In this document: one piece after another, positions 1 through 64,000 of the stretch
Layout: each line of letters starts with the position of its first letter
Position numbering within the stretch: the first letter of the stretch is position 1
NCBI GenBank assembly: GCA_006503475.1
Contig: RSEH01000227.1
Span: forward strand, 1 to 64,000
DNA: 64,000 bases
DNA from: Stentor roeselii
Lineage: Eukaryota; Ciliophora; Heterotrichea; Heterotrichida; Stentoridae
Direction of reading: 5' to 3'
Translations under genes and position numbers: made by a program
The notes under the pieces: model-generated
The model's database searches: none
What the model saw: the letters and a program-made list of their open reading frames with translations, nothing else
Told to the model about the DNA's origin: nothing

Positions 1-1846
1 AATGAATCATCCAGTTTAGTTGAGAGATCTGAGAGTGCTTTTACAGGAATACAGCCCATTTATTATTGACCTCATTACAATCACCGATTTAGCTTAGAAG
101 TCTCAATTGTAACCATAAATATAATACTTAATTATTTCTTTCTCGAACGAATACTTTACATAGGAAAATAGAAGAAAATCATTTTTATTAGGAAATTGAT
201 TTAGATGGAAAAAATTATTTAAAAATTTTAGTAAGCAGTGATTTTAAGAGTCGAATGTTTAGCAATTTCAGGCTGTATCTGGAAAATTTAGAGAAGTGAA
301 TGGGTTTTATGATGAGCCTTTTTTTATGTAATAAGTCCGAAAAATGATGAAAGCTCATAAATATGAAAAAAGAATAATCAATGAATCCCTACAGTGTGAC
401 TATTGATTAAGATAATCGAATTACACTCATTTGGGCTGCATCTGATGATAGAGCGATTTCTAAATCAATGTCCTTCAGGGTGGCCATTATCGCTAACCAT
501 AATTATTTCGATAAAGTTATGTAGTAAGAAAAAATGTTTAAATATTTCAATTAGATTACTATAAGACTTTTGATCAAAAATCAGAAAAACTTAGTAATTA
601 TCGATTTTTTTTTGATTCATAGATTTCGAACTTTTCACGAAGCTTAACCTTTAAACATTATCAAAAAAATTAGATTTTTTTATCAAATATACATAAATAC
701 AAATTAACAAATATTGTATTAGAGCGATTATATTCTTAAAAGGTGTATGAAAATATTTGGATTTGATATTGTTTCTCTCATTAGAATGATTATTCCAGAT
801 AACTTGCATTATTTAGGTATATGTATAATAAAATATGCTTTAATATTTCTGTATTTGTAAGAATTGTATACATATATGAGAATATTACTTTAGTAAAGTA
901 ATTTGAAGTTAAATGAATAAATAAACTAATTTCAAGACATATTTGTCTGTATATTTATTAGCATTTCGAGTACTTTAATTGTCGATGAATTGAAAATTCT
1001 TGTATTTATCTAAAATATATTTATATATAATGATGATACTAAGAAAGATTTTAGTCTCTTATTAATTAGAAGATTTAAAATTTCTTATAAATTATTTATG
1101 ATCCAGTTTTTAAATGGATCTCTGTTGAATTAAACAGAAAGACTTTTAGTCTCTTTTTCAATTTTAATGTACTAGGAGGCTCATTTGAATTCTAATCCAA
1201 CATTGAAGGAGGTATTATTATATCAATTTGATAATGAAATTTAATCACTCCAAGAGATAAATGTATTCAAACTAATTATATTGAAATTAAAGAAAATTTA
1301 TAGTTGATTTTATACCAAAATATAGACAATTTAGATATAATCGGCTTTCAAAATGCATTGCTCTAGATTTGTAGTAGCTAGCTCCACTAAAAACTACCGA
1401 ATATTTTATTTTTTATAATTTTAACTAATTCTCTCTTATATTTCGAGAATTATCTAAATTCTATCTATCAAAGCGATCCCAAAAATACTTTTCATATAAA
1501 CTTATCAATCTAAGCATCAATCACAAAGTATTATTTTCCAAATAAAAAACTCTAAAAAATACCTCAAAAATTTCCTTCTCATATAATAAATCTTAAACAA
1601 GTGACGAATTAAAAATCGAAAATTCGGCATTTAACTCAAAATAATCCCATAAAAAATTATTTTCGAAATATCAAGTTGCAAATCTTCCACTTGGTAAATA
1701 ATCAAAAGTTATTCTTAACATTATGCTATTTATCTAAATCGATTAAAGCTCGAATAATAGATGTTTAATGGATAGGAGAAAAATGGTTGAATTCAAACAA
1801 AATATCTAAAATTCAAAGACTTTGATAGAATTTAATAGTTTTTTTA
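1..1846. other. Gene-poor AT-rich stretch
   Basis: No credible coding region is visible. All six frames are broken by frequent stops and no conserved protein motif was recognised. I saw no tRNA-like or rRNA-like signal. It belongs to a 7.7-kb gene-poor block that is unusual beside the very compact remainder of the window. Confidence 0.6.
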
Positions 1847-2065
1847 TTACTCGGAAATTTCTAGTTCAGGTGGACATTCATAAATCACTTTGAGTCCTTT
1901 TCTAAAAAATTTCCTTCTAGAATTCATGATTTGAGTGTTTTGGCTGCTCTGATCTTCAGCTTTTGAAAGTCTTAATTTCCTTGATGTTCTCGAACTCTCA
2001 AATGATTGGATCAACTTGTATTCATCCTTTCTTTCTCTAATCCTTTTGGAAGAGACACAACCCAT
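1847..2065 (-). CDS. Small predicted dual-acylated protein, MGCVSSK N terminus
   Basis: 72 residues. The N terminus MGCVSSKR fits the classic signal for myristoylation at Gly2 (Ser at position 6, Lys at 7) and palmitoylation at Cys3, so a membrane-anchored protein is inferred. The body is short, basic and Ser-rich with no known domain. It has a clear paralog at 6583-6792 (69 residues): both start MGCV-x-SK and both end with KxLKVIYE followed by an acidic tail ending in Ile/Val-Ser plus one residue. This shared head and tail over otherwise diverged sequence is the main reason to believe it is a gene. The start is fixed by the acylation motif. The function is unknown. It sits alone in a gene-poor region. 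Confidence 0.7.
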   Translation of the reverse strand: MGCVSSKRIRERKDEYKLIQSFESSRTSRKLRLSKAEDQSSQNTQIMNSRRKFFRKGLKVIYECPPELEISE

Positions 2066-5000
2066 AAATATAAATTAAAGAATGAATATGATGATTTTTT
2101 GGTTGATTTTTTTAAAGTCTTATAGAAACTTAATTGTTACAAATTCTTCTCATATTTTTATCTTCCTTATGGAATAGAAAGTTTAAGATTCTATTTAAGG
2201 GTGAAAATGAATATTTCCTTTCGTTTTTATGTTTCAAGAACTCGAAAATGGAAAATAGTACCTGGCTATGTGTCTGGGAAAAATAGCTTTCAAACTAGAG
2301 AAATTGCTTAATTTTTAGCAAATTTATGTATTTTGAGTCAAATTTTAGAAGAAACCAGTACAGAAGTTTTGAAATGATTGGAAATCATTTCTTGACTTGT
2401 AGATATATTAAATGAAGGCTAAGATTCGCATAGGCTTAAACTGAAAGGTTTGCCTATTTGTTTGTTTGCCATTATTATTTTTCTAACTTATTACTTCGAA
2501 TATTTTGCTTTATTTATCACTCTATATATAAAAAATATTCTTGATTTTCTCGAAGTAAGTCAAATATTTAGTTGAGTAAAGAAGAAGTAAAATATTTAAT
2601 CTATCAAAATACCGAAAGTTAGAATTTATACTTAAATTTCAAATAGTTTTCTGAAACTTCTGGTTTCATTAGGAAGTCTGGTCGCCAATTAATTCGAATA
2701 GGTTTAAATTTTGATTGAATCGCATAATTTTTTTGAGTTTTTTCAAGGAAAGACCCTCTAAACCATGATGAAACCTCTGAACCATAATGGTACAGACCTA
2801 TAAACCATAATGAAGACAGTCCTAAAACCATATGAAGAAAGTCCATAAACCATAATGAAGACATCCTTATAAACTATAATGAAGCTTTAATACTTCCAAA
2901 ATTTTCTGAGTATTTTAATTATACTTACCTACACTATTCTCATACATCTACTATTTAATCTTCTATATAAACTAGAAAATGTTGAAATTCCATTTTAGGG
3001 AAAAATGTTTATTTTACTTTAGTTTTGATAAAATAGATAAGAACTAAGCAATGAGGTGTTAATCCAAGTTTTTTATCGGTGAAACATTAGTTTCAAGCTA
3101 AAAGTATCTGCTAAATTTTTCGCGGAATCTAATTTTTACATTCGAAGAAGATAGAAAAGAGTTTTAGTTTTATGTAAAAATTAATTTAAAGTTCTCGAAA
3201 CATAGGAAATTTAGGCTATCACTCTATTAGACTTAATGAAAGGATTATCATTTGCTATTCTAAATTATTTTCTAATTTAATACTCGTAATATCTGAAATA
3301 TTTGTATCTTATAAAATTTCTTTGGGAACCGATTGATTAATTTCGTATAGGTTGTTTGAAGTAATCATTATAGCATAATTCATGCAGCCAAGCATTACAA
3401 TTTGAGCATTTGAAACTAAATATATTAATATTTCGTAATCCTGCAAATTTGAAATTCTATCTTCATTCAATTTGAGTTTTGAATTGAATACTCATCATTT
3501 GAACTTTTTAACTTTACAAGTTTAAACTTGAAATATTTTCGGATATTTGGTTGCTTGATTTCTTATCTTTAATAAATTAAAAGAATAAATTTTATCTACC
3601 ATTTAATCAAATTACAAAGTAGAGTTTCCACAATTTCTTACCCGAATTCTAATTATTATAATATTTGATGATTTGATCAAATGTATTCATTCAATCTATT
3701 AAATTCCGATATGTTAATTTGGCAAACAAAACCTTTGTCCTTACCTTCTTCTATTCTTAAAATTACGTCAAATTTAGATGGGCTTTTACAATTCACAATT
3801 AACTATGAATAAATTTTGATTCCAAATCGCTAGTTATACACAATTATTAGATAATTACTGATATCCAATAAGTTTTTTCTATTATATTTTATGATTAATA
3901 ACTTTTATGAAATAGTCACATTTAATTGATCCCTTAATTCTGTAATTATAATAGTTATAATAGTTCTCGATTATATGAAAATATATCAAAATCTTTTATT
4001 TCTGAAATCTTCTGTTAGGAAAATATGAATATTACCAGCTTCGACTTTAGGTTTACTTGTGCCGCAAAGGTGCTAATATTTACATAAGACCTAGTTTACT
4101 TACACAAAGAAAAAATACTTAAGCTACATATATTTTGATTCATACGAAGATACCCTATTACAAAGCATCATCTCCATATAAGATCAACAATTTGTCTTAA
4201 AGAACTTGTTTCTAGAATTATATCTAAAGAGAGTAATTAATTTTTCAGAAAATGGAATATTGAAAATTTTGTATTTTTAGATATTCGCTTTAATACTAAA
4301 ATTTTTAATTGAAATAAATTGATTACCAGAAATATTATTTATCAGATTTGAGACGTTCCATGAGTTCCTTTATAAATTTGAATCAGCTTCTTATTGATTT
4401 CCATAAGAATTACTCAAGATGAACTTCAATTTTTCAATTGTCAAATCCTTTCAATACACATTTTTCCATAATAATGTTTTTTTCAGTCCTTAAGTCAGTT
4501 GCGAAGTTAGTCTTTAGTGATATCATCGATTAATTCGGGAGAAAAAATGAAGCATGAGAACTCGAAAGGATTAACTTATATGATAGTGAAATGTTGATCT
4601 TTATTACTTGAAAAGTTCTTAAGGAATATTTGTTTGAATACTAGTCCAAGTTATATAAATCAAGAAATATTAGTCGAAGAGATAATCCTCATGAAGATGC
4701 ATATAGAATATTTATGTTAAGTCATTCTTTGAATTACTTATTACCCTAGTTAACTATTAAATAAACGTAAATAAAAGAGACTAAATTAAAACTTTACTGA
4801 TAAAATCATCATTGAGATTTGAATTATTTGAAAAATATAAAGACTAAATTCTAAATAAATTTGTATCTATGACTTAATAAATAGAGTGTTCATGCTCAAC
4901 AGAGCACTCATTAATTACTTTAAGGTCACTTTTGACGTTTACTAATGATGTGATTAAATCGATTTTGTGGACTCTTTAATGTATAATGATCTTCCTGGAT

Positions 5001-6582
5001 ATTATTCCTTTTGATTAGATAAGATGCAGTCCTTCCTCGATGATTTTACTTGACAGCCCCTGAAGAAAAATACCTCATATATATTAGGTGTAAGCATTAA
5101 ATAAAAATATTTAAGATCTCTTCTACAAAGTTTAAAAATTTCTATTATAACTCCAGTCCCTGAAAAGTATAAATAAAAAAATAAACTATTGAAGTTCTGC
5201 CAAATCGTTTCTTAATTTGAAGAAAAACCTGATATTTTTTTAGCGTCAAATATAAAAGTACTTATCTTTTAATTAGTTTGGTTTATTTAATTTAGTTTTC
5301 AAGTCTATTTAGAAGAAAGATATAATAAAACTCATTGAAGTTCAATATAAAGTATCTTAAATGATTTTAAATCCATGTGAAGTAATTTAAATGCTGAGGT
5401 TCTGATATGAGTATATTTATTCTGGTATTTTTGCTCGATCATTTCTATCTAGACCATAATTATTAACCCAAATGATTACCTAAGCGAAAAATCAATTCTA
5501 TTAGTTCAGCCTATTGAAATTATATAAGGAAAGAATTTCCATTTTATCTAAATTGTATAAAATAGTAATCTCTGCAAGGCTTTGCTTGAGATGAATTAAA
5601 TCTTCTTCATTGAAATAATTATTATTGAATAGTTTAAATAACTATATCTACTAAATTTCTTATTATTTTGGATTTTTTGTAAGTAGAGGATTAACCAAGC
5701 TAAAAGAACTTTGAATAGTTCTTCGTTCCTGCAAAATCTTAAATAAAGAGAATTTTTTATTAGTAAATCTGACATATCATGTAGTCAGATAGATTATAAA
5801 CTAAAAGGTGTGCTGATTTAGCTAGATTGCAATATATAATTATTAATTTTCTTAGCCAATACTGAAATCCTCGCTTTTCATTTCAATCTATATGCAGCTT
5901 TTAAAGTAATCTAGATATTCACTAAAGAAACGTTGTCTTATTCATTGATATCTTTAGCTTAGTCATATGTATTCTATTAGATCAATCATTATAGCATTTT
6001 AGTTCTATTTGACTATGGAATCCAGCTGAGTGATTATTTTGAAAGAAATATGAAAAGCAAAATCATTCTATTCGTTCTATGTATTAAAATCATTCCTTTC
6101 ATCTAAGAAGAGCATGATATCTTATTTTCAAGTGATTTCTATACATAAGAGTTTCTAATTTGCAGATTTCCCAAAAACTAAACCAAATTCTTACTTTTAT
6201 TCTTATAATTTAGATTTAAACACCCTTTCTCATCTTATGCCGACTTATTCATACAGAGTAAGATCTCAAAGCATCTTTTAAAATTTTTAATCCTATCTTC
6301 GAAATAAAACCCCAACTCTATCAAATTCCGAAAAAATATCCAACATCAAAATATGAATAATATTAACTCATCTAAAGCCGGTAAAATAATTTTCTTCCAA
6401 TACAAAATGACTTTCTTAGCCAAAATCAACAGTAGCAAGAGTAATCTATTGATAAAATTGATTTCTCGCCCTCAGAATTTGAAAGTAAATACATTCTTTT
6501 GAATGGTTCAAAGAAAATGGTGAAAACCCAGCAAAAATGATTATCTAAAAGTTTTAAAAACTTAATTAATTTTTCAGTAAAA
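2066..6582. other. 4.5-kb gene-poor AT-rich stretch
   Basis: No reading frame here looks coding. The only sizeable one, on the minus strand at 2619-2864, is produced by a short tandem repeat (2759-2893). I see no conserved protein motif, RNA gene or transposon terminus. Whether it holds a long noncoding RNA cannot be told from sequence alone. Confidence 0.6.
2759..2893. repeat. Short tandem repeat, about 19-24 bp x 6
   Basis: Six imperfect copies of a unit with the core AACCATAATGAAGAC begin near 2761, 2780, 2803, 2826, 2848 and 2872. The spacing varies between 19 and 24 bp. The repeat creates an apparent minus-strand reading frame with recurrent SLWF, which I take as spurious because the period is not a steady multiple of three. 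Confidence 0.8.
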
Positions 6583-6792
6583 TTAAGCAGAGACCTCATA
6601 TTCAAGTGAGCTTTCATAAATCACTTTAAGGTCTTTCTTGTATTTTTTTACTTTTTGAAAAAATTTTAATGGAAGGTTGGGCTTGACTTGTCTGGACTCT
6701 CCTTTTGTGAATTGCTTTTTTGTTTGATCGTAACTACCAGATTCAAAAACTACTGTTTGTCCTGCGAATTTCTTGCTTGGAACGCACCCCAT
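6583..6792 (-). CDS. Small predicted dual-acylated protein, MGCVPSK N terminus
   Basis: 69 residues, paralog of the gene at 1847-2065. MGCVPSKK is a strong N-myristoylation plus palmitoylation signal. The middle is rich in Lys and Gln. The C-terminal KKDLKVIYE-x5-YEVSA matches KGLKVIYE-x5-LEISE of the paralog. No enzyme motif is present. Given a basic, acylated small protein, a peripheral membrane adaptor is possible but is inference only. A DHHC palmitoyltransferase that could act on such a substrate lies at 12540-13520, though nothing links them directly. Confidence 0.7.
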   Translation of the reverse strand: MGCVPSKKFAGQTVVFESGSYDQTKKQFTKGESRQVKPNLPLKFFQKVKKYKKDLKVIYESSLEYEVSA

Positions 6793-7702
6793 TAATAATT
6801 ACTTACAATATGATTTGTGATAATATGTTTATTAGACTGAAAAATGACTTCCAATACTTCAAATCAGATTTTTTTCAGCAAATTATTCAAATCGTCTTTA
6901 GATTGAAAAAAGAAAAGCAAGATAAGTTTTATTTGAATATTAATGATTTTTACAGGCTTTTTTAAATTCTTGAATAGGTAAAAAAATTTTGAATTTTGAC
7001 TTTGATGGAAACTTGAACTATTTTAAGGTTTTGGATTTAGACAAAAATGATAAAATTTAAGAAATCATCCAAAATTAAAGGATTGAGAACTTGAAATTTA
7101 GAAATGTGGTTTGGATCATTCTGGTTTGGTATAAGAGATTTGTTTGGGTTTTATGTTGAAATCGGCATGAAGATAATGATGATTAGCTTTATCTTTACCC
7201 TGACCAGTTTTTTCAAAGCTAACCATATTTATTTGGTTCACTTTCTTGGAGTTGTAAACATATTCAATTATACATATATAATCTTTATGGTTTTTATAAA
7301 GTTCTCCTCTAATACAGAAATTTAATTTCCATAGAGAAGGTTTTAATTACTTTAAAGTCTTCATTCGTTAATAATAATATTCTATTCTGTGATAAGACAA
7401 TAAAAATATCTATATAAGATTTATTTATTTCTAATTTTTCATCATCAGTCCTGAACACTAAATTCAAAGTTCCTAAAGAATATCATCAGAAGTTAAATAA
7501 AATAGAACTCAGCAGCTCCAACCTTGACAAGCATTTAAATAATAACATTACAAACTAATTCACTAATCAAAACAAACCACAAGTACTCCAAAATCCCTAA
7601 AATTCCTAAATTAACCCATTTCAAAAAAAATCCTAAAAATATTCAAAGTTCTACAATTTTGAATTCCTTCAAAATCACCTCCATCTTCCATTTAATATAA
7701 TC
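6793..7702. other. Intergenic stretch, no convincing gene
   Basis: A 73-codon hydrophobic frame at 7104-7325 (+) is the only candidate. It lacks homologous motifs and is composed of AT-driven Phe, Ile and Met, so it is not called. The segment 7560-7690 is C-rich on the plus strand and forms the 3' flank of the glutamate dehydrogenase gene. Confidence 0.5.
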
Positions 7703-9172
7703 TTATAAACCTATCGTCCCTTCAAGAGAAGACTCCTGAACCCGTTTCAACGAGTTAACATAAGCCGCGATTCTCAAATTAACCCCAAGTCTCTGACTAG
7801 TTTCTTTAGTTTCACTGACAGCTTCAGTCATAATCTGTTCAAGTCCAGAATAAACAAGATTAAGTTCAGAAGCGCCTTCCGAGTATTCCACTTTCTTAAG
7901 TCCATCAAGTGCGAGTTGTGGGTTGATTCCATTAATCTTGCAAATAATCTCAATCAAATTTCTATTCCTCTTCGCTCCCCACCTTCTAGTAAGAAGTCCA
8001 GGTTTGATATGTCCAAGATTTTTGACATACTCGAAATAAGACACCGTGACACCTCCAGCATTCATAAGTAAATCAGGAAGTACTAAAACTCCATTCTTTT
8101 CCAAAATCTCTTCTCCTAAAGGCGTGGTAGGTCCATTGGCGCCTTCAGCGACGACTTTGCATTTGAGTAGTCCAGCATTGCCTCCATTGATCGACCGTTC
8201 AACCGCTGCAGGGATGACAACATCGCATTCTCTTGAAAAGACTTGGTTCTTGTCTTGGACAAATTCAGCTTTCGGGTACCCAGCGAAAGACTTCCGTTGT
8301 TTTAAAAAGGTTTTTAAGTCCTCGACGTCAAGTCCGTTTTCGTTGAAGACACAGCCGTTGTGCTCGATGACTCCTAAAATTTTTGCCTTTTCTTTTGTTA
8401 AAAAATGAGCCGCCCAGTAACCGACATTGCCGAAACCTTGGATTATGAAGGACTTTCCCTCGATACCTGTGGAAAGACCTGCCTTTTCCATGTAGTACTT
8501 GTCGTTCATGAACTCTCGGACACCATAAAAAACACCTAGTCCTGTTGACTCGGCTCTGCCTGGAATGCCACCCAGCTCGATGGGCTTTCCTGTCGTAGTC
8601 GCCATACCGTTTAGGTTCTTTGGGTTGTGTGAGACGAAGGTGTCCATCATCCAAGCCATTTCTAACTCACCAGTTCCCAGATCAGGGCCTGGCACATCAA
8701 TTGCAGGACTCAAAAACCCTTTTTTCCCTAATTCCAAGGCATATCTTCTAGTCAATCTTTCACGCTCGTCTTGATTTAACGACTTCGGGTCGACTTCGAT
8801 TCCACCTTTCGCCCCTCCAAACGGAAGATTCACACAAGCGCATTTTAAAGTCATCAGAAAAGCAAGAGCTTCAATCTCAGGAAGGTCAACGTTGGGTGAA
8901 TATCGAGTCCCCCCCTTACACGGAAGTTTATGATGAGAATGTTGAGCTCGATATGCCTTGTGGAAGGTGATTGACCCATCATCTCTTGACAAAGGGATGG
9001 TCATTTGAAGAACAGTGTCCGTATTTTTGATTTGTTCTAACATCTCAGTTGACATCCCTGTGTATTTCGAAGCCTTATCAAAAAATATATTCACCATCTG
9101 TAAGAAGTTAGGCTCATTTGCAGCCTCCTGACTGAAGCGTCTTCGAAGGGAACTGAACATTTTTATAACCAC
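7703..9172 (-). CDS. Glutamate dehydrogenase (NAD(P)+), probably mitochondrial
   Basis: 489 residues, close to the usual length of mitochondrial hexameric GDH. It interconverts glutamate and 2-oxoglutarate plus ammonia. Family signatures are clear: the substrate-binding motif LPFGGAKGG near residue 120, DVPGPDLGTGELEMAWMMD near 165, the Rossmann glycine motif GFGNVGYWAA near 250, and VAEGANGPTTPLGEEIL plus PDLLMNAGGVTVSYFE in the C-terminal half. The N terminus (MFSSLRRRFSQ after an upstream Met) is Arg/Ser-rich and looks like a mitochondrial presequence; translation may start at the first Met or at Met5. The stop is TAA. The upstream flank (9173-9450) is almost free of C on the plus strand, i.e. 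G-poor on the sense strand. Confidence 0.97.
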   Translation of the reverse strand: MVIKMFSSLRRRFSQEAANEPNFLQMVNIFFDKASKYTGMSTEMLEQIKNTDTVLQMTIPLSRDDGSITFHKAYRAQHSHHKLPCKGGTRYSPNVDLPEIEALAFLMTLKCACVNLPFGGAKGGIEVDPKSLNQDERERLTRRYALELGKKGFLSPAIDVPGPDLGTGELEMAWMMDTFVSHNPKNLNGMATTTGKPIELGGIPGRAESTGLGVFYGVREFMNDKYYMEKAGLSTGIEGKSFIIQGFGNVGYWAAHFLTKEKAKILGVIEHNGCVFNENGLDVEDLKTFLKQRKSFAGYPKAEFVQDKNQVFSRECDVVIPAAVERSINGGNAGLLKCKVVAEGANGPTTPLGEEILEKNGVLVLPDLLMNAGGVTVSYFEYVKNLGHIKPGLLTRRWGAKRNRNLIEIICKINGINPQLALDGLKKVEYSEGASELNLVYSGLEQIMTEAVSETKETSQRLGVNLRIAAYVNSLKRVQESSLEGTIGL

Positions 9173-9453
9173 TAGATTTACAGCTTGGGTCGAATTGGAA
9201 CTATGGAGTTTTCGGAGGGATTTTATTTGTGGAAATTTTTTAGGGTTTCGAGAAATTGATTCAGATTTTAGGATTTTTTTGGAGAAAGTAAGGATTTTGG
9301 TTTGGATTGTTTGGGGTTTTAGAATATTTAATGGGAATTTTTGGATCGGATTTGATTTTGTGGCATGGTGGAATGGTGAAGTGAGGGAAAGGGCTTGGTT
9401 GGTCGGTGTTGGGTTTGATTGGGTTTGCTTGGAGCATGTTTAGTATTTTTAAT
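9173..9453. promoter_or_regulatory. Divergent intergenic region with strong strand asymmetry
   Basis: Lies between the divergent starts of GDH (-) and the coiled-coil gene (+). The plus strand is rich in G and T and very poor in C, so the GDH sense strand is C-rich and G-poor. The same asymmetry occurs upstream of several other genes in this window. No specific factor site was recognised. Confidence 0.45.
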
Positions 9454-11052
9454 ATGGACCTCGACGATTCTCGCGATGAATGGAGAAGTTCATACGACAG
9501 CCTCAGCAGTCGAATAGTGATAAAAAAAATGCTTTGCGTCTTCAAGATAACCAAACTGCTAAACCCCAAGAAGACTCTTCACCATTCCTTCAAAACATGG
9601 AAAACAATCCAAATGAACCATCATCTTTTCCTCTACAAATCCTACTTATCCAGCCTTCTTCAAGATCCAGAATCACAGTCCACTCCAATCATTCCCTCAA
9701 AAAACGAAGAATCCTGCCTTTCCCAAATCCTGGAAACAATAAAATCCCTAATCAACATAATCCACTCCTCCTCAGAAGCCCTAAACACCTCAAAACAATC
9801 CTGGCTTGTATCTAAACATCTTCTTTCCCTTCACCACAAATTCAACGAAAATAACTTCACAAATGACATAGCAAGACGAATAAACTTCTGGAAATCAAGT
9901 CTTTTTCCTGATATCAAACTTGAAGACTTCTGGGAAAACATTGAAAAACTTGACCCAGTCTTAAAATTAAACATTTTGGAAACCGAGTTGCTTTTAGAAC
10001 AAAGTCGTTTTGATTCAGCGGAAAATGACTGGAAAAATAAAATTTTTGTTCTGCAAAAACAGGAAAAAAAACATAAAACTCGAATGTCAGAAATGGCGGC
10101 TTATCAAAGTTACCTTGATAAAGAATGCAGTGAAATTCAACGATGTTGGGATGATATCAGAAAAATCGCTGAAAGTCTTGAACCTAACACCCAGGTAGTG
10201 AAAGTTAGTCAGTTTTTAAATAGTCGAACTCAGAGTTTTGAGAGATTTTTTGATAGTCAAAGTGGAGTTAATAGTTTTCATGACTCTGAAAGTGAAGAGT
10301 TTTCAGATTCAGGGAAAATGATTCTTATGGACTTTTCTGGGACTAAGTATCGGATTGATATTGGAATTCGACTTAGGAAAAATGCTTTGAGGACCTTGGT
10401 GCATTTGATGAAAGTGAAAAAAATCTTGATGTTAGGAAGATGTTGGAGAAAATTTAAAAAAATCATGGAAATAAGACAGTTGTCGCCTATTGGAACTATG
10501 ACTGACCAGTTCACTGCTCCTAGAATGAAAAGTAAAATAAATACGAAACCTGTCTTGATGAACAGTCGAAGACTTGTCGAGTTTGAACAATCTTCTGCTT
10601 TTTACTTACAACAGAAAACTTTTCGCATGTTGTTTGTCAGGATCTGTAAAAAGTTGATGATTTGTTTGAAAAAATTTGAAAAAAATAACTTGAAACTCGC
10701 TTTTTATAAATGGATTAAAACTGGAAAGAAAGAGGTTAGGAAAATTGTTGGCTTTCAATCGATTAGAGTCATTTTTTTAATGTCTGTCTTGCTTGGAAGA
10801 AGTATTTTTGAGGGAAAAAAATCAACTTTTTTTAATGTTTGGAGACTTGCACATCAATTGAAAAAAAATGATGAGTTGATTAAGGAAATAGGAAAAATTG
10901 AAGAAAGGGTCAAGGCGCAGGTCTTGAAAGAAAAGGAAAAAAGTTTAGAGTTTAAGTTGGCTTATCAGATGCTTAGTGCTAAAGTTAGGGTTGTTGAGTC
11001 GAAAAAGGAATTGCTTAAGATGGTCTCTGTTCAGGAAAAGAGTCCAGCTTGA
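9454..11052 (+). CDS. Helical protein with Sfi1-like Trp repeats, function unknown
   Basis: About 532 residues from the Met at 9454 (MDLDDSRDEW); the frame stays open to an upstream ATG at 9406, but that extension is hydrophobic and lies in the G/T-rich promoter tract, so I prefer 9454. The protein is mostly helical and rich in Lys, Leu and Glu. Several segments carry an aromatic/Trp pattern like centrin-binding Sfi1 repeats: FKTWKTI near the N terminus, then WRKFKKIM, FYKWIKTGKK and FFNVWRLAHQ in the C-terminal half. A centrosome, basal-body or contractile-fibre role is therefore a possibility, but the repeat spacing is irregular and the assignment is tentative. The C terminus is coiled coil. 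The stop is TGA. Confidence 0.8.
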   Translation: MDLDDSRDEWRSSYDSLSSRIVIKKMLCVFKITKLLNPKKTLHHSFKTWKTIQMNHHLFLYKSYLSSLLQDPESQSTPIIPSKNEESCLSQILETIKSLINIIHSSSEALNTSKQSWLVSKHLLSLHHKFNENNFTNDIARRINFWKSSLFPDIKLEDFWENIEKLDPVLKLNILETELLLEQSRFDSAENDWKNKIFVLQKQEKKHKTRMSEMAAYQSYLDKECSEIQRCWDDIRKIAESLEPNTQVVKVSQFLNSRTQSFERFFDSQSGVNSFHDSESEEFSDSGKMILMDFSGTKYRIDIGIRLRKNALRTLVHLMKVKKILMLGRCWRKFKKIMEIRQLSPIGTMTDQFTAPRMKSKINTKPVLMNSRRLVEFEQSSAFYLQQKTFRMLFVRICKKLMICLKKFEKNNLKLAFYKWIKTGKKEVRKIVGFQSIRVIFLMSVLLGRSIFEGKKSTFFNVWRLAHQLKKNDELIKEIGKIEERVKAQVLKEKEKSLEFKLAYQMLSAKVRVVESKKELLKMVSVQEKSPA

Positions 11053-11132
11053 GTGTAAGATAACTTAAAGATTATTACTTTGGATTTCAGAATTAAGTTT
11101 TAATGATTAAATATTTAAACCTTCAAATAATC

Positions 11133-12532
11133 ATGAGTAAATCCAACCAAATCCCTCGAATTCCAAGCGAATCACATCAAGTCCGTCCAATTCAAGACTA
11201 CCTTCTTTCAAGATCCAGATCCAAGTCAAAAAAGCCTAAAAACCCAAGCGAATCCCTTTACAACGACGCAAAATCCCGCAGTCTCCGAAACAAAAGCCTC
11301 CAAAAATCAGTAAATTCAATCAGATCGAAGAAGAGATCCAAAAAAATGCAAACCAGCGAAAGTTGATCCAAAAGTCTCAGCAACTTTTCACATCAAAGCG
11401 AGTAAAAGAGTTAGAAGAAGTGATTCAAGCCTTTGAAGAACCTTCAGGGTTCATATCAAAACGTTCAATGTGCCAAGTGCTCGAGTCTCTTTCTTTGATC
11501 CTTCCAGTAAAAACAATTCAGGAGTCTTATGTGTTTAAAACGATTCGGGCCAAAGTGAAGAATTCAATTGAAGAAGAGTCTTTGATGAGTTTACTTTGGT
11601 CTTTTCTTAGTCCTCCAAATGATGACTATATTATCAAAGAATTGCTTTATGATTTTCTAGCTATCTTGATGGATAGGACTTGTGATGTGGCTTCTAGGGT
11701 TGATGATTTGAAAAGACTTGAAAAATGCATCGGGTCTGTTAATGACTCGTCACCTAAGGACCGCGGGGACCATATGAAGCTTATCAAAGAGTTCGAAAAT
11801 CTAATGGATCGCAGGAAAGTCCTTGGATTTCGCAGGAAAGAAGACTGCCCATCTGAAAAAATGTTCTCGTTTCAGCCTGAAACTAATAAAGATACTTCTA
11901 ATACAGATCGAAAAACTGGACTTGAAAGACTTGAAGCTTTGTATCATGACTTTCAAGAGAAAGAAGATAAAATCTTGAGTTCGAAACTTAATGCTTTGGA
12001 AGCTGAACTTAGTGAGTGCACTTTTACACCTTGTATATTAGAGAAGAAATTTGAGAAGAGAGAAAATTGGGTTAAAGAGAAGGAAAGGGAACCCAGTTAT
12101 CAGGAAGCTTTAGAGGCTCAAGAAAGAAAAGAGTGCACCTTCCACCCTTCCATAATAAAAAATCGACCAGATCTTGAAACCGGTATAGAAAAACCACGAG
12201 GATTCGAAAAATTTGTAGAAATGCAAAGAAAAGCTCAAATCGAAAAATTAGAGAAAATTGAACTCGAAAGCACCCCAAGAGGTGAAAATTATGAAAAATT
12301 CAAAAATCTAAAGCCTTGTCCGCCAAGTTTCCTCTCCCGACAAAAAGAAGAACGTCAAATAAAAATGTACATCGACGTAAACCTAGGCCAAGGGCGCAAA
12401 GGTAAAATAGCAATCCGGGAGCAAGACGATCCTGACTCCCTCGCATCAAACTTCTGTAAAATCTTCCATTTAAGCCAAGACTACGAAATCAGCCTATCCC
12501 AAGAAATCAAAGACCAATTAAAAGACTTATAA
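11133..12532 (+). CDS. Two-exon structural protein with ECTF-P motifs, function unknown
   Basis: Two overlapping frames (start 11133, or less likely 11103; stop 12532) join into one protein if a 14-nt GT-AG segment at 11310-11323 is removed. The join reads LQKS then IEEEIQKNANQRK, continuing the helical character. Without it, exon 1 ends at a TGA at 11364. Exon 2 has two related motifs, ECTFTP and ECTFHPSI, typical of a ciliate/protist family of cytoskeletal coiled-coil proteins. The last about 60 residues (VNLGQGRKGKIAIREQDDP and following) resemble a small ubiquitin-like or PB1-like fold that recurs at the C terminus of protist coiled-coil proteins; this is a weak assignment. It ends 7 bp from the stop of the convergent DHHC gene. 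Confidence 0.8.
11310..11323 (+). other. Candidate 14-nt spliceosomal intron
   Basis: The sequence GTAAATTCAATCAG begins with GTAA and ends with CAG. Removal restores the reading frame between the two halves of the gene at 11133-12532. Its last seven bases (CAATCAG) fit the pattern YA(A/C)NYAG shared by the other introns in this window. A 1-bp assembly deletion in a 15-nt intron is the main alternative. Confidence 0.6.
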
Positions 12533-12539
12533 CTTAGAA

Positions 12540-13520
12540 TTATTTCCCTCTGGTAACTTCCCAAACAATAAAATACTTCGGAATTCTCCTACAACAATTA
12601 TTGTAAAGATTGCTAACAATCCCATTCGAAAAAGGACTTCCAAGTCGTTTATCAAGTCCCTTTAAATAAGAAATTTTATTCCAGCTTAAAAATTCCCAAG
12701 TTGTCAAATTGATACTAGCGAGGTACAAATGAAACCCGATAAGTCCTCCGACCATAACAATAAAAATCGCAAGTAAAACAGCAAGTGAAAGATTTAGCCA
12801 ATTAACAAGAAACCATCTAAAAACACTTCCAGGATTATCAATACTTTTCAAGTCCTTCTTAATCATTACAAGTAAAAAAGTCCACAAAAGTTGTATCATC
12901 TGAATCACTAAATAAAAGTAAAAACTTTTCTTATTCTTTTCTCCAATACAAACACCCAGCCATGGACAATGATGATCTTGAGTGGCGACACATCTTCCAC
13001 AATCTCTGCAATGTTTTGTACGAATCGGTTGATCAATTTTGCATATCATGCAATGTCGAATTTCCACTATTTGTATATCGTCAACATTTGAAACTTCAAT
13101 ATGATTCTGAGTATTTTCTTTTTCTTCTTCATGGTCTGATCGATTCGTGTTCACCACATGTGGACTTACTTCTGATGACATTACTGGAGGTTCTAATTGT
13201 TTGTCTTGTTTTTTTATAATGAGTTGTCTTTGATTTTTCACGGCTTCTATTTCAAAGCTGACAGATCTTTCATCTGAAGCTTTGAATCCCAGTGATTTCC
13301 CTTGAGATATCAAGTCTTGAATAGTGACGAAACCGGGACTTGACTGACTTGCGAAGAAATAAACGAGAAATGAAAAAATATTGAAGCTGATATAACTGAG
13401 AGTGTGAATTGACCTGAAGTTCCTTAGGTCACTGCAGGCTAAGAACATGCAAAGTAAAACAATTACCTGAAAGACAAGCATAAAACTAGGAGTACTGAGA
13501 TCTGAATAACTTTTACTCAT
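12540..13520 (-). CDS. DHHC-type protein S-palmitoyltransferase
   Basis: About 326 residues from the Met at 13520 (MSKSYSDL); an in-frame upstream Met at 13580 would overlap the divergent gene and is less likely. The Cys-rich core IRTKHCRDCGRC-x5-DHHCPWLGVCIG is complete, with the catalytic DHHC cysteine. Four hydrophobic segments are present, two before the core and two after it, as usual for the family. The TTxE motif (TTWEF) follows the last membrane span. The enzyme transfers fatty acyl chains to cysteines of cytosolic or membrane proteins. Only 10 bp separate its start from the ATG of the divergent gene at 13531, and 7 bp separate its stop from the convergent gene. Confidence 0.95.
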   Translation of the reverse strand: MSKSYSDLSTPSFMLVFQVIVLLCMFLACSDLRNFRSIHTLSYISFNIFSFLVYFFASQSSPGFVTIQDLISQGKSLGFKASDERSVSFEIEAVKNQRQLIIKKQDKQLEPPVMSSEVSPHVVNTNRSDHEEEKENTQNHIEVSNVDDIQIVEIRHCMICKIDQPIRTKHCRDCGRCVATQDHHCPWLGVCIGEKNKKSFYFYLVIQMIQLLWTFLLVMIKKDLKSIDNPGSVFRWFLVNWLNLSLAVLLAIFIVMVGGLIGFHLYLASINLTTWEFLSWNKISYLKGLDKRLGSPFSNGIVSNLYNNCCRRIPKYFIVWEVTRGK

Positions 13521-13530
13521 AGTAAATATT

Positions 13531-16277
13531 ATGAATTTAGTTAAAATGAACTCAAGAAATATCAACTTGCCAACTAACACCCTGGTGAGACATTCTTCTC
13601 AATCAGGACTATCAACAAAGGTAAAGCCTGCAAGTTCTAACCAGTCCTGCAAGAAACTGAGTAATTTAAGCAGTTCGACTAAAGTGAGTCATCAAATTCA
13701 AAATGAACTTTCAGTTCACGTCTTACTCACCCCGAAGCAGTCATCAACTCCCAGTGAAAGCAAGTTTGTGATGAAGGAAAGTCCGATTGAACTACTCACT
13801 CACATCACTTCTCCTAAAAAACTTCCAACAAAACTGGCAAGTCTTAGTCAATTCGAACTCACTCAAGAACTATCCGGGTTAGGCACACCTGCGACTAGAA
13901 AAGATGTGGAAGAGTTAAAAGGATGGCTTAATACAATGCTTTTAAAAGCCATGGACTTTAGTAATAGTCCTGAAAGTTTATATGAAACGACAAATTTAAT
14001 ATATAAAGTCTGCTTTCAAGAAATCATCAGACAAGTCAAGGTTCAATGTCGTGAACGAGGAGATCTTATTAAACTCATTTGGGAAACTTATCAACAACTT
14101 TTTTTACAAGCTTTGAAATTAACACAAGCCAAACAAGACTTCCTCGAATCTCAACACTTGAAAAATTTAGTCGATCTTCAACAGTCAAATGAAAAACAAG
14201 TAAATGATCTTTTAAAAATCATCGGCGAGACTAAAAAGGAAAATACTCGACTTACTCGAGATTTAAAGCAAAAAGAAGAAGCTTATGAGCAAAAGTTCCA
14301 TAAAGAAATGAAGATGTTGCAGGTGTTAGACGTTTTTAAACAGCAATACGCTCGTATCAAGGAAGAGCTGTTGACTGTGAAAGAAGAATACCGAATCACG
14401 AAGATTAAATTTGAAAATCTTCAAAATATTTCAAATAAAGCTGAACAAAAATTCAAGAAAAAGTCAATTCATGTGATTCAACAGGTCATTGCAAAAGAAC
14501 CTCTCATGCAGTATAAAGGCAATGAAGATGATCAACAGGTGATTAAAAGTCATCTTCTCAATGGTAAAGCTAATTAGAACAACTACTTCAAGACTACTTC
14601 ACACGTCCTGACTTCAAAGACCAGGAAACTTCCACCGCAACTCAATCCTTCAGCAACTCCTCAACAAGCACCTCAGTTGAAGACCTCTGCGGTGACAGTA
14701 TCGGAGTAAAAATGCGTAAAAAGCGCCTTTCTAAAATTTCAGTAACCAGTCATATTTCAGTTTCACCTTCCAATGATTCAATAGTAGAGCTAAACAACAT
14801 TTTAGACAAAAACGAGTTTTTAGAGTCAGAATTAAAGAAAAAACATGTTTTCGTTAAAAAAATGCTTCAAAACATGAACCAGGTAGTTATTACTTAGAAC
14901 ATCAACTACGAAATGACCCGGCAAGAACTTCCTCATAACAATATCTTAGATGCAGTTTCTTCAGGCATCAGTCGAGCCCTTACTTTAATTTCAGCTTCGC
15001 CTTTAGAAGCCATGAAAGAAATCCCTGACCACAGCGAAACTGAAGAAAAAGCGAAAAAACTCTTAATGAACATCATCGGCAGTGAAGAAGAAAAAATGAT
15101 TTACTCAGAACATGAAATCGTTGCTTCTATGATGATAAGAAAAATAGGAATGACTCCAGCTTATAAACTTCGACATGCAATGTTTAAAAAAATGCTTTTG
15201 AAGTTAATTTCTGTGTTTTATGATGAAAAAAACAAGGAACCCTCTTCGAAGATAGAATACGGGGTTTATGTCTACTCGTGTCTTATGAAAAAGTACATGA
15301 TGAAAAAAGCTGCTCAGAATAGATTCAAACATCTTTTGTCCAGTTGTGTCAAATATAAAAACATCAACCGTGTCAGGATCTTTGGAAGGTTTATAGGTCT
15401 TTATGGCGCTTTTGACTTAAATGACTTAAACTTTTACCTCACAAATGCAGCGAATTTAAAAGCAGGTCTCACTGGAAAGTTGTTTTTAAACCTGGATAAC
15501 GCCGAACAACACTTTACTCAATATGGCCGTTGTTTAGAATGCTTGAAATTCGTGTCTAAATCTTTTCCTCCAGCTGAGGTGCAAGACCTTCACCGAAAGC
15601 TTGACATGATGAAAACAGTGGAAAAAACTTCTAGAATCACAGTAGTCGACATTGACGAATTCCTTGAAATAGTGATTGAAAAGCTTCATTCTCATAAAAA
15701 TGAAAGTTATACTTTTCTTAAATATATTTATGACTCTGCCGATGTAATTTTTAAACAGCTTAATGAAGATGGGTATCTTCAACATCGAGAATTTTCTATT
15801 CTTGTTAGGAACTTGTCAAGCGTTTCAGCTGATGAAGGGAAAAAACTATTTGAAGCCTTTGCTGAGAATTTTTTGTCGGAAAATGATGCTGAAGTTAGAG
15901 CGATTTCTTTGGAAAATTTTGTGGAACTTAACTCGACTCATTTGATTTTTCACCCTGAGAAGGTTTTTCAGTTCACTGGAGTGAAAAGTGATGCTGAAGC
16001 TGAAGAGAAACTTGAAAGTCTTCATGATGAAAATGAGTTGGAGGTCAGGTTGAATGAGATTCAGTGGAGACTTAGTGAAAGTAAGGAACTTGGAGAATAT
16101 CAGGAAGAATTTTCTAATTTGCTTGAGACTTTAAGAGTGAAGATTTATAGTAAGACTAGCAATCCTAGGTCTGTATGGCTTTGCTTGAGACTTTTGGAGG
16201 AGGAGTCGAAGATTTTGTTGATAAATGACAGGCTGAATGAGTTACTTCCAAAATTCGCTCAAACTATCCTGTATTAA
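13531..16277 (+). CDS. Large three-exon helical protein, function unknown
   Basis: Three frames join through two tiny introns (14564-14577 and 14883-14897) into one protein of about 905 residues. The start is the ATG at 13531 or 13546 (MNSRNINLP). Exon 1 has a Ser-rich disordered N terminus, then helical coiled coil (QKEEAYEQKFHKEMK). Exon 2 is short and Ser/Thr-rich. Exon 3 is a globular helical region of about 455 residues; a segment with DEFLEIVIEKL and a following FKQLNEDGYLQHREF could be degenerate EF-hands. No known enzyme motif was found. Reading exon 2 in the post-splice frame gives EQLLQDYFTRPDFKDQETS, which is plausible coding sequence. The next gene begins 24 bp downstream on the same strand. 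Confidence 0.8.
14564..14577 (+). other. Candidate 14-nt spliceosomal intron
   Basis: The sequence GTAAAGCTAATTAG starts GTAA and ends TAATTAG. Reading through it gives an immediate TAG. Removing exactly 14 nt (not 15) shifts to a frame that stays open through 14578-14711 and into the next exon. The unshifted frame stops at 14706. Confidence 0.65.
14883..14897 (+). other. 15-nt spliceosomal intron
   Basis: The sequence GTAGTTATTACTTAG ends in an in-frame TAG. Its removal joins MNQ to NINYEMTRQELP in the same frame, linking exon 2 and exon 3. The length of 15 nt is the modal intron length known for heterotrich ciliates. Confidence 0.85.
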
Positions 16278-16301
16278 ATTCTTCCATATTTTATTAAACC
16301 A

Positions 16302-17873
16302 ATGCATAAATCTTCCCGTTCCAGTCTGCCCTCTTCCAACTCTCCCGAGTCACGAAAAAAGCTAGTCCTTCAAACTCCGAAGCACAAACACACGAATTCT
16401 CTAATCACTCCAAAAACTTCCCAATCAAGACTAATCTCAGCCATATCTTCATCAGGATCAAAATCAAAGAGCAAGCTTTCCCTAAGCAAGCTATCCTCTC
16501 CAAGTTCAGCTCTTAGCAAGTTAACGAGTCGTCACAAGCACACATTTAGTGAAACTATTCCTTCAACCACTAAGAATTCGAAAATAATCAAAAGGAAACC
16601 TGGAGCGTCTCCTGAAAAGAAAATGGTCTGGAAGACTGTAAAACTTCCAATTACTTGTGAAGTGGCTTTGAAACAGTTTTCAATGTTTTTGTCCTCTTTT
16701 GAAACGACTGAGATTTTAGGGTATTCTGAGATTTTTTACATGGCGCATTCGATCATGAAGGCGAAGTTGTCGACTGTGAATAATTCTGGATTTGATGATG
16801 ATAAAGGAGATTATAGGATTATTGTTGGAGATCATATATGTTTTAGGTATGAAATCAAAAGTTTACTTGGAAAGGGAAGCTTTGGACAGGTTGTTAAGGT
16901 TTTTGATCATAAGGAAAAAATAGAACTGGCTGTTAAGATTATTAAGAATCGGCCTAGGTTTCATCAGCAAGCCCTTGAAGAAATCGAGATTCTAACCTAC
17001 TTAAAAGACAAAGACCCAGACAACAACTACTCAATAGTGCACATAAAAGACCACTTCACATTCCGAAAGCACGCAATTCTAATCTTCGAGCTTCTAAGTA
17101 TTGACCTTTACCAATTCATAAAACTAACAAAATTCCAAGGTCTTTCCCAACACCTAATAAGAAAATTCGCTCTTCAAGTTCTTCAAGCCTTGCGCCTTTG
17201 CGATCGTTACAAAATAATCCACTGCGACCTGAAACCCGAGAACATCCTTCTGACATCTTCGGTTGACACGAACGTGAAAGTGATTGATTTCGGTTCTGCT
17301 TGTTTTTACGAGAAAAGAATGTACACTTACATTCAAAGTCGTTTTTACCGCGCACCAGAGATTATTCTTGGACTGTCTTACACGACTTCCATCGATATCT
17401 GGAGCTTTGGATGTATTTTAGTCGAACTTTACACAGGTCGACCACTTTTCCCTGGTGAAAATGAAGCTGAGCAAATTCAGTGCATGATGGAAGTTCTTGG
17501 AATACCTGATATGGTCTTGCTTAGAAAAGGAACTCGTGTTAAGTTATTCTTCGATGACAGTCTTCAGCCGAAAATCGTGCAGAACTCGAAAGGGAAGAAA
17601 AGAATTCCAGGAAGTAAAAGTTTGAATGAAATTTTAATTGGAGCTGAAGAAGGGTTCATTGATTTAGTCAGGCAGTGTCTTGAGTGGGACTATCATAAAA
17701 GAATTTCACCTGATGAGGCTTTACTGCATGAATGGATGCAGGAAGCTTGTCCAACTCCCACTTCGAAAAGAAGATTGAAACATACTAGGACTACTAGTGA
17801 TACGAGTTTCTTGAAAATACCTCAAAGGTTTGATAAGTTGAGTAATTATATTGAAGGACCTGCTGGTCTTTAG
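16302..17873 (+). CDS. DYRK-family dual-specificity protein kinase
   Basis: 523 residues. The N-terminal about 150 residues are Ser/Lys-rich and disordered. A DYRK-homology-like stretch follows (near EILGYSEIFYMA). The kinase domain has a glycine loop LLGKGSFGQVVKV, the catalytic Lys in LAVKII, the catalytic loop HCDLKPEN (HCD instead of HRD is usual for DYRKs), DFGSAC, and the activation segment YTYIQSRFYRAPEIILG with the Y-x-Y pair that DYRKs autophosphorylate, near residue 342. All catalytic residues are present, so it should be active on Ser/Thr. The stop is TAG. The last codons are the first part of a 66-68 bp unit that is tandemly repeated up to the start of the next gene. Confidence 0.96.
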   Translation: MHKSSRSSLPSSNSPESRKKLVLQTPKHKHTNSLITPKTSQSRLISAISSSGSKSKSKLSLSKLSSPSSALSKLTSRHKHTFSETIPSTTKNSKIIKRKPGASPEKKMVWKTVKLPITCEVALKQFSMFLSSFETTEILGYSEIFYMAHSIMKAKLSTVNNSGFDDDKGDYRIIVGDHICFRYEIKSLLGKGSFGQVVKVFDHKEKIELAVKIIKNRPRFHQQALEEIEILTYLKDKDPDNNYSIVHIKDHFTFRKHAILIFELLSIDLYQFIKLTKFQGLSQHLIRKFALQVLQALRLCDRYKIIHCDLKPENILLTSSVDTNVKVIDFGSACFYEKRMYTYIQSRFYRAPEIILGLSYTTSIDIWSFGCILVELYTGRPLFPGENEAEQIQCMMEVLGIPDMVLLRKGTRVKLFFDDSLQPKIVQNSKGKKRIPGSKSLNEILIGAEEGFIDLVRQCLEWDYHKRISPDEALLHEWMQEACPTPTSKRRLKHTRTTSDTSFLKIPQRFDKLSNYIEGPAGL

Positions 17874-18064
17874 GATAATATTTATAGTTGAATTAATTGT
17901 TTTTGAGAGTTTTATGGAGTTTTTATATTGTTGGTCTTTTGGATAATATTTTTGTTGAATTAATTGTTGTTGAGGGTTTATGGAGTCGTTATATTGTTGG
18001 TCTTTAGGATAATATTTATTGTTGATTTGATTGTTGTTGAGGGTTATGGAGTTATAATTATTGA
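17864..18064. repeat. Tandem triplication spanning the DYRK gene 3' end
   Basis: Three copies of a 66-68 bp unit start at 17864, 17932 and 17998. Copy 1 begins inside the final codons of the DYRK gene and contains its TAG stop. Copies 2 and 3 fill the whole intergenic space, and copy 3 runs to the base before the ATG of the next gene at 18065. The copies differ at scattered sites, so the event is not brand new. Confidence 0.88.
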
Positions 18065-18541
18065 ATGGATCGAATTCAACGAGGATATTATTTGAGAGTT
18101 TTTGGAACTGAAAGGAAAATAAGAAATTTTGATATGAATAGGAATGGATTTCTGGAAGGGAGGAAAAAGTTTAAAATTAGACAAGTTTCGAAAAGGTCGC
18201 TTTCAGAAAAAATTAAGGGGCAGGAAAGTTACTTTTTTCATGTTGGGGTTCTGAAAAAGGTTGTTTTTAGAAAGGTTAGAAGTGTTTGGGAAGGAAATGA
18301 TTGGAATAAACCTCGTGATCAGTGGTTACAGAAACATGTTAGTTCTGTTTTTTTTGATAAGCAGTTGAATAGAAGAGAGTATTTTTTACATGAACTGAAT
18401 GAAAATAGGTTCAATGTTTTTGATAGAATGCCTATTATTTCTTCAAAGTATCGGAAAGTCAATGTTCCTAATATGGACAAGTTGTTAAAACGAAAAGATA
18501 TATGGGCTACTAATAATGTTGAAAATAGGTTTAGAAGTTAG
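18065..18541 (+). CDS. SHIPPO-like cilium-associated protein, short paralog
   Basis: 158 residues. Its C-terminal half clearly matches the protein at 21833-22612: LNRREYFLHELNENRF here versus IPRREHFVKELNENRF there, followed in both by F-D-x-M-P, S-K-Y and V-P-(N/D). The family resembles ciliate proteins of the STPGR/SHIPPO type that line microtubules, because the longer paralog also carries PPGYYN. This is a moderate inference. This copy lacks the N- and C-terminal extensions of the longer one. It starts directly at the end of a tandem repeat derived from the upstream DYRK gene, so its promoter must lie within that repeat or the DYRK gene. Confidence 0.75.
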   Translation: MDRIQRGYYLRVFGTERKIRNFDMNRNGFLEGRKKFKIRQVSKRSLSEKIKGQESYFFHVGVLKKVVFRKVRSVWEGNDWNKPRDQWLQKHVSSVFFDKQLNRREYFLHELNENRFNVFDRMPIISSKYRKVNVPNMDKLLKRKDIWATNNVENRFRS

Positions 18542-19006
18542 AAAATTTTATCTTTAGAGTAAAAAGTACTATAAATTGTTGTTTAAAGAAATAAAATTAT
18601 GAGTGTCCAATCACAATACGGATGCACCTTTCTATCGAAAAAAAAAATTCAGAATTTAAAAAGCTAAAATATTATCAATCATTCTTAATCTGTATACCCT
18701 TTCTATCTAGAAAACTCAAAAAATACTTCAAAATAATAAAATCCAAAATATGATCATAACCCTAAACATTTGATTCCCTTTCCTTCTCACAATCCACATT
18801 CCAATTCTTCCACAAGTTCCCATTCCTCATTCCTAAAAAACCTAACTTTTTCAAACCCAAAACCTTTAAACCTTCCCATCATCCAACCCAAATCCCTCAA
18901 CACCCACAAACCTTAATAACTAAAAACATTCACCCAAATTCAAACTCCACCCAAAAAATCTCCTAAAATCCTTCAACATTCTAATAATCCTCCAGTAATA
19001 AATCCC
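18542..19006 (+). promoter_or_regulatory. Intergenic region with G-free upstream tract
   Basis: The first about 230 bp show nothing definite. From 18781 to 19006 the plus strand contains only about two G in 226 bases while C is frequent (many CCC, TCC and ACC). This tract ends at the ATG of the PH/papain-fold gene. I interpret it as promoter or leader sequence with a marked strand skew. Confidence 0.5.
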
Positions 19007-20011
19007 ATGAAGCACAACTACACAGAACCAGAGCTCGACTTAGACTCATCAATCTTCAGTGATCTTCAAACTCCAGAAACCGAAGTCAGTCGAATTTCAC
19101 TTCCATTGAAATCCGGTTGGTTAGAAAAAAGATCGACAGGACTAGTAAAGCGTTGGATTCGTCGATATTTCCATTTAGAAAGTCAAGAACTAAAATATTA
19201 CTACTCAGAATCCTGCAATAAACTTGGAGGAGTCCTCAACTTTAACCTTTTAACTGCTGAGGTCGAGGTAAAGAAGTCTTCTCTAATAATTCGCACATTA
19301 GGAGGAAAGCGAGCCTTTCACCTGAGAGGTTCCAATGAAAAAGAAGCAATCGACTGGGCATACGCGATAAGTCTTCACATCAACAGTGCAAATGGAAGAC
19401 GTTCAGTGATGTCAGTCGCTGAAAAGTCACATCACTGGAAATATTCCCGAATAAGTGAAAGTGAATTCAAGGCAACTGCTTGCACAGGTGACATCTTGTT
19501 GTTCAGGGGGAATGATGTCGTCTCAAAGATACAGAGATTTGTTACTGTCAGTCAGTATGATCATGTCGCTTTTATACTTAAGTACTCTAGTGGAAAGCTT
19601 GCTTTGTTGGAAGCTACTTCAGCTGATGGAGTCTCGATTTTGCCTTGGGATGAATTCAAGTTTTATCGGTTTGAACAACTTTATGAAAGACTTATTTATA
19701 GAAAATTGGATTTTGATCGTAGTCAAACTGCACTTAAGGCTCTTGAAATGTTTATTTTAAAGGTCCAGGGCAAAAAATATAGAATTTCTGCTGGAAAATT
19801 ATTGGCGAAAAGTTTGGATAAGGACCCTGGAAATAAAAGAGGATTTTTTTGTAGTGAATTGGTTGCTATGGCTCTTAAGGCGATTAGTGTATTGCCTGTT
19901 AACCCACCTGCTAGTAGATACTGGCCTGGGGACTTCGCTGATGAGAAAAATATACAGTTGGTTGGTGGAGCGACTTTGAACCCTGGACAGCTGATTGACT
20001 TTGATATTTAA
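19007..20011 (+). CDS. PH domain fused to permuted papain-fold (YiiX/C92-like) domain
   Basis: 334 residues. Residues about 34-130 form a PH domain (KSGWLEKRSTGLVKRWIRRYF, ending in the usual Trp helix EKEAIDWAYAISLHI), which suggests binding to phosphoinositide or a protein partner. Residues about 155-330 form a circularly permuted NlpC/P60-type papain fold as in YiiX: the DILLFRGND motif, the likely catalytic His186 in YDHVAFIL, and the likely nucleophile Cys282 in GFFCSELVAMAL. Members of this fold are amidases, peptidases or acyltransferases on lipids. A membrane-targeted lipid- or peptide-modifying enzyme is inferred. The stop codon overlaps an ATG at 20011, but that is not the likely start of the next gene. 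Confidence 0.85.
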   Translation: MKHNYTEPELDLDSSIFSDLQTPETEVSRISLPLKSGWLEKRSTGLVKRWIRRYFHLESQELKYYYSESCNKLGGVLNFNLLTAEVEVKKSSLIIRTLGGKRAFHLRGSNEKEAIDWAYAISLHINSANGRRSVMSVAEKSHHWKYSRISESEFKATACTGDILLFRGNDVVSKIQRFVTVSQYDHVAFILKYSSGKLALLEATSADGVSILPWDEFKFYRFEQLYERLIYRKLDFDRSQTALKALEMFILKVQGKKYRISAGKLLAKSLDKDPGNKRGFFCSELVAMALKAISVLPVNPPASRYWPGDFADEKNIQLVGGATLNPGQLIDFDI

Positions 20012-20082
20012 TGATAATGTATTGGTTTTTTGGACTGGGTGTTATTTGGTTTATTATACTAATTTATTATAAATATAGAATT

Positions 20083-20592
20083 ATGGAAGAAAATCAGTAT
20101 TCTCAAATTCCAGTGAAGTTCAATGAAAACTATATAAACTCTGTGGTGGCTGCACTTTGTGATGCCGTTCATAGAAGGGAAATTGGTGAGGCTCAGAAAT
20201 ACTTAGAGACATATTTTTATATCAAGCCTGCCTGTAAACTTTATTTATTAAATAACTCTACTCAAGAGCCGAATAAAAAGATATTGGATCAACAGATTTT
20301 AGATTACTTAAGCTCATCTTCAACATTAGATTCAACAACATCGTTACAGATTAACTTTGGTAATCAATCCTCATCCAATTTGACTTATTCACCTGGAATG
20401 CAAAGCACTATTGGGAATCAGACTATTCAAGCTGTTATTCAAAACACCTGTGCTTCGCTTGACCAGGTTAATAAAGAGATTTATGATAAGTTGATTAAGG
20501 CTGGGAATAATAGAAATGATGCTACTTATGCTGCCACTGGAGTGAGTACTATGGCCCAGGCCATTGAAAGACTTAAAAATAAGAAAAAGTAG
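20083..20592 (+). CDS. Small UBA-like protein, tandem paralog A
   Basis: About 169 residues from the Met at 20083 (MEENQYSQIP). The frame extends upstream to 20011, adding a hydrophobic leader, but the start of the paralog at 20927 (MEELPLKYN) aligns with 20083, so I choose that. The N-terminal helical part contains AQKYLETYFYIKPACKLYLLNN, shared with the paralog (AQMFLQYYMQLKPACLLTLQNN). A Ser/Thr/Gln-rich linker follows that the paralog lacks. The C-terminal about 40 residues (YDKLIKAGNNRNDATYAATG) look like a UBA domain, suggesting ubiquitin binding. The function is unknown. Confidence 0.75.
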   Translation: MEENQYSQIPVKFNENYINSVVAALCDAVHRREIGEAQKYLETYFYIKPACKLYLLNNSTQEPNKKILDQQILDYLSSSSTLDSTTSLQINFGNQSSSNLTYSPGMQSTIGNQTIQAVIQNTCASLDQVNKEIYDKLIKAGNNRNDATYAATGVSTMAQAIERLKNKKK

Positions 20593-20926
20593 TTAAAAAG
20601 CTGAGTATTAGTAAAGTTTTTAATATTTTATTATGGATTTTTGGAAATAATTTGGGGTATATTCGAAGATTCCTTTCACGAATGTTAATCGAGTAGATTT
20701 TATGTCAAGTGATTCTCAGATATTTTGGTATTCATGATCTATAAAATGATACCAATATGAATTAGTATAATATTATCAGATAATATAGCTTGTATTAATA
20801 TGAGGGTTAAGTTAATCTTCATAAATTGGATAGAAATAAATTAAAACTTTTACATCAAATTGTATAAATAGAAATATGACTAGAAATATTACATCATTTA
20901 TACTAAAATATAATCTATAATATAAA
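20593..20926. other. Intergenic, nothing recognised
   Basis: AT-rich spacer between the two UBA-like paralogs. No reading frame or motif stands out. Confidence 0.5.
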
Positions 20927-21304
20927 ATGGAAGAGCTTCCTCTCAAATATAACAAGCAGAGCATCATCAATATTGTTCACTCTATTTTTTATGCTGTATC
21001 TGTAGGCAATAATGAAGATGCTCAAATGTTCCTGCAGTATTACATGCAATTGAAACCTGCATGCTTACTCACTCTTCAAAATAATATGTCTGGAGAATCA
21101 AATGACAAGATAAAAAATTACTTTGTTGAAAATATAGGAAATATTGGGAAAAGATTTAGGTATGTGGATGAATTAAATCCTGAAATATATGAAAAATTGA
21201 GTAAAGCTGGAAATACTAAACAGGATGCTGAGTATGGTGCGATTGGCGTAACTACGATAGAAGAAGCAACGGAAAGGATCAAGCAAAGAAATAAAAGATA
21301 TTAA
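20927..21304 (+). CDS. Small UBA-like protein, tandem paralog B
   Basis: 125 residues. Paralog of the gene at 20083-20592 with the same orientation and order: an N-terminal helical module ending in KPACLLTLQNN and a C-terminal UBA-like module (YEKLSKAGNTKQDAEYGAIG). It lacks the about 45-residue Ser/Thr-rich linker of paralog A. The pair most likely arose by tandem duplication followed by linker gain or loss. The UBA assignment rests on the Leu-Ala-Gly-Ala/Tyr pattern only. Confidence 0.75.
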   Translation: MEELPLKYNKQSIINIVHSIFYAVSVGNNEDAQMFLQYYMQLKPACLLTLQNNMSGESNDKIKNYFVENIGNIGKRFRYVDELNPEIYEKLSKAGNTKQDAEYGAIGVTTIEEATERIKQRNKRY

Positions 21305-21832
21305 TCAACTAGGAATTATTTTATATTAAGTGAATTGATTAAAGGTATATTCGTGACTTGATGAAAATATTTAGAATATTGTATGGAACTAAGACCTGAA
21401 TGGAATCTAATATTCATCAAAATAGAAACAGAAAAATCCGATGAAATTTTTTAAGAAGCATATCAGAAATTATGAACATTATACCTCCCTGCAAACCTTA
21501 TAAGCAGTTGATCACTTCAAGATATACTCGATCTGATGTATATAAATCTTTTGATCCAAATCTATTACAAAATCTATCAAAATCTAGAATTCAAAAAAGA
21601 TTATAAATTAAACCAATCTAAATATAAACCCCAAAAAAAAAAACAATAATATTTGAACAAATCCATATCTAATATAAAAAATCATCCCTTTATAAACCTC
21701 TTATAAAAAATCAATTTAAATTTGATTTTAATCAATAAATTTAATCAACTACTTCATTACTTCATTTCAACTTCTATCAAATTAATCAAATAATTCCTAA
21801 TCTCTAGAAATAAAAAAAATATTAATTCTCAC
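21305..21832. other. Intergenic, nothing recognised
   Basis: A 528-bp AT-rich spacer between a plus-strand gene end and a minus-strand gene end. No coding frame, repeat or RNA gene was seen. Confidence 0.5.
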
Positions 21833-22612
21833 TTACATAGCAAGTTTTTCATATATTTTCAAATGTTCTTTTCCTCTTAATTTGAACTCTAACCGTTCAA
21901 GATCAAACTCATTCCTCTTAAAATCGCTTTCACAGTTAAAAAGAGGTTTTCTTTCCAAGTACTTGCTAAACTCATGAACTTTTCCCAGGTCTTCTTTAAC
22001 AAACCTGTAGTCTGGCTTATAACTCGGAAGAAACTCAGCTGATTTGATGATGCTTTTTCTCTCAGAGAACTTAGAGATATCTGGAACGTGGATACTTTTA
22101 TATTTAGAACAAGTTTCTGGCATATGATCAAAGCTTAGAAAGCGGTTTTCATTGAGTTCTTTTACAAAATGCTCTCGACGAGGAATTTGTTTTTTAAAAG
22201 AAATCATATTTGCCTTGTTTGAAGGCGTTTTTCTTTCATAGCTGTCGTTTTGAGCAGTTGGAGTGAGGTACCTTGGGTACTTCTTATTTTCCTTTCTAAA
22301 TATGCAGGATGTTGGTGATTTTAAGATTAAGGAATAGTTGCAGTTATAATAACCTGGAGGGGGTGAATCTTTCTTTACTTCTAAAGGTTTTTCTCTTCCA
22401 GAAGCTTTAAAAATAAAATTTCCACTTTTTCTCAATTTTTCTTCTTTTTCAGGTATTAGAGAAACTTGTGGAATTTTTACTAGCAAGTCTTTTAACCTTT
22501 TATTGAATTTTTTTACTCGTGGTAAAGGATGCTGTTCTCTTGAAAGTATTTCATTTTTGCTTAATAAGATCTGAAACTTGTGCTCAAAGCTTTTTCCTGA
22601 TTTTGAATACAT
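21833..22612 (-). CDS. SHIPPO-like cilium-associated protein, long paralog
   Basis: 259 residues, basic (Lys-rich). It contains a SHIPPO-type PPGYYNCNYSLILKSP near residue 93 and the block RREHFVKELNENRF ... SKYKSIHVPDISKFSERK shared with the shorter protein at 18065-18541. The paralog pair is in inverted orientation and flanks the PH/papain and UBA-like genes. Proteins of this kind often bind ciliary or cortical microtubules; that role is inference. A C-terminal module of about 60 residues (FVKEDLGKVHEFSKYLER and following) has no counterpart in the short copy. Confidence 0.8.
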   Translation of the reverse strand: MYSKSGKSFEHKFQILLSKNEILSREQHPLPRVKKFNKRLKDLLVKIPQVSLIPEKEEKLRKSGNFIFKASGREKPLEVKKDSPPPGYYNCNYSLILKSPTSCIFRKENKKYPRYLTPTAQNDSYERKTPSNKANMISFKKQIPRREHFVKELNENRFLSFDHMPETCSKYKSIHVPDISKFSERKSIIKSAEFLPSYKPDYRFVKEDLGKVHEFSKYLERKPLFNCESDFKRNEFDLERLEFKLRGKEHLKIYEKLAM

Positions 22613-23486
22613 TATAAGTGAACATTTTTAGAATATGAGAGGGGTTAAGGTTGATTAGAATAAACTTTGGATTAGGAGGAATGAGAAAATCGTTGTTTTA
22701 GTGAATATTGAATTATTTTGTAAGAAAGGATAAATTTTTACATGGATGGATTTTTCATTAGAGATATTCAGCTTTAAAGGAATTATGGAAAGTTGGGGAA
22801 TTTGATTTGGGGAGCTTTTTAAGAAATTCTTCTATTTCTGAATGATTGACTTAGAAATAACTTTGAATTATTCGCAGCTCTAATTAATATACTTTTCTAT
22901 TGAAATTTCAATAGCAAATAGGTAATGATTAAAATAAACTTTTGTAATTGAGAGAATAAATCCAAGTGATTTGAAATGATTTTAAAGATCTTATAGATAT
23001 CTAAAGAACTATAGGTATAAAATTTTTGATTATGACTCGATTAAAGTGTAAAATTAACAGAAAAATCAAGTATCCTCAAATATAACCTTCAATAATCATC
23101 TACAACCTTACTAATCCTCTAAAATCGCCTAATAATCTCAAAAAAAAAATCCTTAATCATTCAAAACCTCTTCCCCCAAGTCACCTTTCTCCTCCATTCT
23201 AAATCCCATCCTCCCATCCTCCCATTCTCCCAATCTCCCCCACATCTAATCCTTCCCTTAAAAACCCTAAAATCTCTCCCTCAACTCAAAACAAAAAATT
23301 AACTAATTAACAAAACCCTAAAAATCCAAATCCATTTTCCCCCTCCTTCTAATTTTCCATCCAATCCAAATTCCAACCAAATAAACCCAAAACCAAAATT
23401 TTTCCCATCCAAATTTCAATATTTCTATTTTTCTCGATAAAAAAAGTTCATTTCCGTAACGCCATTTCTAACTTTAATAATAAAAT
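22613..23486 (+). promoter_or_regulatory. Intergenic region with long G-free C-rich tract
   Basis: The first about 450 bp are plain AT-rich spacer. From 23161 to 23400 the plus strand has about one G in 240 bases but many C, with runs such as CCCAATCTCCCCCAC and repeated CCCTAAAA. The tract leads to the ATG of the C2H2 gene at 23487. It is the clearest example here of the sense-strand G depletion upstream of genes. Confidence 0.5.
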
Positions 23487-23891
23487 ATGAAACAGTCAAG
23501 AACTGAAAACATTCTACCAGACAGCCTAAATGTTGAAGACATTAAATCTGAACTAGTCCGAAAGAAATTCCAATGTCCTGAGTGCATGAAGTTCTTTTCA
23601 AGTAACCAAAGTTTGAAAGAACATCAATTCTTGCATACTAAAGCCAGGCCTTACTCGTGCAGTCTCTGTGGCAAGTCGTTCCGATATGGAAGTCAGCTGT
23701 GCATCCATAAAAGAACTCATTTCGCTCCTGTTGAGATCAAATGTCCGAAACTCACTGACTTGATTAGATCATTTGTTCAGCCAGACACGAGTCTTGTCTT
23801 GCTGACTGAAGTGGTGCGACTACCTCCTTTGAAAAATCAGCAGGTTTGGGAAATTCCTGCCTTTTTGAGTACTTTTAGAGGATGTAATTAA
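23487..23891 (+). CDS. Small protein with two C2H2 zinc fingers
   Basis: 134 residues. Two classic fingers in tandem: FQCPECMKFFSSNQSLKEHQ (C-x2-C-x12-H-x3-H) and YSCSLCGKSFRYGSQLCIHK (C-x2-C-x12-H-x3-H), joined by a TGEKPY-like linker (TKARPY). This indicates DNA or RNA binding. The C-terminal 50 residues (TSLVLLTEVVRLPPLKNQ) carry no known domain. Two fingers are few for sequence-specific DNA binding alone. C2H2 proteins of this size occur in ciliates, but no orthologue is claimed. Confidence 0.9.
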   Translation: MKQSRTENILPDSLNVEDIKSELVRKKFQCPECMKFFSSNQSLKEHQFLHTKARPYSCSLCGKSFRYGSQLCIHKRTHFAPVEIKCPKLTDLIRSFVQPDTSLVLLTEVVRLPPLKNQQVWEIPAFLSTFRGCN

Positions 23892-24014
23892 GTTTAAATG
23901 GAAACAGTAATAACGAGAATAACTATTTTAATGATTTTCAAATAGTGCTTTAAAATATGGAATGAAGGGTATTATAAAATTCGAAGATTTTTTTAGGATT
24001 TAAGGAATTTAATA

Positions 24015-24470
24015 CTATGAGTTATCTGCAGCGTTTCTTGCAATGTTTTCTTCTCGCTTTCTGGCTTCCATTTCTTCTAGTTCTAGACGCTTCCTGTTGC
24101 GTTCTGCTCTGAGTCTTTCGGAAACTATGACTGTAACGATTATGAGAGTGATGGTGAAGACGATCCAAATTACTCCAAAGGCGATTAGACATTTTTGGGA
24201 TTCTGCCAGAAGAGCCATTATCAAGGCCCAAGTGAAAAGTCCACAAAGAACATAAAAAATAATGAAAGCGATGACTATCACTGTCCATTCTCCGACACAA
24301 TCCCAGGTGCAGATGACTTTTCTCTTCCTCTTAGTGAGCGAGGACCTGGAGTTATACACCTGCGGTCTAATCTGTTCAAGTTCATATTCATGATCAGAAG
24401 ACCCATCACTCATCGAGCTTTCATCATCTCCCTTCGCAGTTTTTCCGAGGTTTCCCTTAAGAGTTGACAT
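24015..24470 (-). CDS. Two-pass membrane protein, function unknown
   Basis: 151 residues. An acidic/Ser-rich N terminus and a basic TKRKRK stretch precede two hydrophobic segments: VIVIAFIIFYVLCGLFTWAL and, after a short loop with ESQK, LIAFGVIWIVFTITLIIVTV. The C terminus is a charged helix (RAERNRKRLELEEMEARKR). The layout suggests both termini are on the cytosolic side. No family was recognised. The start Met is preceded by a TAT-rich spacer from the convergent/divergent neighbours; the next gene on the same strand ends 36 bp upstream. Confidence 0.8.
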   Translation of the reverse strand: MSTLKGNLGKTAKGDDESSMSDGSSDHEYELEQIRPQVYNSRSSLTKRKRKVICTWDCVGEWTVIVIAFIIFYVLCGLFTWALIMALLAESQKCLIAFGVIWIVFTITLIIVTVIVSERLRAERNRKRLELEEMEARKREENIARNAADNS

Positions 24471-24506
24471 TTATAGTGAATGATTGAAAGGTCTAATTCT
24501 ATCCTA

Positions 24507-26960
24507 TCATCTTCTCTTTTCCCTCCTATTCGAGGCAGGTTTATCCGAGATGCTTTCAACTTGTATGCTTAAAGAAGGGTTTCTCATGTATTCCTCATAC
24601 TGCAAGTTGATAAACTGTATCAGGTCCGACGAAGGAATAATGATCGGGCTTCCATAGTGCCCGTTACTCAAGGGCAAGACAAGGTTGACCTCGCCGAGGA
24701 CTAGCTTCAACGCGTCAGTCTCATTTTGAAGCTTCACACAAGCAGTGCGGTTGTAAGAATCAATGTTCGCTTCACATCCCGGGTCCAAAAGTAACAAATT
24801 CGCAAGTAAACTGTTCTTGTCAATCAAAATTATTTCATCAGGAGAAACTTTTCCTAGCTTGTCACGAATTTCTTTCACTAATAGATTCTTCAGGCCTTTC
24901 TGGTACGGGTCTAAACCAGCTAAAAAGAAATGAAAACTGTTGCGAATCGCGTGGCCTACATGTGAAGTGTCGTTCACGTAGTCCTGCTTTGAGTAAACGT
25001 TTCCTTGAAGAGATGATTTGCCGAAGTTGTGGCCGATGTCTGACTCTTCTGACATTCCGAAGTTGAATTCCATGAATGTTCTGCCGAAACAGTCTAAAGC
25101 TTCAGTCAGGGTCATGCCGTCTAGACTGGTGACCAGAGGAGGACTTGACAAAAAGTTAAATATCTTCCCTTCTTTTTTATTGTGATTGGTCACAGTCCCC
25201 CTTCCAGACGAGCTATCAATAACAATCTGCAATTCTTGATTCGCGCTTCTCAACGAATCCGCCTTAAGATAAAACCTGGGCCGATACCAGGTGAAAATCC
25301 CTTCTTCAAGCATAAACCTAACAACCATATGAAACTTCGCCACTTTTTCAGGTATCTTCCTGATATAATTCTGAGGATGCAGATCCGCTATTCGACGATT
25401 TTGCAGAGAATGGTAAGTCAAACTTCCTCGTGGACTGTGTAACTGGCAGGAGTACAAAGAACTACTGGAAAATCTTCCACAGCATTCAGCACACAAGTCA
25501 TGAAGACACTCTTTTGGCCTCGAGCAAATGAGGCAAACATTGGAGGTCTTTAGAAAGGGGCAAACTATTAAATGTGATAGTTTATGACCGATCAAGAACT
25601 GGAAGTAAGGCTGTTCTGAGAAGAACTTCTGTGCGGACTCAGAGGTGGGAAATTCTAAATAGAATTCCCGAACAGAAAAGTTACCAGATAAGGGGTTTGT
25701 CGAGGCTTCTGCTCGTATTGAAGATTCGTTTAGCCCGGTTATTGAAGACGCTAAACTTATGATCTCGGGAATGACTTGATTTTTTGGAGGGAGGCTATTA
25801 TGATGTTTGCCTGATGGCGATTCGTAGATGACTACTACTCGGGAAGAGTCAATCCCATGACTTTTCATTCGTCGATATATGCTTTCTAGGGTCTCAGGCA
25901 GGTGCTCTATCGAAAATTTCAGCTCGGTTGATTTCAGTAAACTTTTTCTACACGCATAAGCGTCACGCGCATGCTCTTGGCTCATAAAGGTCAAATACAC
26001 ATGTTGAATCCTTCTGGTACTAGGGTTAAACCAAACCTTGGTTTTATCCCACCTGACCGGAAACCCTTCAAAAACCCGATACAACTGGATTTTTCTAAGT
26101 GACTCTTTTAAATTTAATCTTATTGTTAAGTTCCTGTCAAACTGTTCCTCGAACTCAATCAAACTCTTGAAGCGATACCGAAAAAACTGAACGGGTGTAT
26201 CATGAATATGGCAAGGTAGACGATATTGATGTAGACTGCAACAATTAGAACACATCAAATTATCACAAAGCGCTGAAGCTGGAAACTTGCAAGGACTAAA
26301 ATGGCTGTTGCAATAAGTGACTCCATGAAGTGCTTCACTATCACAAACAGTATAAAACAACTCAATCAATTTTTGTCTTTCTAACATCATCGACAGTTCT
26401 TTACTTTCAGACTTACAAGACAATCCAAGTCCCGAAGCCAAAGCTTTCACAATATGTTCACTACAAGTCATTAAAAAGTCAGCAGTAAATGGCAGAAAAC
26501 AAAGACCTATCAATCTTTCTGCCAATTTCGAGGAACTTACATGATTGTAAAAGCAAAAAGTTGGTCTCATCAAAACTCCAATTGCCCGAAAGATGTCGTC
26601 GCTTGCGATTTTCTTGTTCATGTAGCTTAACTCTGGAATTACTTTCCAAGGATGACGTGTTGGATGAGCCTGACAAGATTCATTTGAAAGGTTTACAGGA
26701 CTTGATATCCAGGAGGTTGAAGAAAGCTTCTCAAGCGGAGTGTCGCTTGTTTTTTCTAAATCTTCTGAGGACTGACGACTCACCGCGTTTTCTGAGTTAA
26801 AGGCATGAAGCTCGTAACGTTCAAGAAGGTCTTCTCGACTTCCGAGGCAACTTAGAGACTCGTGTTGACAACGTGAACGGATTTTCCACCATTCTTCTAA
26901 CCGGCCACAGTTTGAATCACGGAACTCGTGAAGCTCGCTTAGAGTGAGTGACCTGGACAT
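24507..26960 (-). CDS. Cys-rich putative RNA-binding protein next to TERT, function unknown
   Basis: 817 residues. Two copies of a Cys cluster are visible: ALCDNLMCSNCCSLHQYRL followed by PCHIH near residue 240, and CLHDLCAECCGRFSSSSLYS followed by CQLH near 485. Both fit C-x(3-4)-C-x2-C-C-x(8-10)-C-x2-H and probably bind zinc. A region after the first cluster (IQLYRVFEGFPVRWDKTKVW, then VYLTFMSQEHARDAYACRKS) has the strand-helix pattern of an RRM, and a similar segment precedes the second cluster. An RNA-binding role is inferred. It lies 91 bp downstream of TERT on the same strand, but ciliate gene neighbours are usually functionally unrelated, so no telomerase role is claimed. Confidence 0.85.
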   Translation of the reverse strand: MSRSLTLSELHEFRDSNCGRLEEWWKIRSRCQHESLSCLGSREDLLERYELHAFNSENAVSRQSSEDLEKTSDTPLEKLSSTSWISSPVNLSNESCQAHPTRHPWKVIPELSYMNKKIASDDIFRAIGVLMRPTFCFYNHVSSSKLAERLIGLCFLPFTADFLMTCSEHIVKALASGLGLSCKSESKELSMMLERQKLIELFYTVCDSEALHGVTYCNSHFSPCKFPASALCDNLMCSNCCSLHQYRLPCHIHDTPVQFFRYRFKSLIEFEEQFDRNLTIRLNLKESLRKIQLYRVFEGFPVRWDKTKVWFNPSTRRIQHVYLTFMSQEHARDAYACRKSLLKSTELKFSIEHLPETLESIYRRMKSHGIDSSRVVVIYESPSGKHHNSLPPKNQVIPEIISLASSITGLNESSIRAEASTNPLSGNFSVREFYLEFPTSESAQKFFSEQPYFQFLIGHKLSHLIVCPFLKTSNVCLICSRPKECLHDLCAECCGRFSSSSLYSCQLHSPRGSLTYHSLQNRRIADLHPQNYIRKIPEKVAKFHMVVRFMLEEGIFTWYRPRFYLKADSLRSANQELQIVIDSSSGRGTVTNHNKKEGKIFNFLSSPPLVTSLDGMTLTEALDCFGRTFMEFNFGMSEESDIGHNFGKSSLQGNVYSKQDYVNDTSHVGHAIRNSFHFFLAGLDPYQKGLKNLLVKEIRDKLGKVSPDEIILIDKNSLLANLLLLDPGCEANIDSYNRTACVKLQNETDALKLVLGEVNLVLPLSNGHYGSPIIIPSSDLIQFINLQYEEYMRNPSLSIQVESISDKPASNRREKRR

Positions 26961-27051
26961 TTTTAGAAGAGAGTTCTGGATATGGTGGATTATTAGATTT
27001 TAGGGTTGGGTCATTCAATGGGTTTGTTTTGGTCTTAGACGGGGGCCTAAG

Positions 27052-29805
27052 TTAATTTAGTTTATCTGTATCCATTTTTTCTAAATACTTTTTGAGTTTC
27101 CAATATACTCCATCCATCAGGCTACCTTTAAACACCTTGGCGAATTCATTAACAGTTATCTTGAAAAACTGCTGAATTGAGATAAGTCTTGCAGAAAATT
27201 TCATAACATTTACGATAATTCTGCTAATTGCATTGTTGGAATGTTTTTTACCATAAACATTTTTTACTACCTTCAACAAAGCCAGAAATCTAGAAGCCTG
27301 CAAATTAATAAGTTTCCTAAGCGCCAATTCCAAGTGAAAATCATCAGCAAGAGCTCTAAACCTAAGCAAGTTAATAGTCAAATTTGTCATTTTGATCAAC
27401 TTATTTTTCAAATCCGTGAAATTAACCGAAGAATTAACAAAATCAAAAGAAATCTGTTTTTTCGCATTTTCACTAACAAAAGGCACAACCTGCAAGTCTT
27501 GATTGATTCCAAGTCCAACCCACCCTTCAATATCCTTATTCTGAGTCCAAGGTCCAGGAACATTGCTTAAAATTTTACTGCTAGCAAAATGAAAATTATG
27601 ACTATGAGCAAGATTTTCCATCTGATCAAAAGTATCTTTAATAATTTCCGGAGAATTCGAAAGAATCAAGTAGTCATCATGAAGCCTAACAACCAACAAC
27701 AGTTCATTTTCATACTTTTTCTTAAGTTCAGGAACAAGTTTTTCCTCAATATTCGAATAATACAAATTTGAAAGTAAAGGCGAGCAAGGCAAGCCCTGAG
27801 GTACTCCCTTAAGTCCTTTAAAGAACTGTCTATTAAACTTAATCACATTTCCCTGTAACACCCTACTGACCATCCTCAACTTTTCCTCAGTAGCGAAAGT
27901 TGACCTTGCAGTTAAAACATTGATTGAATAAGGTCGAAAAGAAAGATCAGTGAAAAAAGGCGACTGTGACTCAGAAATAGCAAGTTTTTTATATTTCATC
28001 TTGAATAAATTCTGCATGTTTCCTAGTCCTCGATGAAGTTGTCTAGGCAGCAGCTGAATAAATTTATAATAAGCAGAAACAACAGGTACATCAAGTTGAT
28101 CTATCATCGGGATCAACTGTTCAGTGTCAACCGAGTCAAAGGCTTTCGCGATGTCGACACTCATGTAAAAAAGCTCAGGTTTTCCCTTTCCTGCCCATTT
28201 TTCAGAGAATCCAGCGATTTTCGAGATAAGAGACGGGTAGTCCAAACTCATCACTTTTTCAGGGTCGTTTAAACAAATACGAAGAATTTGAGGCACTCCT
28301 GCTATTAAGTTATTTCCAGAAAGACGTACATTTCCTAAAGAGATTTTTGACTTAAAATGCATTATTGGGCGAAAATCACTTGTTTTTGGCTGGATTCTTA
28401 ACTTTGCATGGGGAAAACGAGTGAAATCTTCCCATCTTTGCTTTTCTTCTCGTGTTAAGAGGAAGAAGTAGTCATTGGATTCAAGAGTTTTTCGAACTTT
28501 TGAAGTTATTAAGGACCAGATAGGCTTTCGGTAGAAGTAAAGGACTGTGTTGTCGTGTTGCTTCTCTGTTATGTAAAAGGAGATTTGAAGAAGGGGAACT
28601 ATGAAATCGTTGAAGATGAATAAAATCGTTTTACCGATTAGGAGATCTCGAGCTTTACCTGTTATTTCTTTTATCCAGGAGATGTTTCCCATACGGAACC
28701 TGCTGCAGACTGCTGCGCAGCTGAACTTTTCCCAGACTCCTAACTTTAGAAACATTAAAACTCCTTTGAAAAATTCTTTTAGGTTTCTTTTACCGCCGAG
28801 TAAGTCGGTTGGGATTACTTTTTTTAGGATTGTTATGAGAAAACTGGTCACTTGAGATAATGACGAATTCGAGTTAAACAATTTCTCAAAAGAAAAATTT
28901 TCCTGAGTATTCAAATTGAAATCACTCTTGAATTCACTTCCAAGCGGACAATGTTTTTTAATATGAGCTCCAAGATTAAGTCTCTGATACTTATACGCAA
29001 ACTTTCCAAAAAACAATGAAAGTTGCCCCAAATACTTTCCCTTACTTCTACTTCCCAAGACCTTCTTCGCAATCATTTCACCTGCCTGTGCAGGTTTCAA
29101 ATTAAGTAAATTTTTGCTCGGTAATTTAAACTTCCTACGAATCAAAGTATTATAAAGCATTTTTACCTTGTTAATCAAAGGAAGTTTAGAAAAAACATCT
29201 TGTTTTTCAATGATTTTCGTATTATTTTCCTTAAACTCTTTCATAGTTCTGCAAATTTTCGCATTTTTCACTTTGGTGAGCTTCGGCTTCAAGAACTTAG
29301 CAATGTTGATACCGATGACCTGAATAAGAGCTTCGGCTTTTCTAACAAAGACAGACAAGTTTTCTCCTTCAATAAGATGTTCAATAAGTCCTTGTCCAAC
29401 GTATTTGTAAAGATTTTCCCATTCAGGAGTCTTTAAAGTAAGACTGACCATCGGGTTCTTCTTAAGAGTGCCGCTTGACTTGTAGTAACAATACCCGAAG
29501 GTCTGAACATGATCCTCTAGTCGAAGATTGTTCATGTTTTCATTGTTTTTTTTGGAAAAGAGACGAATTATTGTGTTGTCAACTAAGGCACAGTAAGAGT
29601 ATGATGTACGAATCTCGAGATTTTGTGGAAAAATGTAATCGTTGTGAAGGCAGACTAATGTTTCTTCTAAAAATAAATGGAAATCTGAAGACATTGGTGT
29701 GTCGTTTAGAGTCTCGTGGGTTGTTAAGAGAGATATGTATTCCCCCAGTGAAAGGACTGATTTGAAGTTTGTGCAGGATTTCAGAAGGGTTAGAAGAACC
29801 TCCAT
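27052..29805 (-). CDS. TERT: Telomerase reverse transcriptase, catalytic subunit
   Basis: 917 residues, smaller than the Tetrahymena protein (about 1100). The T motif, unique to telomerases, is present (SFYITEKQHDNTVLYFYRKP). A TEN-like N-terminal domain is suggested by EWENLYKYVGQGLIEHLIEG and VIGINI near residue 160. The RT domain has motif A SVDIAKAFDSVD with catalytic Asp551, motif B' GVPQGLPCSPLLSNLYY, motif C VRLHDDYLIL with Asp710 and Asp711, and motif E-like GWVGLGINQ. A His precedes the DD pair where Tetrahymena has Thr. The enzyme adds telomeric repeats from an RNA template, essential for the many macronuclear chromosome ends of ciliates. It is uninterrupted by introns. The upstream flank is C-free on the plus strand. 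Confidence 0.95.
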   Translation of the reverse strand: MEVLLTLLKSCTNFKSVLSLGEYISLLTTHETLNDTPMSSDFHLFLEETLVCLHNDYIFPQNLEIRTSYSYCALVDNTIIRLFSKKNNENMNNLRLEDHVQTFGYCYYKSSGTLKKNPMVSLTLKTPEWENLYKYVGQGLIEHLIEGENLSVFVRKAEALIQVIGINIAKFLKPKLTKVKNAKICRTMKEFKENNTKIIEKQDVFSKLPLINKVKMLYNTLIRRKFKLPSKNLLNLKPAQAGEMIAKKVLGSRSKGKYLGQLSLFFGKFAYKYQRLNLGAHIKKHCPLGSEFKSDFNLNTQENFSFEKLFNSNSSLSQVTSFLITILKKVIPTDLLGGKRNLKEFFKGVLMFLKLGVWEKFSCAAVCSRFRMGNISWIKEITGKARDLLIGKTILFIFNDFIVPLLQISFYITEKQHDNTVLYFYRKPIWSLITSKVRKTLESNDYFFLLTREEKQRWEDFTRFPHAKLRIQPKTSDFRPIMHFKSKISLGNVRLSGNNLIAGVPQILRICLNDPEKVMSLDYPSLISKIAGFSEKWAGKGKPELFYMSVDIAKAFDSVDTEQLIPMIDQLDVPVVSAYYKFIQLLPRQLHRGLGNMQNLFKMKYKKLAISESQSPFFTDLSFRPYSINVLTARSTFATEEKLRMVSRVLQGNVIKFNRQFFKGLKGVPQGLPCSPLLSNLYYSNIEEKLVPELKKKYENELLLVVRLHDDYLILSNSPEIIKDTFDQMENLAHSHNFHFASSKILSNVPGPWTQNKDIEGWVGLGINQDLQVVPFVSENAKKQISFDFVNSSVNFTDLKNKLIKMTNLTINLLRFRALADDFHLELALRKLINLQASRFLALLKVVKNVYGKKHSNNAISRIIVNVMKFSARLISIQQFFKITVNEFAKVFKGSLMDGVYWKLKKYLEKMDTDKLN

Positions 29806-30178
29806 TTTAATATGGAAAAATGGAATCCCGCTTGTTTTTGGGGGTTTTGGGATTTTTTTTAGAGGATTGGGATTTAGTTGGGTTTGGGATTATTTGAAGG
29901 GTTTAGGATTTTTTGAGTGATTTATGAGAATTTTATTTGGAGGTTAATGTTAATGGTATGTGTATATTTTTTTCTTTATCATTTGATGCTTTGTTTTTAA
30001 GTTTCAACATTTCATGGAGTTAAATCCGAGTTTATTGGAGATATTCGTTGAGTTTTTATGATATTCCTAGATTCAATTAAGATTTCATTCAACTTATCCA
30101 TATAAAATGATCCACTAAACCACCAAAAAATCCTTAAAACTAAATCTCCAATATTTTTAATAATATAAAACTTATAAA
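29806..30178. promoter_or_regulatory. TERT upstream region
   Basis: From about 29830 to 29960 the plus strand has almost no C and many GGG runs, so the TERT sense strand is C-rich and G-free. Further from TERT the composition returns to plain AT-rich and runs into the 3' end of the PP2C-like gene. Confidence 0.45.
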
Positions 30179-31402
30179 TTAACGAGAATTGATGAAAAAT
30201 ACCAAAACAGACACATCATGAAACTCCTTCAAACTCATATCCAAACGAGCCTCACATTCCTTGATGATTGCCTCACAACAAACTTCAGTTTTCTTCAAAA
30301 AAAATCCTTCAGCACAAAGATCAACAGCTTCTTGATAACTAAGAAGATCCCAAACTCCTGCAGAGGCAAGGATGACAAATTTGTCATCATTTCCAAGGAA
30401 AACATGAAAAATCTCAGGTTTTGCTGAAATTCCGAAAGACTTTCCAAAAAGGTTCCCAAGACACCTGGTCTGTTCAAAACCAGGACCTTTTCCAGAACTG
30501 ACAACAAGAATTTCTTGAGAGTTAATCATTATCTTCCCACCTGAAGCTTTAACTCTCTTCATTTCTTTTTCGTTTTGAAGATCATGACGAAAACAGAGAG
30601 GCTGTGCGAAAAATGATTGATTTGCTAAGACCGCTGAGCATCTTCCGATATTCGAGATAAAAAGAGATTCACCAAGAATAATCACAGTGACCAAAGAACA
30701 TGCTGAAAAATTCACTTCTTTATTGGATTTTTTCATCATATCTAAGGTTAAACTTCCGATATTTTCAAGACATCCCTTTATATTTTGAGGGTCACCCTTC
30801 ACATTCAAACTACTTTCAATAATCCTTGGAATCCACTCCTTAACACCTTGAGCCAAAGCTTTTCCATGAGGTCCATGTCCTTCACAAACACTAAACAAAA
30901 ACTTTCCCTTCAACCCGTTTAAATTTGGTTTAATTATCGATGATGTCAAGTTATTTTCCTTTGAATTTCCGAAGGTTTTCGTTTTGAACCCTGCACGAGT
31001 GATGATTTTTTTCATCTCATTTTTGGTTTTTTTTGATTTTCCTGATAAAAGAGGATAAGGTGCTTCATTTTTTCTGTCAAATTGAGCGTTTTGCTTATCT
31101 GTTCCTGAAGTTGTTGATGTATCTGCGATTGGTTCAAGTTTTCTTGGAGACATTCGACTCATCAGGGACTTGAGACCTTTGCTGTAGTCTTTTTCTGGAG
31201 AGTTTTTCAATAGTTGCAACTCTTGCTTCAGTGAAAGGTTTTCTTGATGACTTGAGACTATCTTTAAAGAATCAAGATTTGCCATTGAAAATCGAGGAAG
31301 TTTCTCGAGATGTATTTGTTTGAAGTTGATGTCTTGTCGGTCTTCTACTGTTTCTGTTCCAGCTCTTCGGAATTTTTCAATAGTGGCTAGCGGTGGAAGC
31401 AT
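30179..31402 (-). CDS. PP2C-like protein, probable pseudophosphatase
   Basis: 407 residues. About 150 residues of Lys/Ser-rich N terminus precede a PP2C (PPM) fold. Fold signatures are recognisable: KFLFSVCEGHGPHGKALA for FGVFDGHGPHG, SLFISNIGRCSAVLA for GDSRAVL, TRCLGNLFG for TRSLGD, KFVILASAGVWDLLS for FLILASDGVWD, and HDVSVLVFFI for DNISVIVV. Key metal-binding acids are changed: Asp to Glu174 in EGHG, Asp to Asn317 in LGN, Asp to Ala348 in SAG. With three of the metal-site positions altered, the protein is unlikely to be an active phosphatase and may be a regulatory pseudoenzyme. It is an intact gene, not a pseudogene. Confidence 0.85.
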   Translation of the reverse strand: MLPPLATIEKFRRAGTETVEDRQDINFKQIHLEKLPRFSMANLDSLKIVSSHQENLSLKQELQLLKNSPEKDYSKGLKSLMSRMSPRKLEPIADTSTTSGTDKQNAQFDRKNEAPYPLLSGKSKKTKNEMKKIITRAGFKTKTFGNSKENNLTSSIIKPNLNGLKGKFLFSVCEGHGPHGKALAQGVKEWIPRIIESSLNVKGDPQNIKGCLENIGSLTLDMMKKSNKEVNFSACSLVTVIILGESLFISNIGRCSAVLANQSFFAQPLCFRHDLQNEKEMKRVKASGGKIMINSQEILVVSSGKGPGFEQTRCLGNLFGKSFGISAKPEIFHVFLGNDDKFVILASAGVWDLLSYQEAVDLCAEGFFLKKTEVCCEAIIKECEARLDMSLKEFHDVSVLVFFINSR

Positions 31403-31796
31403 TTATATTTGGATTTAACAAATCATCACTAATTATTATTTAAAGTTGATTAAATGCAAACTTGCTCTATTTACGAGAAGTAAAATTTCATTAGAATTTA
31501 TTATGGGTTGATATTTGCTTTGCTGATTCGTACCGAATCAGCGATAAACTCATAAAAAAGTGATTATGTTTGATTATTTAATCAAGGAAAGAGCTGAATG
31601 GGGGAAGTTCTGTTGTAGTGAAATTGATTTATAATAAAAATGCTCTTTAATTCGATACTCAGTAACTGAAGAGATCACGAAACCTCAGAAGACTCCAATC
31701 ATTCATCAAAATAATCAAATCTCACAAAAATTATCTAAACATTATAAAATCACGTCCTCATCCTTCTTAATTAATAAAGATCTTTATTAAAGCCTC
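31403..31796. promoter_or_regulatory. Divergent intergenic region with perfect inverted repeat
   Basis: Separates the PP2C-like gene (-) and the gene at 31797 (+). It contains a perfect 9-bp inverted repeat at 31522-31542. The segment 31660-31796 is G-poor and C-rich on the plus strand, leading to the plus-strand gene. Nothing else was recognised. Confidence 0.5.
31522..31542. repeat. Perfect 9-bp inverted repeat with 3-nt spacer
   Basis: GCTGATTCG at 31522-31530 and CGAATCAGC at 31534-31542 are exact reverse complements separated by TAC. It lies roughly in the first third of a divergent promoter region. A dimeric transcription-factor site or a cruciform are possible readings. Confidence 0.75.
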
Positions 31797-32369
31797 ATGG
31801 ACTTCGATCCGAACACAAAACCTCCAAAGTCAAAGCAAGTGATGAGAAAAAGTTCATTACAAAACAACTTCCCTCTGAAATCTCAGAAAACCCGAAGACT
31901 TTCACATTCAAATGATGAAAAATTGCTAAAAATATACGGAAAGCCACAAAACATCAAAAGAAACTCAAATGCTCATTCAACCTTGAAGCCAAACTTCAAA
32001 AGAATAAAACCTGAACTTGAGATATCTTCACCTCACCTTAACAGACTTCCTGATATCAAGAAGTCAGTAACTCCTTCTCATTTTTCATTAGGAATCGCAA
32101 AGAAAGAAGACAAATTGAGTGACTTGATTGATAATTTCATTGTAAATAGATCTCCAAGGCCGAGATATACTCGCCTTAGAAATGAAATTCGAAAGTCACT
32201 TGAACTTAAAAAAGATGATATGGAAAATCTGGTTTATGAAAAGAATATTGATACATATAGAGGAAGAGAGATGAAAGAGTATAAGAACTCGGTACAGAAA
32301 AATATGAAAATTGAGAAGATCAGGAATCAGAACCATAAAAGACTGAAAAAGAAAATGAAGGAGTTTTAA
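31797..32369 (+). CDS. Basic protein, function unknown
   Basis: 190 residues, rich in Lys, Arg, Ser and Asn. The N-terminal 90 residues look disordered (MDFDPNTKPPKSKQVMRKSS). The C-terminal part is helical and strongly charged (RKSLELKKDDMENLVYEKN), ending in KKMKEF. No domain was recognised. The upstream tract is G-poor on the sense strand, as for other genes here. Confidence 0.7.
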   Translation: MDFDPNTKPPKSKQVMRKSSLQNNFPLKSQKTRRLSHSNDEKLLKIYGKPQNIKRNSNAHSTLKPNFKRIKPELEISSPHLNRLPDIKKSVTPSHFSLGIAKKEDKLSDLIDNFIVNRSPRPRYTRLRNEIRKSLELKKDDMENLVYEKNIDTYRGREMKEYKNSVQKNMKIEKIRNQNHKRLKKKMKEF

Positions 32370-32611
32370 TAGGAGGATAAGATGTAATTTCAAAGAATAA
32401 TAATAAATATCTTGAATAGTTTTAAGGTTATAATCGAAAGGTAAAAATTTTCTGAAATATTTTGCTAAAAAGTTGATTTATCAATAACTCTCTAATTCCT
32501 TTATCAAAAGCTTTACCATTAAACCTAATATTTCCCTAATCATTATCACTAAATGATCTAAATCCAGATACTTAAACTACCAACATCATCCTTCCAAACC
32601 ATCTTACTCTA

Positions 32612-32971
32612 TTAATCCTTAATCTTAGGCCTAAGTTTCGGCATACCATCAAAATCAATCCACGACATCTTCTCACTAATATTTTCCAGTTCTTCCTGAA
32701 TCTCTTCATCAGTATGCCCGCGATTTTTTACCATAGTCCAGAACTGTACCCATTCATTCAAGGTGATGATTCCATCATGATCCTGATCAACAGCTTCAAA
32801 CAAAGCTCTCGAGTTAATAACCGAATAATTGTTTTTCCACCATTCCCTCGCTTCCGAGATATCAATGTCCTGATGATGGTCGATATCAATCTGCTGAAAA
32901 AGCCCAGTGCAAAGTTCCATTGACCTTGAATTAAGCTCTTTTTCACTGACCCTCGAAAGCAGATGTCCCAT
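32612..32971 (-). CDS. Small EF-hand protein with predicted N-myristoylation site
   Basis: 119 residues. MGHLLSR fits the N-myristoylation consensus (Gly2, Ser at position 6). Two EF-hands: a first with DIDHHQDIDISEA, where the loop is imperfect, and a canonical second with DQDHDGIITLNEW (Asp at 1, 3, 5, Gly6, Glu12). A Ca2+-sensing, membrane-associated role is inferred. Its start is only 27 bp from the stop of the TPR gene upstream on the same strand. Confidence 0.85.
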   Translation of the reverse strand: MGHLLSRVSEKELNSRSMELCTGLFQQIDIDHHQDIDISEAREWWKNNYSVINSRALFEAVDQDHDGIITLNEWVQFWTMVKNRGHTDEEIQEELENISEKMSWIDFDGMPKLRPKIKD

Positions 32972-32998
32972 TATAACAGTTTATAAGTCTATTAGAAA

Positions 32999-34045
32999 TT
33001 ATTCATACAAAGCAGGCTCATTTGCCAACATAAACTCGCTATCTTCCAATTCCAGCAACTTGACCCTGGCCTCTTCTCTTTTTTCAACAGAATCATAGAT
33101 CAAAATAGCAGTTTTTCCTCTGATTGACACACGATCCGCGAAGACACCTTCGTCGCTTAGTTTTTTCTTGATTTTTTCAATTGAAACTAACTTCGGCCAC
33201 TCGACAAGGACGAGTTCTTTTAAACGACTTAAACGAGTTCTGTTGCACTTGACGATCTTTTTGGTCACTTTTTCTTCGATTATTGTGTCGATGTCAATAT
33301 CGTTGATTCGGCTTTTTTCAATCAAACTACGGGCCTCTTGGATACGCCCTGAGTCGATGAGACATTTGGTCCTGAGCTTTATGACTTTTGAATTCTCAGG
33401 CGAGTGGTCTAGGGCCTTTTTGCTGACGGCCAAAGCATTCTCCAAATCTCCTGAAGCAAAATAACAGCTAGCAAGTCCAAGCATGACATCAAGATTCTGA
33501 GGATCATAGTTAAACCCAATAGAGTACTTGCGCAGAGCTTCCTTATAAAGTTTTTTCTCTTCAAGACAAGCTCCTTGCAATCTAAAATGCTCTGAAGTGA
33601 ATCCAGGGGGTGGTTTCTGTCCCCATCCAGCATTTCTAAACTCTTGCTCATCACAAAACAGTGCAATTGACGTGATTTCTTCAATTTCAACAGAGCCCAG
33701 GCAATCTTTCAATGAAAACTGGGGTTCCAAGATGACCATCATTGAGTGAATCGGCAGATGAGTCTTTCCTGGAAGCAGCAACTGGCAGACTTGGCCTTGA
33801 TTGTCCTCGATTATTGAAGAAGTCTCTGAAGAATGATTTGTGTAAGTGATGCTCCGCGCGTAGAGCACTGAATCACTTGCTGGGGTAAACATGTCTAGTT
33901 CAGAAATCGTCACTGGAGAGTATTTCAGGTGGTTGAAGTGAGTGAAGATTGAGGGCAATGCTTTAAAGTCGTTCTTCCGTTGATGTTCTTGAATGATTTC
34001 TTCTCGAGTCTTGCTGATTCCTTTCAGGTTTAGCTTTAAAGACAT
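32999..34045 (-). CDS. TPR protein with C-terminal RRM-like domain
   Basis: 348 residues. The N-terminal about 150 residues carry no recognised domain (region with KTHLPIHSMMVILEPQ). Residues about 175-260 contain tetratricopeptide repeats: YKEALRKYSIGFNYDPQNLD, then LENALAVSKKALDHSPENSK, then RIQEARSLIEKS. The last 75 residues (VEWPKLVSIEKIKKKLSDEG, RVSIRGKTAILIYDSVEKRE) resemble an RRM-like fold. TPRs suggest protein partners such as chaperones. The function is not assigned. The start is 42 bp from the divergent gene at 34088. Confidence 0.8.
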   Translation of the reverse strand: MSLKLNLKGISKTREEIIQEHQRKNDFKALPSIFTHFNHLKYSPVTISELDMFTPASDSVLYARSITYTNHSSETSSIIEDNQGQVCQLLLPGKTHLPIHSMMVILEPQFSLKDCLGSVEIEEITSIALFCDEQEFRNAGWGQKPPPGFTSEHFRLQGACLEEKKLYKEALRKYSIGFNYDPQNLDVMLGLASCYFASGDLENALAVSKKALDHSPENSKVIKLRTKCLIDSGRIQEARSLIEKSRINDIDIDTIIEEKVTKKIVKCNRTRLSRLKELVLVEWPKLVSIEKIKKKLSDEGVFADRVSIRGKTAILIYDSVEKREEARVKLLELEDSEFMLANEPALYE

Positions 34046-34087
34046 TTATGTACTTGGATCTCAAGATCGGGGGGTGATGTTATTATT

Positions 34088-34606
34088 ATGGAAAGTAATG
34101 GAATTGTTAGAAGGATTTCTAGCTCTTCGCAAACTTGGAATAAGGGATATAGGGAAAGTCCGGCGGAGATTAGGAAGAAAATTCAGGTTACTTCTTTTAA
34201 GGTTCCATTCGGAAAGATCAGTCTTAGTAAAAAGGTCAATGACAAGGACTGGGAAAGACAAAACAAAAATATTAAAGAAAGATACTACCCTGCAGTTCTT
34301 TCCCGAAACCAAGGCTACTACAATAACTCGAATAAAAGCAAATGGAAATCCTGGGCTGATGAAGTTTTTTCAAATCTACCAAAAATAGGGCCCAAGTCTT
34401 TCGAAAAAACTCGAAGTATAGAAGCTTCATTCAGGGTAAAGAAAAAAATAAACCTTGGGGAAGACTATCATCTTTTTAACGAAACTCCAGAGCCTCAAAC
34501 AAAAAAAAATCAGTCTCACTCAATGCATAAAACTTTTTACGATGTTGTCAAAGATCTGTACAAAAGAAAGAAAGAAAAGAAGGAAGTTCTTGGATATTAT
34601 TATTAG
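34088..34606 (+). CDS. Basic protein, function unknown
   Basis: 172 residues, Lys/Ser/Asn-rich with regularly spaced Trp and Tyr residues (KERYYPAVLSRNQGYYNN, KWKSWADEV). The composition resembles ciliate microtubule-associated inner proteins, but no motif supports that firmly. The gene has a divergent partner (TPR gene) 42 bp away and is followed after 82 bp by a same-strand gene. Confidence 0.7.
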   Translation: MESNGIVRRISSSSQTWNKGYRESPAEIRKKIQVTSFKVPFGKISLSKKVNDKDWERQNKNIKERYYPAVLSRNQGYYNNSNKSKWKSWADEVFSNLPKIGPKSFEKTRSIEASFRVKKKINLGEDYHLFNETPEPQTKKNQSHSMHKTFYDVVKDLYKRKKEKKEVLGYYY

Positions 34607-34688
34607 ATTTAATTAATAATGAATAAATATTTTTCAGCCTTTTCTTTAGTAATTCGAATGAATTAATAGAATCGAATTCTTTAAATAA

Positions 34689-35612
34689 ATGAACTCTCAG
34701 GTCCTTATTAGAAAAAAATCTCTCAGTAGTGGTCAATACAAGGCAGAAAACGATTTTCATTCACCTTACCTGAAACCTCCTCTTTCAACAAAAAACTCAA
34801 TCCTTCCTCATCTAAGAATCAAAAGAAAAATAAAAACTTTTAGTTTTAACCAAGATTCTTTCACAAGAAGTCCCTTAAAATCAAAAGGAATTCATATGGC
34901 AGGTTCAGTCTCCCCATCAGTAAAGTTCCACAGCGACTCAGAATTTCTCTCAGATGCAGAATTATCAGAAAATTCCGACCCCTTAAGTGAAAATCTTCTT
35001 CATCACCTTCAAGAAAATCTAAAATTATCAAAAGAAGAAGATTTCAAGTCGATTTTCCAAATTTATCTAAATTCTTTCAATGAATTACTCTCAAAAAGTC
35101 CTCCTTTCTCAAAGCTTTTAGAAATCCTGAAGAACGGTTTAATAAATTCTTTAAAAAAACGGTATAAACTGAAACTTTCCAAAGCGAAAGAAAAAGGGTT
35201 AAAAGACAAGAACTTGATAGAGACCTTATCACGTGAAAAGGAAAATTTTATTGGAAAGTTGAATGTTTTGTCTTCTCAGAACATCGACCTGCTGACTTCA
35301 AACGAGATAATAATCGAGAAGTATAAAAAGTTCCAAGAAACTCTAGATCACGACAACCTTCTGCAACGAAAACGAGGAAGTCTTCTCGATGAAATAACAA
35401 CAAAAAACGAGAAAATCAAAGAACTCAGTGAAAAACTAGAAGAAATGTATTCACATGAAAACAAACTCTTGCAGATCATTGAAAAGTTCAACATAAACGG
35501 TTTAGATATCCAAAACTTATACCACGAAACCGCTGTAAGGCCTTGTTTATTCGACAAAAAGCGTAAAAAACAAGTACCTTCAATAAACCTGACCTTTCTC
35601 GACTCAGAATAA
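34689..35612 (+). CDS. Coiled-coil protein
   Basis: 307 residues. The N-terminal about 100 residues are Ser/Pro/Lys-rich. From about residue 110 it is a long coiled coil with heptads (KEEDFKSIFQIYLNSFNELL, then ENFIGKLNVLSSQNIDLLTS, then ITTKNEKIKELSEKLEEMYS). No catalytic motif. A structural role in basal bodies or cortex is possible. Its stop lies 7 bp from the stop of the convergent STPGR gene. Confidence 0.8.
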   Translation: MNSQVLIRKKSLSSGQYKAENDFHSPYLKPPLSTKNSILPHLRIKRKIKTFSFNQDSFTRSPLKSKGIHMAGSVSPSVKFHSDSEFLSDAELSENSDPLSENLLHHLQENLKLSKEEDFKSIFQIYLNSFNELLSKSPPFSKLLEILKNGLINSLKKRYKLKLSKAKEKGLKDKNLIETLSREKENFIGKLNVLSSQNIDLLTSNEIIIEKYKKFQETLDHDNLLQRKRGSLLDEITTKNEKIKELSEKLEEMYSHENKLLQIIEKFNINGLDIQNLYHETAVRPCLFDKKRKKQVPSINLTFLDSE

Positions 35613-35619
35613 TAACTTA

Positions 35620-36522
35620 TTATTTTTTCTCAATCGGAGGACCCACCTCATAAGTCCCTGGTCCAGGCACTGTTTTTCCAAGTCGAATAATCTCATCAAG
35701 ATATCTTTTACTCTTCGAAACAGGTGCTTTTCCCGACTTAGCAAGTTTTTTCGCAACTCCTCCAAGAGACATATTAAAAAACACATCAGAATACTGCCCA
35801 ACACCCGGCAAGTTGCTTCTACTCGTCTTCCCTTTCAAGTCCTTCCCCTTTGGCGACTTGGCTTTAGGAACACTGAACTTATAAGGACTTGGCAAAGTGA
35901 AATTTTTAGCTTCCAAATATTTTTCATAACACCCTGGCCCTATCTTTTCCTTTTCTTTCTTCTTCTCATCTTTCGGCTTGATCCAAAGCAAGCCTGTGCT
36001 TCGAGACTTGATCGGTTTCGGGTCGTATTTACCTGGAGCCGGGTTTTCCAGACTCATGGCTTCGACCGTGTTAAGAAAAGTGTCACGAATTCGATTACTG
36101 CTTAAAAATCACCTTTGGTTAGTGGAAGCTGAAGGCTTGTTTTTTGGAGGGTCTTTGAAGTAGCTGCAGGGACCTGGAGTGTTTTTCGCTTTTTTCATCA
36201 CTTCGTCGATTATTGTCGTTTTGGTTCCTTTTTTTAAGATTAGTCCACCTTTTGAAAGCCAGGCCGACTCGAAGTAAGTTTTTGCGTCGGGAGAGTGAGT
36301 TGCTGGGTCAGGCCATTTTTCACGCTTTTGGGCCATGGAAAAAGCGTCTTTTCGTTTTTCTTTTGGGAAGAGAAAAGGCTTTCGGATGTATTGGATTGTT
36401 TTAGGAACGTTGTAACCGTCGATTCCCCATTCTTCTCGACGGCCACGGGAGATCTCGTATAATTCGCGCACTGAGTAACTTGGACGGAGACCTGGAGAGG
36501 TGTAAGGAAGGTTGTCGGACAT
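35620..36522 (-). CDS. STPGR (SHIPPO-repeat) protein, two exons
   Basis: Two minus-strand frames (36522-36109 and 36057-35620) join when a 15-nt intron at 36098-36112 is removed, giving about 295 residues; the joined reading is STNQSNRIRDTFLNTVEA. SHIPPO/STPGR motifs recur: NTPGPCSYFKD, NPAPGKYDPKP, IGPGCYEKYLEA, LPGVGQYSDVF and VPGPGTYEVGPP. Proteins of this class bind along the inside of axonemal or cortical microtubules. The N terminus (LPYTSPGLRPSYSVRELYE) is conserved-looking but was not assigned. The gene ends 7 bp from a convergent neighbour. Confidence 0.88.
36098..36112 (-). other. 15-nt spliceosomal intron
   Basis: On the minus strand the sequence is GTGATTTTTAAGCAG. Reading through gives TGA right after CAAAGG. 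Splicing joins two STPGR-containing frames. The donor is GTGA rather than GTAA; the 3' end TAAGCAG fits the other introns. Confidence 0.85.
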
Positions 36523-37773
36523 ATTAGAGATTATTAGAGATTTTTTTTGGAAGAAGAGGGATTAGAGAGGGGTATCCTGAGGTTTTGGAATGTTGTGGGT
36601 GAAGGTATGGAAAATCGGTTGGTTGGTTTATTGTTAGAAATTTGGTGGATTTTTAGGGTTTTTGGGATATTGAAGGAGTGCAATTTATGGTAAGAATACT
36701 TTAGATTTCAAATTCTTTTTTGAGCTAGATCTTTCAAGCCTCAGGCTAAGTATAGTTTCATCTACGATTTGGTCATTAAACAGATTTTAAAATAGATAAC
36801 TCATATTTTAAATGTTTTGTAAAATGGACTTGATATATTAGACCAAAAATATATATGCCTTATGATTTATAGTCAAGAGTTTTAAGTTGTAAAAATAAAA
36901 TATTTATTTGACTGAACATATGCATATTTACAGATACTAACTAATTAACTTATGGATGCAAAAGCAGACTATTTTAACAAATTAATAGCATTAATATCTC
37001 TCTCTTATCAGTTTTTAATTTCTAATAGATAAATATCTATTGAACGACAAAGCTTAGTTCCTTACTGAATCAGAGGATTTAATATATTTTTTTTAGTTCA
37101 TTACTAATTTCTCTTAATTTATAGATCTCTAAGGGTATTTTCAGCATGAGAGAAATACTATCAAGATTCAACTAAAATTAAAACTTTTTAGTGATTTACA
37201 AACAAGTTCTTTTTATTTTATTGTTTTAAACTCTTATTCAAGATCTTGAACATTTCTTCTAAGTTTTTGAGTGATTGTTTTGTAAAAGATATCTTCATTA
37301 TATTTAATCAAAACATGCAAAGATTTGATATTTTTCGACAACTCTAAATTATTAGAAGTAAATTTTACTAAAATAAATTAACAACTCTTCAAAGATATGA
37401 TCTTAAACAGCAAGAATGATTATATACTGTCTAAACATCAAAAGACATATATTCATTTTACAGATCAATATATCTCTTCAATATATTTTCCTTTATATAG
37501 AAATCAAAGTAGGTAGTATTCATTGCTGACTTAGATATCCTAAATACTTGAATTTCTTCTATGTTTTCAAGTCTAAATCCTCAAAATTCAGATTCCACAC
37601 AAATCATCATAACTTACTTAAAAATCAAATTTTCGTATTTCTCTAGACTCCTCATCAACAACTAAAAAACTTCAAACAATATCGAAACCTTCACGACCCT
37701 TTAAAAAAAATTAATAAAACACTTAAATCTTCCCAAACACATCTACCATATTCCCTCATATTTTCCCGCTAAT
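36523..37773. other. 1.25-kb intergenic region
   Basis: The 36523-36690 part is G-rich and C-poor on the plus strand (upstream of the minus-strand STPGR gene). The 37561-37773 part is C-rich with only about eight G, upstream of the plus-strand POLA1 gene. In between, about 850 bp of AT-rich sequence shows no coding frame or RNA motif. Confidence 0.5.
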
Positions 37774-40700
37774 ATGAGAAGTGCCAGACAAGAAGCTCTG
37801 AATCGACTCAAGCAAGCCAAAACAGGTGAAACATCCCGAGTCGATCAATACAAAGTAAAAGAATCAGACGACTTGATCATCAACATGGACGAGTCAGAGT
37901 ACAAAAAACATGTGCAACAAAGGAAAAAAGAACAGTTCATAGTCGACGACCTCGGCATCGGCTACGACGACGAAGGCGAATTCGACTTGGAAAACGATTC
38001 TGAAGAATTTGAAGAACAAGAACCTGAACCTGTCGAACAAAAAGCAAACCCGTCAATAAAAGGCTTCTTAAAAAATGAAGTCATTAAAAAGCCACGACTT
38101 TTACCAACTGCCCAGAAGGAAATTAGAGAAAATATGAGAAAAGACTTTTTAAGTATGCTGGATGATGAGGATTTTGATGCTGAAAAATTGATGAAAGTCA
38201 CGGCGGAGCCTATTAAAAAACAAGTGACTATTAAAAAAGGTGAGTCAGATGAAAGCTTCAAGAAAAACTATGATATTACAATTGCGAGTCTCAAAAAAAA
38301 TATGCCTGAAAAAGTTGAAATTAAAAATCCTTCAAGTGAGAATTTAAAAAGAGCTGCTCCGGGGTACCCACATCTTTCAAATAATGAAGTAGAAGATAAA
38401 TCTCATGATAATTCAACTGCTGCTTCAGTGAAATTTGAAAACCCGTTTAGTTCAAAAGGGAAGATTTCGAGAAATTCAGTCTCAGCAGTCACGAATCAAT
38501 CAGAATCATTGAAAGTTTCAGAGCTTGCTTCTCCTGCATCATTTCAAGATAAAATCCAAGAGTTACCTCTACCTGAGCCAACCCCTGACCTTCCTATGGA
38601 GTTGGATATACAGGATTCGAATCTAGAGGAAAAGTTAGAAAGCATGGAAATCGAAACCTCAAACATCGAGACGCTAGCAATCGAGAACAACCCAGAGATC
38701 CCTCTTGAAAACGGTATTCTTCGAATGTTCTGGATCGATGCAATCGAAGACAAAGAACTCATGCCCGGAAAGATATTTTTATTTGGAAAAGTTTATTTAC
38801 CACAATCCAACCGGTTCACAGGTGTATGTGTTTTAATATCAGAAGTGAAAAGACGTTTATTCGTCCTACCACGTCCTGAATTTCAAGAAAACTTCGAAGA
38901 AATCCACTCAGAACTCGAAGCAGCTCGAAAATCCAGCAGAATCCGGAAATGGGCAATAGACATAAAACCAATGAAATACGCTTTTGAAGTACCAGAAGTG
39001 CCACCTGAAGCCAACTACATTGAAATCGAGTACTCCTCACTTTTTCCGCCTTTAATATCCAAGCCCTTTAGAACAGTGCAGCACATTTTTAACGCTAACT
39101 GCAGTTTAGTTGAAAACCTTTTAATTCACAAGAAGATGAAAGGCCCTTGTTGGCTGTTAATCAAAAATGCTTCTCAACCGAAACAAAAGATCTCAAATTG
39201 CAGAATCGAACTGGTCATCAACTCTTACGACGACCTCGAAGTCGAAGTCTTGGGGTCCAACAACCCCCCGCCTCCCCTCTCAATAATTGCATTATCTTTA
39301 AAAACAGTCCAAAGCAAAAAAGGCGAGACTGAAATTTTCGCGATCGGTTTAAAAGTACATCAAAAAGTAGACCTTCACTCAGCAACAGAAGACATTCCTC
39401 AACAAATGGCGAGTTTTTCTATAATTAATTCAGGAAAAGATGAAAAAACTAATAATTTTGAAACTGTTCGAAATGAAAAAGTTTTAATTGAAAGGTTTCT
39501 AGACCGGTTATCAATGATTGACCCAGATATTTTAATAGCGCATGAAATGTTTTCAGACTTCAGCGAAAAACTACTGACCCGGCTTCTTCATCTTCGCCCT
39601 TCGAACCTTTCAGAACTGGGAAGAATCTTCAGAAAAAAGCCTCCAATTTCAAGAAAAGAAGAACTTTTCACTGGGAATTGGCAGTTTCGAGGACTTACTG
39701 CAGGGCGATTGTTGTTGGACACTGAGATGTCCTCGAAAGAGTTAAGTCGTGAAAAGAACTACAGCTTGAAAGACCTAAGTAAGAACTGGTTCAATGTCGA
39801 CCTTCCAGAAATCGACTTCGACCCGAATGAACTTTTTAAAGATTCTCTAAATGTCAAGAAACTTTCAGTCATTCTACAAGCAGAGGTAAACGCCGTGTAT
39901 TGTATCATCAAACATTTAAATATCATTCCACTTTCAAGAGAACTTACAAATATCGCTGGAAATCTCTGGATTCGTTCTCTTCAGAATCAGCGAGCAGAGA
40001 GAAATGAAATGCTTTTAATTCATGAGTTCTTTCGAAGAGGATTCGTTTATCCTGATAGAAGTGAATTCAAGTTTGAAGAAAAAGGTGAAAAGAAAAAGAA
40101 TCAGTTCTTGGGAGGGAAGGTGCTTGACCCGGTTTCAGGACTTTACGACAAGTTCGTCATTTTGCTTGATTTTAACAGTCTTTACCCGAGTATTATCCGT
40201 GAATACAACATTTGCTTCACCACTGTCCAGCGGCGGAAGGAAGCAAAAGAAAAGGACAGCAACGACCCGGGCACTATCATAGAAGGGTCTTCGCCAGGAG
40301 TCCTTCCAGACATCATCACGACACTAGTTAATCAAAGGCGCCAGGTGAAAAACGCCATGAAAGGTGAGCAGAACAAAAACCGTCTTAAACAACTGGACAT
40401 CAGACAAACAGCATTAAAACTCACTGCGAATTCAATGTACGGGTGCCTGGGGTTCAAAGCTTCTCGGTTCTACGCCAGAGCCATCGCCGCGCTTATTACT
40501 CAAATAGGAAGAAATACACTTGAAAGAACTGTTAAACTTGCAAAGGACTCCTTAAGTCTTGAAGTCATTTATGGTGATACTGATTCTATCATGATTCATA
40601 CAGGACTTGATGATATTCAGGCTGCTGTTAAAAAAGGTGAAGAACTCAAACATCTGGTTAATAAACAGTTCAAAAAACTTGAAATTGAACTTGATGGAGT

Positions 40701-41772
40701 CTTTCGGAGCATGCTGCTTCTAAAAAAAAAAAAGTATGCCGCGTTGAAAGTTGAAAATAATGGAAATGTTAAAAGAGAGGTTAAAGGACTTGATATGGTT
40801 CGACGTGACTGGTGTGATTTAAGTCGCAGGATCAGTGAAAAAGTTTTAGATATCGTTTTAAGTGGCGAGTTGAAAGATGAAATTTCAGAAAAAATTAAAA
40901 ATTGTGTTGATGAATTTTATAAGGGAATTGAACAGTGTAAACTTTCAGAGTTTATTATTACGAAACAACTTACGAAGACTGTTGATAAGTATAAAGATGC
41001 ACAAAATCAACCTCATGTCCAAGTTGCTATCAGACTGCAGAGTAAACAGAATAAAAGCTGCTTTAAGCATTTTATACCTTATGTGATTTGTGAAGGTGAT
41101 GGGCCCATCGCTATGAGAGCTTATCATCCTGAAGAAATTGCGTCTTCGAATAGCACTCTTGCTATTGATAAGAAATGGTACATCACTCAACAGATCATTC
41201 CTCCATTGTCAAGACTCATCGAACCAATCTCCTTAATTAAAATAGAAGAAATAGTAGAAATACTTGGAGAAAATCCATTGAAATATAAGCAAAATGTTGT
41301 TAAAAAAGTTACTGATAATAAAAATGCTCTGGAAATCATGTCTAAATGTCAAGTTAAAGACCATGAAAGTTATGATCTTTCCAAATGCGAAGATTCTCTG
41401 AATTGTCCAAAGTGCGCCCCAGCAAAACTTACTGAAAACTATGTTAGTAACGCGATTGTCATGCATCTTAAAATGCAACTGAAAAAAGTCTATAGCTGCG
41501 AATATAAATGTAATAAGTTTGGTTGCTCAAGGGTTACAAAAAGGAAATCTGTAAGAGAATGTAATAAAAACGGATGCCAAGGGGAAATAATGCCTTTTCC
41601 TTCAATTGGATTACTTGTTAATGAAATTGATCGATGTGCTGATTTCACGAAAAAATATTGGGACAAAGGACACCAGTTGATCAAACAAGTGTACGCAATG
41701 AGCGGGTATAAAACAGTAGATCTTTCAGCAATCAAATTAAAAGCTCCTAATTATAAGAAGTTGTTGTACTAA
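37774..41772 (+). CDS. POLA1: DNA polymerase alpha catalytic subunit
   Basis: 1332 residues, close to the usual about 1400. It synthesises the short DNA after the RNA primer at origins and lagging strands, as part of the pol alpha-primase complex. The acidic/disordered N terminus (residues 1-300) carries the family start RQEALNRLKQAK. B-family motifs: motif A DFNSLYPSII near residue 800, motif B LTANSMYGCLGF near 890, motif C YGDTDSIMI near 930. The exonuclease region lacks obvious catalytic acids, as expected for pol alpha. The C terminus (about 1205-1290) holds two zinc sites, CPKC ... CEYKC and CSR ... CNKNGC, needed for binding the B subunit. A Lys run (about 980) is polyA-coded. No intron is visible. 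Confidence 0.97.
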   Translation: MRSARQEALNRLKQAKTGETSRVDQYKVKESDDLIINMDESEYKKHVQQRKKEQFIVDDLGIGYDDEGEFDLENDSEEFEEQEPEPVEQKANPSIKGFLKNEVIKKPRLLPTAQKEIRENMRKDFLSMLDDEDFDAEKLMKVTAEPIKKQVTIKKGESDESFKKNYDITIASLKKNMPEKVEIKNPSSENLKRAAPGYPHLSNNEVEDKSHDNSTAASVKFENPFSSKGKISRNSVSAVTNQSESLKVSELASPASFQDKIQELPLPEPTPDLPMELDIQDSNLEEKLESMEIETSNIETLAIENNPEIPLENGILRMFWIDAIEDKELMPGKIFLFGKVYLPQSNRFTGVCVLISEVKRRLFVLPRPEFQENFEEIHSELEAARKSSRIRKWAIDIKPMKYAFEVPEVPPEANYIEIEYSSLFPPLISKPFRTVQHIFNANCSLVENLLIHKKMKGPCWLLIKNASQPKQKISNCRIELVINSYDDLEVEVLGSNNPPPPLSIIALSLKTVQSKKGETEIFAIGLKVHQKVDLHSATEDIPQQMASFSIINSGKDEKTNNFETVRNEKVLIERFLDRLSMIDPDILIAHEMFSDFSEKLLTRLLHLRPSNLSELGRIFRKKPPISRKEELFTGNWQFRGLTAGRLLLDTEMSSKELSREKNYSLKDLSKNWFNVDLPEIDFDPNELFKDSLNVKKLSVILQAEVNAVYCIIKHLNIIPLSRELTNIAGNLWIRSLQNQRAERNEMLLIHEFFRRGFVYPDRSEFKFEEKGEKKKNQFLGGKVLDPVSGLYDKFVILLDFNSLYPSIIREYNICFTTVQRRKEAKEKDSNDPGTIIEGSSPGVLPDIITTLVNQRRQVKNAMKGEQNKNRLKQLDIRQTALKLTANSMYGCLGFKASRFYARAIAALITQIGRNTLERTVKLAKDSLSLEVIYGDTDSIMIHTGLDDIQAAVKKGEELKHLVNKQFKKLEIELDGVFRSMLLLKKKKYAALKVENNGNVKREVKGLDMVRRDWCDLSRRISEKVLDIVLSGELKDEISEKIKNCVDEFYKGIEQCKLSEFIITKQLTKTVDKYKDAQNQPHVQVAIRLQSKQNKSCFKHFIPYVICEGDGPIAMRAYHPEEIASSNSTLAIDKKWYITQQIIPPLSRLIEPISLIKIEEIVEILGENPLKYKQNVVKKVTDNKNALEIMSKCQVKDHESYDLSKCEDSLNCPKCAPAKLTENYVSNAIVMHLKMQLKKVYSCEYKCNKFGCSRVTKRKSVRECNKNGCQGEIMPFPSIGLLVNEIDRCADFTKKYWDKGHQLIKQVYAMSGYKTVDLSAIKLKAPNYKKLLY

Positions 41773-41952
41773 ATAATTTTAAGACATGATTACTTTCAAT
41801 ATAAGAAAGAGGAAATATTCTAAGTTCAATCAAAGTTTATAGTAATTATTAAAAATCATAAAATAATAAATAACTTATTTCTAACATATTTATATTCTTA
41901 AACTGATTAATCAAGACTTAACAGCATTTAAAATAATGACATATAATTAATA

Positions 41953-42489
41953 ATGTCAAAAGTTGATATTGTCCCAAGCAAAATTCAAAAAAGATCAAGT
42001 CTTCGAGTGCAAATCTTTCCTCTTCTTGAAGAAAATCCACCTTTTTCTCATACTCCAACAGTTTTTATGACCAAGAAGACCTTACCTCGCGAGTCGCCAG
42101 ATTTAAATAAAAAGTCTCGACTAATTCCTTCGTTGAAGTTAGAATGCTCCAAAGTCAAAAACTCTTCTTCTCCTGACCCTGAGTTGCAAAAGTTTGAGAA
42201 AATCTCGAGTCGCCTTGAAAAGTTACTGAGTGAAGTTCATTCGAAGTACAACTTTGTTAGAAGCTCTACTTGGAAATCAGAAAGTCCTGCTCATTTGAAA
42301 AAAGTTGAAAATCTTGAAAGTGTTGAAAGTAGATTGATGATAATGAAAAAACTTGAGTTGAAGAACTTTGATATTAATGAAGAAGTCACAGAAAATAATA
42401 ACTTGAGCAGGAAAGGTTTGAATAAACATGCAATCCGCAGCAAGATCTTCGAAGGAACTTCCAGATGGCTTTCCGAGTCACCTCGGTAA
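41953..42489 (+). CDS. Basic helical protein, function unknown
   Basis: 178 residues, Ser/Lys/Glu-rich, with one helical stretch (LQKFEKISSRLEKLLSEVHS) and a Ser-rich C terminus (SRWLSESPR). No known domain. It is convergent with the coiled-coil gene at 42540, with 50 bp between the stops. Confidence 0.7.
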   Translation: MSKVDIVPSKIQKRSSLRVQIFPLLEENPPFSHTPTVFMTKKTLPRESPDLNKKSRLIPSLKLECSKVKNSSSPDPELQKFEKISSRLEKLLSEVHSKYNFVRSSTWKSESPAHLKKVENLESVESRLMIMKKLELKNFDINEEVTENNNLSRKGLNKHAIRSKIFEGTSRWLSESPR

Positions 42490-42539
42490 TTAATCAGGTA
42501 TTTCATCATTAATAATAGTCAGAATTATTAATTTACTCA

Positions 42540-43460
42540 TTATTTCCTGATCACCTGAAGTTTTGGCTTAGTTTTCGACTTGTTCATCTCTTTCTTCAAA
42601 GTTTTCAAAAAAGGGTTCTTCTCCAGTTTATTAGTGCTTTTGGTAAGTCCAGTCTGCCTATTAGCAATATTCTTATAATTCGACCTAATAGGCGACACAG
42701 AAGTTTCAGCCTTATTCGGAGTTTTCGATATCCTGACAGTTTTTTCATCAATTTCTTTGATTTCCTCTTTATCAATACTGCTAACTTTCGCTAAATCAGA
42801 GTTCCTCAGCAAGCTTTTCAGTCTTAAAAACTCATTTTTTTGCCTTTCGTATTCATTATTCACAAAATCAAGTTCAATTTTAACTTGAGCACATTTTTGC
42901 TTAATTTTTAAAGTTTCCTTCTCAATTTCCGCAATTTTAACAGCTTCCTTGAAATTTCTTTCCTTCAGCGAAAAAACTTCCCTTTCATCATTCGAACTAA
43001 GACTTTTTTTCAGTTCTTCCAGCTGATTAGACTTAAAATTAACAGAAAGTTTTAACTTTTTTCTTTCATTTTCAAGTCTTTCCAGGTTTTCCTGGCTTTC
43101 CAAAGCGATTCCAGGAGTTTTTCCAGCTTTTAACAGTTTTTCATCGAGATTGTCGATGAAAACTTTCATTTGGAGTTCATGTTTGATGTGATTACGAATT
43201 TCTGAGTCCAGTTTTTGAAGTGCTTTTTGGTATCCTTCATTTTCGGAAAATTGACTGTAAAACTCGACTTCTTGCATTGAAGACTTGGTCTTCAGAAGAC
43301 GATCGTAAAGACTTCTGGTCTTTTGCAGCAAAGACAAGGCGTCTGAGTGGAGTAAAGACTGAAGACTAGGTGAAAAACAAGGTTTGTCTGTATCGACCAG
43401 CTCAGTGTAAAGTGATACGCAGAGGTCTGTTATTAGAAATGCAAGATTTTCATTTTCCAT
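42540..43460 (-). CDS. Coiled-coil protein
   Basis: 306 residues. The first about 80 residues are globular and helical (ENLAFLITDLCVSLYTEL). From about 85 to 230 it is a continuous coiled coil (KKLKLSVNFKSNQLEELKKS and neighbouring heptads). The C terminus is basic and disordered (SKTKPKLQVIRK). No enzyme motif. A cytoskeletal or ciliary structural role is inferred from architecture only. Confidence 0.8.
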   Translation of the reverse strand: MENENLAFLITDLCVSLYTELVDTDKPCFSPSLQSLLHSDALSLLQKTRSLYDRLLKTKSSMQEVEFYSQFSENEGYQKALQKLDSEIRNHIKHELQMKVFIDNLDEKLLKAGKTPGIALESQENLERLENERKKLKLSVNFKSNQLEELKKSLSSNDEREVFSLKERNFKEAVKIAEIEKETLKIKQKCAQVKIELDFVNNEYERQKNEFLRLKSLLRNSDLAKVSSIDKEEIKEIDEKTVRISKTPNKAETSVSPIRSNYKNIANRQTGLTKSTNKLEKNPFLKTLKKEMNKSKTKPKLQVIRK

Positions 43461-43598
43461 TTTGTTTAAGAGTTGAAGAAATAGTTATTTAAATAATCGT
43501 CTGAAGCGAGATTGAGTCATTTGAAGTTTAGTGGATTACACTTTATATGAAGATTTAATTGAAAAGACATTATGATTTAGTAAAGAATATTTAACAAT

Positions 43599-45449
43599 CT
43601 AAAAAACCAGCTTCGAATGGATTTTTACCCCTCGAAGTAAATCGTAGATGTCTTCAGACACGTAATTTCCGATCAGTCCACAGACCTCACAAGCCGCAGG
43701 CAAATTTTTAACAATTTCAGCAGCAGCTTGATTTCCAATTTTATTGTCATTGAGATATAAAAACCTGACACCTGACATTGACAGTCCTGCAGCCAATTCA
43801 ACTGCTCCTTCATCTCCAATTGAGTTATGAGTTATTGAAAGTATTTCAATTTTTCCAAGATTTTTAGAGATAAAGCAACATCCAGCATTGGTGATTTCAT
43901 TGTCAGCTAAATAAACTTCTTTAAGTCCAGCAAGTCCTTTGCCTATCCACATGATGCCTTCATCAGTTAAATGGCAAGCGAATAGTTTTAAGACTTGCAA
44001 ATTGACCAGTCCTGAAAGAGCTTTTCCAAGAATTCTTCCGCCTTCGCTGCCCAGGTTGTTCTGTCCGAGGTTCAAGAGGTGAAGTGACAAGTTCATGTTG
44101 CAAGCCTCTAAAATATACCCAAGTCCAACATGGTCTATGTAACACCCTGCGAGGTCAAGTTCTTCAAAGTTAGAGGTTTCCTTCAAGTACTCAGAAATAA
44201 GTTTACATTTGAATGGAATCAGAGGAGAATAACTGGAAAAGTTGATGGACTTTCCTCTTGTTTCAGGAATTATTTCAGTTTTATATGAATTTGAACGGGG
44301 TTTTATTGGCTCGTTTGGACTTGGTTCAGTTTGACATGGCAGAGAGGCGTTGGTTGTATATTGGATGATTTTTTCAGAGAAGGTTCTTGACATCATTTGT
44401 TCTTCAATTTTTGACTTGACTAGATTTATTTTTTTTAGACTTTTAGAGTGATTCGAAGTTTGATTTTGATGGATCTCGAAAGACTTTGCATAGTTCAAGA
44501 GTTCCAAGAAATCCATTCTGTTCTTTTCATTCACAACCAACATTTGTCTCACTAAATCTTGTATTTCAAAACTATACTCAAGTCTCTCCACAGCTTCCTC
44601 AACCCGTGATTCAAGATCTTGACCATCATTCAAGTCAGGAATTTCTAAAGTCGCCATGTGCAAAACAGTTAATCCCAAAGAATAAACATCAGATTTGAAA
44701 GGATTGCAAACAGCCTGCTTAGCAAAGCTTGTCTTAACAGACTGAATGAAATTATTTTTAAGTACAGGACTCAAGTATGACAAAGTTCCTGCACAATTAT
44801 ATTCAGAAGTTTTCATTAAATCAATGGACTGAAGACTAAGACCGAAATCAGCGATTTTGACGTTTTTTTCACTCATCAACAGATTCGCAGGTTTCAAGTC
44901 TCGATGAGCCACGTTGATTCCTTGCAAATAAGCAAGAGCTTCGATTAAGTCTTGGATTATCTTCCGAAGCTCAGATTCAGTGAAAGGAGTATTTTTTGCC
45001 CGTCTTTTTATTATTTCATGTTCCATGTCAGATTTGCAGAATTCCATGAAAATCAGTAGTCGAAACACTGACTTTGAACTTAAAATTAAAGACTTGTAAC
45101 ATTCACATATTGACGGATGACGTAAACTGCGCAGTAAAGAAGCTTCTTCTTGTCTTTTGTTTAATTCTTCTAGAGTTGTGCAGTCCTGGACTTTAACTGC
45201 TAAGAGCTTTTTCGCTTTGGATGCGATGAAGAGGTGTGTTCGGAGATTAGATGTGCTGTAGAGAAGTTTTATGAGGACTAGGTCCGAGAGGACTGGATCT
45301 GGAATGGAGAGAAAACTTAAAAAATGACCTTTAAAGGTTAATAAATGAAAAGTTGAGCAAGCGTAGCACAATTTTTTTCGACATTTTCCACAAAATAACT
45401 CTGATTCTTTTGAGCAGGTCTCGTCTGTGCATGATGAAGAAGATCCCAT
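43599..45449 (-). CDS. Myristoylation-type B-box / protein kinase / LRR fusion
   Basis: 616 residues. MGSSSSC at the N terminus fits N-myristoylation with a nearby Cys for palmitoylation. Residues 7-45 form a B-box-like zinc motif (CSKESELFCGKCRKKLCYAC, then two His). A kinase domain spans about 55-325: catalytic Lys in LLAVKVQ, HRDLKPANLL, DFGLSLQ, and a substrate lobe with SDVYSLGLTVLHMA; it looks active though the glycine loop is weak. After a linker, LRRs of the RNI/NOD type run from about 425 to 600 (LHLLNLGQNNLGSEGGRILG, LKEVYLADNEITNAG, VRFLYLNDNKIGNQAA). The combination suggests a membrane-tethered signalling kinase whose LRRs bind a partner. Such fusions are typical of ciliate kinomes. 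Confidence 0.9.
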   Translation of the reverse strand: MGSSSSCTDETCSKESELFCGKCRKKLCYACSTFHLLTFKGHFLSFLSIPDPVLSDLVLIKLLYSTSNLRTHLFIASKAKKLLAVKVQDCTTLEELNKRQEEASLLRSLRHPSICECYKSLILSSKSVFRLLIFMEFCKSDMEHEIIKRRAKNTPFTESELRKIIQDLIEALAYLQGINVAHRDLKPANLLMSEKNVKIADFGLSLQSIDLMKTSEYNCAGTLSYLSPVLKNNFIQSVKTSFAKQAVCNPFKSDVYSLGLTVLHMATLEIPDLNDGQDLESRVEEAVERLEYSFEIQDLVRQMLVVNEKNRMDFLELLNYAKSFEIHQNQTSNHSKSLKKINLVKSKIEEQMMSRTFSEKIIQYTTNASLPCQTEPSPNEPIKPRSNSYKTEIIPETRGKSINFSSYSPLIPFKCKLISEYLKETSNFEELDLAGCYIDHVGLGYILEACNMNLSLHLLNLGQNNLGSEGGRILGKALSGLVNLQVLKLFACHLTDEGIMWIGKGLAGLKEVYLADNEITNAGCCFISKNLGKIEILSITHNSIGDEGAVELAAGLSMSGVRFLYLNDNKIGNQAAAEIVKNLPAACEVCGLIGNYVSEDIYDLLRGVKIHSKLVF

Positions 45450-45986
45450 GTCGAATTATTATTATAAAGCATTTCTTACAGAATTTATTTTCATCGCCGT
45501 TGAAATGGCGATTTAAGACTTATCGATTTTTTTTAAGTTTGAGGAGTTTTTGATTTTCATCAAGGGTAGTTATTTAAACTATTCAAGAGATATGAATAAT
45601 GATAAAAGGATTTTTCTTGGAAATTTTTTATCTCAAATTAAAAGATGATTAAAATCGGAGTGTTTGAAGATATCTTACTGAAGATCTTAATTCCTGTGTT
45701 TGTAGAGCAAATCATGTCATAGAAATTATTCTCCAGTTTTCGAATAGGACTATTTAATATTTTCATCTTTTCAGTAAACCTGAATGCCCTATTTTCCTTG
45801 TTTACATCCAGGTCCAAGCCTACTAAATGCCATTATAACCCAAAACCGGCCAATCCATATTTGATTCTACAACTAAATATCAAAACCCTCTTTCTCAATC
45901 CAGCTAAAAATAATGTGTTAATTAATTACACTTCACTCTTTCAAGTCACTACAAGAGTTAAAAATAATGTGTTAATTAATTATACT
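45450..45986. other. Intergenic region holding a duplicated gene end
   Basis: AT-rich spacer. A long plus-strand frame runs through here but is a shadow of the duplicated segment and the minus-strand gene. The region near 45905-45986 consists of a 54-bp tandem duplication; the remainder shows nothing definite. Confidence 0.5.
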
Positions 45987-46012
45987 TCACTCTTTCAAGT
46001 CACTACAAGAGT
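45905..46012. repeat. 54-bp tandem duplication of a gene 3' end
   Basis: Copies at 45905-45958 and 45959-46012 differ by a single base (C/T). The second copy contains the last codons and TGA stop of the minus-strand Fes1-like gene; the first copy is an extra gene end lying in the 3' flank. One mismatch in 54 bp suggests a recent event. Confidence 0.92.
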
Positions 46013-46772
46013 TAAAAACAATCATTTCCGTCATTTCCTTGATCTCCTGATCACCTTCCCTCGCAATTTCCCTGACAACATCAAAAAGTCCACTTTCCGT
46101 CATACTCAAACTAAGACTTTCATCCCCAACACTGCGAGTTTGATAAAGCAAGTCAGAAACCATCAACAAGCACTTTTTAACAATCCTCAAACTGCTTCTT
46201 TCCAACAACAACGAGTAAACCAGCTGAACGCCTTCCAACTGGCGAAACTTTTCCCTGCCTTCTGCGAATTTTCCTCTAACGAGACTGCTCAGACAAGTGA
46301 CCAGCTGTTCCTTGAACGAAAGATCATTTTCTTCTTTAATCAAAGCAGTGAGTCCTTCAACAGCATGATGGTCAACAGCGTATTTCTGCACTGGAGGATT
46401 ATTCTGCACACAAGATGCGAAGACAGATGCGCAAGTTTTTTTTACTTTTAAGTACTGCGAGCCAATCATGCATCTGATGACGTGCTGAAACCCGTCCATT
46501 TTCACGAAGTTCAAAGAAACGTCTAAGTTTTCAATAGGTCCGAGTAAAAGTTCAGCAGCTTCTTCCTTCGCTTTGCGGTTTTCTTCTGAACCATCTTCAA
46601 GAGTTGCAAGAATTTCTGAACTTTTCTTGAGGATCTGGTTGTCATCAACCACCAGAGACTCAAGAGCTTCTTTCAGCCAGTTTTTCGTTTCCTCGTCCAT
46701 GGGTCTGAATTCGCTTTGATGGGTGCCGTCCGCGTAGTTCAATGACCAATTAAGCAGTCCAGTCCAGTTCAT
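45987..46772 (-). CDS. HspBP1/Fes1-like Hsp70 nucleotide exchange factor
   Basis: 261 residues. The N-terminal WTGLLNWSLNYADGT and DEETKNWLKEALESL match the conserved start of Fes1/HspBP1 proteins. The body is a chain of armadillo-like helices (LLGPIENLDVSLNFVKMDGF, KKTCASVFASCVQNNPPVQK, HHAVEGLTALIKEENDLSFK). Fes1-type proteins bind the Hsp70 lobe and speed ADP release, supporting protein folding and turnover. Length and order match the family. The last codons and stop lie in a 54-bp tandem duplication, leaving the protein intact. Confidence 0.88.
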   Translation of the reverse strand: MNWTGLLNWSLNYADGTHQSEFRPMDEETKNWLKEALESLVVDDNQILKKSSEILATLEDGSEENRKAKEEAAELLLGPIENLDVSLNFVKMDGFQHVIRCMIGSQYLKVKKTCASVFASCVQNNPPVQKYAVDHHAVEGLTALIKEENDLSFKEQLVTCLSSLVRGKFAEGREKFRQLEGVQLVYSLLLERSSLRIVKKCLLMVSDLLYQTRSVGDESLSLSMTESGLFDVVREIAREGDQEIKEMTEMIVFNSCSDLKE

Positions 46773-46830
46773 TTATAGTATCTGCTGAGCAGTTCTTTTT
46801 AACATTGTTAGAATATTCTAGAACTTTAGT

Positions 46831-48156
46831 CTACTTTATCACAGTTTTGCAAATGGGACATGCGAGGTTCCGCAGTAACCACTTGTCGCTGCAGCCTTTA
46901 TGAAAAATGTGGCCTGATTGAAAATTACAACAAGGAAATACTCTCATTTTTTGACCTGCTTCGAAGTCGCTCAGGCAAATTACGCAGCTTTTTTGATCAG
47001 AGTCTGAAGGAGGATGGTTTAAAGTGAACTCGGCCAGGCTGTTCAGATGGTTTTCTCGTGATTGCATGTTTTGAGCGATCATAACGACCACGTTTTGAAG
47101 TTGCTGAATTTCATGCGCCATTGCCAGGTCACGTCTTCGACTCACAGTGCTTCCATCGTACTTTAACACTGAGAAATCACTGACAAGGCCTTCAGCTGGA
47201 AGACATTCAGTGACTTTGAAGTCAATTCCACAGATTTCAAGTACCTGGCCTTGCCTGACAAGTCTTTTCCAGCCTAAAAAATGTGGCATGAGGAAAAAAT
47301 GAACGACGCAACTTGTCATTTGTTCCTGAGTGACTTGTGTGAAATAAGGAGGCAGGTCTTCTATGAACGGCAGCAGCTCAAGTCGCTGAACGAAGGGAAA
47401 AGGGGACTCGGAGTAAGTGAAGGAAGTCACTTCAGCAACCACGAAGCCGCTTCGCGGCTTCGACTTTAAAACAAGGCAGTCAAGGCCGTAGACTGAAAGA
47501 TGTTGTCCTTCGTGGAGATGGACCTCTTGTTTAGTGAAATAAGGCAAAAACACACTTTCGAAGATTTCATCAGAAATCGTGTGAGGCTCGACTGGAATCA
47601 CTTCAAGATGCTTTATAGGGTCTTCTTGTAACTTGCTTGTCAGGTGCAAACGTGTGAAACGCACGACGAAACCTTGTCTTGGTTGACAGGCGGTTACTTT
47701 AAATCGAAAGTTTTCATAGGAAAAGATCAGGTTTTCTTCAATGCAGCGTAAGTTTCGCTTGAAAAACTTTCGTAGAATGTCGTTTAAGATCTTGTCTAAG
47801 TCGATTTCTCGTCCTTTTAAGTATTTTAACCCGATGCCTGATGAAAATACCCCGAATGTTACACTTGTTAAATTTGCAGGTTCAGCGAATCCGTGTGATT
47901 TCCACTTATTTTCTAAGGGCTCGCCGGATAGAATACTGAGAGAACCGTCGTCTGTTCTTTTTAACCAGAGACCACAAGTGCAGTTTACTGCTGACCCGAT
48001 GCCTCCGTCGTAGAGTTCTCTTCCACAATGGCAATTAAAAAAACTTGGGAAGTCTGGAGGGGATTCACCAAGGAAAACCCCCGCTGCTGGGGGAGGTGGT
48101 CTAGCAAAGGAACCCATGACATGTGGATATTGAAAATCAGCAATAGTTATTTCCAT
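46831..48156 (-). CDS. RING-H2 protein, probable E3 ubiquitin ligase
   Basis: 441 residues. The C terminus holds a RING-H2 finger: CVICLSDFEAGQKMRVFPCC, then GHIFHKGCSDKWLL, then CPIC. The segment between the third ligand and the His pair is slightly longer than usual. Near the N terminus is a small Cys cluster (CHCGRELYDG, CTCGLW). Residues about 120-350 contain two similar halves, each with a pattern such as VFLPYFTKQEVHLHEGQHLS and HFFLMPHFLGWKRLVRQGQV, ending in a beta-rich part (VTECLPAEGLV, LKSKPRSGFV). The repeat suggests an internally duplicated beta domain, possibly double-psi-barrel-like; this is tentative. The start is 27 bp from the next gene's stop. Confidence 0.85.
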   Translation of the reverse strand: MEITIADFQYPHVMGSFARPPPPAAGVFLGESPPDFPSFFNCHCGRELYDGGIGSAVNCTCGLWLKRTDDGSLSILSGEPLENKWKSHGFAEPANLTSVTFGVFSSGIGLKYLKGREIDLDKILNDILRKFFKRNLRCIEENLIFSYENFRFKVTACQPRQGFVVRFTRLHLTSKLQEDPIKHLEVIPVEPHTISDEIFESVFLPYFTKQEVHLHEGQHLSVYGLDCLVLKSKPRSGFVVAEVTSFTYSESPFPFVQRLELLPFIEDLPPYFTQVTQEQMTSCVVHFFLMPHFLGWKRLVRQGQVLEICGIDFKVTECLPAEGLVSDFSVLKYDGSTVSRRRDLAMAHEIQQLQNVVVMIAQNMQSRENHLNSLAEFTLNHPPSDSDQKSCVICLSDFEAGQKMRVFPCCNFQSGHIFHKGCSDKWLLRNLACPICKTVIK

Positions 48157-48183
48157 AACCTTATAGCAAGAAAATTATTAACC

Positions 48184-51100
48184 CTACTTGCCAGGCCGCG
48201 GATGCCACTGTTTCATAAGCGCGCGGTCTTTATAAATATCCAAGAAAAACTTATAATCCAAAGCTCCATCCCTGACCGCAACAGAGAGAACTCTATTCCA
48301 AACCTCTTCAGACACTTTCAAATGTCGAGTGACTGAAATAAGTACTTCCTTCGCTTTGGACAACTCAATTCTTCCAGTTCGACTCATGGCTTCAAAGGTA
48401 ATAGACAAGAGTTTTCTATTCCTCGAGATAGTTTTCGTCAACTCGTCAAAATCTTTCGAGTCTTCAAGCTGGACCTGTTCTCCTCTGAAGCTGTTGAGCC
48501 ATTCACGGAGGTCAATAAGTCCGTCTTTGCGAATGTCGATGATATCATAAAGGTCTTTCAGCACAGTGAAGGCGGGGACTGGTTCTCCTGAAAGTTCACA
48601 AAGGCGATTGACCAAGTTATTAAATTTTGAAAAGTCGAGAAACCCGCTTCTATCAGGGTCAAACTGCGAAAACGCGTCTTTAGGCGACAACATGTAAGAA
48701 TGCATTGCTTGTTTCATACGTAAAAGACGGTTCTGAGCCACTCCTGTTGTGTATCTTTCAGTTTCTGACTGTTTAAAGCTCTTTTGAAACTCTTGCCAGT
48801 CAATCTGCCCATCATTATTCGTGTCAATTCGAGACATCACCAGGTCAATATCTCGAGCACTGAGTCCCACGGCGAGTTTTCTCAAAGCTTTTCGAAACTC
48901 GATCACTGAAAGTTTCCCTGAGTCATCTGTATCTATCTTCTTGAAGACTTCTTCCAAGTTTATCGGACTCGCCTTGATGAGACTCTGAAGTCTTTTCAAC
49001 GGGTCCTGACTTTTCGTAGTTGTGAAGGACGAAAACGACACAGGTGTTGAAAGACTTGATGATTTTTTCGAGGACTGACTGAAAGTGCTTAAAAACTTCA
49101 TATCCTGGAACTCTTTATGAAAAGTCGCAAAATCAACTGTTTCACTTTTCCAAAGATGACTCCAAAAGCTTTCTACTTCAGCAGGACTGAATCTCTTAGG
49201 CACAAGTGACGCGATTCCTTGTTGAAAGTCAGTCAAAGTTATCAGAACACTCGGCTGGGTGTTATGAAAACTGCAGAAGTACTCAAAAGCTGAACGAGAC
49301 TCTGAAAAATTACTACGAACCGCGTCTTTCAACTCTTTAATGCACTGGTCGTGGTAACTGAATCCTGTGAAGGCGTGGTTCCAGTCGTTTTCAGTGATGT
49401 AAGCTTTTCGATGAGGGTCGAGATCAGCGAAGAGCTTTTCAAGGAGCTGCTGAGTCAAGTTGAACCCGCCAAGGACCTGCTTCTGTTCGACCCACTTGAT
49501 GAACTGGTCGAGTTTCACTTTTCCAGTCAATTCAGAAACAGCTTCGAAGGCGCTTTTAAGAGAGGAGTAGTTTTTTGATATGAAAAGGCCCAGTTGCTGT
49601 CTGGCTGAGTTTTTCCAGTTCGGGTTCACGTTTTCCTCGAAGAGCAGTTTGAAGTCGGAGAGTTGAATTGAGTTTCGCTTGAAAGTGTCCATTAACTTGT
49701 AAAGACGGTCCACTTTGCTTGACCTGCAGTCTTTTTCTTGAAGTTTTAAAACAGTTTTTAAACCGGATTTTAAATCGTCTTTTGAAATCACTCCATCGAA
49801 ATCGCTGTCAAAGGCGCGGAAAGCGTTTTCGACTGATAGGCTTTGGGAAAGGATCCAGACACGGATTCGCTCTATTGTCTCGTTTTCCCAGGACCAGGAG
49901 TCTTTTAAGGGCTTTGGGTCGATGTTTGAGTCTTTTATTACTGATAGGAAGGAATCGAATGTGATCAGACCTGTGCCTAGTTTGTCGATTAAAGCGAATA
50001 AACCGTTTTTTACTTGCTCTGAGAGGGAGATGTACTTTGAGAGACCTTCCGAAAATTGCTTTGCGCTTAGAACTCCGAGGTTTTCGCTGTCTAAGGCGCT
50101 GAATGCGTCGAAGAAGTTTACTTTGTGAGAAACTAAGGCGTTTCGAATGTCTTTGATTACTACCTTAGCCCGATCAGGGCTCAAAGGTCGAGTTGGAAAA
50201 GTATTACCTTTACCAAGTTCCAAATACGACTTGCTTCCTAAAATAGCACTTAAATCAAAAATATCAATAAACCCGTCTTTATTAACATCAAACTTCTCCG
50301 CAACTTCATCCAAAAGTGTTTCACTAAACTTTTTCTGGACCTTTTTCTTCAAAAATCCAGAAAATTTCTGCACAGATACTCGAATCCCAAGTTTTTTGAG
50401 TAGTTGATTCGCAGAGAGTTCATTTTGCTTTAAAAAGACCTGAAGTCTAGCAGCAGTAGACTTAAGCGGGTCCTGTGGAGGTAAAAAAGGTCCTTCAAGA
50501 TGATCTAAAAATTCATTATAGTCAACAGTGAGGTTGTTTTTCCTATCAAGAACCCTTCCAAGCCTATCAATTTCAACAGATTCAAGTCCAAGTCCCGCTT
50601 TAAAGATACATTCTTGAAACTTAACCAATTCAAGTTTTCCGGTATTTTTAAAATCAGCATCTTCCAATATTTTCCTAAGGTCTTCAACATTCCCTTTGAC
50701 CTTATTTTGTATTTTTCTAAGAATCTGTTCTTTCCAACTTCCCTGAAACTCTTCAGGTTCCTGTGAAAGTTGAGCTAAAAAGTCTTGGACGTCAATATAT
50801 CCCTTGTTCCCAGCAGCGACCTTAGCCATATTGACCGCATTAGACAAGGTGATTGTTGGGTCCATCCTTCTTAGTGCTTCTGCCATATCTTCAATAGAAA
50901 GTCGTTGTTTACTCTGTGCATTGAGCTTGATCAAAAGGTCTTCCTTGTCAATTTTGTACTTAAGTACCGTGTCTTTGAAGCTTTGCAACAATCCCTGCTC
51001 TTCATAGACCTTATTGAGCCACTCGGGCAAGTCAATCACTTTATCTTGTTTCGTGTCAAGCACGTCAAACAAAATCGACGCCTCGTAAAGGTTGAACCCG

Positions 51101-52689
51101 AGAGACTGCATGGCAGAGACCCACGCTTCAAAGTTAAGAACTGTCAAACTTCGCGTTTGTTTCAAAAGCTGCTCAAAGCCTTGCTCAGTGCTGAGTTTTC
51201 CTTCTCGCAGCCAAGACCTCAGAAACTTAAACCCACGGTCTTGGATCTGCTTCGGACTCTCGTATTTTGCGAAACCTTTGCAGAAGTCAGACTCGCTCAG
51301 CAACTCGTTGTTTCGGGAAACTCGGAAAAAACTCTGTTGTGCCTCGATTGGCTTGATTTTGCCGAAACTGTGCTCTGAGATGAAGTTCACGAAGTCGTCA
51401 ACGTGAAGCATTGTCCCTCTTGATGATAGGGAAAAGATCTCTGAAAGGTTGAAGTCGCAGAGGTAATTGCGTAACTTGTCAAGAACTGTGTCTGAGACCA
51501 GGGATGAGTATGGACGCTGCACTTCGCTTTGGAATGTCTCGTCGTTTGGCTGGCTTAGACTTTTGCATGTTTTTATTAGAGATAGGATGTTTACTGAATC
51601 TGACTCTTTTAGTAAGGCTTTCAGTTGGTGGATGTTGATAAACACTCCACTTTTTTTAAGTACCGAGAGCAACTCAGAGGGTTGTATTTCAATTCTAGGT
51701 CTCATTCCAGAAGCCTGAGACATTTCAGTAATAACAAGTTTTTTCTCCCAAATAAGTTGTGCAATAGGTGCCAGGTTATCCTTAGAGTAATTTTCCGTCA
51801 AGTCCGAAACAACAGAAGATTTGCTTCCAAACAAATTTCTCTGTGTTTTTGAAATTTCATCTAAAAACACTTTAAACTTGACCTTTCCACCAGCGACACA
51901 ATTATTAACAGCAAGAAGTCTTTTCAGCTGAATTTCATTGATTCTAGGTTCAATTCCCATTAAAATCGCAACAAACTCATTGAAAGGCAGAAGTCCTCGA
52001 CTGCTCTGGTCCTGTGCCTGACAAGTGAGAAGAATTCGAGGAAGGTTCAAATTGATGAGTTCCGCAGTAGTCTCCTTGTGAAACTGGCCAAGAGACCTGG
52101 AATGAACAATTTGTTCTGAACTCACTGAAGCAGGTCTGGAACTAGGAAGGTTTCTTGTAGTCAAAGGTATGATTTTCTGACTGTTTCTCGAAGAAGACGT
52201 CCTCGGTCTCGAAGTGTCGCTTTTCAAGTCAATGCCCAAGTTGGTCTGAAGCCAAGAAGCGGCTTCTTGAGTCATGGTGACGCCTGAGGTGCTGGGAATT
52301 GCGACGAACTGAACTGCAATCAACGGCGCTTGAATGATGAGGGTTCCTACTTTCGGGATCTCTTGGCGGTGCTCTTGCTTTGTCTTCAAAGAGTTCGTCG
52401 CTGATTCCAGCAGTAACCGAGCCTGGTCAAGAGATACTTTCAGGTCTGTTGAAAGTCGCGCAAGGCTCAGTGAACTGTGAGTTGAAACTCGCCCTAAAAA
52501 AGGCTTCAACTGACCTGAGTCCACTTTTCCGGCCTTGAATGGAAGGGATGAGGATGGGATGAAAACTGCACCCTCGGTAGGACTGTAACCGAATTGGCCT
52601 AAGGAAATCACTTGCATTCCCATTTGGTTTCGTAAAGACTTTTGGACCTGGTTACCAATTGCTGACCATAGGTCAAGTGCTTGAGCCAT
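48184..52689 (-). CDS. Giant multi-EF-hand protein
   Basis: 1501 residues built of many EF-hand pairs separated by helical linkers. Canonical Ca2+ loops include DVNKDGFIDIFDL (near residue 800), DSDFDGVISKDDL (near 963), DTDDSGKLSVIEF (from 1253), DTNNDGQIDWQEF (near 1289), DPDRSGFLDFSKF (near 1343) and DIRKDGLIDLREW (near 1383). Many other units keep the helix pattern but have lost Ca2+ ligands. The N-terminal about 220 residues are less repetitive (GTLIIQAPLIAVQFVAIPST). Proteins of this kind are abundant in ciliates, and Ca2+-driven contraction or ciliary control is an attractive but unproven role. The ORF is uninterrupted. Its upstream flank is C-poor on the plus strand. Confidence 0.92.
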   Translation of the reverse strand: MAQALDLWSAIGNQVQKSLRNQMGMQVISLGQFGYSPTEGAVFIPSSSLPFKAGKVDSGQLKPFLGRVSTHSSLSLARLSTDLKVSLDQARLLLESATNSLKTKQEHRQEIPKVGTLIIQAPLIAVQFVAIPSTSGVTMTQEAASWLQTNLGIDLKSDTSRPRTSSSRNSQKIIPLTTRNLPSSRPASVSSEQIVHSRSLGQFHKETTAELINLNLPRILLTCQAQDQSSRGLLPFNEFVAILMGIEPRINEIQLKRLLAVNNCVAGGKVKFKVFLDEISKTQRNLFGSKSSVVSDLTENYSKDNLAPIAQLIWEKKLVITEMSQASGMRPRIEIQPSELLSVLKKSGVFINIHQLKALLKESDSVNILSLIKTCKSLSQPNDETFQSEVQRPYSSLVSDTVLDKLRNYLCDFNLSEIFSLSSRGTMLHVDDFVNFISEHSFGKIKPIEAQQSFFRVSRNNELLSESDFCKGFAKYESPKQIQDRGFKFLRSWLREGKLSTEQGFEQLLKQTRSLTVLNFEAWVSAMQSLGFNLYEASILFDVLDTKQDKVIDLPEWLNKVYEEQGLLQSFKDTVLKYKIDKEDLLIKLNAQSKQRLSIEDMAEALRRMDPTITLSNAVNMAKVAAGNKGYIDVQDFLAQLSQEPEEFQGSWKEQILRKIQNKVKGNVEDLRKILEDADFKNTGKLELVKFQECIFKAGLGLESVEIDRLGRVLDRKNNLTVDYNEFLDHLEGPFLPPQDPLKSTAARLQVFLKQNELSANQLLKKLGIRVSVQKFSGFLKKKVQKKFSETLLDEVAEKFDVNKDGFIDIFDLSAILGSKSYLELGKGNTFPTRPLSPDRAKVVIKDIRNALVSHKVNFFDAFSALDSENLGVLSAKQFSEGLSKYISLSEQVKNGLFALIDKLGTGLITFDSFLSVIKDSNIDPKPLKDSWSWENETIERIRVWILSQSLSVENAFRAFDSDFDGVISKDDLKSGLKTVLKLQEKDCRSSKVDRLYKLMDTFKRNSIQLSDFKLLFEENVNPNWKNSARQQLGLFISKNYSSLKSAFEAVSELTGKVKLDQFIKWVEQKQVLGGFNLTQQLLEKLFADLDPHRKAYITENDWNHAFTGFSYHDQCIKELKDAVRSNFSESRSAFEYFCSFHNTQPSVLITLTDFQQGIASLVPKRFSPAEVESFWSHLWKSETVDFATFHKEFQDMKFLSTFSQSSKKSSSLSTPVSFSSFTTTKSQDPLKRLQSLIKASPINLEEVFKKIDTDDSGKLSVIEFRKALRKLAVGLSARDIDLVMSRIDTNNDGQIDWQEFQKSFKQSETERYTTGVAQNRLLRMKQAMHSYMLSPKDAFSQFDPDRSGFLDFSKFNNLVNRLCELSGEPVPAFTVLKDLYDIIDIRKDGLIDLREWLNSFRGEQVQLEDSKDFDELTKTISRNRKLLSITFEAMSRTGRIELSKAKEVLISVTRHLKVSEEVWNRVLSVAVRDGALDYKFFLDIYKDRALMKQWHPRPGK

Positions 52690-53067
52690 TTAAATTATTT
52701 AGGCAGGAAACGCTTTGATTTTGGTGGAGTGGTTAATTGGGAAATTTTAGTGTGGGAGTTTTGGTGATATTTTTAGAGTTTTTCTTTTGATTGGTGAATT
52801 TTTGGTAGTTTGAAAAAGTTTTAGGGGTTTTTTTTGGTTATGGAAGAATATTATTTTTTTATGATTTGAGTTGCAGGGTGTTAAAGTTTTAGAAATTTTT
52901 TTTTAGATGAGTAGTTTTTGAAGATTTAGATAATTTGAATGAACTACTTTAGATTAAAAGTAAAGAATAAATTAACTAAGTAGAATATTTCTCACGCAAA
53001 CCTAATTAAGAATAGAGCATGAAGCAATCGAGAAGGAGAATGAAAATAAGTATCATTTTCACAGTTT
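52690..53067. promoter_or_regulatory. Upstream region of the EF-hand gene
   Basis: From 52690 to about 52860 the plus strand is rich in G and T and nearly free of C, matching the asymmetry upstream of other minus-strand genes. The rest, to 53067, is AT-rich with no recognised feature apart from the start of an inverted-repeat structure at 53061. Confidence 0.45.
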
Positions 53068-53565
53068 CAAAACTTTCCTTGAATCGGAATAGATCCGATT
53101 TGAGATTTTTGAATCTCTTCTGAAACTGTTTTGATAACTATGTTGAACTTGAAATTCATCTCAGTCTAAAGTGTACTAATCTCGGATTTCGTACATTCAT
53201 CTCGTTGTACTAATCTCGGAGTTCAGTACATTCATCTCTTATACTAATCTCGATTTCAGTAAATTCAAATCTTGTACTAATCTCGGATTTCACTATATTC
53301 ATCTCAAAGTACTAATTTCGGATTTCTGTACATTCATCTCATGCCTAAGTTTATCTCTTCTCTCATTACTTTCCAGTTTCGAAATGCTAAGGTGTTCGTT
53401 AATTTTCTTTATGAAATTTTCAAGCCTTAAATCTCTTCTTTCACTGGTTTGGTTGAGATTTTTTATCTCTTCAGGAAGGTCAGCCTTGATTGATTCAAAA
53501 TCACTTTTTTTCAAGTACTAATCTTCCAATTCTTTTATTTTAATTTCCATTAAACTTCGAATCAT
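53068..53565 (-). pseudogene. Decayed coiled-coil gene with amplified 12-codon unit
   Basis: A minus-strand coiled-coil sequence can be followed from an ATG at 53565 (MIRSLMEIKIKELED) past an in-frame TAG at 53518-53520 into a clean helical stretch (KKSDFESIKADLPEEIKNLN, then RRDLRLENFIKKINEHLS). It then enters a 36-nt unit encoding EMNVQKSEISTL, repeated about five times with small indels that break the frame, and finishes in a tail (TVSEEIQKSQIGSIPIQGKF) before a TGA at 53068-53070. The broken frame and stop argue for a pseudogene. An SF-assemblin/giardin-type origin is possible but not shown. Confidence 0.65.
53166..53342. repeat. Tandem repeat, about 33-36 bp x 5
   Basis: Five imperfect copies with the core GTACTAATCTCGGATTTC followed by ACATTCATCTC. 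On the minus strand the unit encodes EMNVQKSEIST, so the array is an expansion of coding sequence within the decayed coiled-coil gene. Copy lengths vary, so the frame is not maintained. Confidence 0.88.
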
Positions 53566-53577
53566 CAAAAACTCACT

Positions 53578-54915
53578 CACTTACTATCAAAGTTGCAGAC
53601 CTTGACATTCCTGATATGGCTTCAACTGATGCTGATACTACAGGGATTGGCTTTACTTCTGTGAGAATCAATTATGACTAAGGTGATGACATTACATGGA
53701 TTTTATCTCAAAAAGTTAGGCAAGTTCTTGGTCAATAGACTCAAAGTACTGATGATCTGACTATAAGGTGGTAACCAAATCGCAGGAGTAGATAATTCTG
53801 CTTACACTATCGTGATGACTCAGCCTGGATTTACCCAGATTTGAAAGGAAGTGTTGATGTTTTGTGACTTGGTGTTTGATTTGCCTTGAATTATACAACG
53901 AGACATTGGTATCATATGACAATTTAATTTCTAACACCTACAAATTAGGCTCATCTGATTACGAACAATTGGACATTGAAGACTACCTCAAAGACTACGA
54001 ATCAAGAGTTGATGACGCTTGGAAAGCATACGAAACTTATAAAGAGGTCTCTATTGAACTCCTGAAAATCGCCAGGTCAGTCTTCTTGATCAGGCAGTCC
54101 CTTATCGAACACACTGATGATCAGTCCCTCTACGACTTTACAGGACTATTCGCTTTCGAAAGCGAATCCTCTATCATCGTCTATGCGACAACTACTTCTG
54201 CTGCGATATCCCCTCATCGAGCTCAACATGACTACCGCAGCTGCCTTGAAACCCTACTCTTTGAGTTTCTGGAGATCTTGATTCAGCGAAGTTTATTATT
54301 GAACTAAGCAAACTGTTGAATATCAAAACCCAACAGATTCTTTTCGATGATAGTTCAAGAAGAAGGTTTTCAGATGCAACAGTTACCTTGATCAGTGGAG
54401 TAAGTGACCAGAAGTCATCAGAGCAAAAAGTTAGAGATGTGGGAATAAGCACTATTCAAAGCACCTTGGGAGTCACTGACTTAGAACTTTCCGCGAGTGA
54501 GTCTGCTGAATGGGACTATGGTCCAGTTTGAGATGAGTTAGATGACAGTGTCGCTACTTTCAACTATACAACATCTGCGGACGGGTATATTTATTGTTTG
54601 TTGAAGTCAACTCGACTCTTGTCTCAGAGTAAAGCAATGATAACATCAGCTTCGGACTTGATAGAAATGGAGATGATAGTGATGATCCTTACAGTGATGA
54701 TGCTGTTGCTGGGGAAAACATGCAGATCATCTTCAACGATACTGGGGTTGGGTATGGAATTTATGGTATTTCTTGTGTCTCTCTTGTGATGACTATCCTT
54801 TGACTCTCACGTGCTCGTCGGTCTCTAATTATACTCTTGATTATAGTGAATCGAGTATCAGTGCTGCTGTCGCCCTGGTCGTCGCTGTTGCGGCTTACTT
54901 ATTAATCTATATAAT
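53578..54915 (+). pseudogene. Decayed partial copy of the giant surface-protein gene
   Basis: Several plus-strand frames match the intact giant protein encoded at 56572-62766 (-). The first part (LTIKVADLDIPDMAST, VDNSAYTIV, DSAWIYPDLKGS) matches residues about 955-1030. It then jumps to a part (TYKLGSSDYEQLDIEDYLKD, LKIARSVFLIRQSL) matching residues about 1712-1800, and continues (DATVTLISGVSD, SAEWDYGPV) to the C-terminal hydrophobic tail (AAVALVVAVAAYLLI). About 690 residues are missing between the two parts and the frame is broken by several stops and frameshifts. The copy is inverted relative to the intact gene, 1.65 kb from it. This is a host gene duplicate. Confidence 0.88.
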
Positions 54916-54919
54916 TTTG

Positions 54920-56571
54920 CTTTGGATTAAAGACTTTTAGTGGGTTTATGTTGCGGAGTCTGTTTTTTGGATTATTTTCTTTGCATCTTGGGTATTTTAA
55001 ATATGGTTTATTATTCAAGCCTGGTTAAAAAGGCCTTCAAATTTAGAAATCTTCATGAAAATTTGATGATTATTATCATCATTACATATATTTATAAATC
55101 TATTTAAAATAACTAAAAATCAGATAAAAGAACATAATTCCTTAGACTGAGAATTGTTGGTCAAGTTTTCATCTTGTTTAACATTTCATTTGGAACCTAG
55201 AAGTCATCAAGGTTTAAGAATTTCAGCTATATATTTAAGCGATACTTAATTTATTTTTGGGAAATTTTAAAATGAATTTGTTTCCAAATTCATTCTAAAA
55301 ATAATTATCTATTCATATTTAAGCTATTAAAGACACCTTCTTACACCCATTAGATGTGGATAAAGACTTTCAACAGAAGGATGTATCACGAGTGGAGTAT
55401 TTCTGAATAAATACGTTTTTTTAGTTAAAAAGAGCGATTTGATGATTGCTGACATTGAAGATAGCCTCAAAGTATATACCTTTCCTGACTGAGCTTCTGA
55501 AAACAAATATTTTTCATTGAATTCTAGATATTTTATTTTACAGCATCACTTTTTATTAAGATTTATGAGTTTTCTTCTCAGGTACTGCTTTACCAGAAAA
55601 GATTCCGTAAGTCAAAGTACAAATTTTGTGAAATTTTAGATGATCACTATATTTACTCTATACAAACTAATGAAATTTATTCTTCTTAGTATCAGAATAA
55701 TGCGAACAAAGAAACTAAAATTAAACTTAAGGAAAAATCATTTGAAAGAATTCAGGCGAAGATTTCGAGGGATTAAAAATTTTGTATTATTGGAGGTGAT
55801 TCCTTTTCAATCATTGATATTCAAGGAAGTCTAATGATTACTTTTCGGAACTGTTGTAGTTTTCTCTGCTTAATTCTTATATGAAGTAGAAAAAAGAAAA
55901 GAAAATTAATTTGGATACTCTAGAAGGCTTCGATTTATTTGACTGCAAAGCAAGTAATCACGAGATTCAAGCATTTAGGTATTTTGATGAACTCTTATTT
56001 ATGAAAGAGATAATAAAATTTTTTATAGTAATTTAGTTTAGATAATAAGAATAATTATCTGAGATTCTGTAAGGACTAAATTTTTTTGGGAATTCTTGAT
56101 ATTTACATTTTTGAACGATTATCTTTGCAAAATTTTATTGAGGGTCTGAAGTTTGAGACCTTGAAATATTCCTGCCTTGTAATTATGATTAAGTTTCAAT
56201 GATTTTAACTATAGAAATCTAGCAAGCTTTTGATTTCTAGGAAATCTTTATAAATATATATAAGCAAGTATCAAGTGCTCTCATTATAATCAACTTTATC
56301 ATAATATTTACCAACAACTATAATCTTAAAAAACTTCAAAAAATAATAACAGACATTAATTCTGAAGCAAGCATAGTTTTTTAGAAGAGTCATTATTTCC
56401 TTCTTAGTTTCATTGAATCAAATCTTTGTAATATCCATTCAAGATGATCCTTAGAATCTCAATAAACCAGAGAAAAGTCAAGGAAACCTTATTCTTATTC
56501 AAAACTCTACCCAATAATCATTAAAATATGCATAAATATATAAAGTAAAGCCTTTCTTAAAACTAAGTTAT
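54920..56571. other. 1.65-kb spacer without genes
   Basis: AT-rich, stop-dense sequence between the pseudogene and the intact giant gene, which converge. A 64-codon Lys/Leu frame at 55640-55834 (+) is not supported. A perfect inverted repeat lies at 55271-55294. No further remnants of the giant gene were recognised. Confidence 0.5.
55271..55294. repeat. Perfect 10-bp inverted repeat with 4-nt loop
   Basis: AATGAATTTG at 55271-55280 and CAAATTCATT at 55285-55294 are exact reverse complements around TTTC. In AT-rich DNA such palindromes arise by chance fairly often, so significance is low. Confidence 0.6.
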
Positions 56572-59500
56572 CTAAATTAAGAGGTAAGCTGCAACAGCCA
56601 TCACCAAAGCGACTGCTCCACTACTGCTCGAATCAGAATAGTCAAGGGTGTAGTTTTTAATTGATGAGCATGTTGGTGTAATGGGATAGTCGTCACAGAC
56701 AATGCAAGCAATGTCATAAACTCCATATCCAGTTTCATTATAGTAGAAAGTATACTCATAGTTATCGACTGAAACTTCTGCCTTTACTCTCTTTTCATCT
56801 GAATCTCCATTTCTATCTAGTCCGAATCTAATATTTCTCTCAGAGTATTCTGATGTGTAAGTGCTGTTGATTTCTGTAACACAGTAGAGATATCCAGAAA
56901 CAGTTGTGGTGTAGTTAAAAGTAACAACGCCATCATCAATCTCATCCCAAACAGGCTCACCATCCCACTCAGCACTAGTAGCAGCAGAAATATCAACTGG
57001 ATCAGATACTGAATCCGCTCCAATTTGAGAAGCAAGCTTAGCAGTACCAAGACTTGTGACCTTCGAGCTGGCAGATGAGGTATCAGAGACTCCACTGATC
57101 AAAGTAACAGTAGCTGTGCTAAGTCTTCTCCTATCAGATTCAGGGTACAAAATCTGTTCTTGTGCGATATCTAAACTTTGACTGAGTAGTCTAACAATAT
57201 CAGCTTCAACAAGATCTCCAGTAATATCAATAGTGCAAGCAGGAAGAGCATTATCAGTGGTCACGTCAACTGACTTGAAAGGAGGAAGTTCATTAGCGTC
57301 CCAGTAGTTATCAACGAAGGCTCCGACAGTGTATGTACTGCTAGGTACAAGAAGACCAGAGAAGTCCTGGAGAAGTACTCCACCATCATCATCACTAACA
57401 AGAGTCTGTCCAACAAAGTAAACTGATCTCGCCAAAAGAATCAATTCAACTGAAATGTCTTCATAGTCATCATATTCTTCATAGATGGCATCGACTGAAT
57501 CTTCGTAATTTTGAATATATTCTTCAAGAGTAAAGGCTTCATCATCGGAGGATCCTAAATTATAAGTGTTTGCTGTCAAGTTTGTATATGCAGCAAGATC
57601 ATCATTGTAAATATCTTCGGAAATAACGAACCATGTCACAACTGCCCAGCTGTTTGAGGTAATATAAACTTCGAATCCTGATGAAGAAATTGAGTCATCT
57701 GGTACAGATAACTCAAATTCTGCCTCTGCAGTATATGGACTACCGACTGTTACTGTGAAGTCATCAATCATGAATGCATTTGCGTTGTCAGAAAGTTCGA
57801 CTGTGATATCATATGTTGAACCGGCTTCGCAACCATAGCATGAGGCATAAATGTATGCTTCAGTTTCAAAAGCGCTAATAACCAGACCATCTTCAGGATA
57901 GAAAGAAACATTTCCTGAGGGGTCAACGAATGTAAGAGTAATATCTTCGTAAGGAGAAACTCCTCTGAGTTCGTCTTGTGTAATAAAAACTTTGTATGGG
58001 AATGAATATCCAGATGGAGGAATATAAAATTCATCAAACTGAATATCGACTTCGATGGTATACATGTTTGCACTGCTTACTTCAAGTTTAGATCTGAATG
58101 ATTTAACATACTGCTCATCCTCACCCTCATATGGGGTTTCATCAACATTCCACTGAATGTAGTACATACCTTCCGGAGTGGCAGAACTAGCACCAATCCA
58201 GAAACTGGCTTCAGGATTAAAGAAGTCGAGGGTGTAAGTGGCATCATCACTGAATTCAATGGTGAACTCAAAATCATCATAAGATTCAGCAGTGGCGGTC
58301 AGAACAACTTGATCAGCCAACATTCCAGACAAATCAGAAAGTTCTCCATCTTCGTAGTTTACTGGAACAACTGAGAAGCTTCCACTGTAAGTTCCTGGGG
58401 TAAGATAGATGGTACTTCCTTTGTTTACTTCGAAGTAACTAATGTAAACAACCTCAAATCCAAAGTAAGCTCCATTTAAGTTGTCGAAAGAAAGACTTGA
58501 TAAGTCACTGTCTTTTTCATTGTAACCGACACAGAATCTTCCAGTCCATGTTGAGTAATCGTCGTATTCATAAGTTGAGAGATTGAGAGTGAAGCCCCAC
58601 TTAGGAGTGGTAAGTTCTTCGATGGTGAAAACAGCCCAACTGTCGTCAGCGAATTCTGTTGCTGCAGATAAGGTGAATGTGACAGTGTTATCACTAACTG
58701 GACAAGTGGTTGATGAAAGAGTAACATCAACTCCTGCTAAAGTGAGAGAGCATTTAACTGAGCTTGATTCATAAAATTCTAGGTTGTAAGGAGCTGGGAA
58801 CATCACTGTGAACTCACTTTCTGCAGTTGCTGAGATTCCAATAAAGGCTTCAACGTCAAGACTGTGAGTTTGTAAATCATCTGAGAAATCGGGATTAGCA
58901 AAGTAAACGTCGATGTCATTTGTAATTTCTGAGGTGAAATCAATCGCATCAGATTGATCAGATGCAATCACAGTACCATTTCCCCAAGCAACATAAACAC
59001 TCCATTGTCCTGATTCCGAAGGATTACCGACTTCAAAGGCGAAAGTGATTTCAGAATCAGCTGTATAATCTGTATCGGTCACATAGGTCACAACCCAATG
59101 ATTAACTTCATAGAAATATCCATCTTCTCCCCATAAATACATGGTGAATTCTTCATCGTCTTTGAAAGAATAAACATCGCCTAAGGCAATGTTATAGCCA
59201 CTTGATGCATCTAAGTAAATCAGAGATTCAGCGGGAAGATCTGTGTCTAGTTTGACTGTGAAAGTGTGGACTGAAGATAAGCCTGGAACATTGTTGCTTA
59301 CATCAACAGTGAATGATGACACAGTAGCAGAAGCGGTTGAAACTGAATATTCAACTGAATCATCAACAATATCAGTGCTATCTCTTGAAACAGTCACATC
59401 GACTTGAATATCTCCAGCAGCAGCCGGAGTGAAAGCCAAATCTTTAATGATGGTGACAATATCTCCTGCAGATAAATCTTCAGCAATAACCACAGTAAGG

Positions 59501-62500
59501 ATTCCACTAGAAATGGAGACATCACTGAAACCCAATGTGCACCAAACATTTGAAGTTATGTCATCATCATCATCAAAACTTGCATCAATATTGATCTCAT
59601 CACCTTCTACTAAATCGATGTTGGTACTGAATGAAATTCCGAAGTAAACATCAGGAGTGCTCTTTAAGTCTGGGAAGATCCAGGCAGATTCATCAGAGAT
59701 TGTATAGGCATTATTATCAACACCTTTAATCGTGGTTTTAACCTTATTTCCAGTATCGTCAGCAGCTTGATCCCATTCAATTGGATCAACATTCACATCA
59801 TAAGTAATAGTTACACCACTGAATCCAACAGGTGTTTGATCAGGATCTCCCTTGGCTATTACTGGAAGAGTAACTCCTGAAACTTTAACAACAAGAGAAG
59901 GTTTTGATCCTGTCGACTTATCTAATGGAAGTGATGTCCAGACATCACTAGTAAGTGAACCAGTTAGAGTAGTTCCTCCAAGGGTAACAGTCCAATTATC
60001 TTCAACTGAATCCCAAGAGGACCCAAGAGTAATTTCTATCACTGCACCTGCGTACACAGATCCGGATGCGATTGGAAGAGTAAGTGTAAGAGTAATATCT
60101 GGAACTTTGTAGGTATAAGAATTTGATGTTGACGGGGTAAAGCTTGCAGTACCGAAAGTTGCTGCTGTTCCTGTTTTATAAACATAAACATTATTTATTT
60201 TAGATACGCATGTTGCTGGAGTCGTATAACCAGTTGATGCAGCTAGAGTTACTTTATCATCATCAGCATCATCTGTCCAAGTATTTTTTACAGTAACTGC
60301 AAGGCTATGTGTTGCTGCAGTTGTTGTAAATGTGCCAAGAATCACATTATAGTCTCCAGCAGAAAGTGTGGGTGATGATAAAACGAAATAATCGCCACTA
60401 TAAATTACAGCATAGTTGTAAGTTGTTGAGCTAGCTAGACTTGAAAGACTGAAGGTAATACTTGTTAAAGCAGCGCTGGTTGCTGGAATTTCAATATCCT
60501 CACTATCTGTTGGTGTAGCTACTGAGGAGGCGGTAGCAGCAGTATCTGCTCCAATTGAAGTTAGCAACATTTCATCATCATCAGAATCAACCACATAAAT
60601 ATCAACTTGCATCGAAGTATCAGTGCTTGCTGTTTGTGCTGGTAAAATATAAGTAAAAGTAGTTGAATCGGTGGTCAGTTTTGATAAAGTAAATGAAAGT
60701 GTATCGGTATCAATAATTGTTCCTTGATCATCAGTGGCTCCATCAACAGTTACTTCATCATCAACAGCAACTCCTAAGCCTGTAAAAACTTTATTCGATA
60801 CTACTTCAAATCTAAAAGTGTATCCTGTGAAGTCGAAATTATATGAAGGGTCAATAGTAAGCTTTGCAGGCATTCCAGCAATGATAAGATCTTGGCATAA
60901 TTTTTCTACGGTAACTGTTGCAAGGTCATCTTGATAAATTATCCTCCAAGGAGCAGCATATGAATAAATAGTTGAACCAACAGTTAGTGTCACAACAATC
61001 TCAGGAGTTTTCTTTAGGAAGGTGACAATCCCTGGAAGAAAGATATTGGCATCTGATGCTGATGTAATATAAGCAAGAGCCTCAGCGTTTGCTGTTACAT
61101 CAAGAGCTGGATTAGTGATTGTAATTGAAGTTGATGCAGCAAAGTTAATCTTATCTGTAACAGTTGCTTGAGTTGCACCGCTTTTAGTAGATACAACTAG
61201 TCCTTCAACTGTTGCCATCTTTGCAAGAATTGTTGATGAAAATCCAATTGTATTAGCTGCGAAAGCTGTTGCTCCTTGGATCACTGGTGCATAGATTTTA
61301 AGTGTATAAGATCCTGAAGTTAAGGCAACAGGCGCTGAGAAATAAACACCCAGACCATGAGTATCTGTAGTTCCTGCTGTGTTAACGCCAGTTTCATCAT
61401 CGTAAGCGGTATAAATACTTGCTTGTTTTACAGTTAATTCTGATCCAGATAGAGTAATATCACTGAATCCACTCTCATAAGCATCAATATCATCAGTACC
61501 ATCTGATGTGGTAATTGATGTAATTCCAATCGTTGATGCAGTTGCTTCAAACAAAATAGTTACCTTGAAATTTGTACCACCTGTGATAGTCGTGTCATCT
61601 CCAGTAGTTAGAAGGATAGTACTAGTTGTAGTACTTTCTACAGTATAAGTTTCAAAATCGTCAGTAACCACACCACACTCATCGGTATTTCCAGTTGTTG
61701 TAAGAGTTTGTTGTGCATCTGTTAAATAAGTATAGGAACATACCTTCAAACCATTGAATACAATTTCAACATCACCTCCTGGGGGAATATCATGATCAGC
61801 TTTAAGTGTCAATGTCATATAAGTCACAATTCCGTTGTACATGGTAGCAGCCTTGATAGCTGAATGAACAGGTGCAAAAGATACAACTGAAACTGAACCA
61901 GTAGTGGTTGCGTCTGAAGGACCACTTCCAGAGATCCATTTAAGGAGTGTATTAGTACCGTATCTCCAAACAGTTATTGTCCAAGTATAACTTCCACCAG
62001 TTGTAACAACACTTGGATTAGAGAATCCGCTAATAGTAAAGGTGAAATTTCCACTATCATCTCCAGAAACTTCATTCATTAAACCAAAGATTGTAGCACT
62101 TCCTTTTGAATCGAAATAAAATCCATCTTCCGGGTAGTCAGCTGCATTTGTGCTTAAATTTCTATCAAAGGTCAATGTTTCATATGTAAAGCTGTCGTCT
62201 AATTCAAAAACTAGATAGTCACCTGGATAAAGGGTCTCTCCATCACTCAAAGAGAATGAAAAACTCAAAGTAGAATCTTCAGAGACTGTATAATCATCTG
62301 TGTCGAATTCAACAGTCAAAGCATCTTCTTCAAGGTCTGGTTGAGCTTCAATCAGTGCAATGTAGCCATAAGAAACATCATTAGCAAGAATCTGTCCGTC
62401 AGCTGATTGTCTTACGACAAAACTAATAGGTCCGTAAACACCAGCTTCATTGAATAAATCTGCTACATCACAAGTAATGACATAATCATTATAAGACTCA

Positions 62501-62766
62501 TCTCCATAGGTATCAATATCGCAATTAAGAGTATCATCAAAATTTAGAATATTAGCTTCGACATATCCTGAAGAAAGATCATATTCGTCGCTTGTGCTGA
62601 AGTAAATTGAGATTTCTTCAACAGTATCATAGTGACTTGAATCAGTGTCAATTTGGGCTACAACCCATTGATCAGGCCATCCTACTGGAAGAGAGCCGAG
62701 CATATCGCCGTATCCGATATCAGAGAACTCAGAAAACACACCTATAATAATAAGTGGTAAAAACAT
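56572..62766 (-). CDS. Giant acidic surface protein, predicted GPI-anchored
   Basis: 2064 residues in one frame. A short hydrophobic N terminus (MFLPLIIIGVFS) looks like a signal peptide. The C terminus (SDSSSSGAVALVMAVAAYLL) has small Ser residues followed by a hydrophobic end with no charged tail, as in GPI-anchor signals. The body is very rich in Asp, Ser, Thr and Val, poor in Cys and Lys, with repeated beta-type segments (for example TFTISGFSNPSVVTTGGSYT and SFTLSKLTTDSTTFTYILPA) suggesting a chain of Ig-like or similar beta domains. The region about 1700-1900 is more helical (LEEYIQNYEDSVDAIYEEYD). No known domain name is assigned. A role in the cell coat, adhesion or mating is inferred. 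A decayed partial copy lies at 53578-54915. Confidence 0.88.
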   Translation of the reverse strand: MFLPLIIIGVFSEFSDIGYGDMLGSLPVGWPDQWVVAQIDTDSSHYDTVEEISIYFSTSDEYDLSSGYVEANILNFDDTLNCDIDTYGDESYNDYVITCDVADLFNEAGVYGPISFVVRQSADGQILANDVSYGYIALIEAQPDLEEDALTVEFDTDDYTVSEDSTLSFSFSLSDGETLYPGDYLVFELDDSFTYETLTFDRNLSTNAADYPEDGFYFDSKGSATIFGLMNEVSGDDSGNFTFTISGFSNPSVVTTGGSYTWTITVWRYGTNTLLKWISGSGPSDATTTGSVSVVSFAPVHSAIKAATMYNGIVTYMTLTLKADHDIPPGGDVEIVFNGLKVCSYTYLTDAQQTLTTTGNTDECGVVTDDFETYTVESTTTSTILLTTGDDTTITGGTNFKVTILFEATASTIGITSITTSDGTDDIDAYESGFSDITLSGSELTVKQASIYTAYDDETGVNTAGTTDTHGLGVYFSAPVALTSGSYTLKIYAPVIQGATAFAANTIGFSSTILAKMATVEGLVVSTKSGATQATVTDKINFAASTSITITNPALDVTANAEALAYITSASDANIFLPGIVTFLKKTPEIVVTLTVGSTIYSYAAPWRIIYQDDLATVTVEKLCQDLIIAGMPAKLTIDPSYNFDFTGYTFRFEVVSNKVFTGLGVAVDDEVTVDGATDDQGTIIDTDTLSFTLSKLTTDSTTFTYILPAQTASTDTSMQVDIYVVDSDDDEMLLTSIGADTAATASSVATPTDSEDIEIPATSAALTSITFSLSSLASSTTYNYAVIYSGDYFVLSSPTLSAGDYNVILGTFTTTAATHSLAVTVKNTWTDDADDDKVTLAASTGYTTPATCVSKINNVYVYKTGTAATFGTASFTPSTSNSYTYKVPDITLTLTLPIASGSVYAGAVIEITLGSSWDSVEDNWTVTLGGTTLTGSLTSDVWTSLPLDKSTGSKPSLVVKVSGVTLPVIAKGDPDQTPVGFSGVTITYDVNVDPIEWDQAADDTGNKVKTTIKGVDNNAYTISDESAWIFPDLKSTPDVYFGISFSTNIDLVEGDEINIDASFDDDDDITSNVWCTLGFSDVSISSGILTVVIAEDLSAGDIVTIIKDLAFTPAAAGDIQVDVTVSRDSTDIVDDSVEYSVSTASATVSSFTVDVSNNVPGLSSVHTFTVKLDTDLPAESLIYLDASSGYNIALGDVYSFKDDEEFTMYLWGEDGYFYEVNHWVVTYVTDTDYTADSEITFAFEVGNPSESGQWSVYVAWGNGTVIASDQSDAIDFTSEITNDIDVYFANPDFSDDLQTHSLDVEAFIGISATAESEFTVMFPAPYNLEFYESSSVKCSLTLAGVDVTLSSTTCPVSDNTVTFTLSAATEFADDSWAVFTIEELTTPKWGFTLNLSTYEYDDYSTWTGRFCVGYNEKDSDLSSLSFDNLNGAYFGFEVVYISYFEVNKGSTIYLTPGTYSGSFSVVPVNYEDGELSDLSGMLADQVVLTATAESYDDFEFTIEFSDDATYTLDFFNPEASFWIGASSATPEGMYYIQWNVDETPYEGEDEQYVKSFRSKLEVSSANMYTIEVDIQFDEFYIPPSGYSFPYKVFITQDELRGVSPYEDITLTFVDPSGNVSFYPEDGLVISAFETEAYIYASCYGCEAGSTYDITVELSDNANAFMIDDFTVTVGSPYTAEAEFELSVPDDSISSSGFEVYITSNSWAVVTWFVISEDIYNDDLAAYTNLTANTYNLGSSDDEAFTLEEYIQNYEDSVDAIYEEYDDYEDISVELILLARSVYFVGQTLVSDDDGGVLLQDFSGLLVPSSTYTVGAFVDNYWDANELPPFKSVDVTTDNALPACTIDITGDLVEADIVRLLSQSLDIAQEQILYPESDRRRLSTATVTLISGVSDTSSASSKVTSLGTAKLASQIGADSVSDPVDISAATSAEWDGEPVWDEIDDGVVTFNYTTTVSGYLYCVTEINSTYTSEYSERNIRFGLDRNGDSDEKRVKAEVSVDNYEYTFYYNETGYGVYDIACIVCDDYPITPTCSSIKNYTLDYSDSSSSGAVALVMAVAAYLLI

Positions 62767-64000
62767 GGTAAATTTTTTTAAAGTTTCCGGTACTTATACG
62801 GGTGGGGGTCGGAAAATCTACACCTTGATAAAAAAAAGTTGTAATCATGGAAAAAAATGTCGAGTTTTGGGGTAAATTAGGGTGGAGATGATTTTATAAT
62901 ATATAAATTCACGATGAACCAAATTTAATCAAATTTTGTTTTCTGGTTTTTGAGTCTGAAGAGACTCTTAGAAATGAATCTAAGCAGAGAAAAAGTGAAT
63001 CAATCTGTTGTGAAGTTGAGTTTTTACTCGGAATTCTAAAAGTCTTTCTCATTAGTTTTCAAGTTTTCTTAGATTGCTCTGCGATTACCCAGTCAAATCC
63101 CATAGTTAGTCAATGCTCCAATTAATTAACCTTTTAATTAATCACTTTCAGTGGAAACTCTAACCAGCAAATTTTCCCTTTTTACAGAGATCTTCAATTT
63201 TCTTCCCAACAACACATTCTCAAAAAACAAGAAAGCAGTAGTAAGTATATATATTGAAGTCCTATCTCTTAATGCACTTAAAATTCTTCCAAGATCCTTC
63301 TGCTGAGAGAAAAATTTTGAGCCACAATCTCAAAATTTAAATCCTGGCCTTTCCAAGACCAGCTGATCAAATTTGAAGACTTTGCATAGATAGATAATGG
63401 ACTCGTCTTATTCCTTGCTTTTTTTTAAAGCTCCAGGAGGAGAAGCATTTGTGAAATTTTGAAAATATTAATGAAATAGGTAATCATCCTAAAAATCGAG
63501 AATCGGATTTTAACATTTAGCAGCTGATTTTATTCTTACTCTTAAAGCACAATTTCAACTGCTCTGTGAAAAAGTTGATTTTTTTCAGGATTATAATTCG
63601 ATTAAATTTATAAAAAATATGACTACTTTGGTGATCAAAAACTCAAGAATGAAGCGAGGAATTTTGAAAAGAAACATTTTTCTAGGCTTAACAAATGCAG
63701 AGGATTACGAAAACCTAAATTTTCCCCGAAAAATTCGGAAAATCGGTAGAGAAGTCTGACTAGCTGAAAACTATTTAAGTATATTTTGTTCTTAGAATTT
63801 CTTCTCTTCTAAAACTATCTTCAAAGATTATCTTTTGATTTCGATTAAATATGAAATCCAAATGTTGAAATTTCAAAACCTAAACTTTTCTACTTTCGTC
63901 AATAATAATAAGATCTATATCATGAATAGTTGCACATCGGCTCACCTTTCAAAGATTTATCTCCTGTAAAATTTTATAAAATCTCGTAAAAATTAACCCT
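62767..64000. promoter_or_regulatory. Upstream of the giant gene and window end, no gene seen
   Basis: 62767-62900 is G-rich and C-poor on the plus strand (GGGTGGGGGTCGG), the usual pattern upstream of minus-strand genes here. From 62900 to the window end there is no coding frame or RNA motif that I can support. The window ends in TTAACCCT, a single telomere-like word with no repetition. Confidence 0.45.

Follow-up and report, generated by a model that had tools for sequence, protein, structure and literature searches.

A probable 14-nt spliceosomal intron in an axonemal-dynein-light-chain-like gene points to a minority class of 14-nt introns in a ciliate with mostly 15-nt introns

We analysed the first 64,000 nt of contig C147 (hereafter the window), which belongs to a 44.39 Mb genome of 522 contigs. 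Standard stop codons were assumed throughout, and TGA ends 5 of the 32 window ORFs of at least 150 codons. Positions 1-8000 are AT-rich (25-27% G+C); a 23-bp tandem repeat occupies 2780-2884, and no ORF of at least 150 codons is found until 7703. Further along lie a telomerase-like gene (27055-29805, minus strand; Telomerase_RBD + RVT_1) and a DNA polymerase alpha-like gene (37774-41769, plus strand), each a single ORF in the scanned frame. An Rfam search of the 64-kb window returned no match.

The gene of interest here starts at ATG 13531 on the plus strand and has four putative exons. Exon 1 (13531-14563) is open in frame 1 and contains a Pfam match to Ax_dynein_light (PF10211, E=5e-10), by which we describe the gene as axonemal-dynein-light-chain-like. 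It is followed by a 14-nt segment, GTAAAGCTAATTAG (14564-14577), a sequence that occurs exactly once in the 44.4 Mb genome, then by exon 2 (14578-14882), which is open in frame 0, begins with EQLLQDYFTRPDFKD after a split GAA codon, and is conserved with three paralogs. Intron 2, GTAGTTATTACTTAG (14883-14897), is 15 nt long, contains an in-frame TAG, and was placed by frame and by the gene model. Exon 3 (14898-15743) is identified by its matches to the paralogs; between 14898 and 16274 the window shares 44% identity with the paralog on contig C148 (E=1.2e-104), covering 455 of 459 residues. Intron 3, GTAATTTTTAAACAG (15744-15758), also 15 nt, is easy to overlook because it holds no in-frame stop. 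It was placed from the paralog alignment, where five surplus residues relative to three paralogs appear immediately before LNEDGYLQ, and 15-nt introns likewise precede LNxDG codons at loci L004 and L006. Exon 4 (15759-16277) is an open frame with a terminal TAA.

A reading of the sequence alone had proposed that 14564-14577 is an intron one base below the known 15-nt class. The exon 1 frame runs into a TAG at 14575-14577, while frame 0 is blocked by a TAA at 14571-14573 and is open beyond it; the length of any removed segment therefore has to equal 2 mod 3, and both stops have to be dealt with. Within 14401-14880 we found seven GT..AG segments no longer than 100 nt that join the frames, with lengths of 14, 29, 29, 44, 56, 71 and 86 nt. 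The 14-nt segment is the shortest of these, and it alone has a start and an end like those of the paralog introns. It begins with GT and ends with AG, as a U2-type GT-AG intron does, and departs from heterotrich introns in being neither 15 nor 16 nt long; removal of 15 or 16 nt would break the frame. Two details of the sequence-only reading needed correction. The unshifted frame does reach a TAA, which lies at 14707-14709 rather than at 14706, and the downstream frame is indeed opened by removal of 14 nt, though it extends past the proposed 14711 to 14882, where intron 2 starts next. A gene model in which introns could be 11-40 nt long selected a 29-nt option, 14549-14577, in place of the 14-nt segment. 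Only when restricted to lengths of 11-22 nt did the modelling select 14 nt.

Used as queries against this genome, exons 1 and 3 recovered close relatives on contigs C148, C208, C133, C153 and C205. We compared intron position and phase across the first four of these. In the copies on C148, C208 and C133 an intron interrupts the codon that the 14-nt segment interrupts, in the same phase (phase 1), and each of these introns is exactly 15 nt long (GTAAAAAAAATTTAG, GTAGAAAATAAACAG and GTAAGTTTTAAGCAG), with an in-frame TAA inside GTAGAAAATAAACAG and GTAAGTTTTAAGCAG. Once the 14 nt are removed, no gap is needed at the junction to align the window protein (...SHLLN-EQLLQDYFTRPDFKD...) with one paralog (...NIKF-EKELNEAFREPDFKD...) or with either of the other two. 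The C153 copy reads through both intron sites without an intron, and is therefore neutral on intron length. These comparisons bear out the proposal of an intron with an in-frame TAG at 14564-14577, and we conclude, from sequence comparison, that the segment is very probably a genuine spliceosomal intron.

The paralogs also speak to two other ways of reading the locus. The 29-nt intron at 14549-14577, an example of a longer removal, links the same frames and is what the free-length model chose. Set against it, the junction indicated by the paralogs is 14563/14578, the residues SHLLN would be lost, and its start, GTCATC, is unlike the GTA or GTG of the 23 introns listed below; a longer intron of this kind is thus very improbable. 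It is harder still to believe that the segment is not spliced at all and that the frame change reflects ribosomal frameshifting or a broken gene. A ribosomal shift upstream of 14575 could get to frame 0, but this would not account for an intron at the identical codon in three paralogs, two of which carry an in-frame TAA inside it, nor would a shift or a broken gene be expected with a downstream frame that is conserved with the C148 paralog across 455 of 459 residues.

The second intron of the paralogs has a peculiarity of its own. In the copies on C148, C208 and C133 (L003 2548-2562, L005 2542-2556 and L007 2542-2556), a 15-nt GT..AG segment is followed by an extra G, so that 16 nt have to go if exon 3 is to stay in its conserved frame, with the removed segment either ending in AGG or starting one base before the GT. 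The window copy, unlike these three, needs a clean 15-nt removal at this site. One idea is that the paralogs use a non-AG 3' site set by its distance from the branch point.

We compared the 14-nt segment with a list of 23 15-nt introns, of which 17 are rows from the model run restricted to 11-22 nt and six were added by hand. That run gave 19 15-nt rows, and the two that start with GTT (L026 and L080 +6795) were discarded as implausible. Rows of 11-13, 16-19 and 22 nt, as well as a 14-nt row at 54621, were left uncounted and taken to be re-placed 15-nt introns or noise. A 15-nt intron of a minus-strand gene in the window, GTGATTTTTAAGCAG (36098-36112), whose removal takes out an in-frame TGA, was placed by the model as 12 nt in the same frame. 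An A is located 5 nt before the 3' end in 21 of the 23 15-nt introns and in 3 of 3 14-nt introns. At 14564-14577 the order is GTAA, four more bases, an A at position 9 and a YAG end, so that the presumed branch A is followed by a 5-nt tail, with the spacing of the heterotrich class. Relative to the 15-nt introns of the paralogs, the base that is absent belongs to the stretch from the 5' splice site to the branch A, and the 3' spacing is retained. The initial comparison of the end TAATTAG with those of the nearby 15-nt introns was right about the pattern, since TANNYAG is shared, and wrong about the letters, which differ (TACTTAG at 14883-14897, TAAACAG at 15744-15758).

The same signature also weighs on a further explanation, namely that the segment is a leftover DNA element (an internal eliminated sequence) and not an RNA intron. 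The genome appears to resemble the macronuclear type of ciliates, which speaks for a residual element of this sort, but the GT-AG ends, the A at fixed spacing and the introns of the paralogs are all consistent with RNA splicing, and we consider an eliminated sequence extremely unlikely.

Two further 14-nt candidates were found individually. Within the window, GTAAATTCAATCAG (11310-11323, plus strand) joins frame 0 to frame 2 in a gene at 11133-12532, for which ATG 11103 is also in frame. The model picks the 14-nt option here, and the alternative linking GT..AG segments are all at least 26 nt long. Because no close paralog was found against which to test it, it is coding statistics that argue for this candidate. 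The other, GTAAAGGTAAACAG, lies in a kinesin motor domain on contig C220, which becomes continuous once the 14 nt are removed. The Pfam kinesin domain scores 88.7 bits (E=4.7e-25) in the spliced C220 piece, compared with 67.1 bits when the downstream part is taken by itself, and Pfam finds nothing in the unspliced frame. In an alignment of the spliced piece with KIF13B, no gap occurs over the last 12 residues ahead of the junction and the first 9 beyond it. That 14-nt introns occur independently elsewhere in the genome, together with the alignment of the spliced window protein to its paralogs, upholds the proposed length of one base below the 15-nt class.

To assess how far such introns recur, we used a 14-nt consensus motif, GTAANNNTAANYAG, which has 273 matches genome-wide. 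Sixty of the 273 were tested, being the first 60 of 100 sites listed, each with 160 nt of flank per side. For every site, a coding model trained on longer sequences scored all upstream and downstream frames. The best open model was removal of 14 nt at 22 of the 60 sites, unspliced at 4, the control (third) shift at 2, and none at 32. The corresponding values for 1576 GT..AG 14-mers outside the consensus were 18, 548, 29 and 981, so that 14-nt removal is preferred in 22/60 vs 18/1576 (Fisher p=2.7e-23, odds ratio 50). Inside the 60, the 22 sites for 14-nt removal against 2 for the control shift give p=3.6e-5. When the read-through check was omitted, scoring of the first 40 of these 60 sites gave 12 for 14-nt removal, 3 in frame and 0 for the control shift. 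Some of the 22 may be false, given that the baseline predicts about 0.7 such cases and the in-sample control shift about 2. Consensus-like 13-, 16- and 17-mers in the fetched sequence linked frames in 0 of 8, 0 of 4 and 0 of 6 cases.

A Pfam scan covered 18 of the 22 spliced pieces, with L095, L109, L135 and L137 left out. Matches span the junction in six of the 18. Three of these are above Pfam's cut-off (RRM_1 in L093, 1.3e-13; CDC50 in L099, 6.1e-24; Ank in L132, 4.3e-5) and three are below it (60KD_IMP in L105, 2.1e-4; MFS_1 in L120, 3.5e-6; Mem_trans in L133, 7.7e-6). OXA1L aligns with the L105 piece without a gap at the junction. For L099 the best PDB alignment starts at the junction and extends over the downstream side, and for L093 PDB alignments show a short variable loop directly before the junction. 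Weak junction-spanning matches in L128 (EF-hand) and L102 (Ndc80) were excluded from the six, and in L088, L141 and L087 the Pfam matches are confined to one side. The remaining scanned pieces (L119, L139, L144, L121, L140, L130 and L103; 7 of 18) have no Pfam family match.

These results are relevant to whether the 14-nt segment could be a 15-nt intron from which one base was lost in assembly, for instance in its AAA run. Two observations favour a lost base. The three paralogs carry 15 nt at the site, and the genome offers no second copy of the window gene as an independent check, since the search for one found only a 70% match to the C148 paralog. On the other side, 22 of 60 consensus 14-mers genome-wide act as frame-linking introns, the kinesin and 11310 cases were reached by other routes, and breaks of the frame in coding sequence occur at no comparable rate. 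Over 117,080 coding bases of modelled complete genes, a total drawn from partly overlapping loci of at least 3 kb, the gene model reported six frame breaks; three of the six fall in one paralog family near intron 2, and three lie a few bases from an ATG. Because the 14-nt event recurs and frame breaks are few, a missing base is improbable. We instead regard it as highly likely that 14564-14577 is a functional 14-nt GT-AG intron, removed by an ordinary U2-type spliceosome in a ciliate with mostly 15-nt introns, and that it is part of a recurring 14-nt minority class.

Several counts indicate that this class is small. Under a looser consensus, about 290 kb of sequence contained 7 matches at 13 nt, 7 at 14 nt, 30 at 15 nt, 3 at 16 nt and 7 at 17 nt. 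There is thus no bulk excess at 14 nt in this sequence, where 7 matches equal the number at 13 and at 17 and compare with 30 at 15. Genome-wide, a 17-nt control with the same stop frames has 202 matches, so that the 273 matches of the 14-nt motif are a modest excess (p=0.0013). The reversed patterns, with 428 and 437 matches, are commoner than both, and the reversed control is therefore not neutral.

We also examined conserved protein families, scoring 135 of 1346 candidates for Pkinase, 122 of 167 for kinesin, 17 of 17 for TCP1, 108 of 108 for TTL (106 matches) and 19 of 19 for HSP70. The resulting tables consist mainly of full-length matches and are therefore biased against split genes. In the TTL, HSP70 and TCP1 tables, in which short fragments were passed over, we saw no two matches separated by a frame change, and none of 12 fetched TTL loci had a frame-shifting intron. 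Of 24 N-terminally truncated kinesin matches counted in the table, we fetched 20 and inspected them by eye; these held one 14-nt intron (L052, the C220 case), one of 16 nt (L064) and one of 15 nt (L048), and no frame change was seen in the other 17. Together, the family tables and the bulk counts fit a minority class of 14-nt introns, not a dominant one. The 16-nt kinesin intron at L064 (C514:101252-101752, minus strand), GTAAAAAATAGTTCAG, has its likely branch A 6 nt before its 3' end, which sets it apart from the 14-nt introns and from most of the 15-nt ones. The families themselves are large, with at least 122 kinesin and at least 106 TTL matches genome-wide, as is plausible for a large ciliated cell.

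Extrapolating 22/60 to all 273 matches, motif GTAANNNTAANYAG alone would account for about 100 14-nt introns. The 11310 candidate lies outside this motif, which suggests that there are further 14-nt introns that the motif misses. We therefore think it likely that this ciliate removes at least 100 introns of 14 nt, the shortest spliceosomal class known, with a 9-nt loop, the branch-to-3' distance fixed and the 5' side one base shorter. In the first step of splicing, G1 would be joined to A9, closing a 9-nt lariat circle and leaving a 5-nt tail, and the 3' site would then be used at a fixed distance from the branch point. A retained copy (3n+2 in length, with an in-frame TAG) would halt translation at once, and the unspliced message could then be readily discarded.

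Tiny introns are described in other organisms, and the 15-nt introns here suggest that the host is a heterotrich. In the available text on Stentor coeruleus, 8806 annotated introns are 15 nt (92.81%) or 16 nt (7.19%) long, and most introns have their branch A at position 10 of 15 or position 11 of 16 (PMC9505925). The introns studied here have in common with these the GT-AG ends, the AT-richness, a presumed branch A that usually lies 5 nt before the 3' end, and a prevalence of genes with 0-1 intron; they differ in including a 14-nt class, one base shorter on the 5' side, where the S. coeruleus introns as described are of 15 and 16 nt only (PMC9505925). The 15-nt Stentor introns are described as forming a 10-nt circle, and the proposed 9-nt circle would be tighter by one base. 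For heterotrichs, about 95% of introns are given as 15 bp and the remainder as 16 bp (PMC11441545), and Blepharisma introns as predominantly 15 and 16 bp (PMC9942806). Blepharisma stoltei shares tiny introns of near-fixed length, but the available text of that report mentions no 14-bp class, and UGA encodes Trp there whereas standard stops are assumed here (PMC9942806). Mikrocytids have introns of 16-17 nt, for which the 15-16 bp introns of heterotrichs are named as the only match; theirs is a similarly narrow range at the lower limit, in an unrelated lineage and 2-3 nt longer (PMC10245619). Elsewhere, the 15-nt Stentor intron serves as the shortest used for comparison (PMC12316389). Our literature search found no relevant report of 14-nt introns, with most subscription journals outside its reach. 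Judged by its sequences, the 14-nt class thus appears to be a new form of tiny heterotrich intron, one nucleotide shorter than the shortest class in the literature found.

Minimum intron length probes how sharply the spliceosome bends RNA, and 14-nt introns, if true, would leave the splicing machinery less room than any class before them. A class in which the 3' spacing is kept and the 5' side shortened would also tell a rigid distance from a flexible one. On the practical side, annotation pipelines limited to introns of 15-16 nt would render genes of this kind as broken frames in heterotrich-like genomes.
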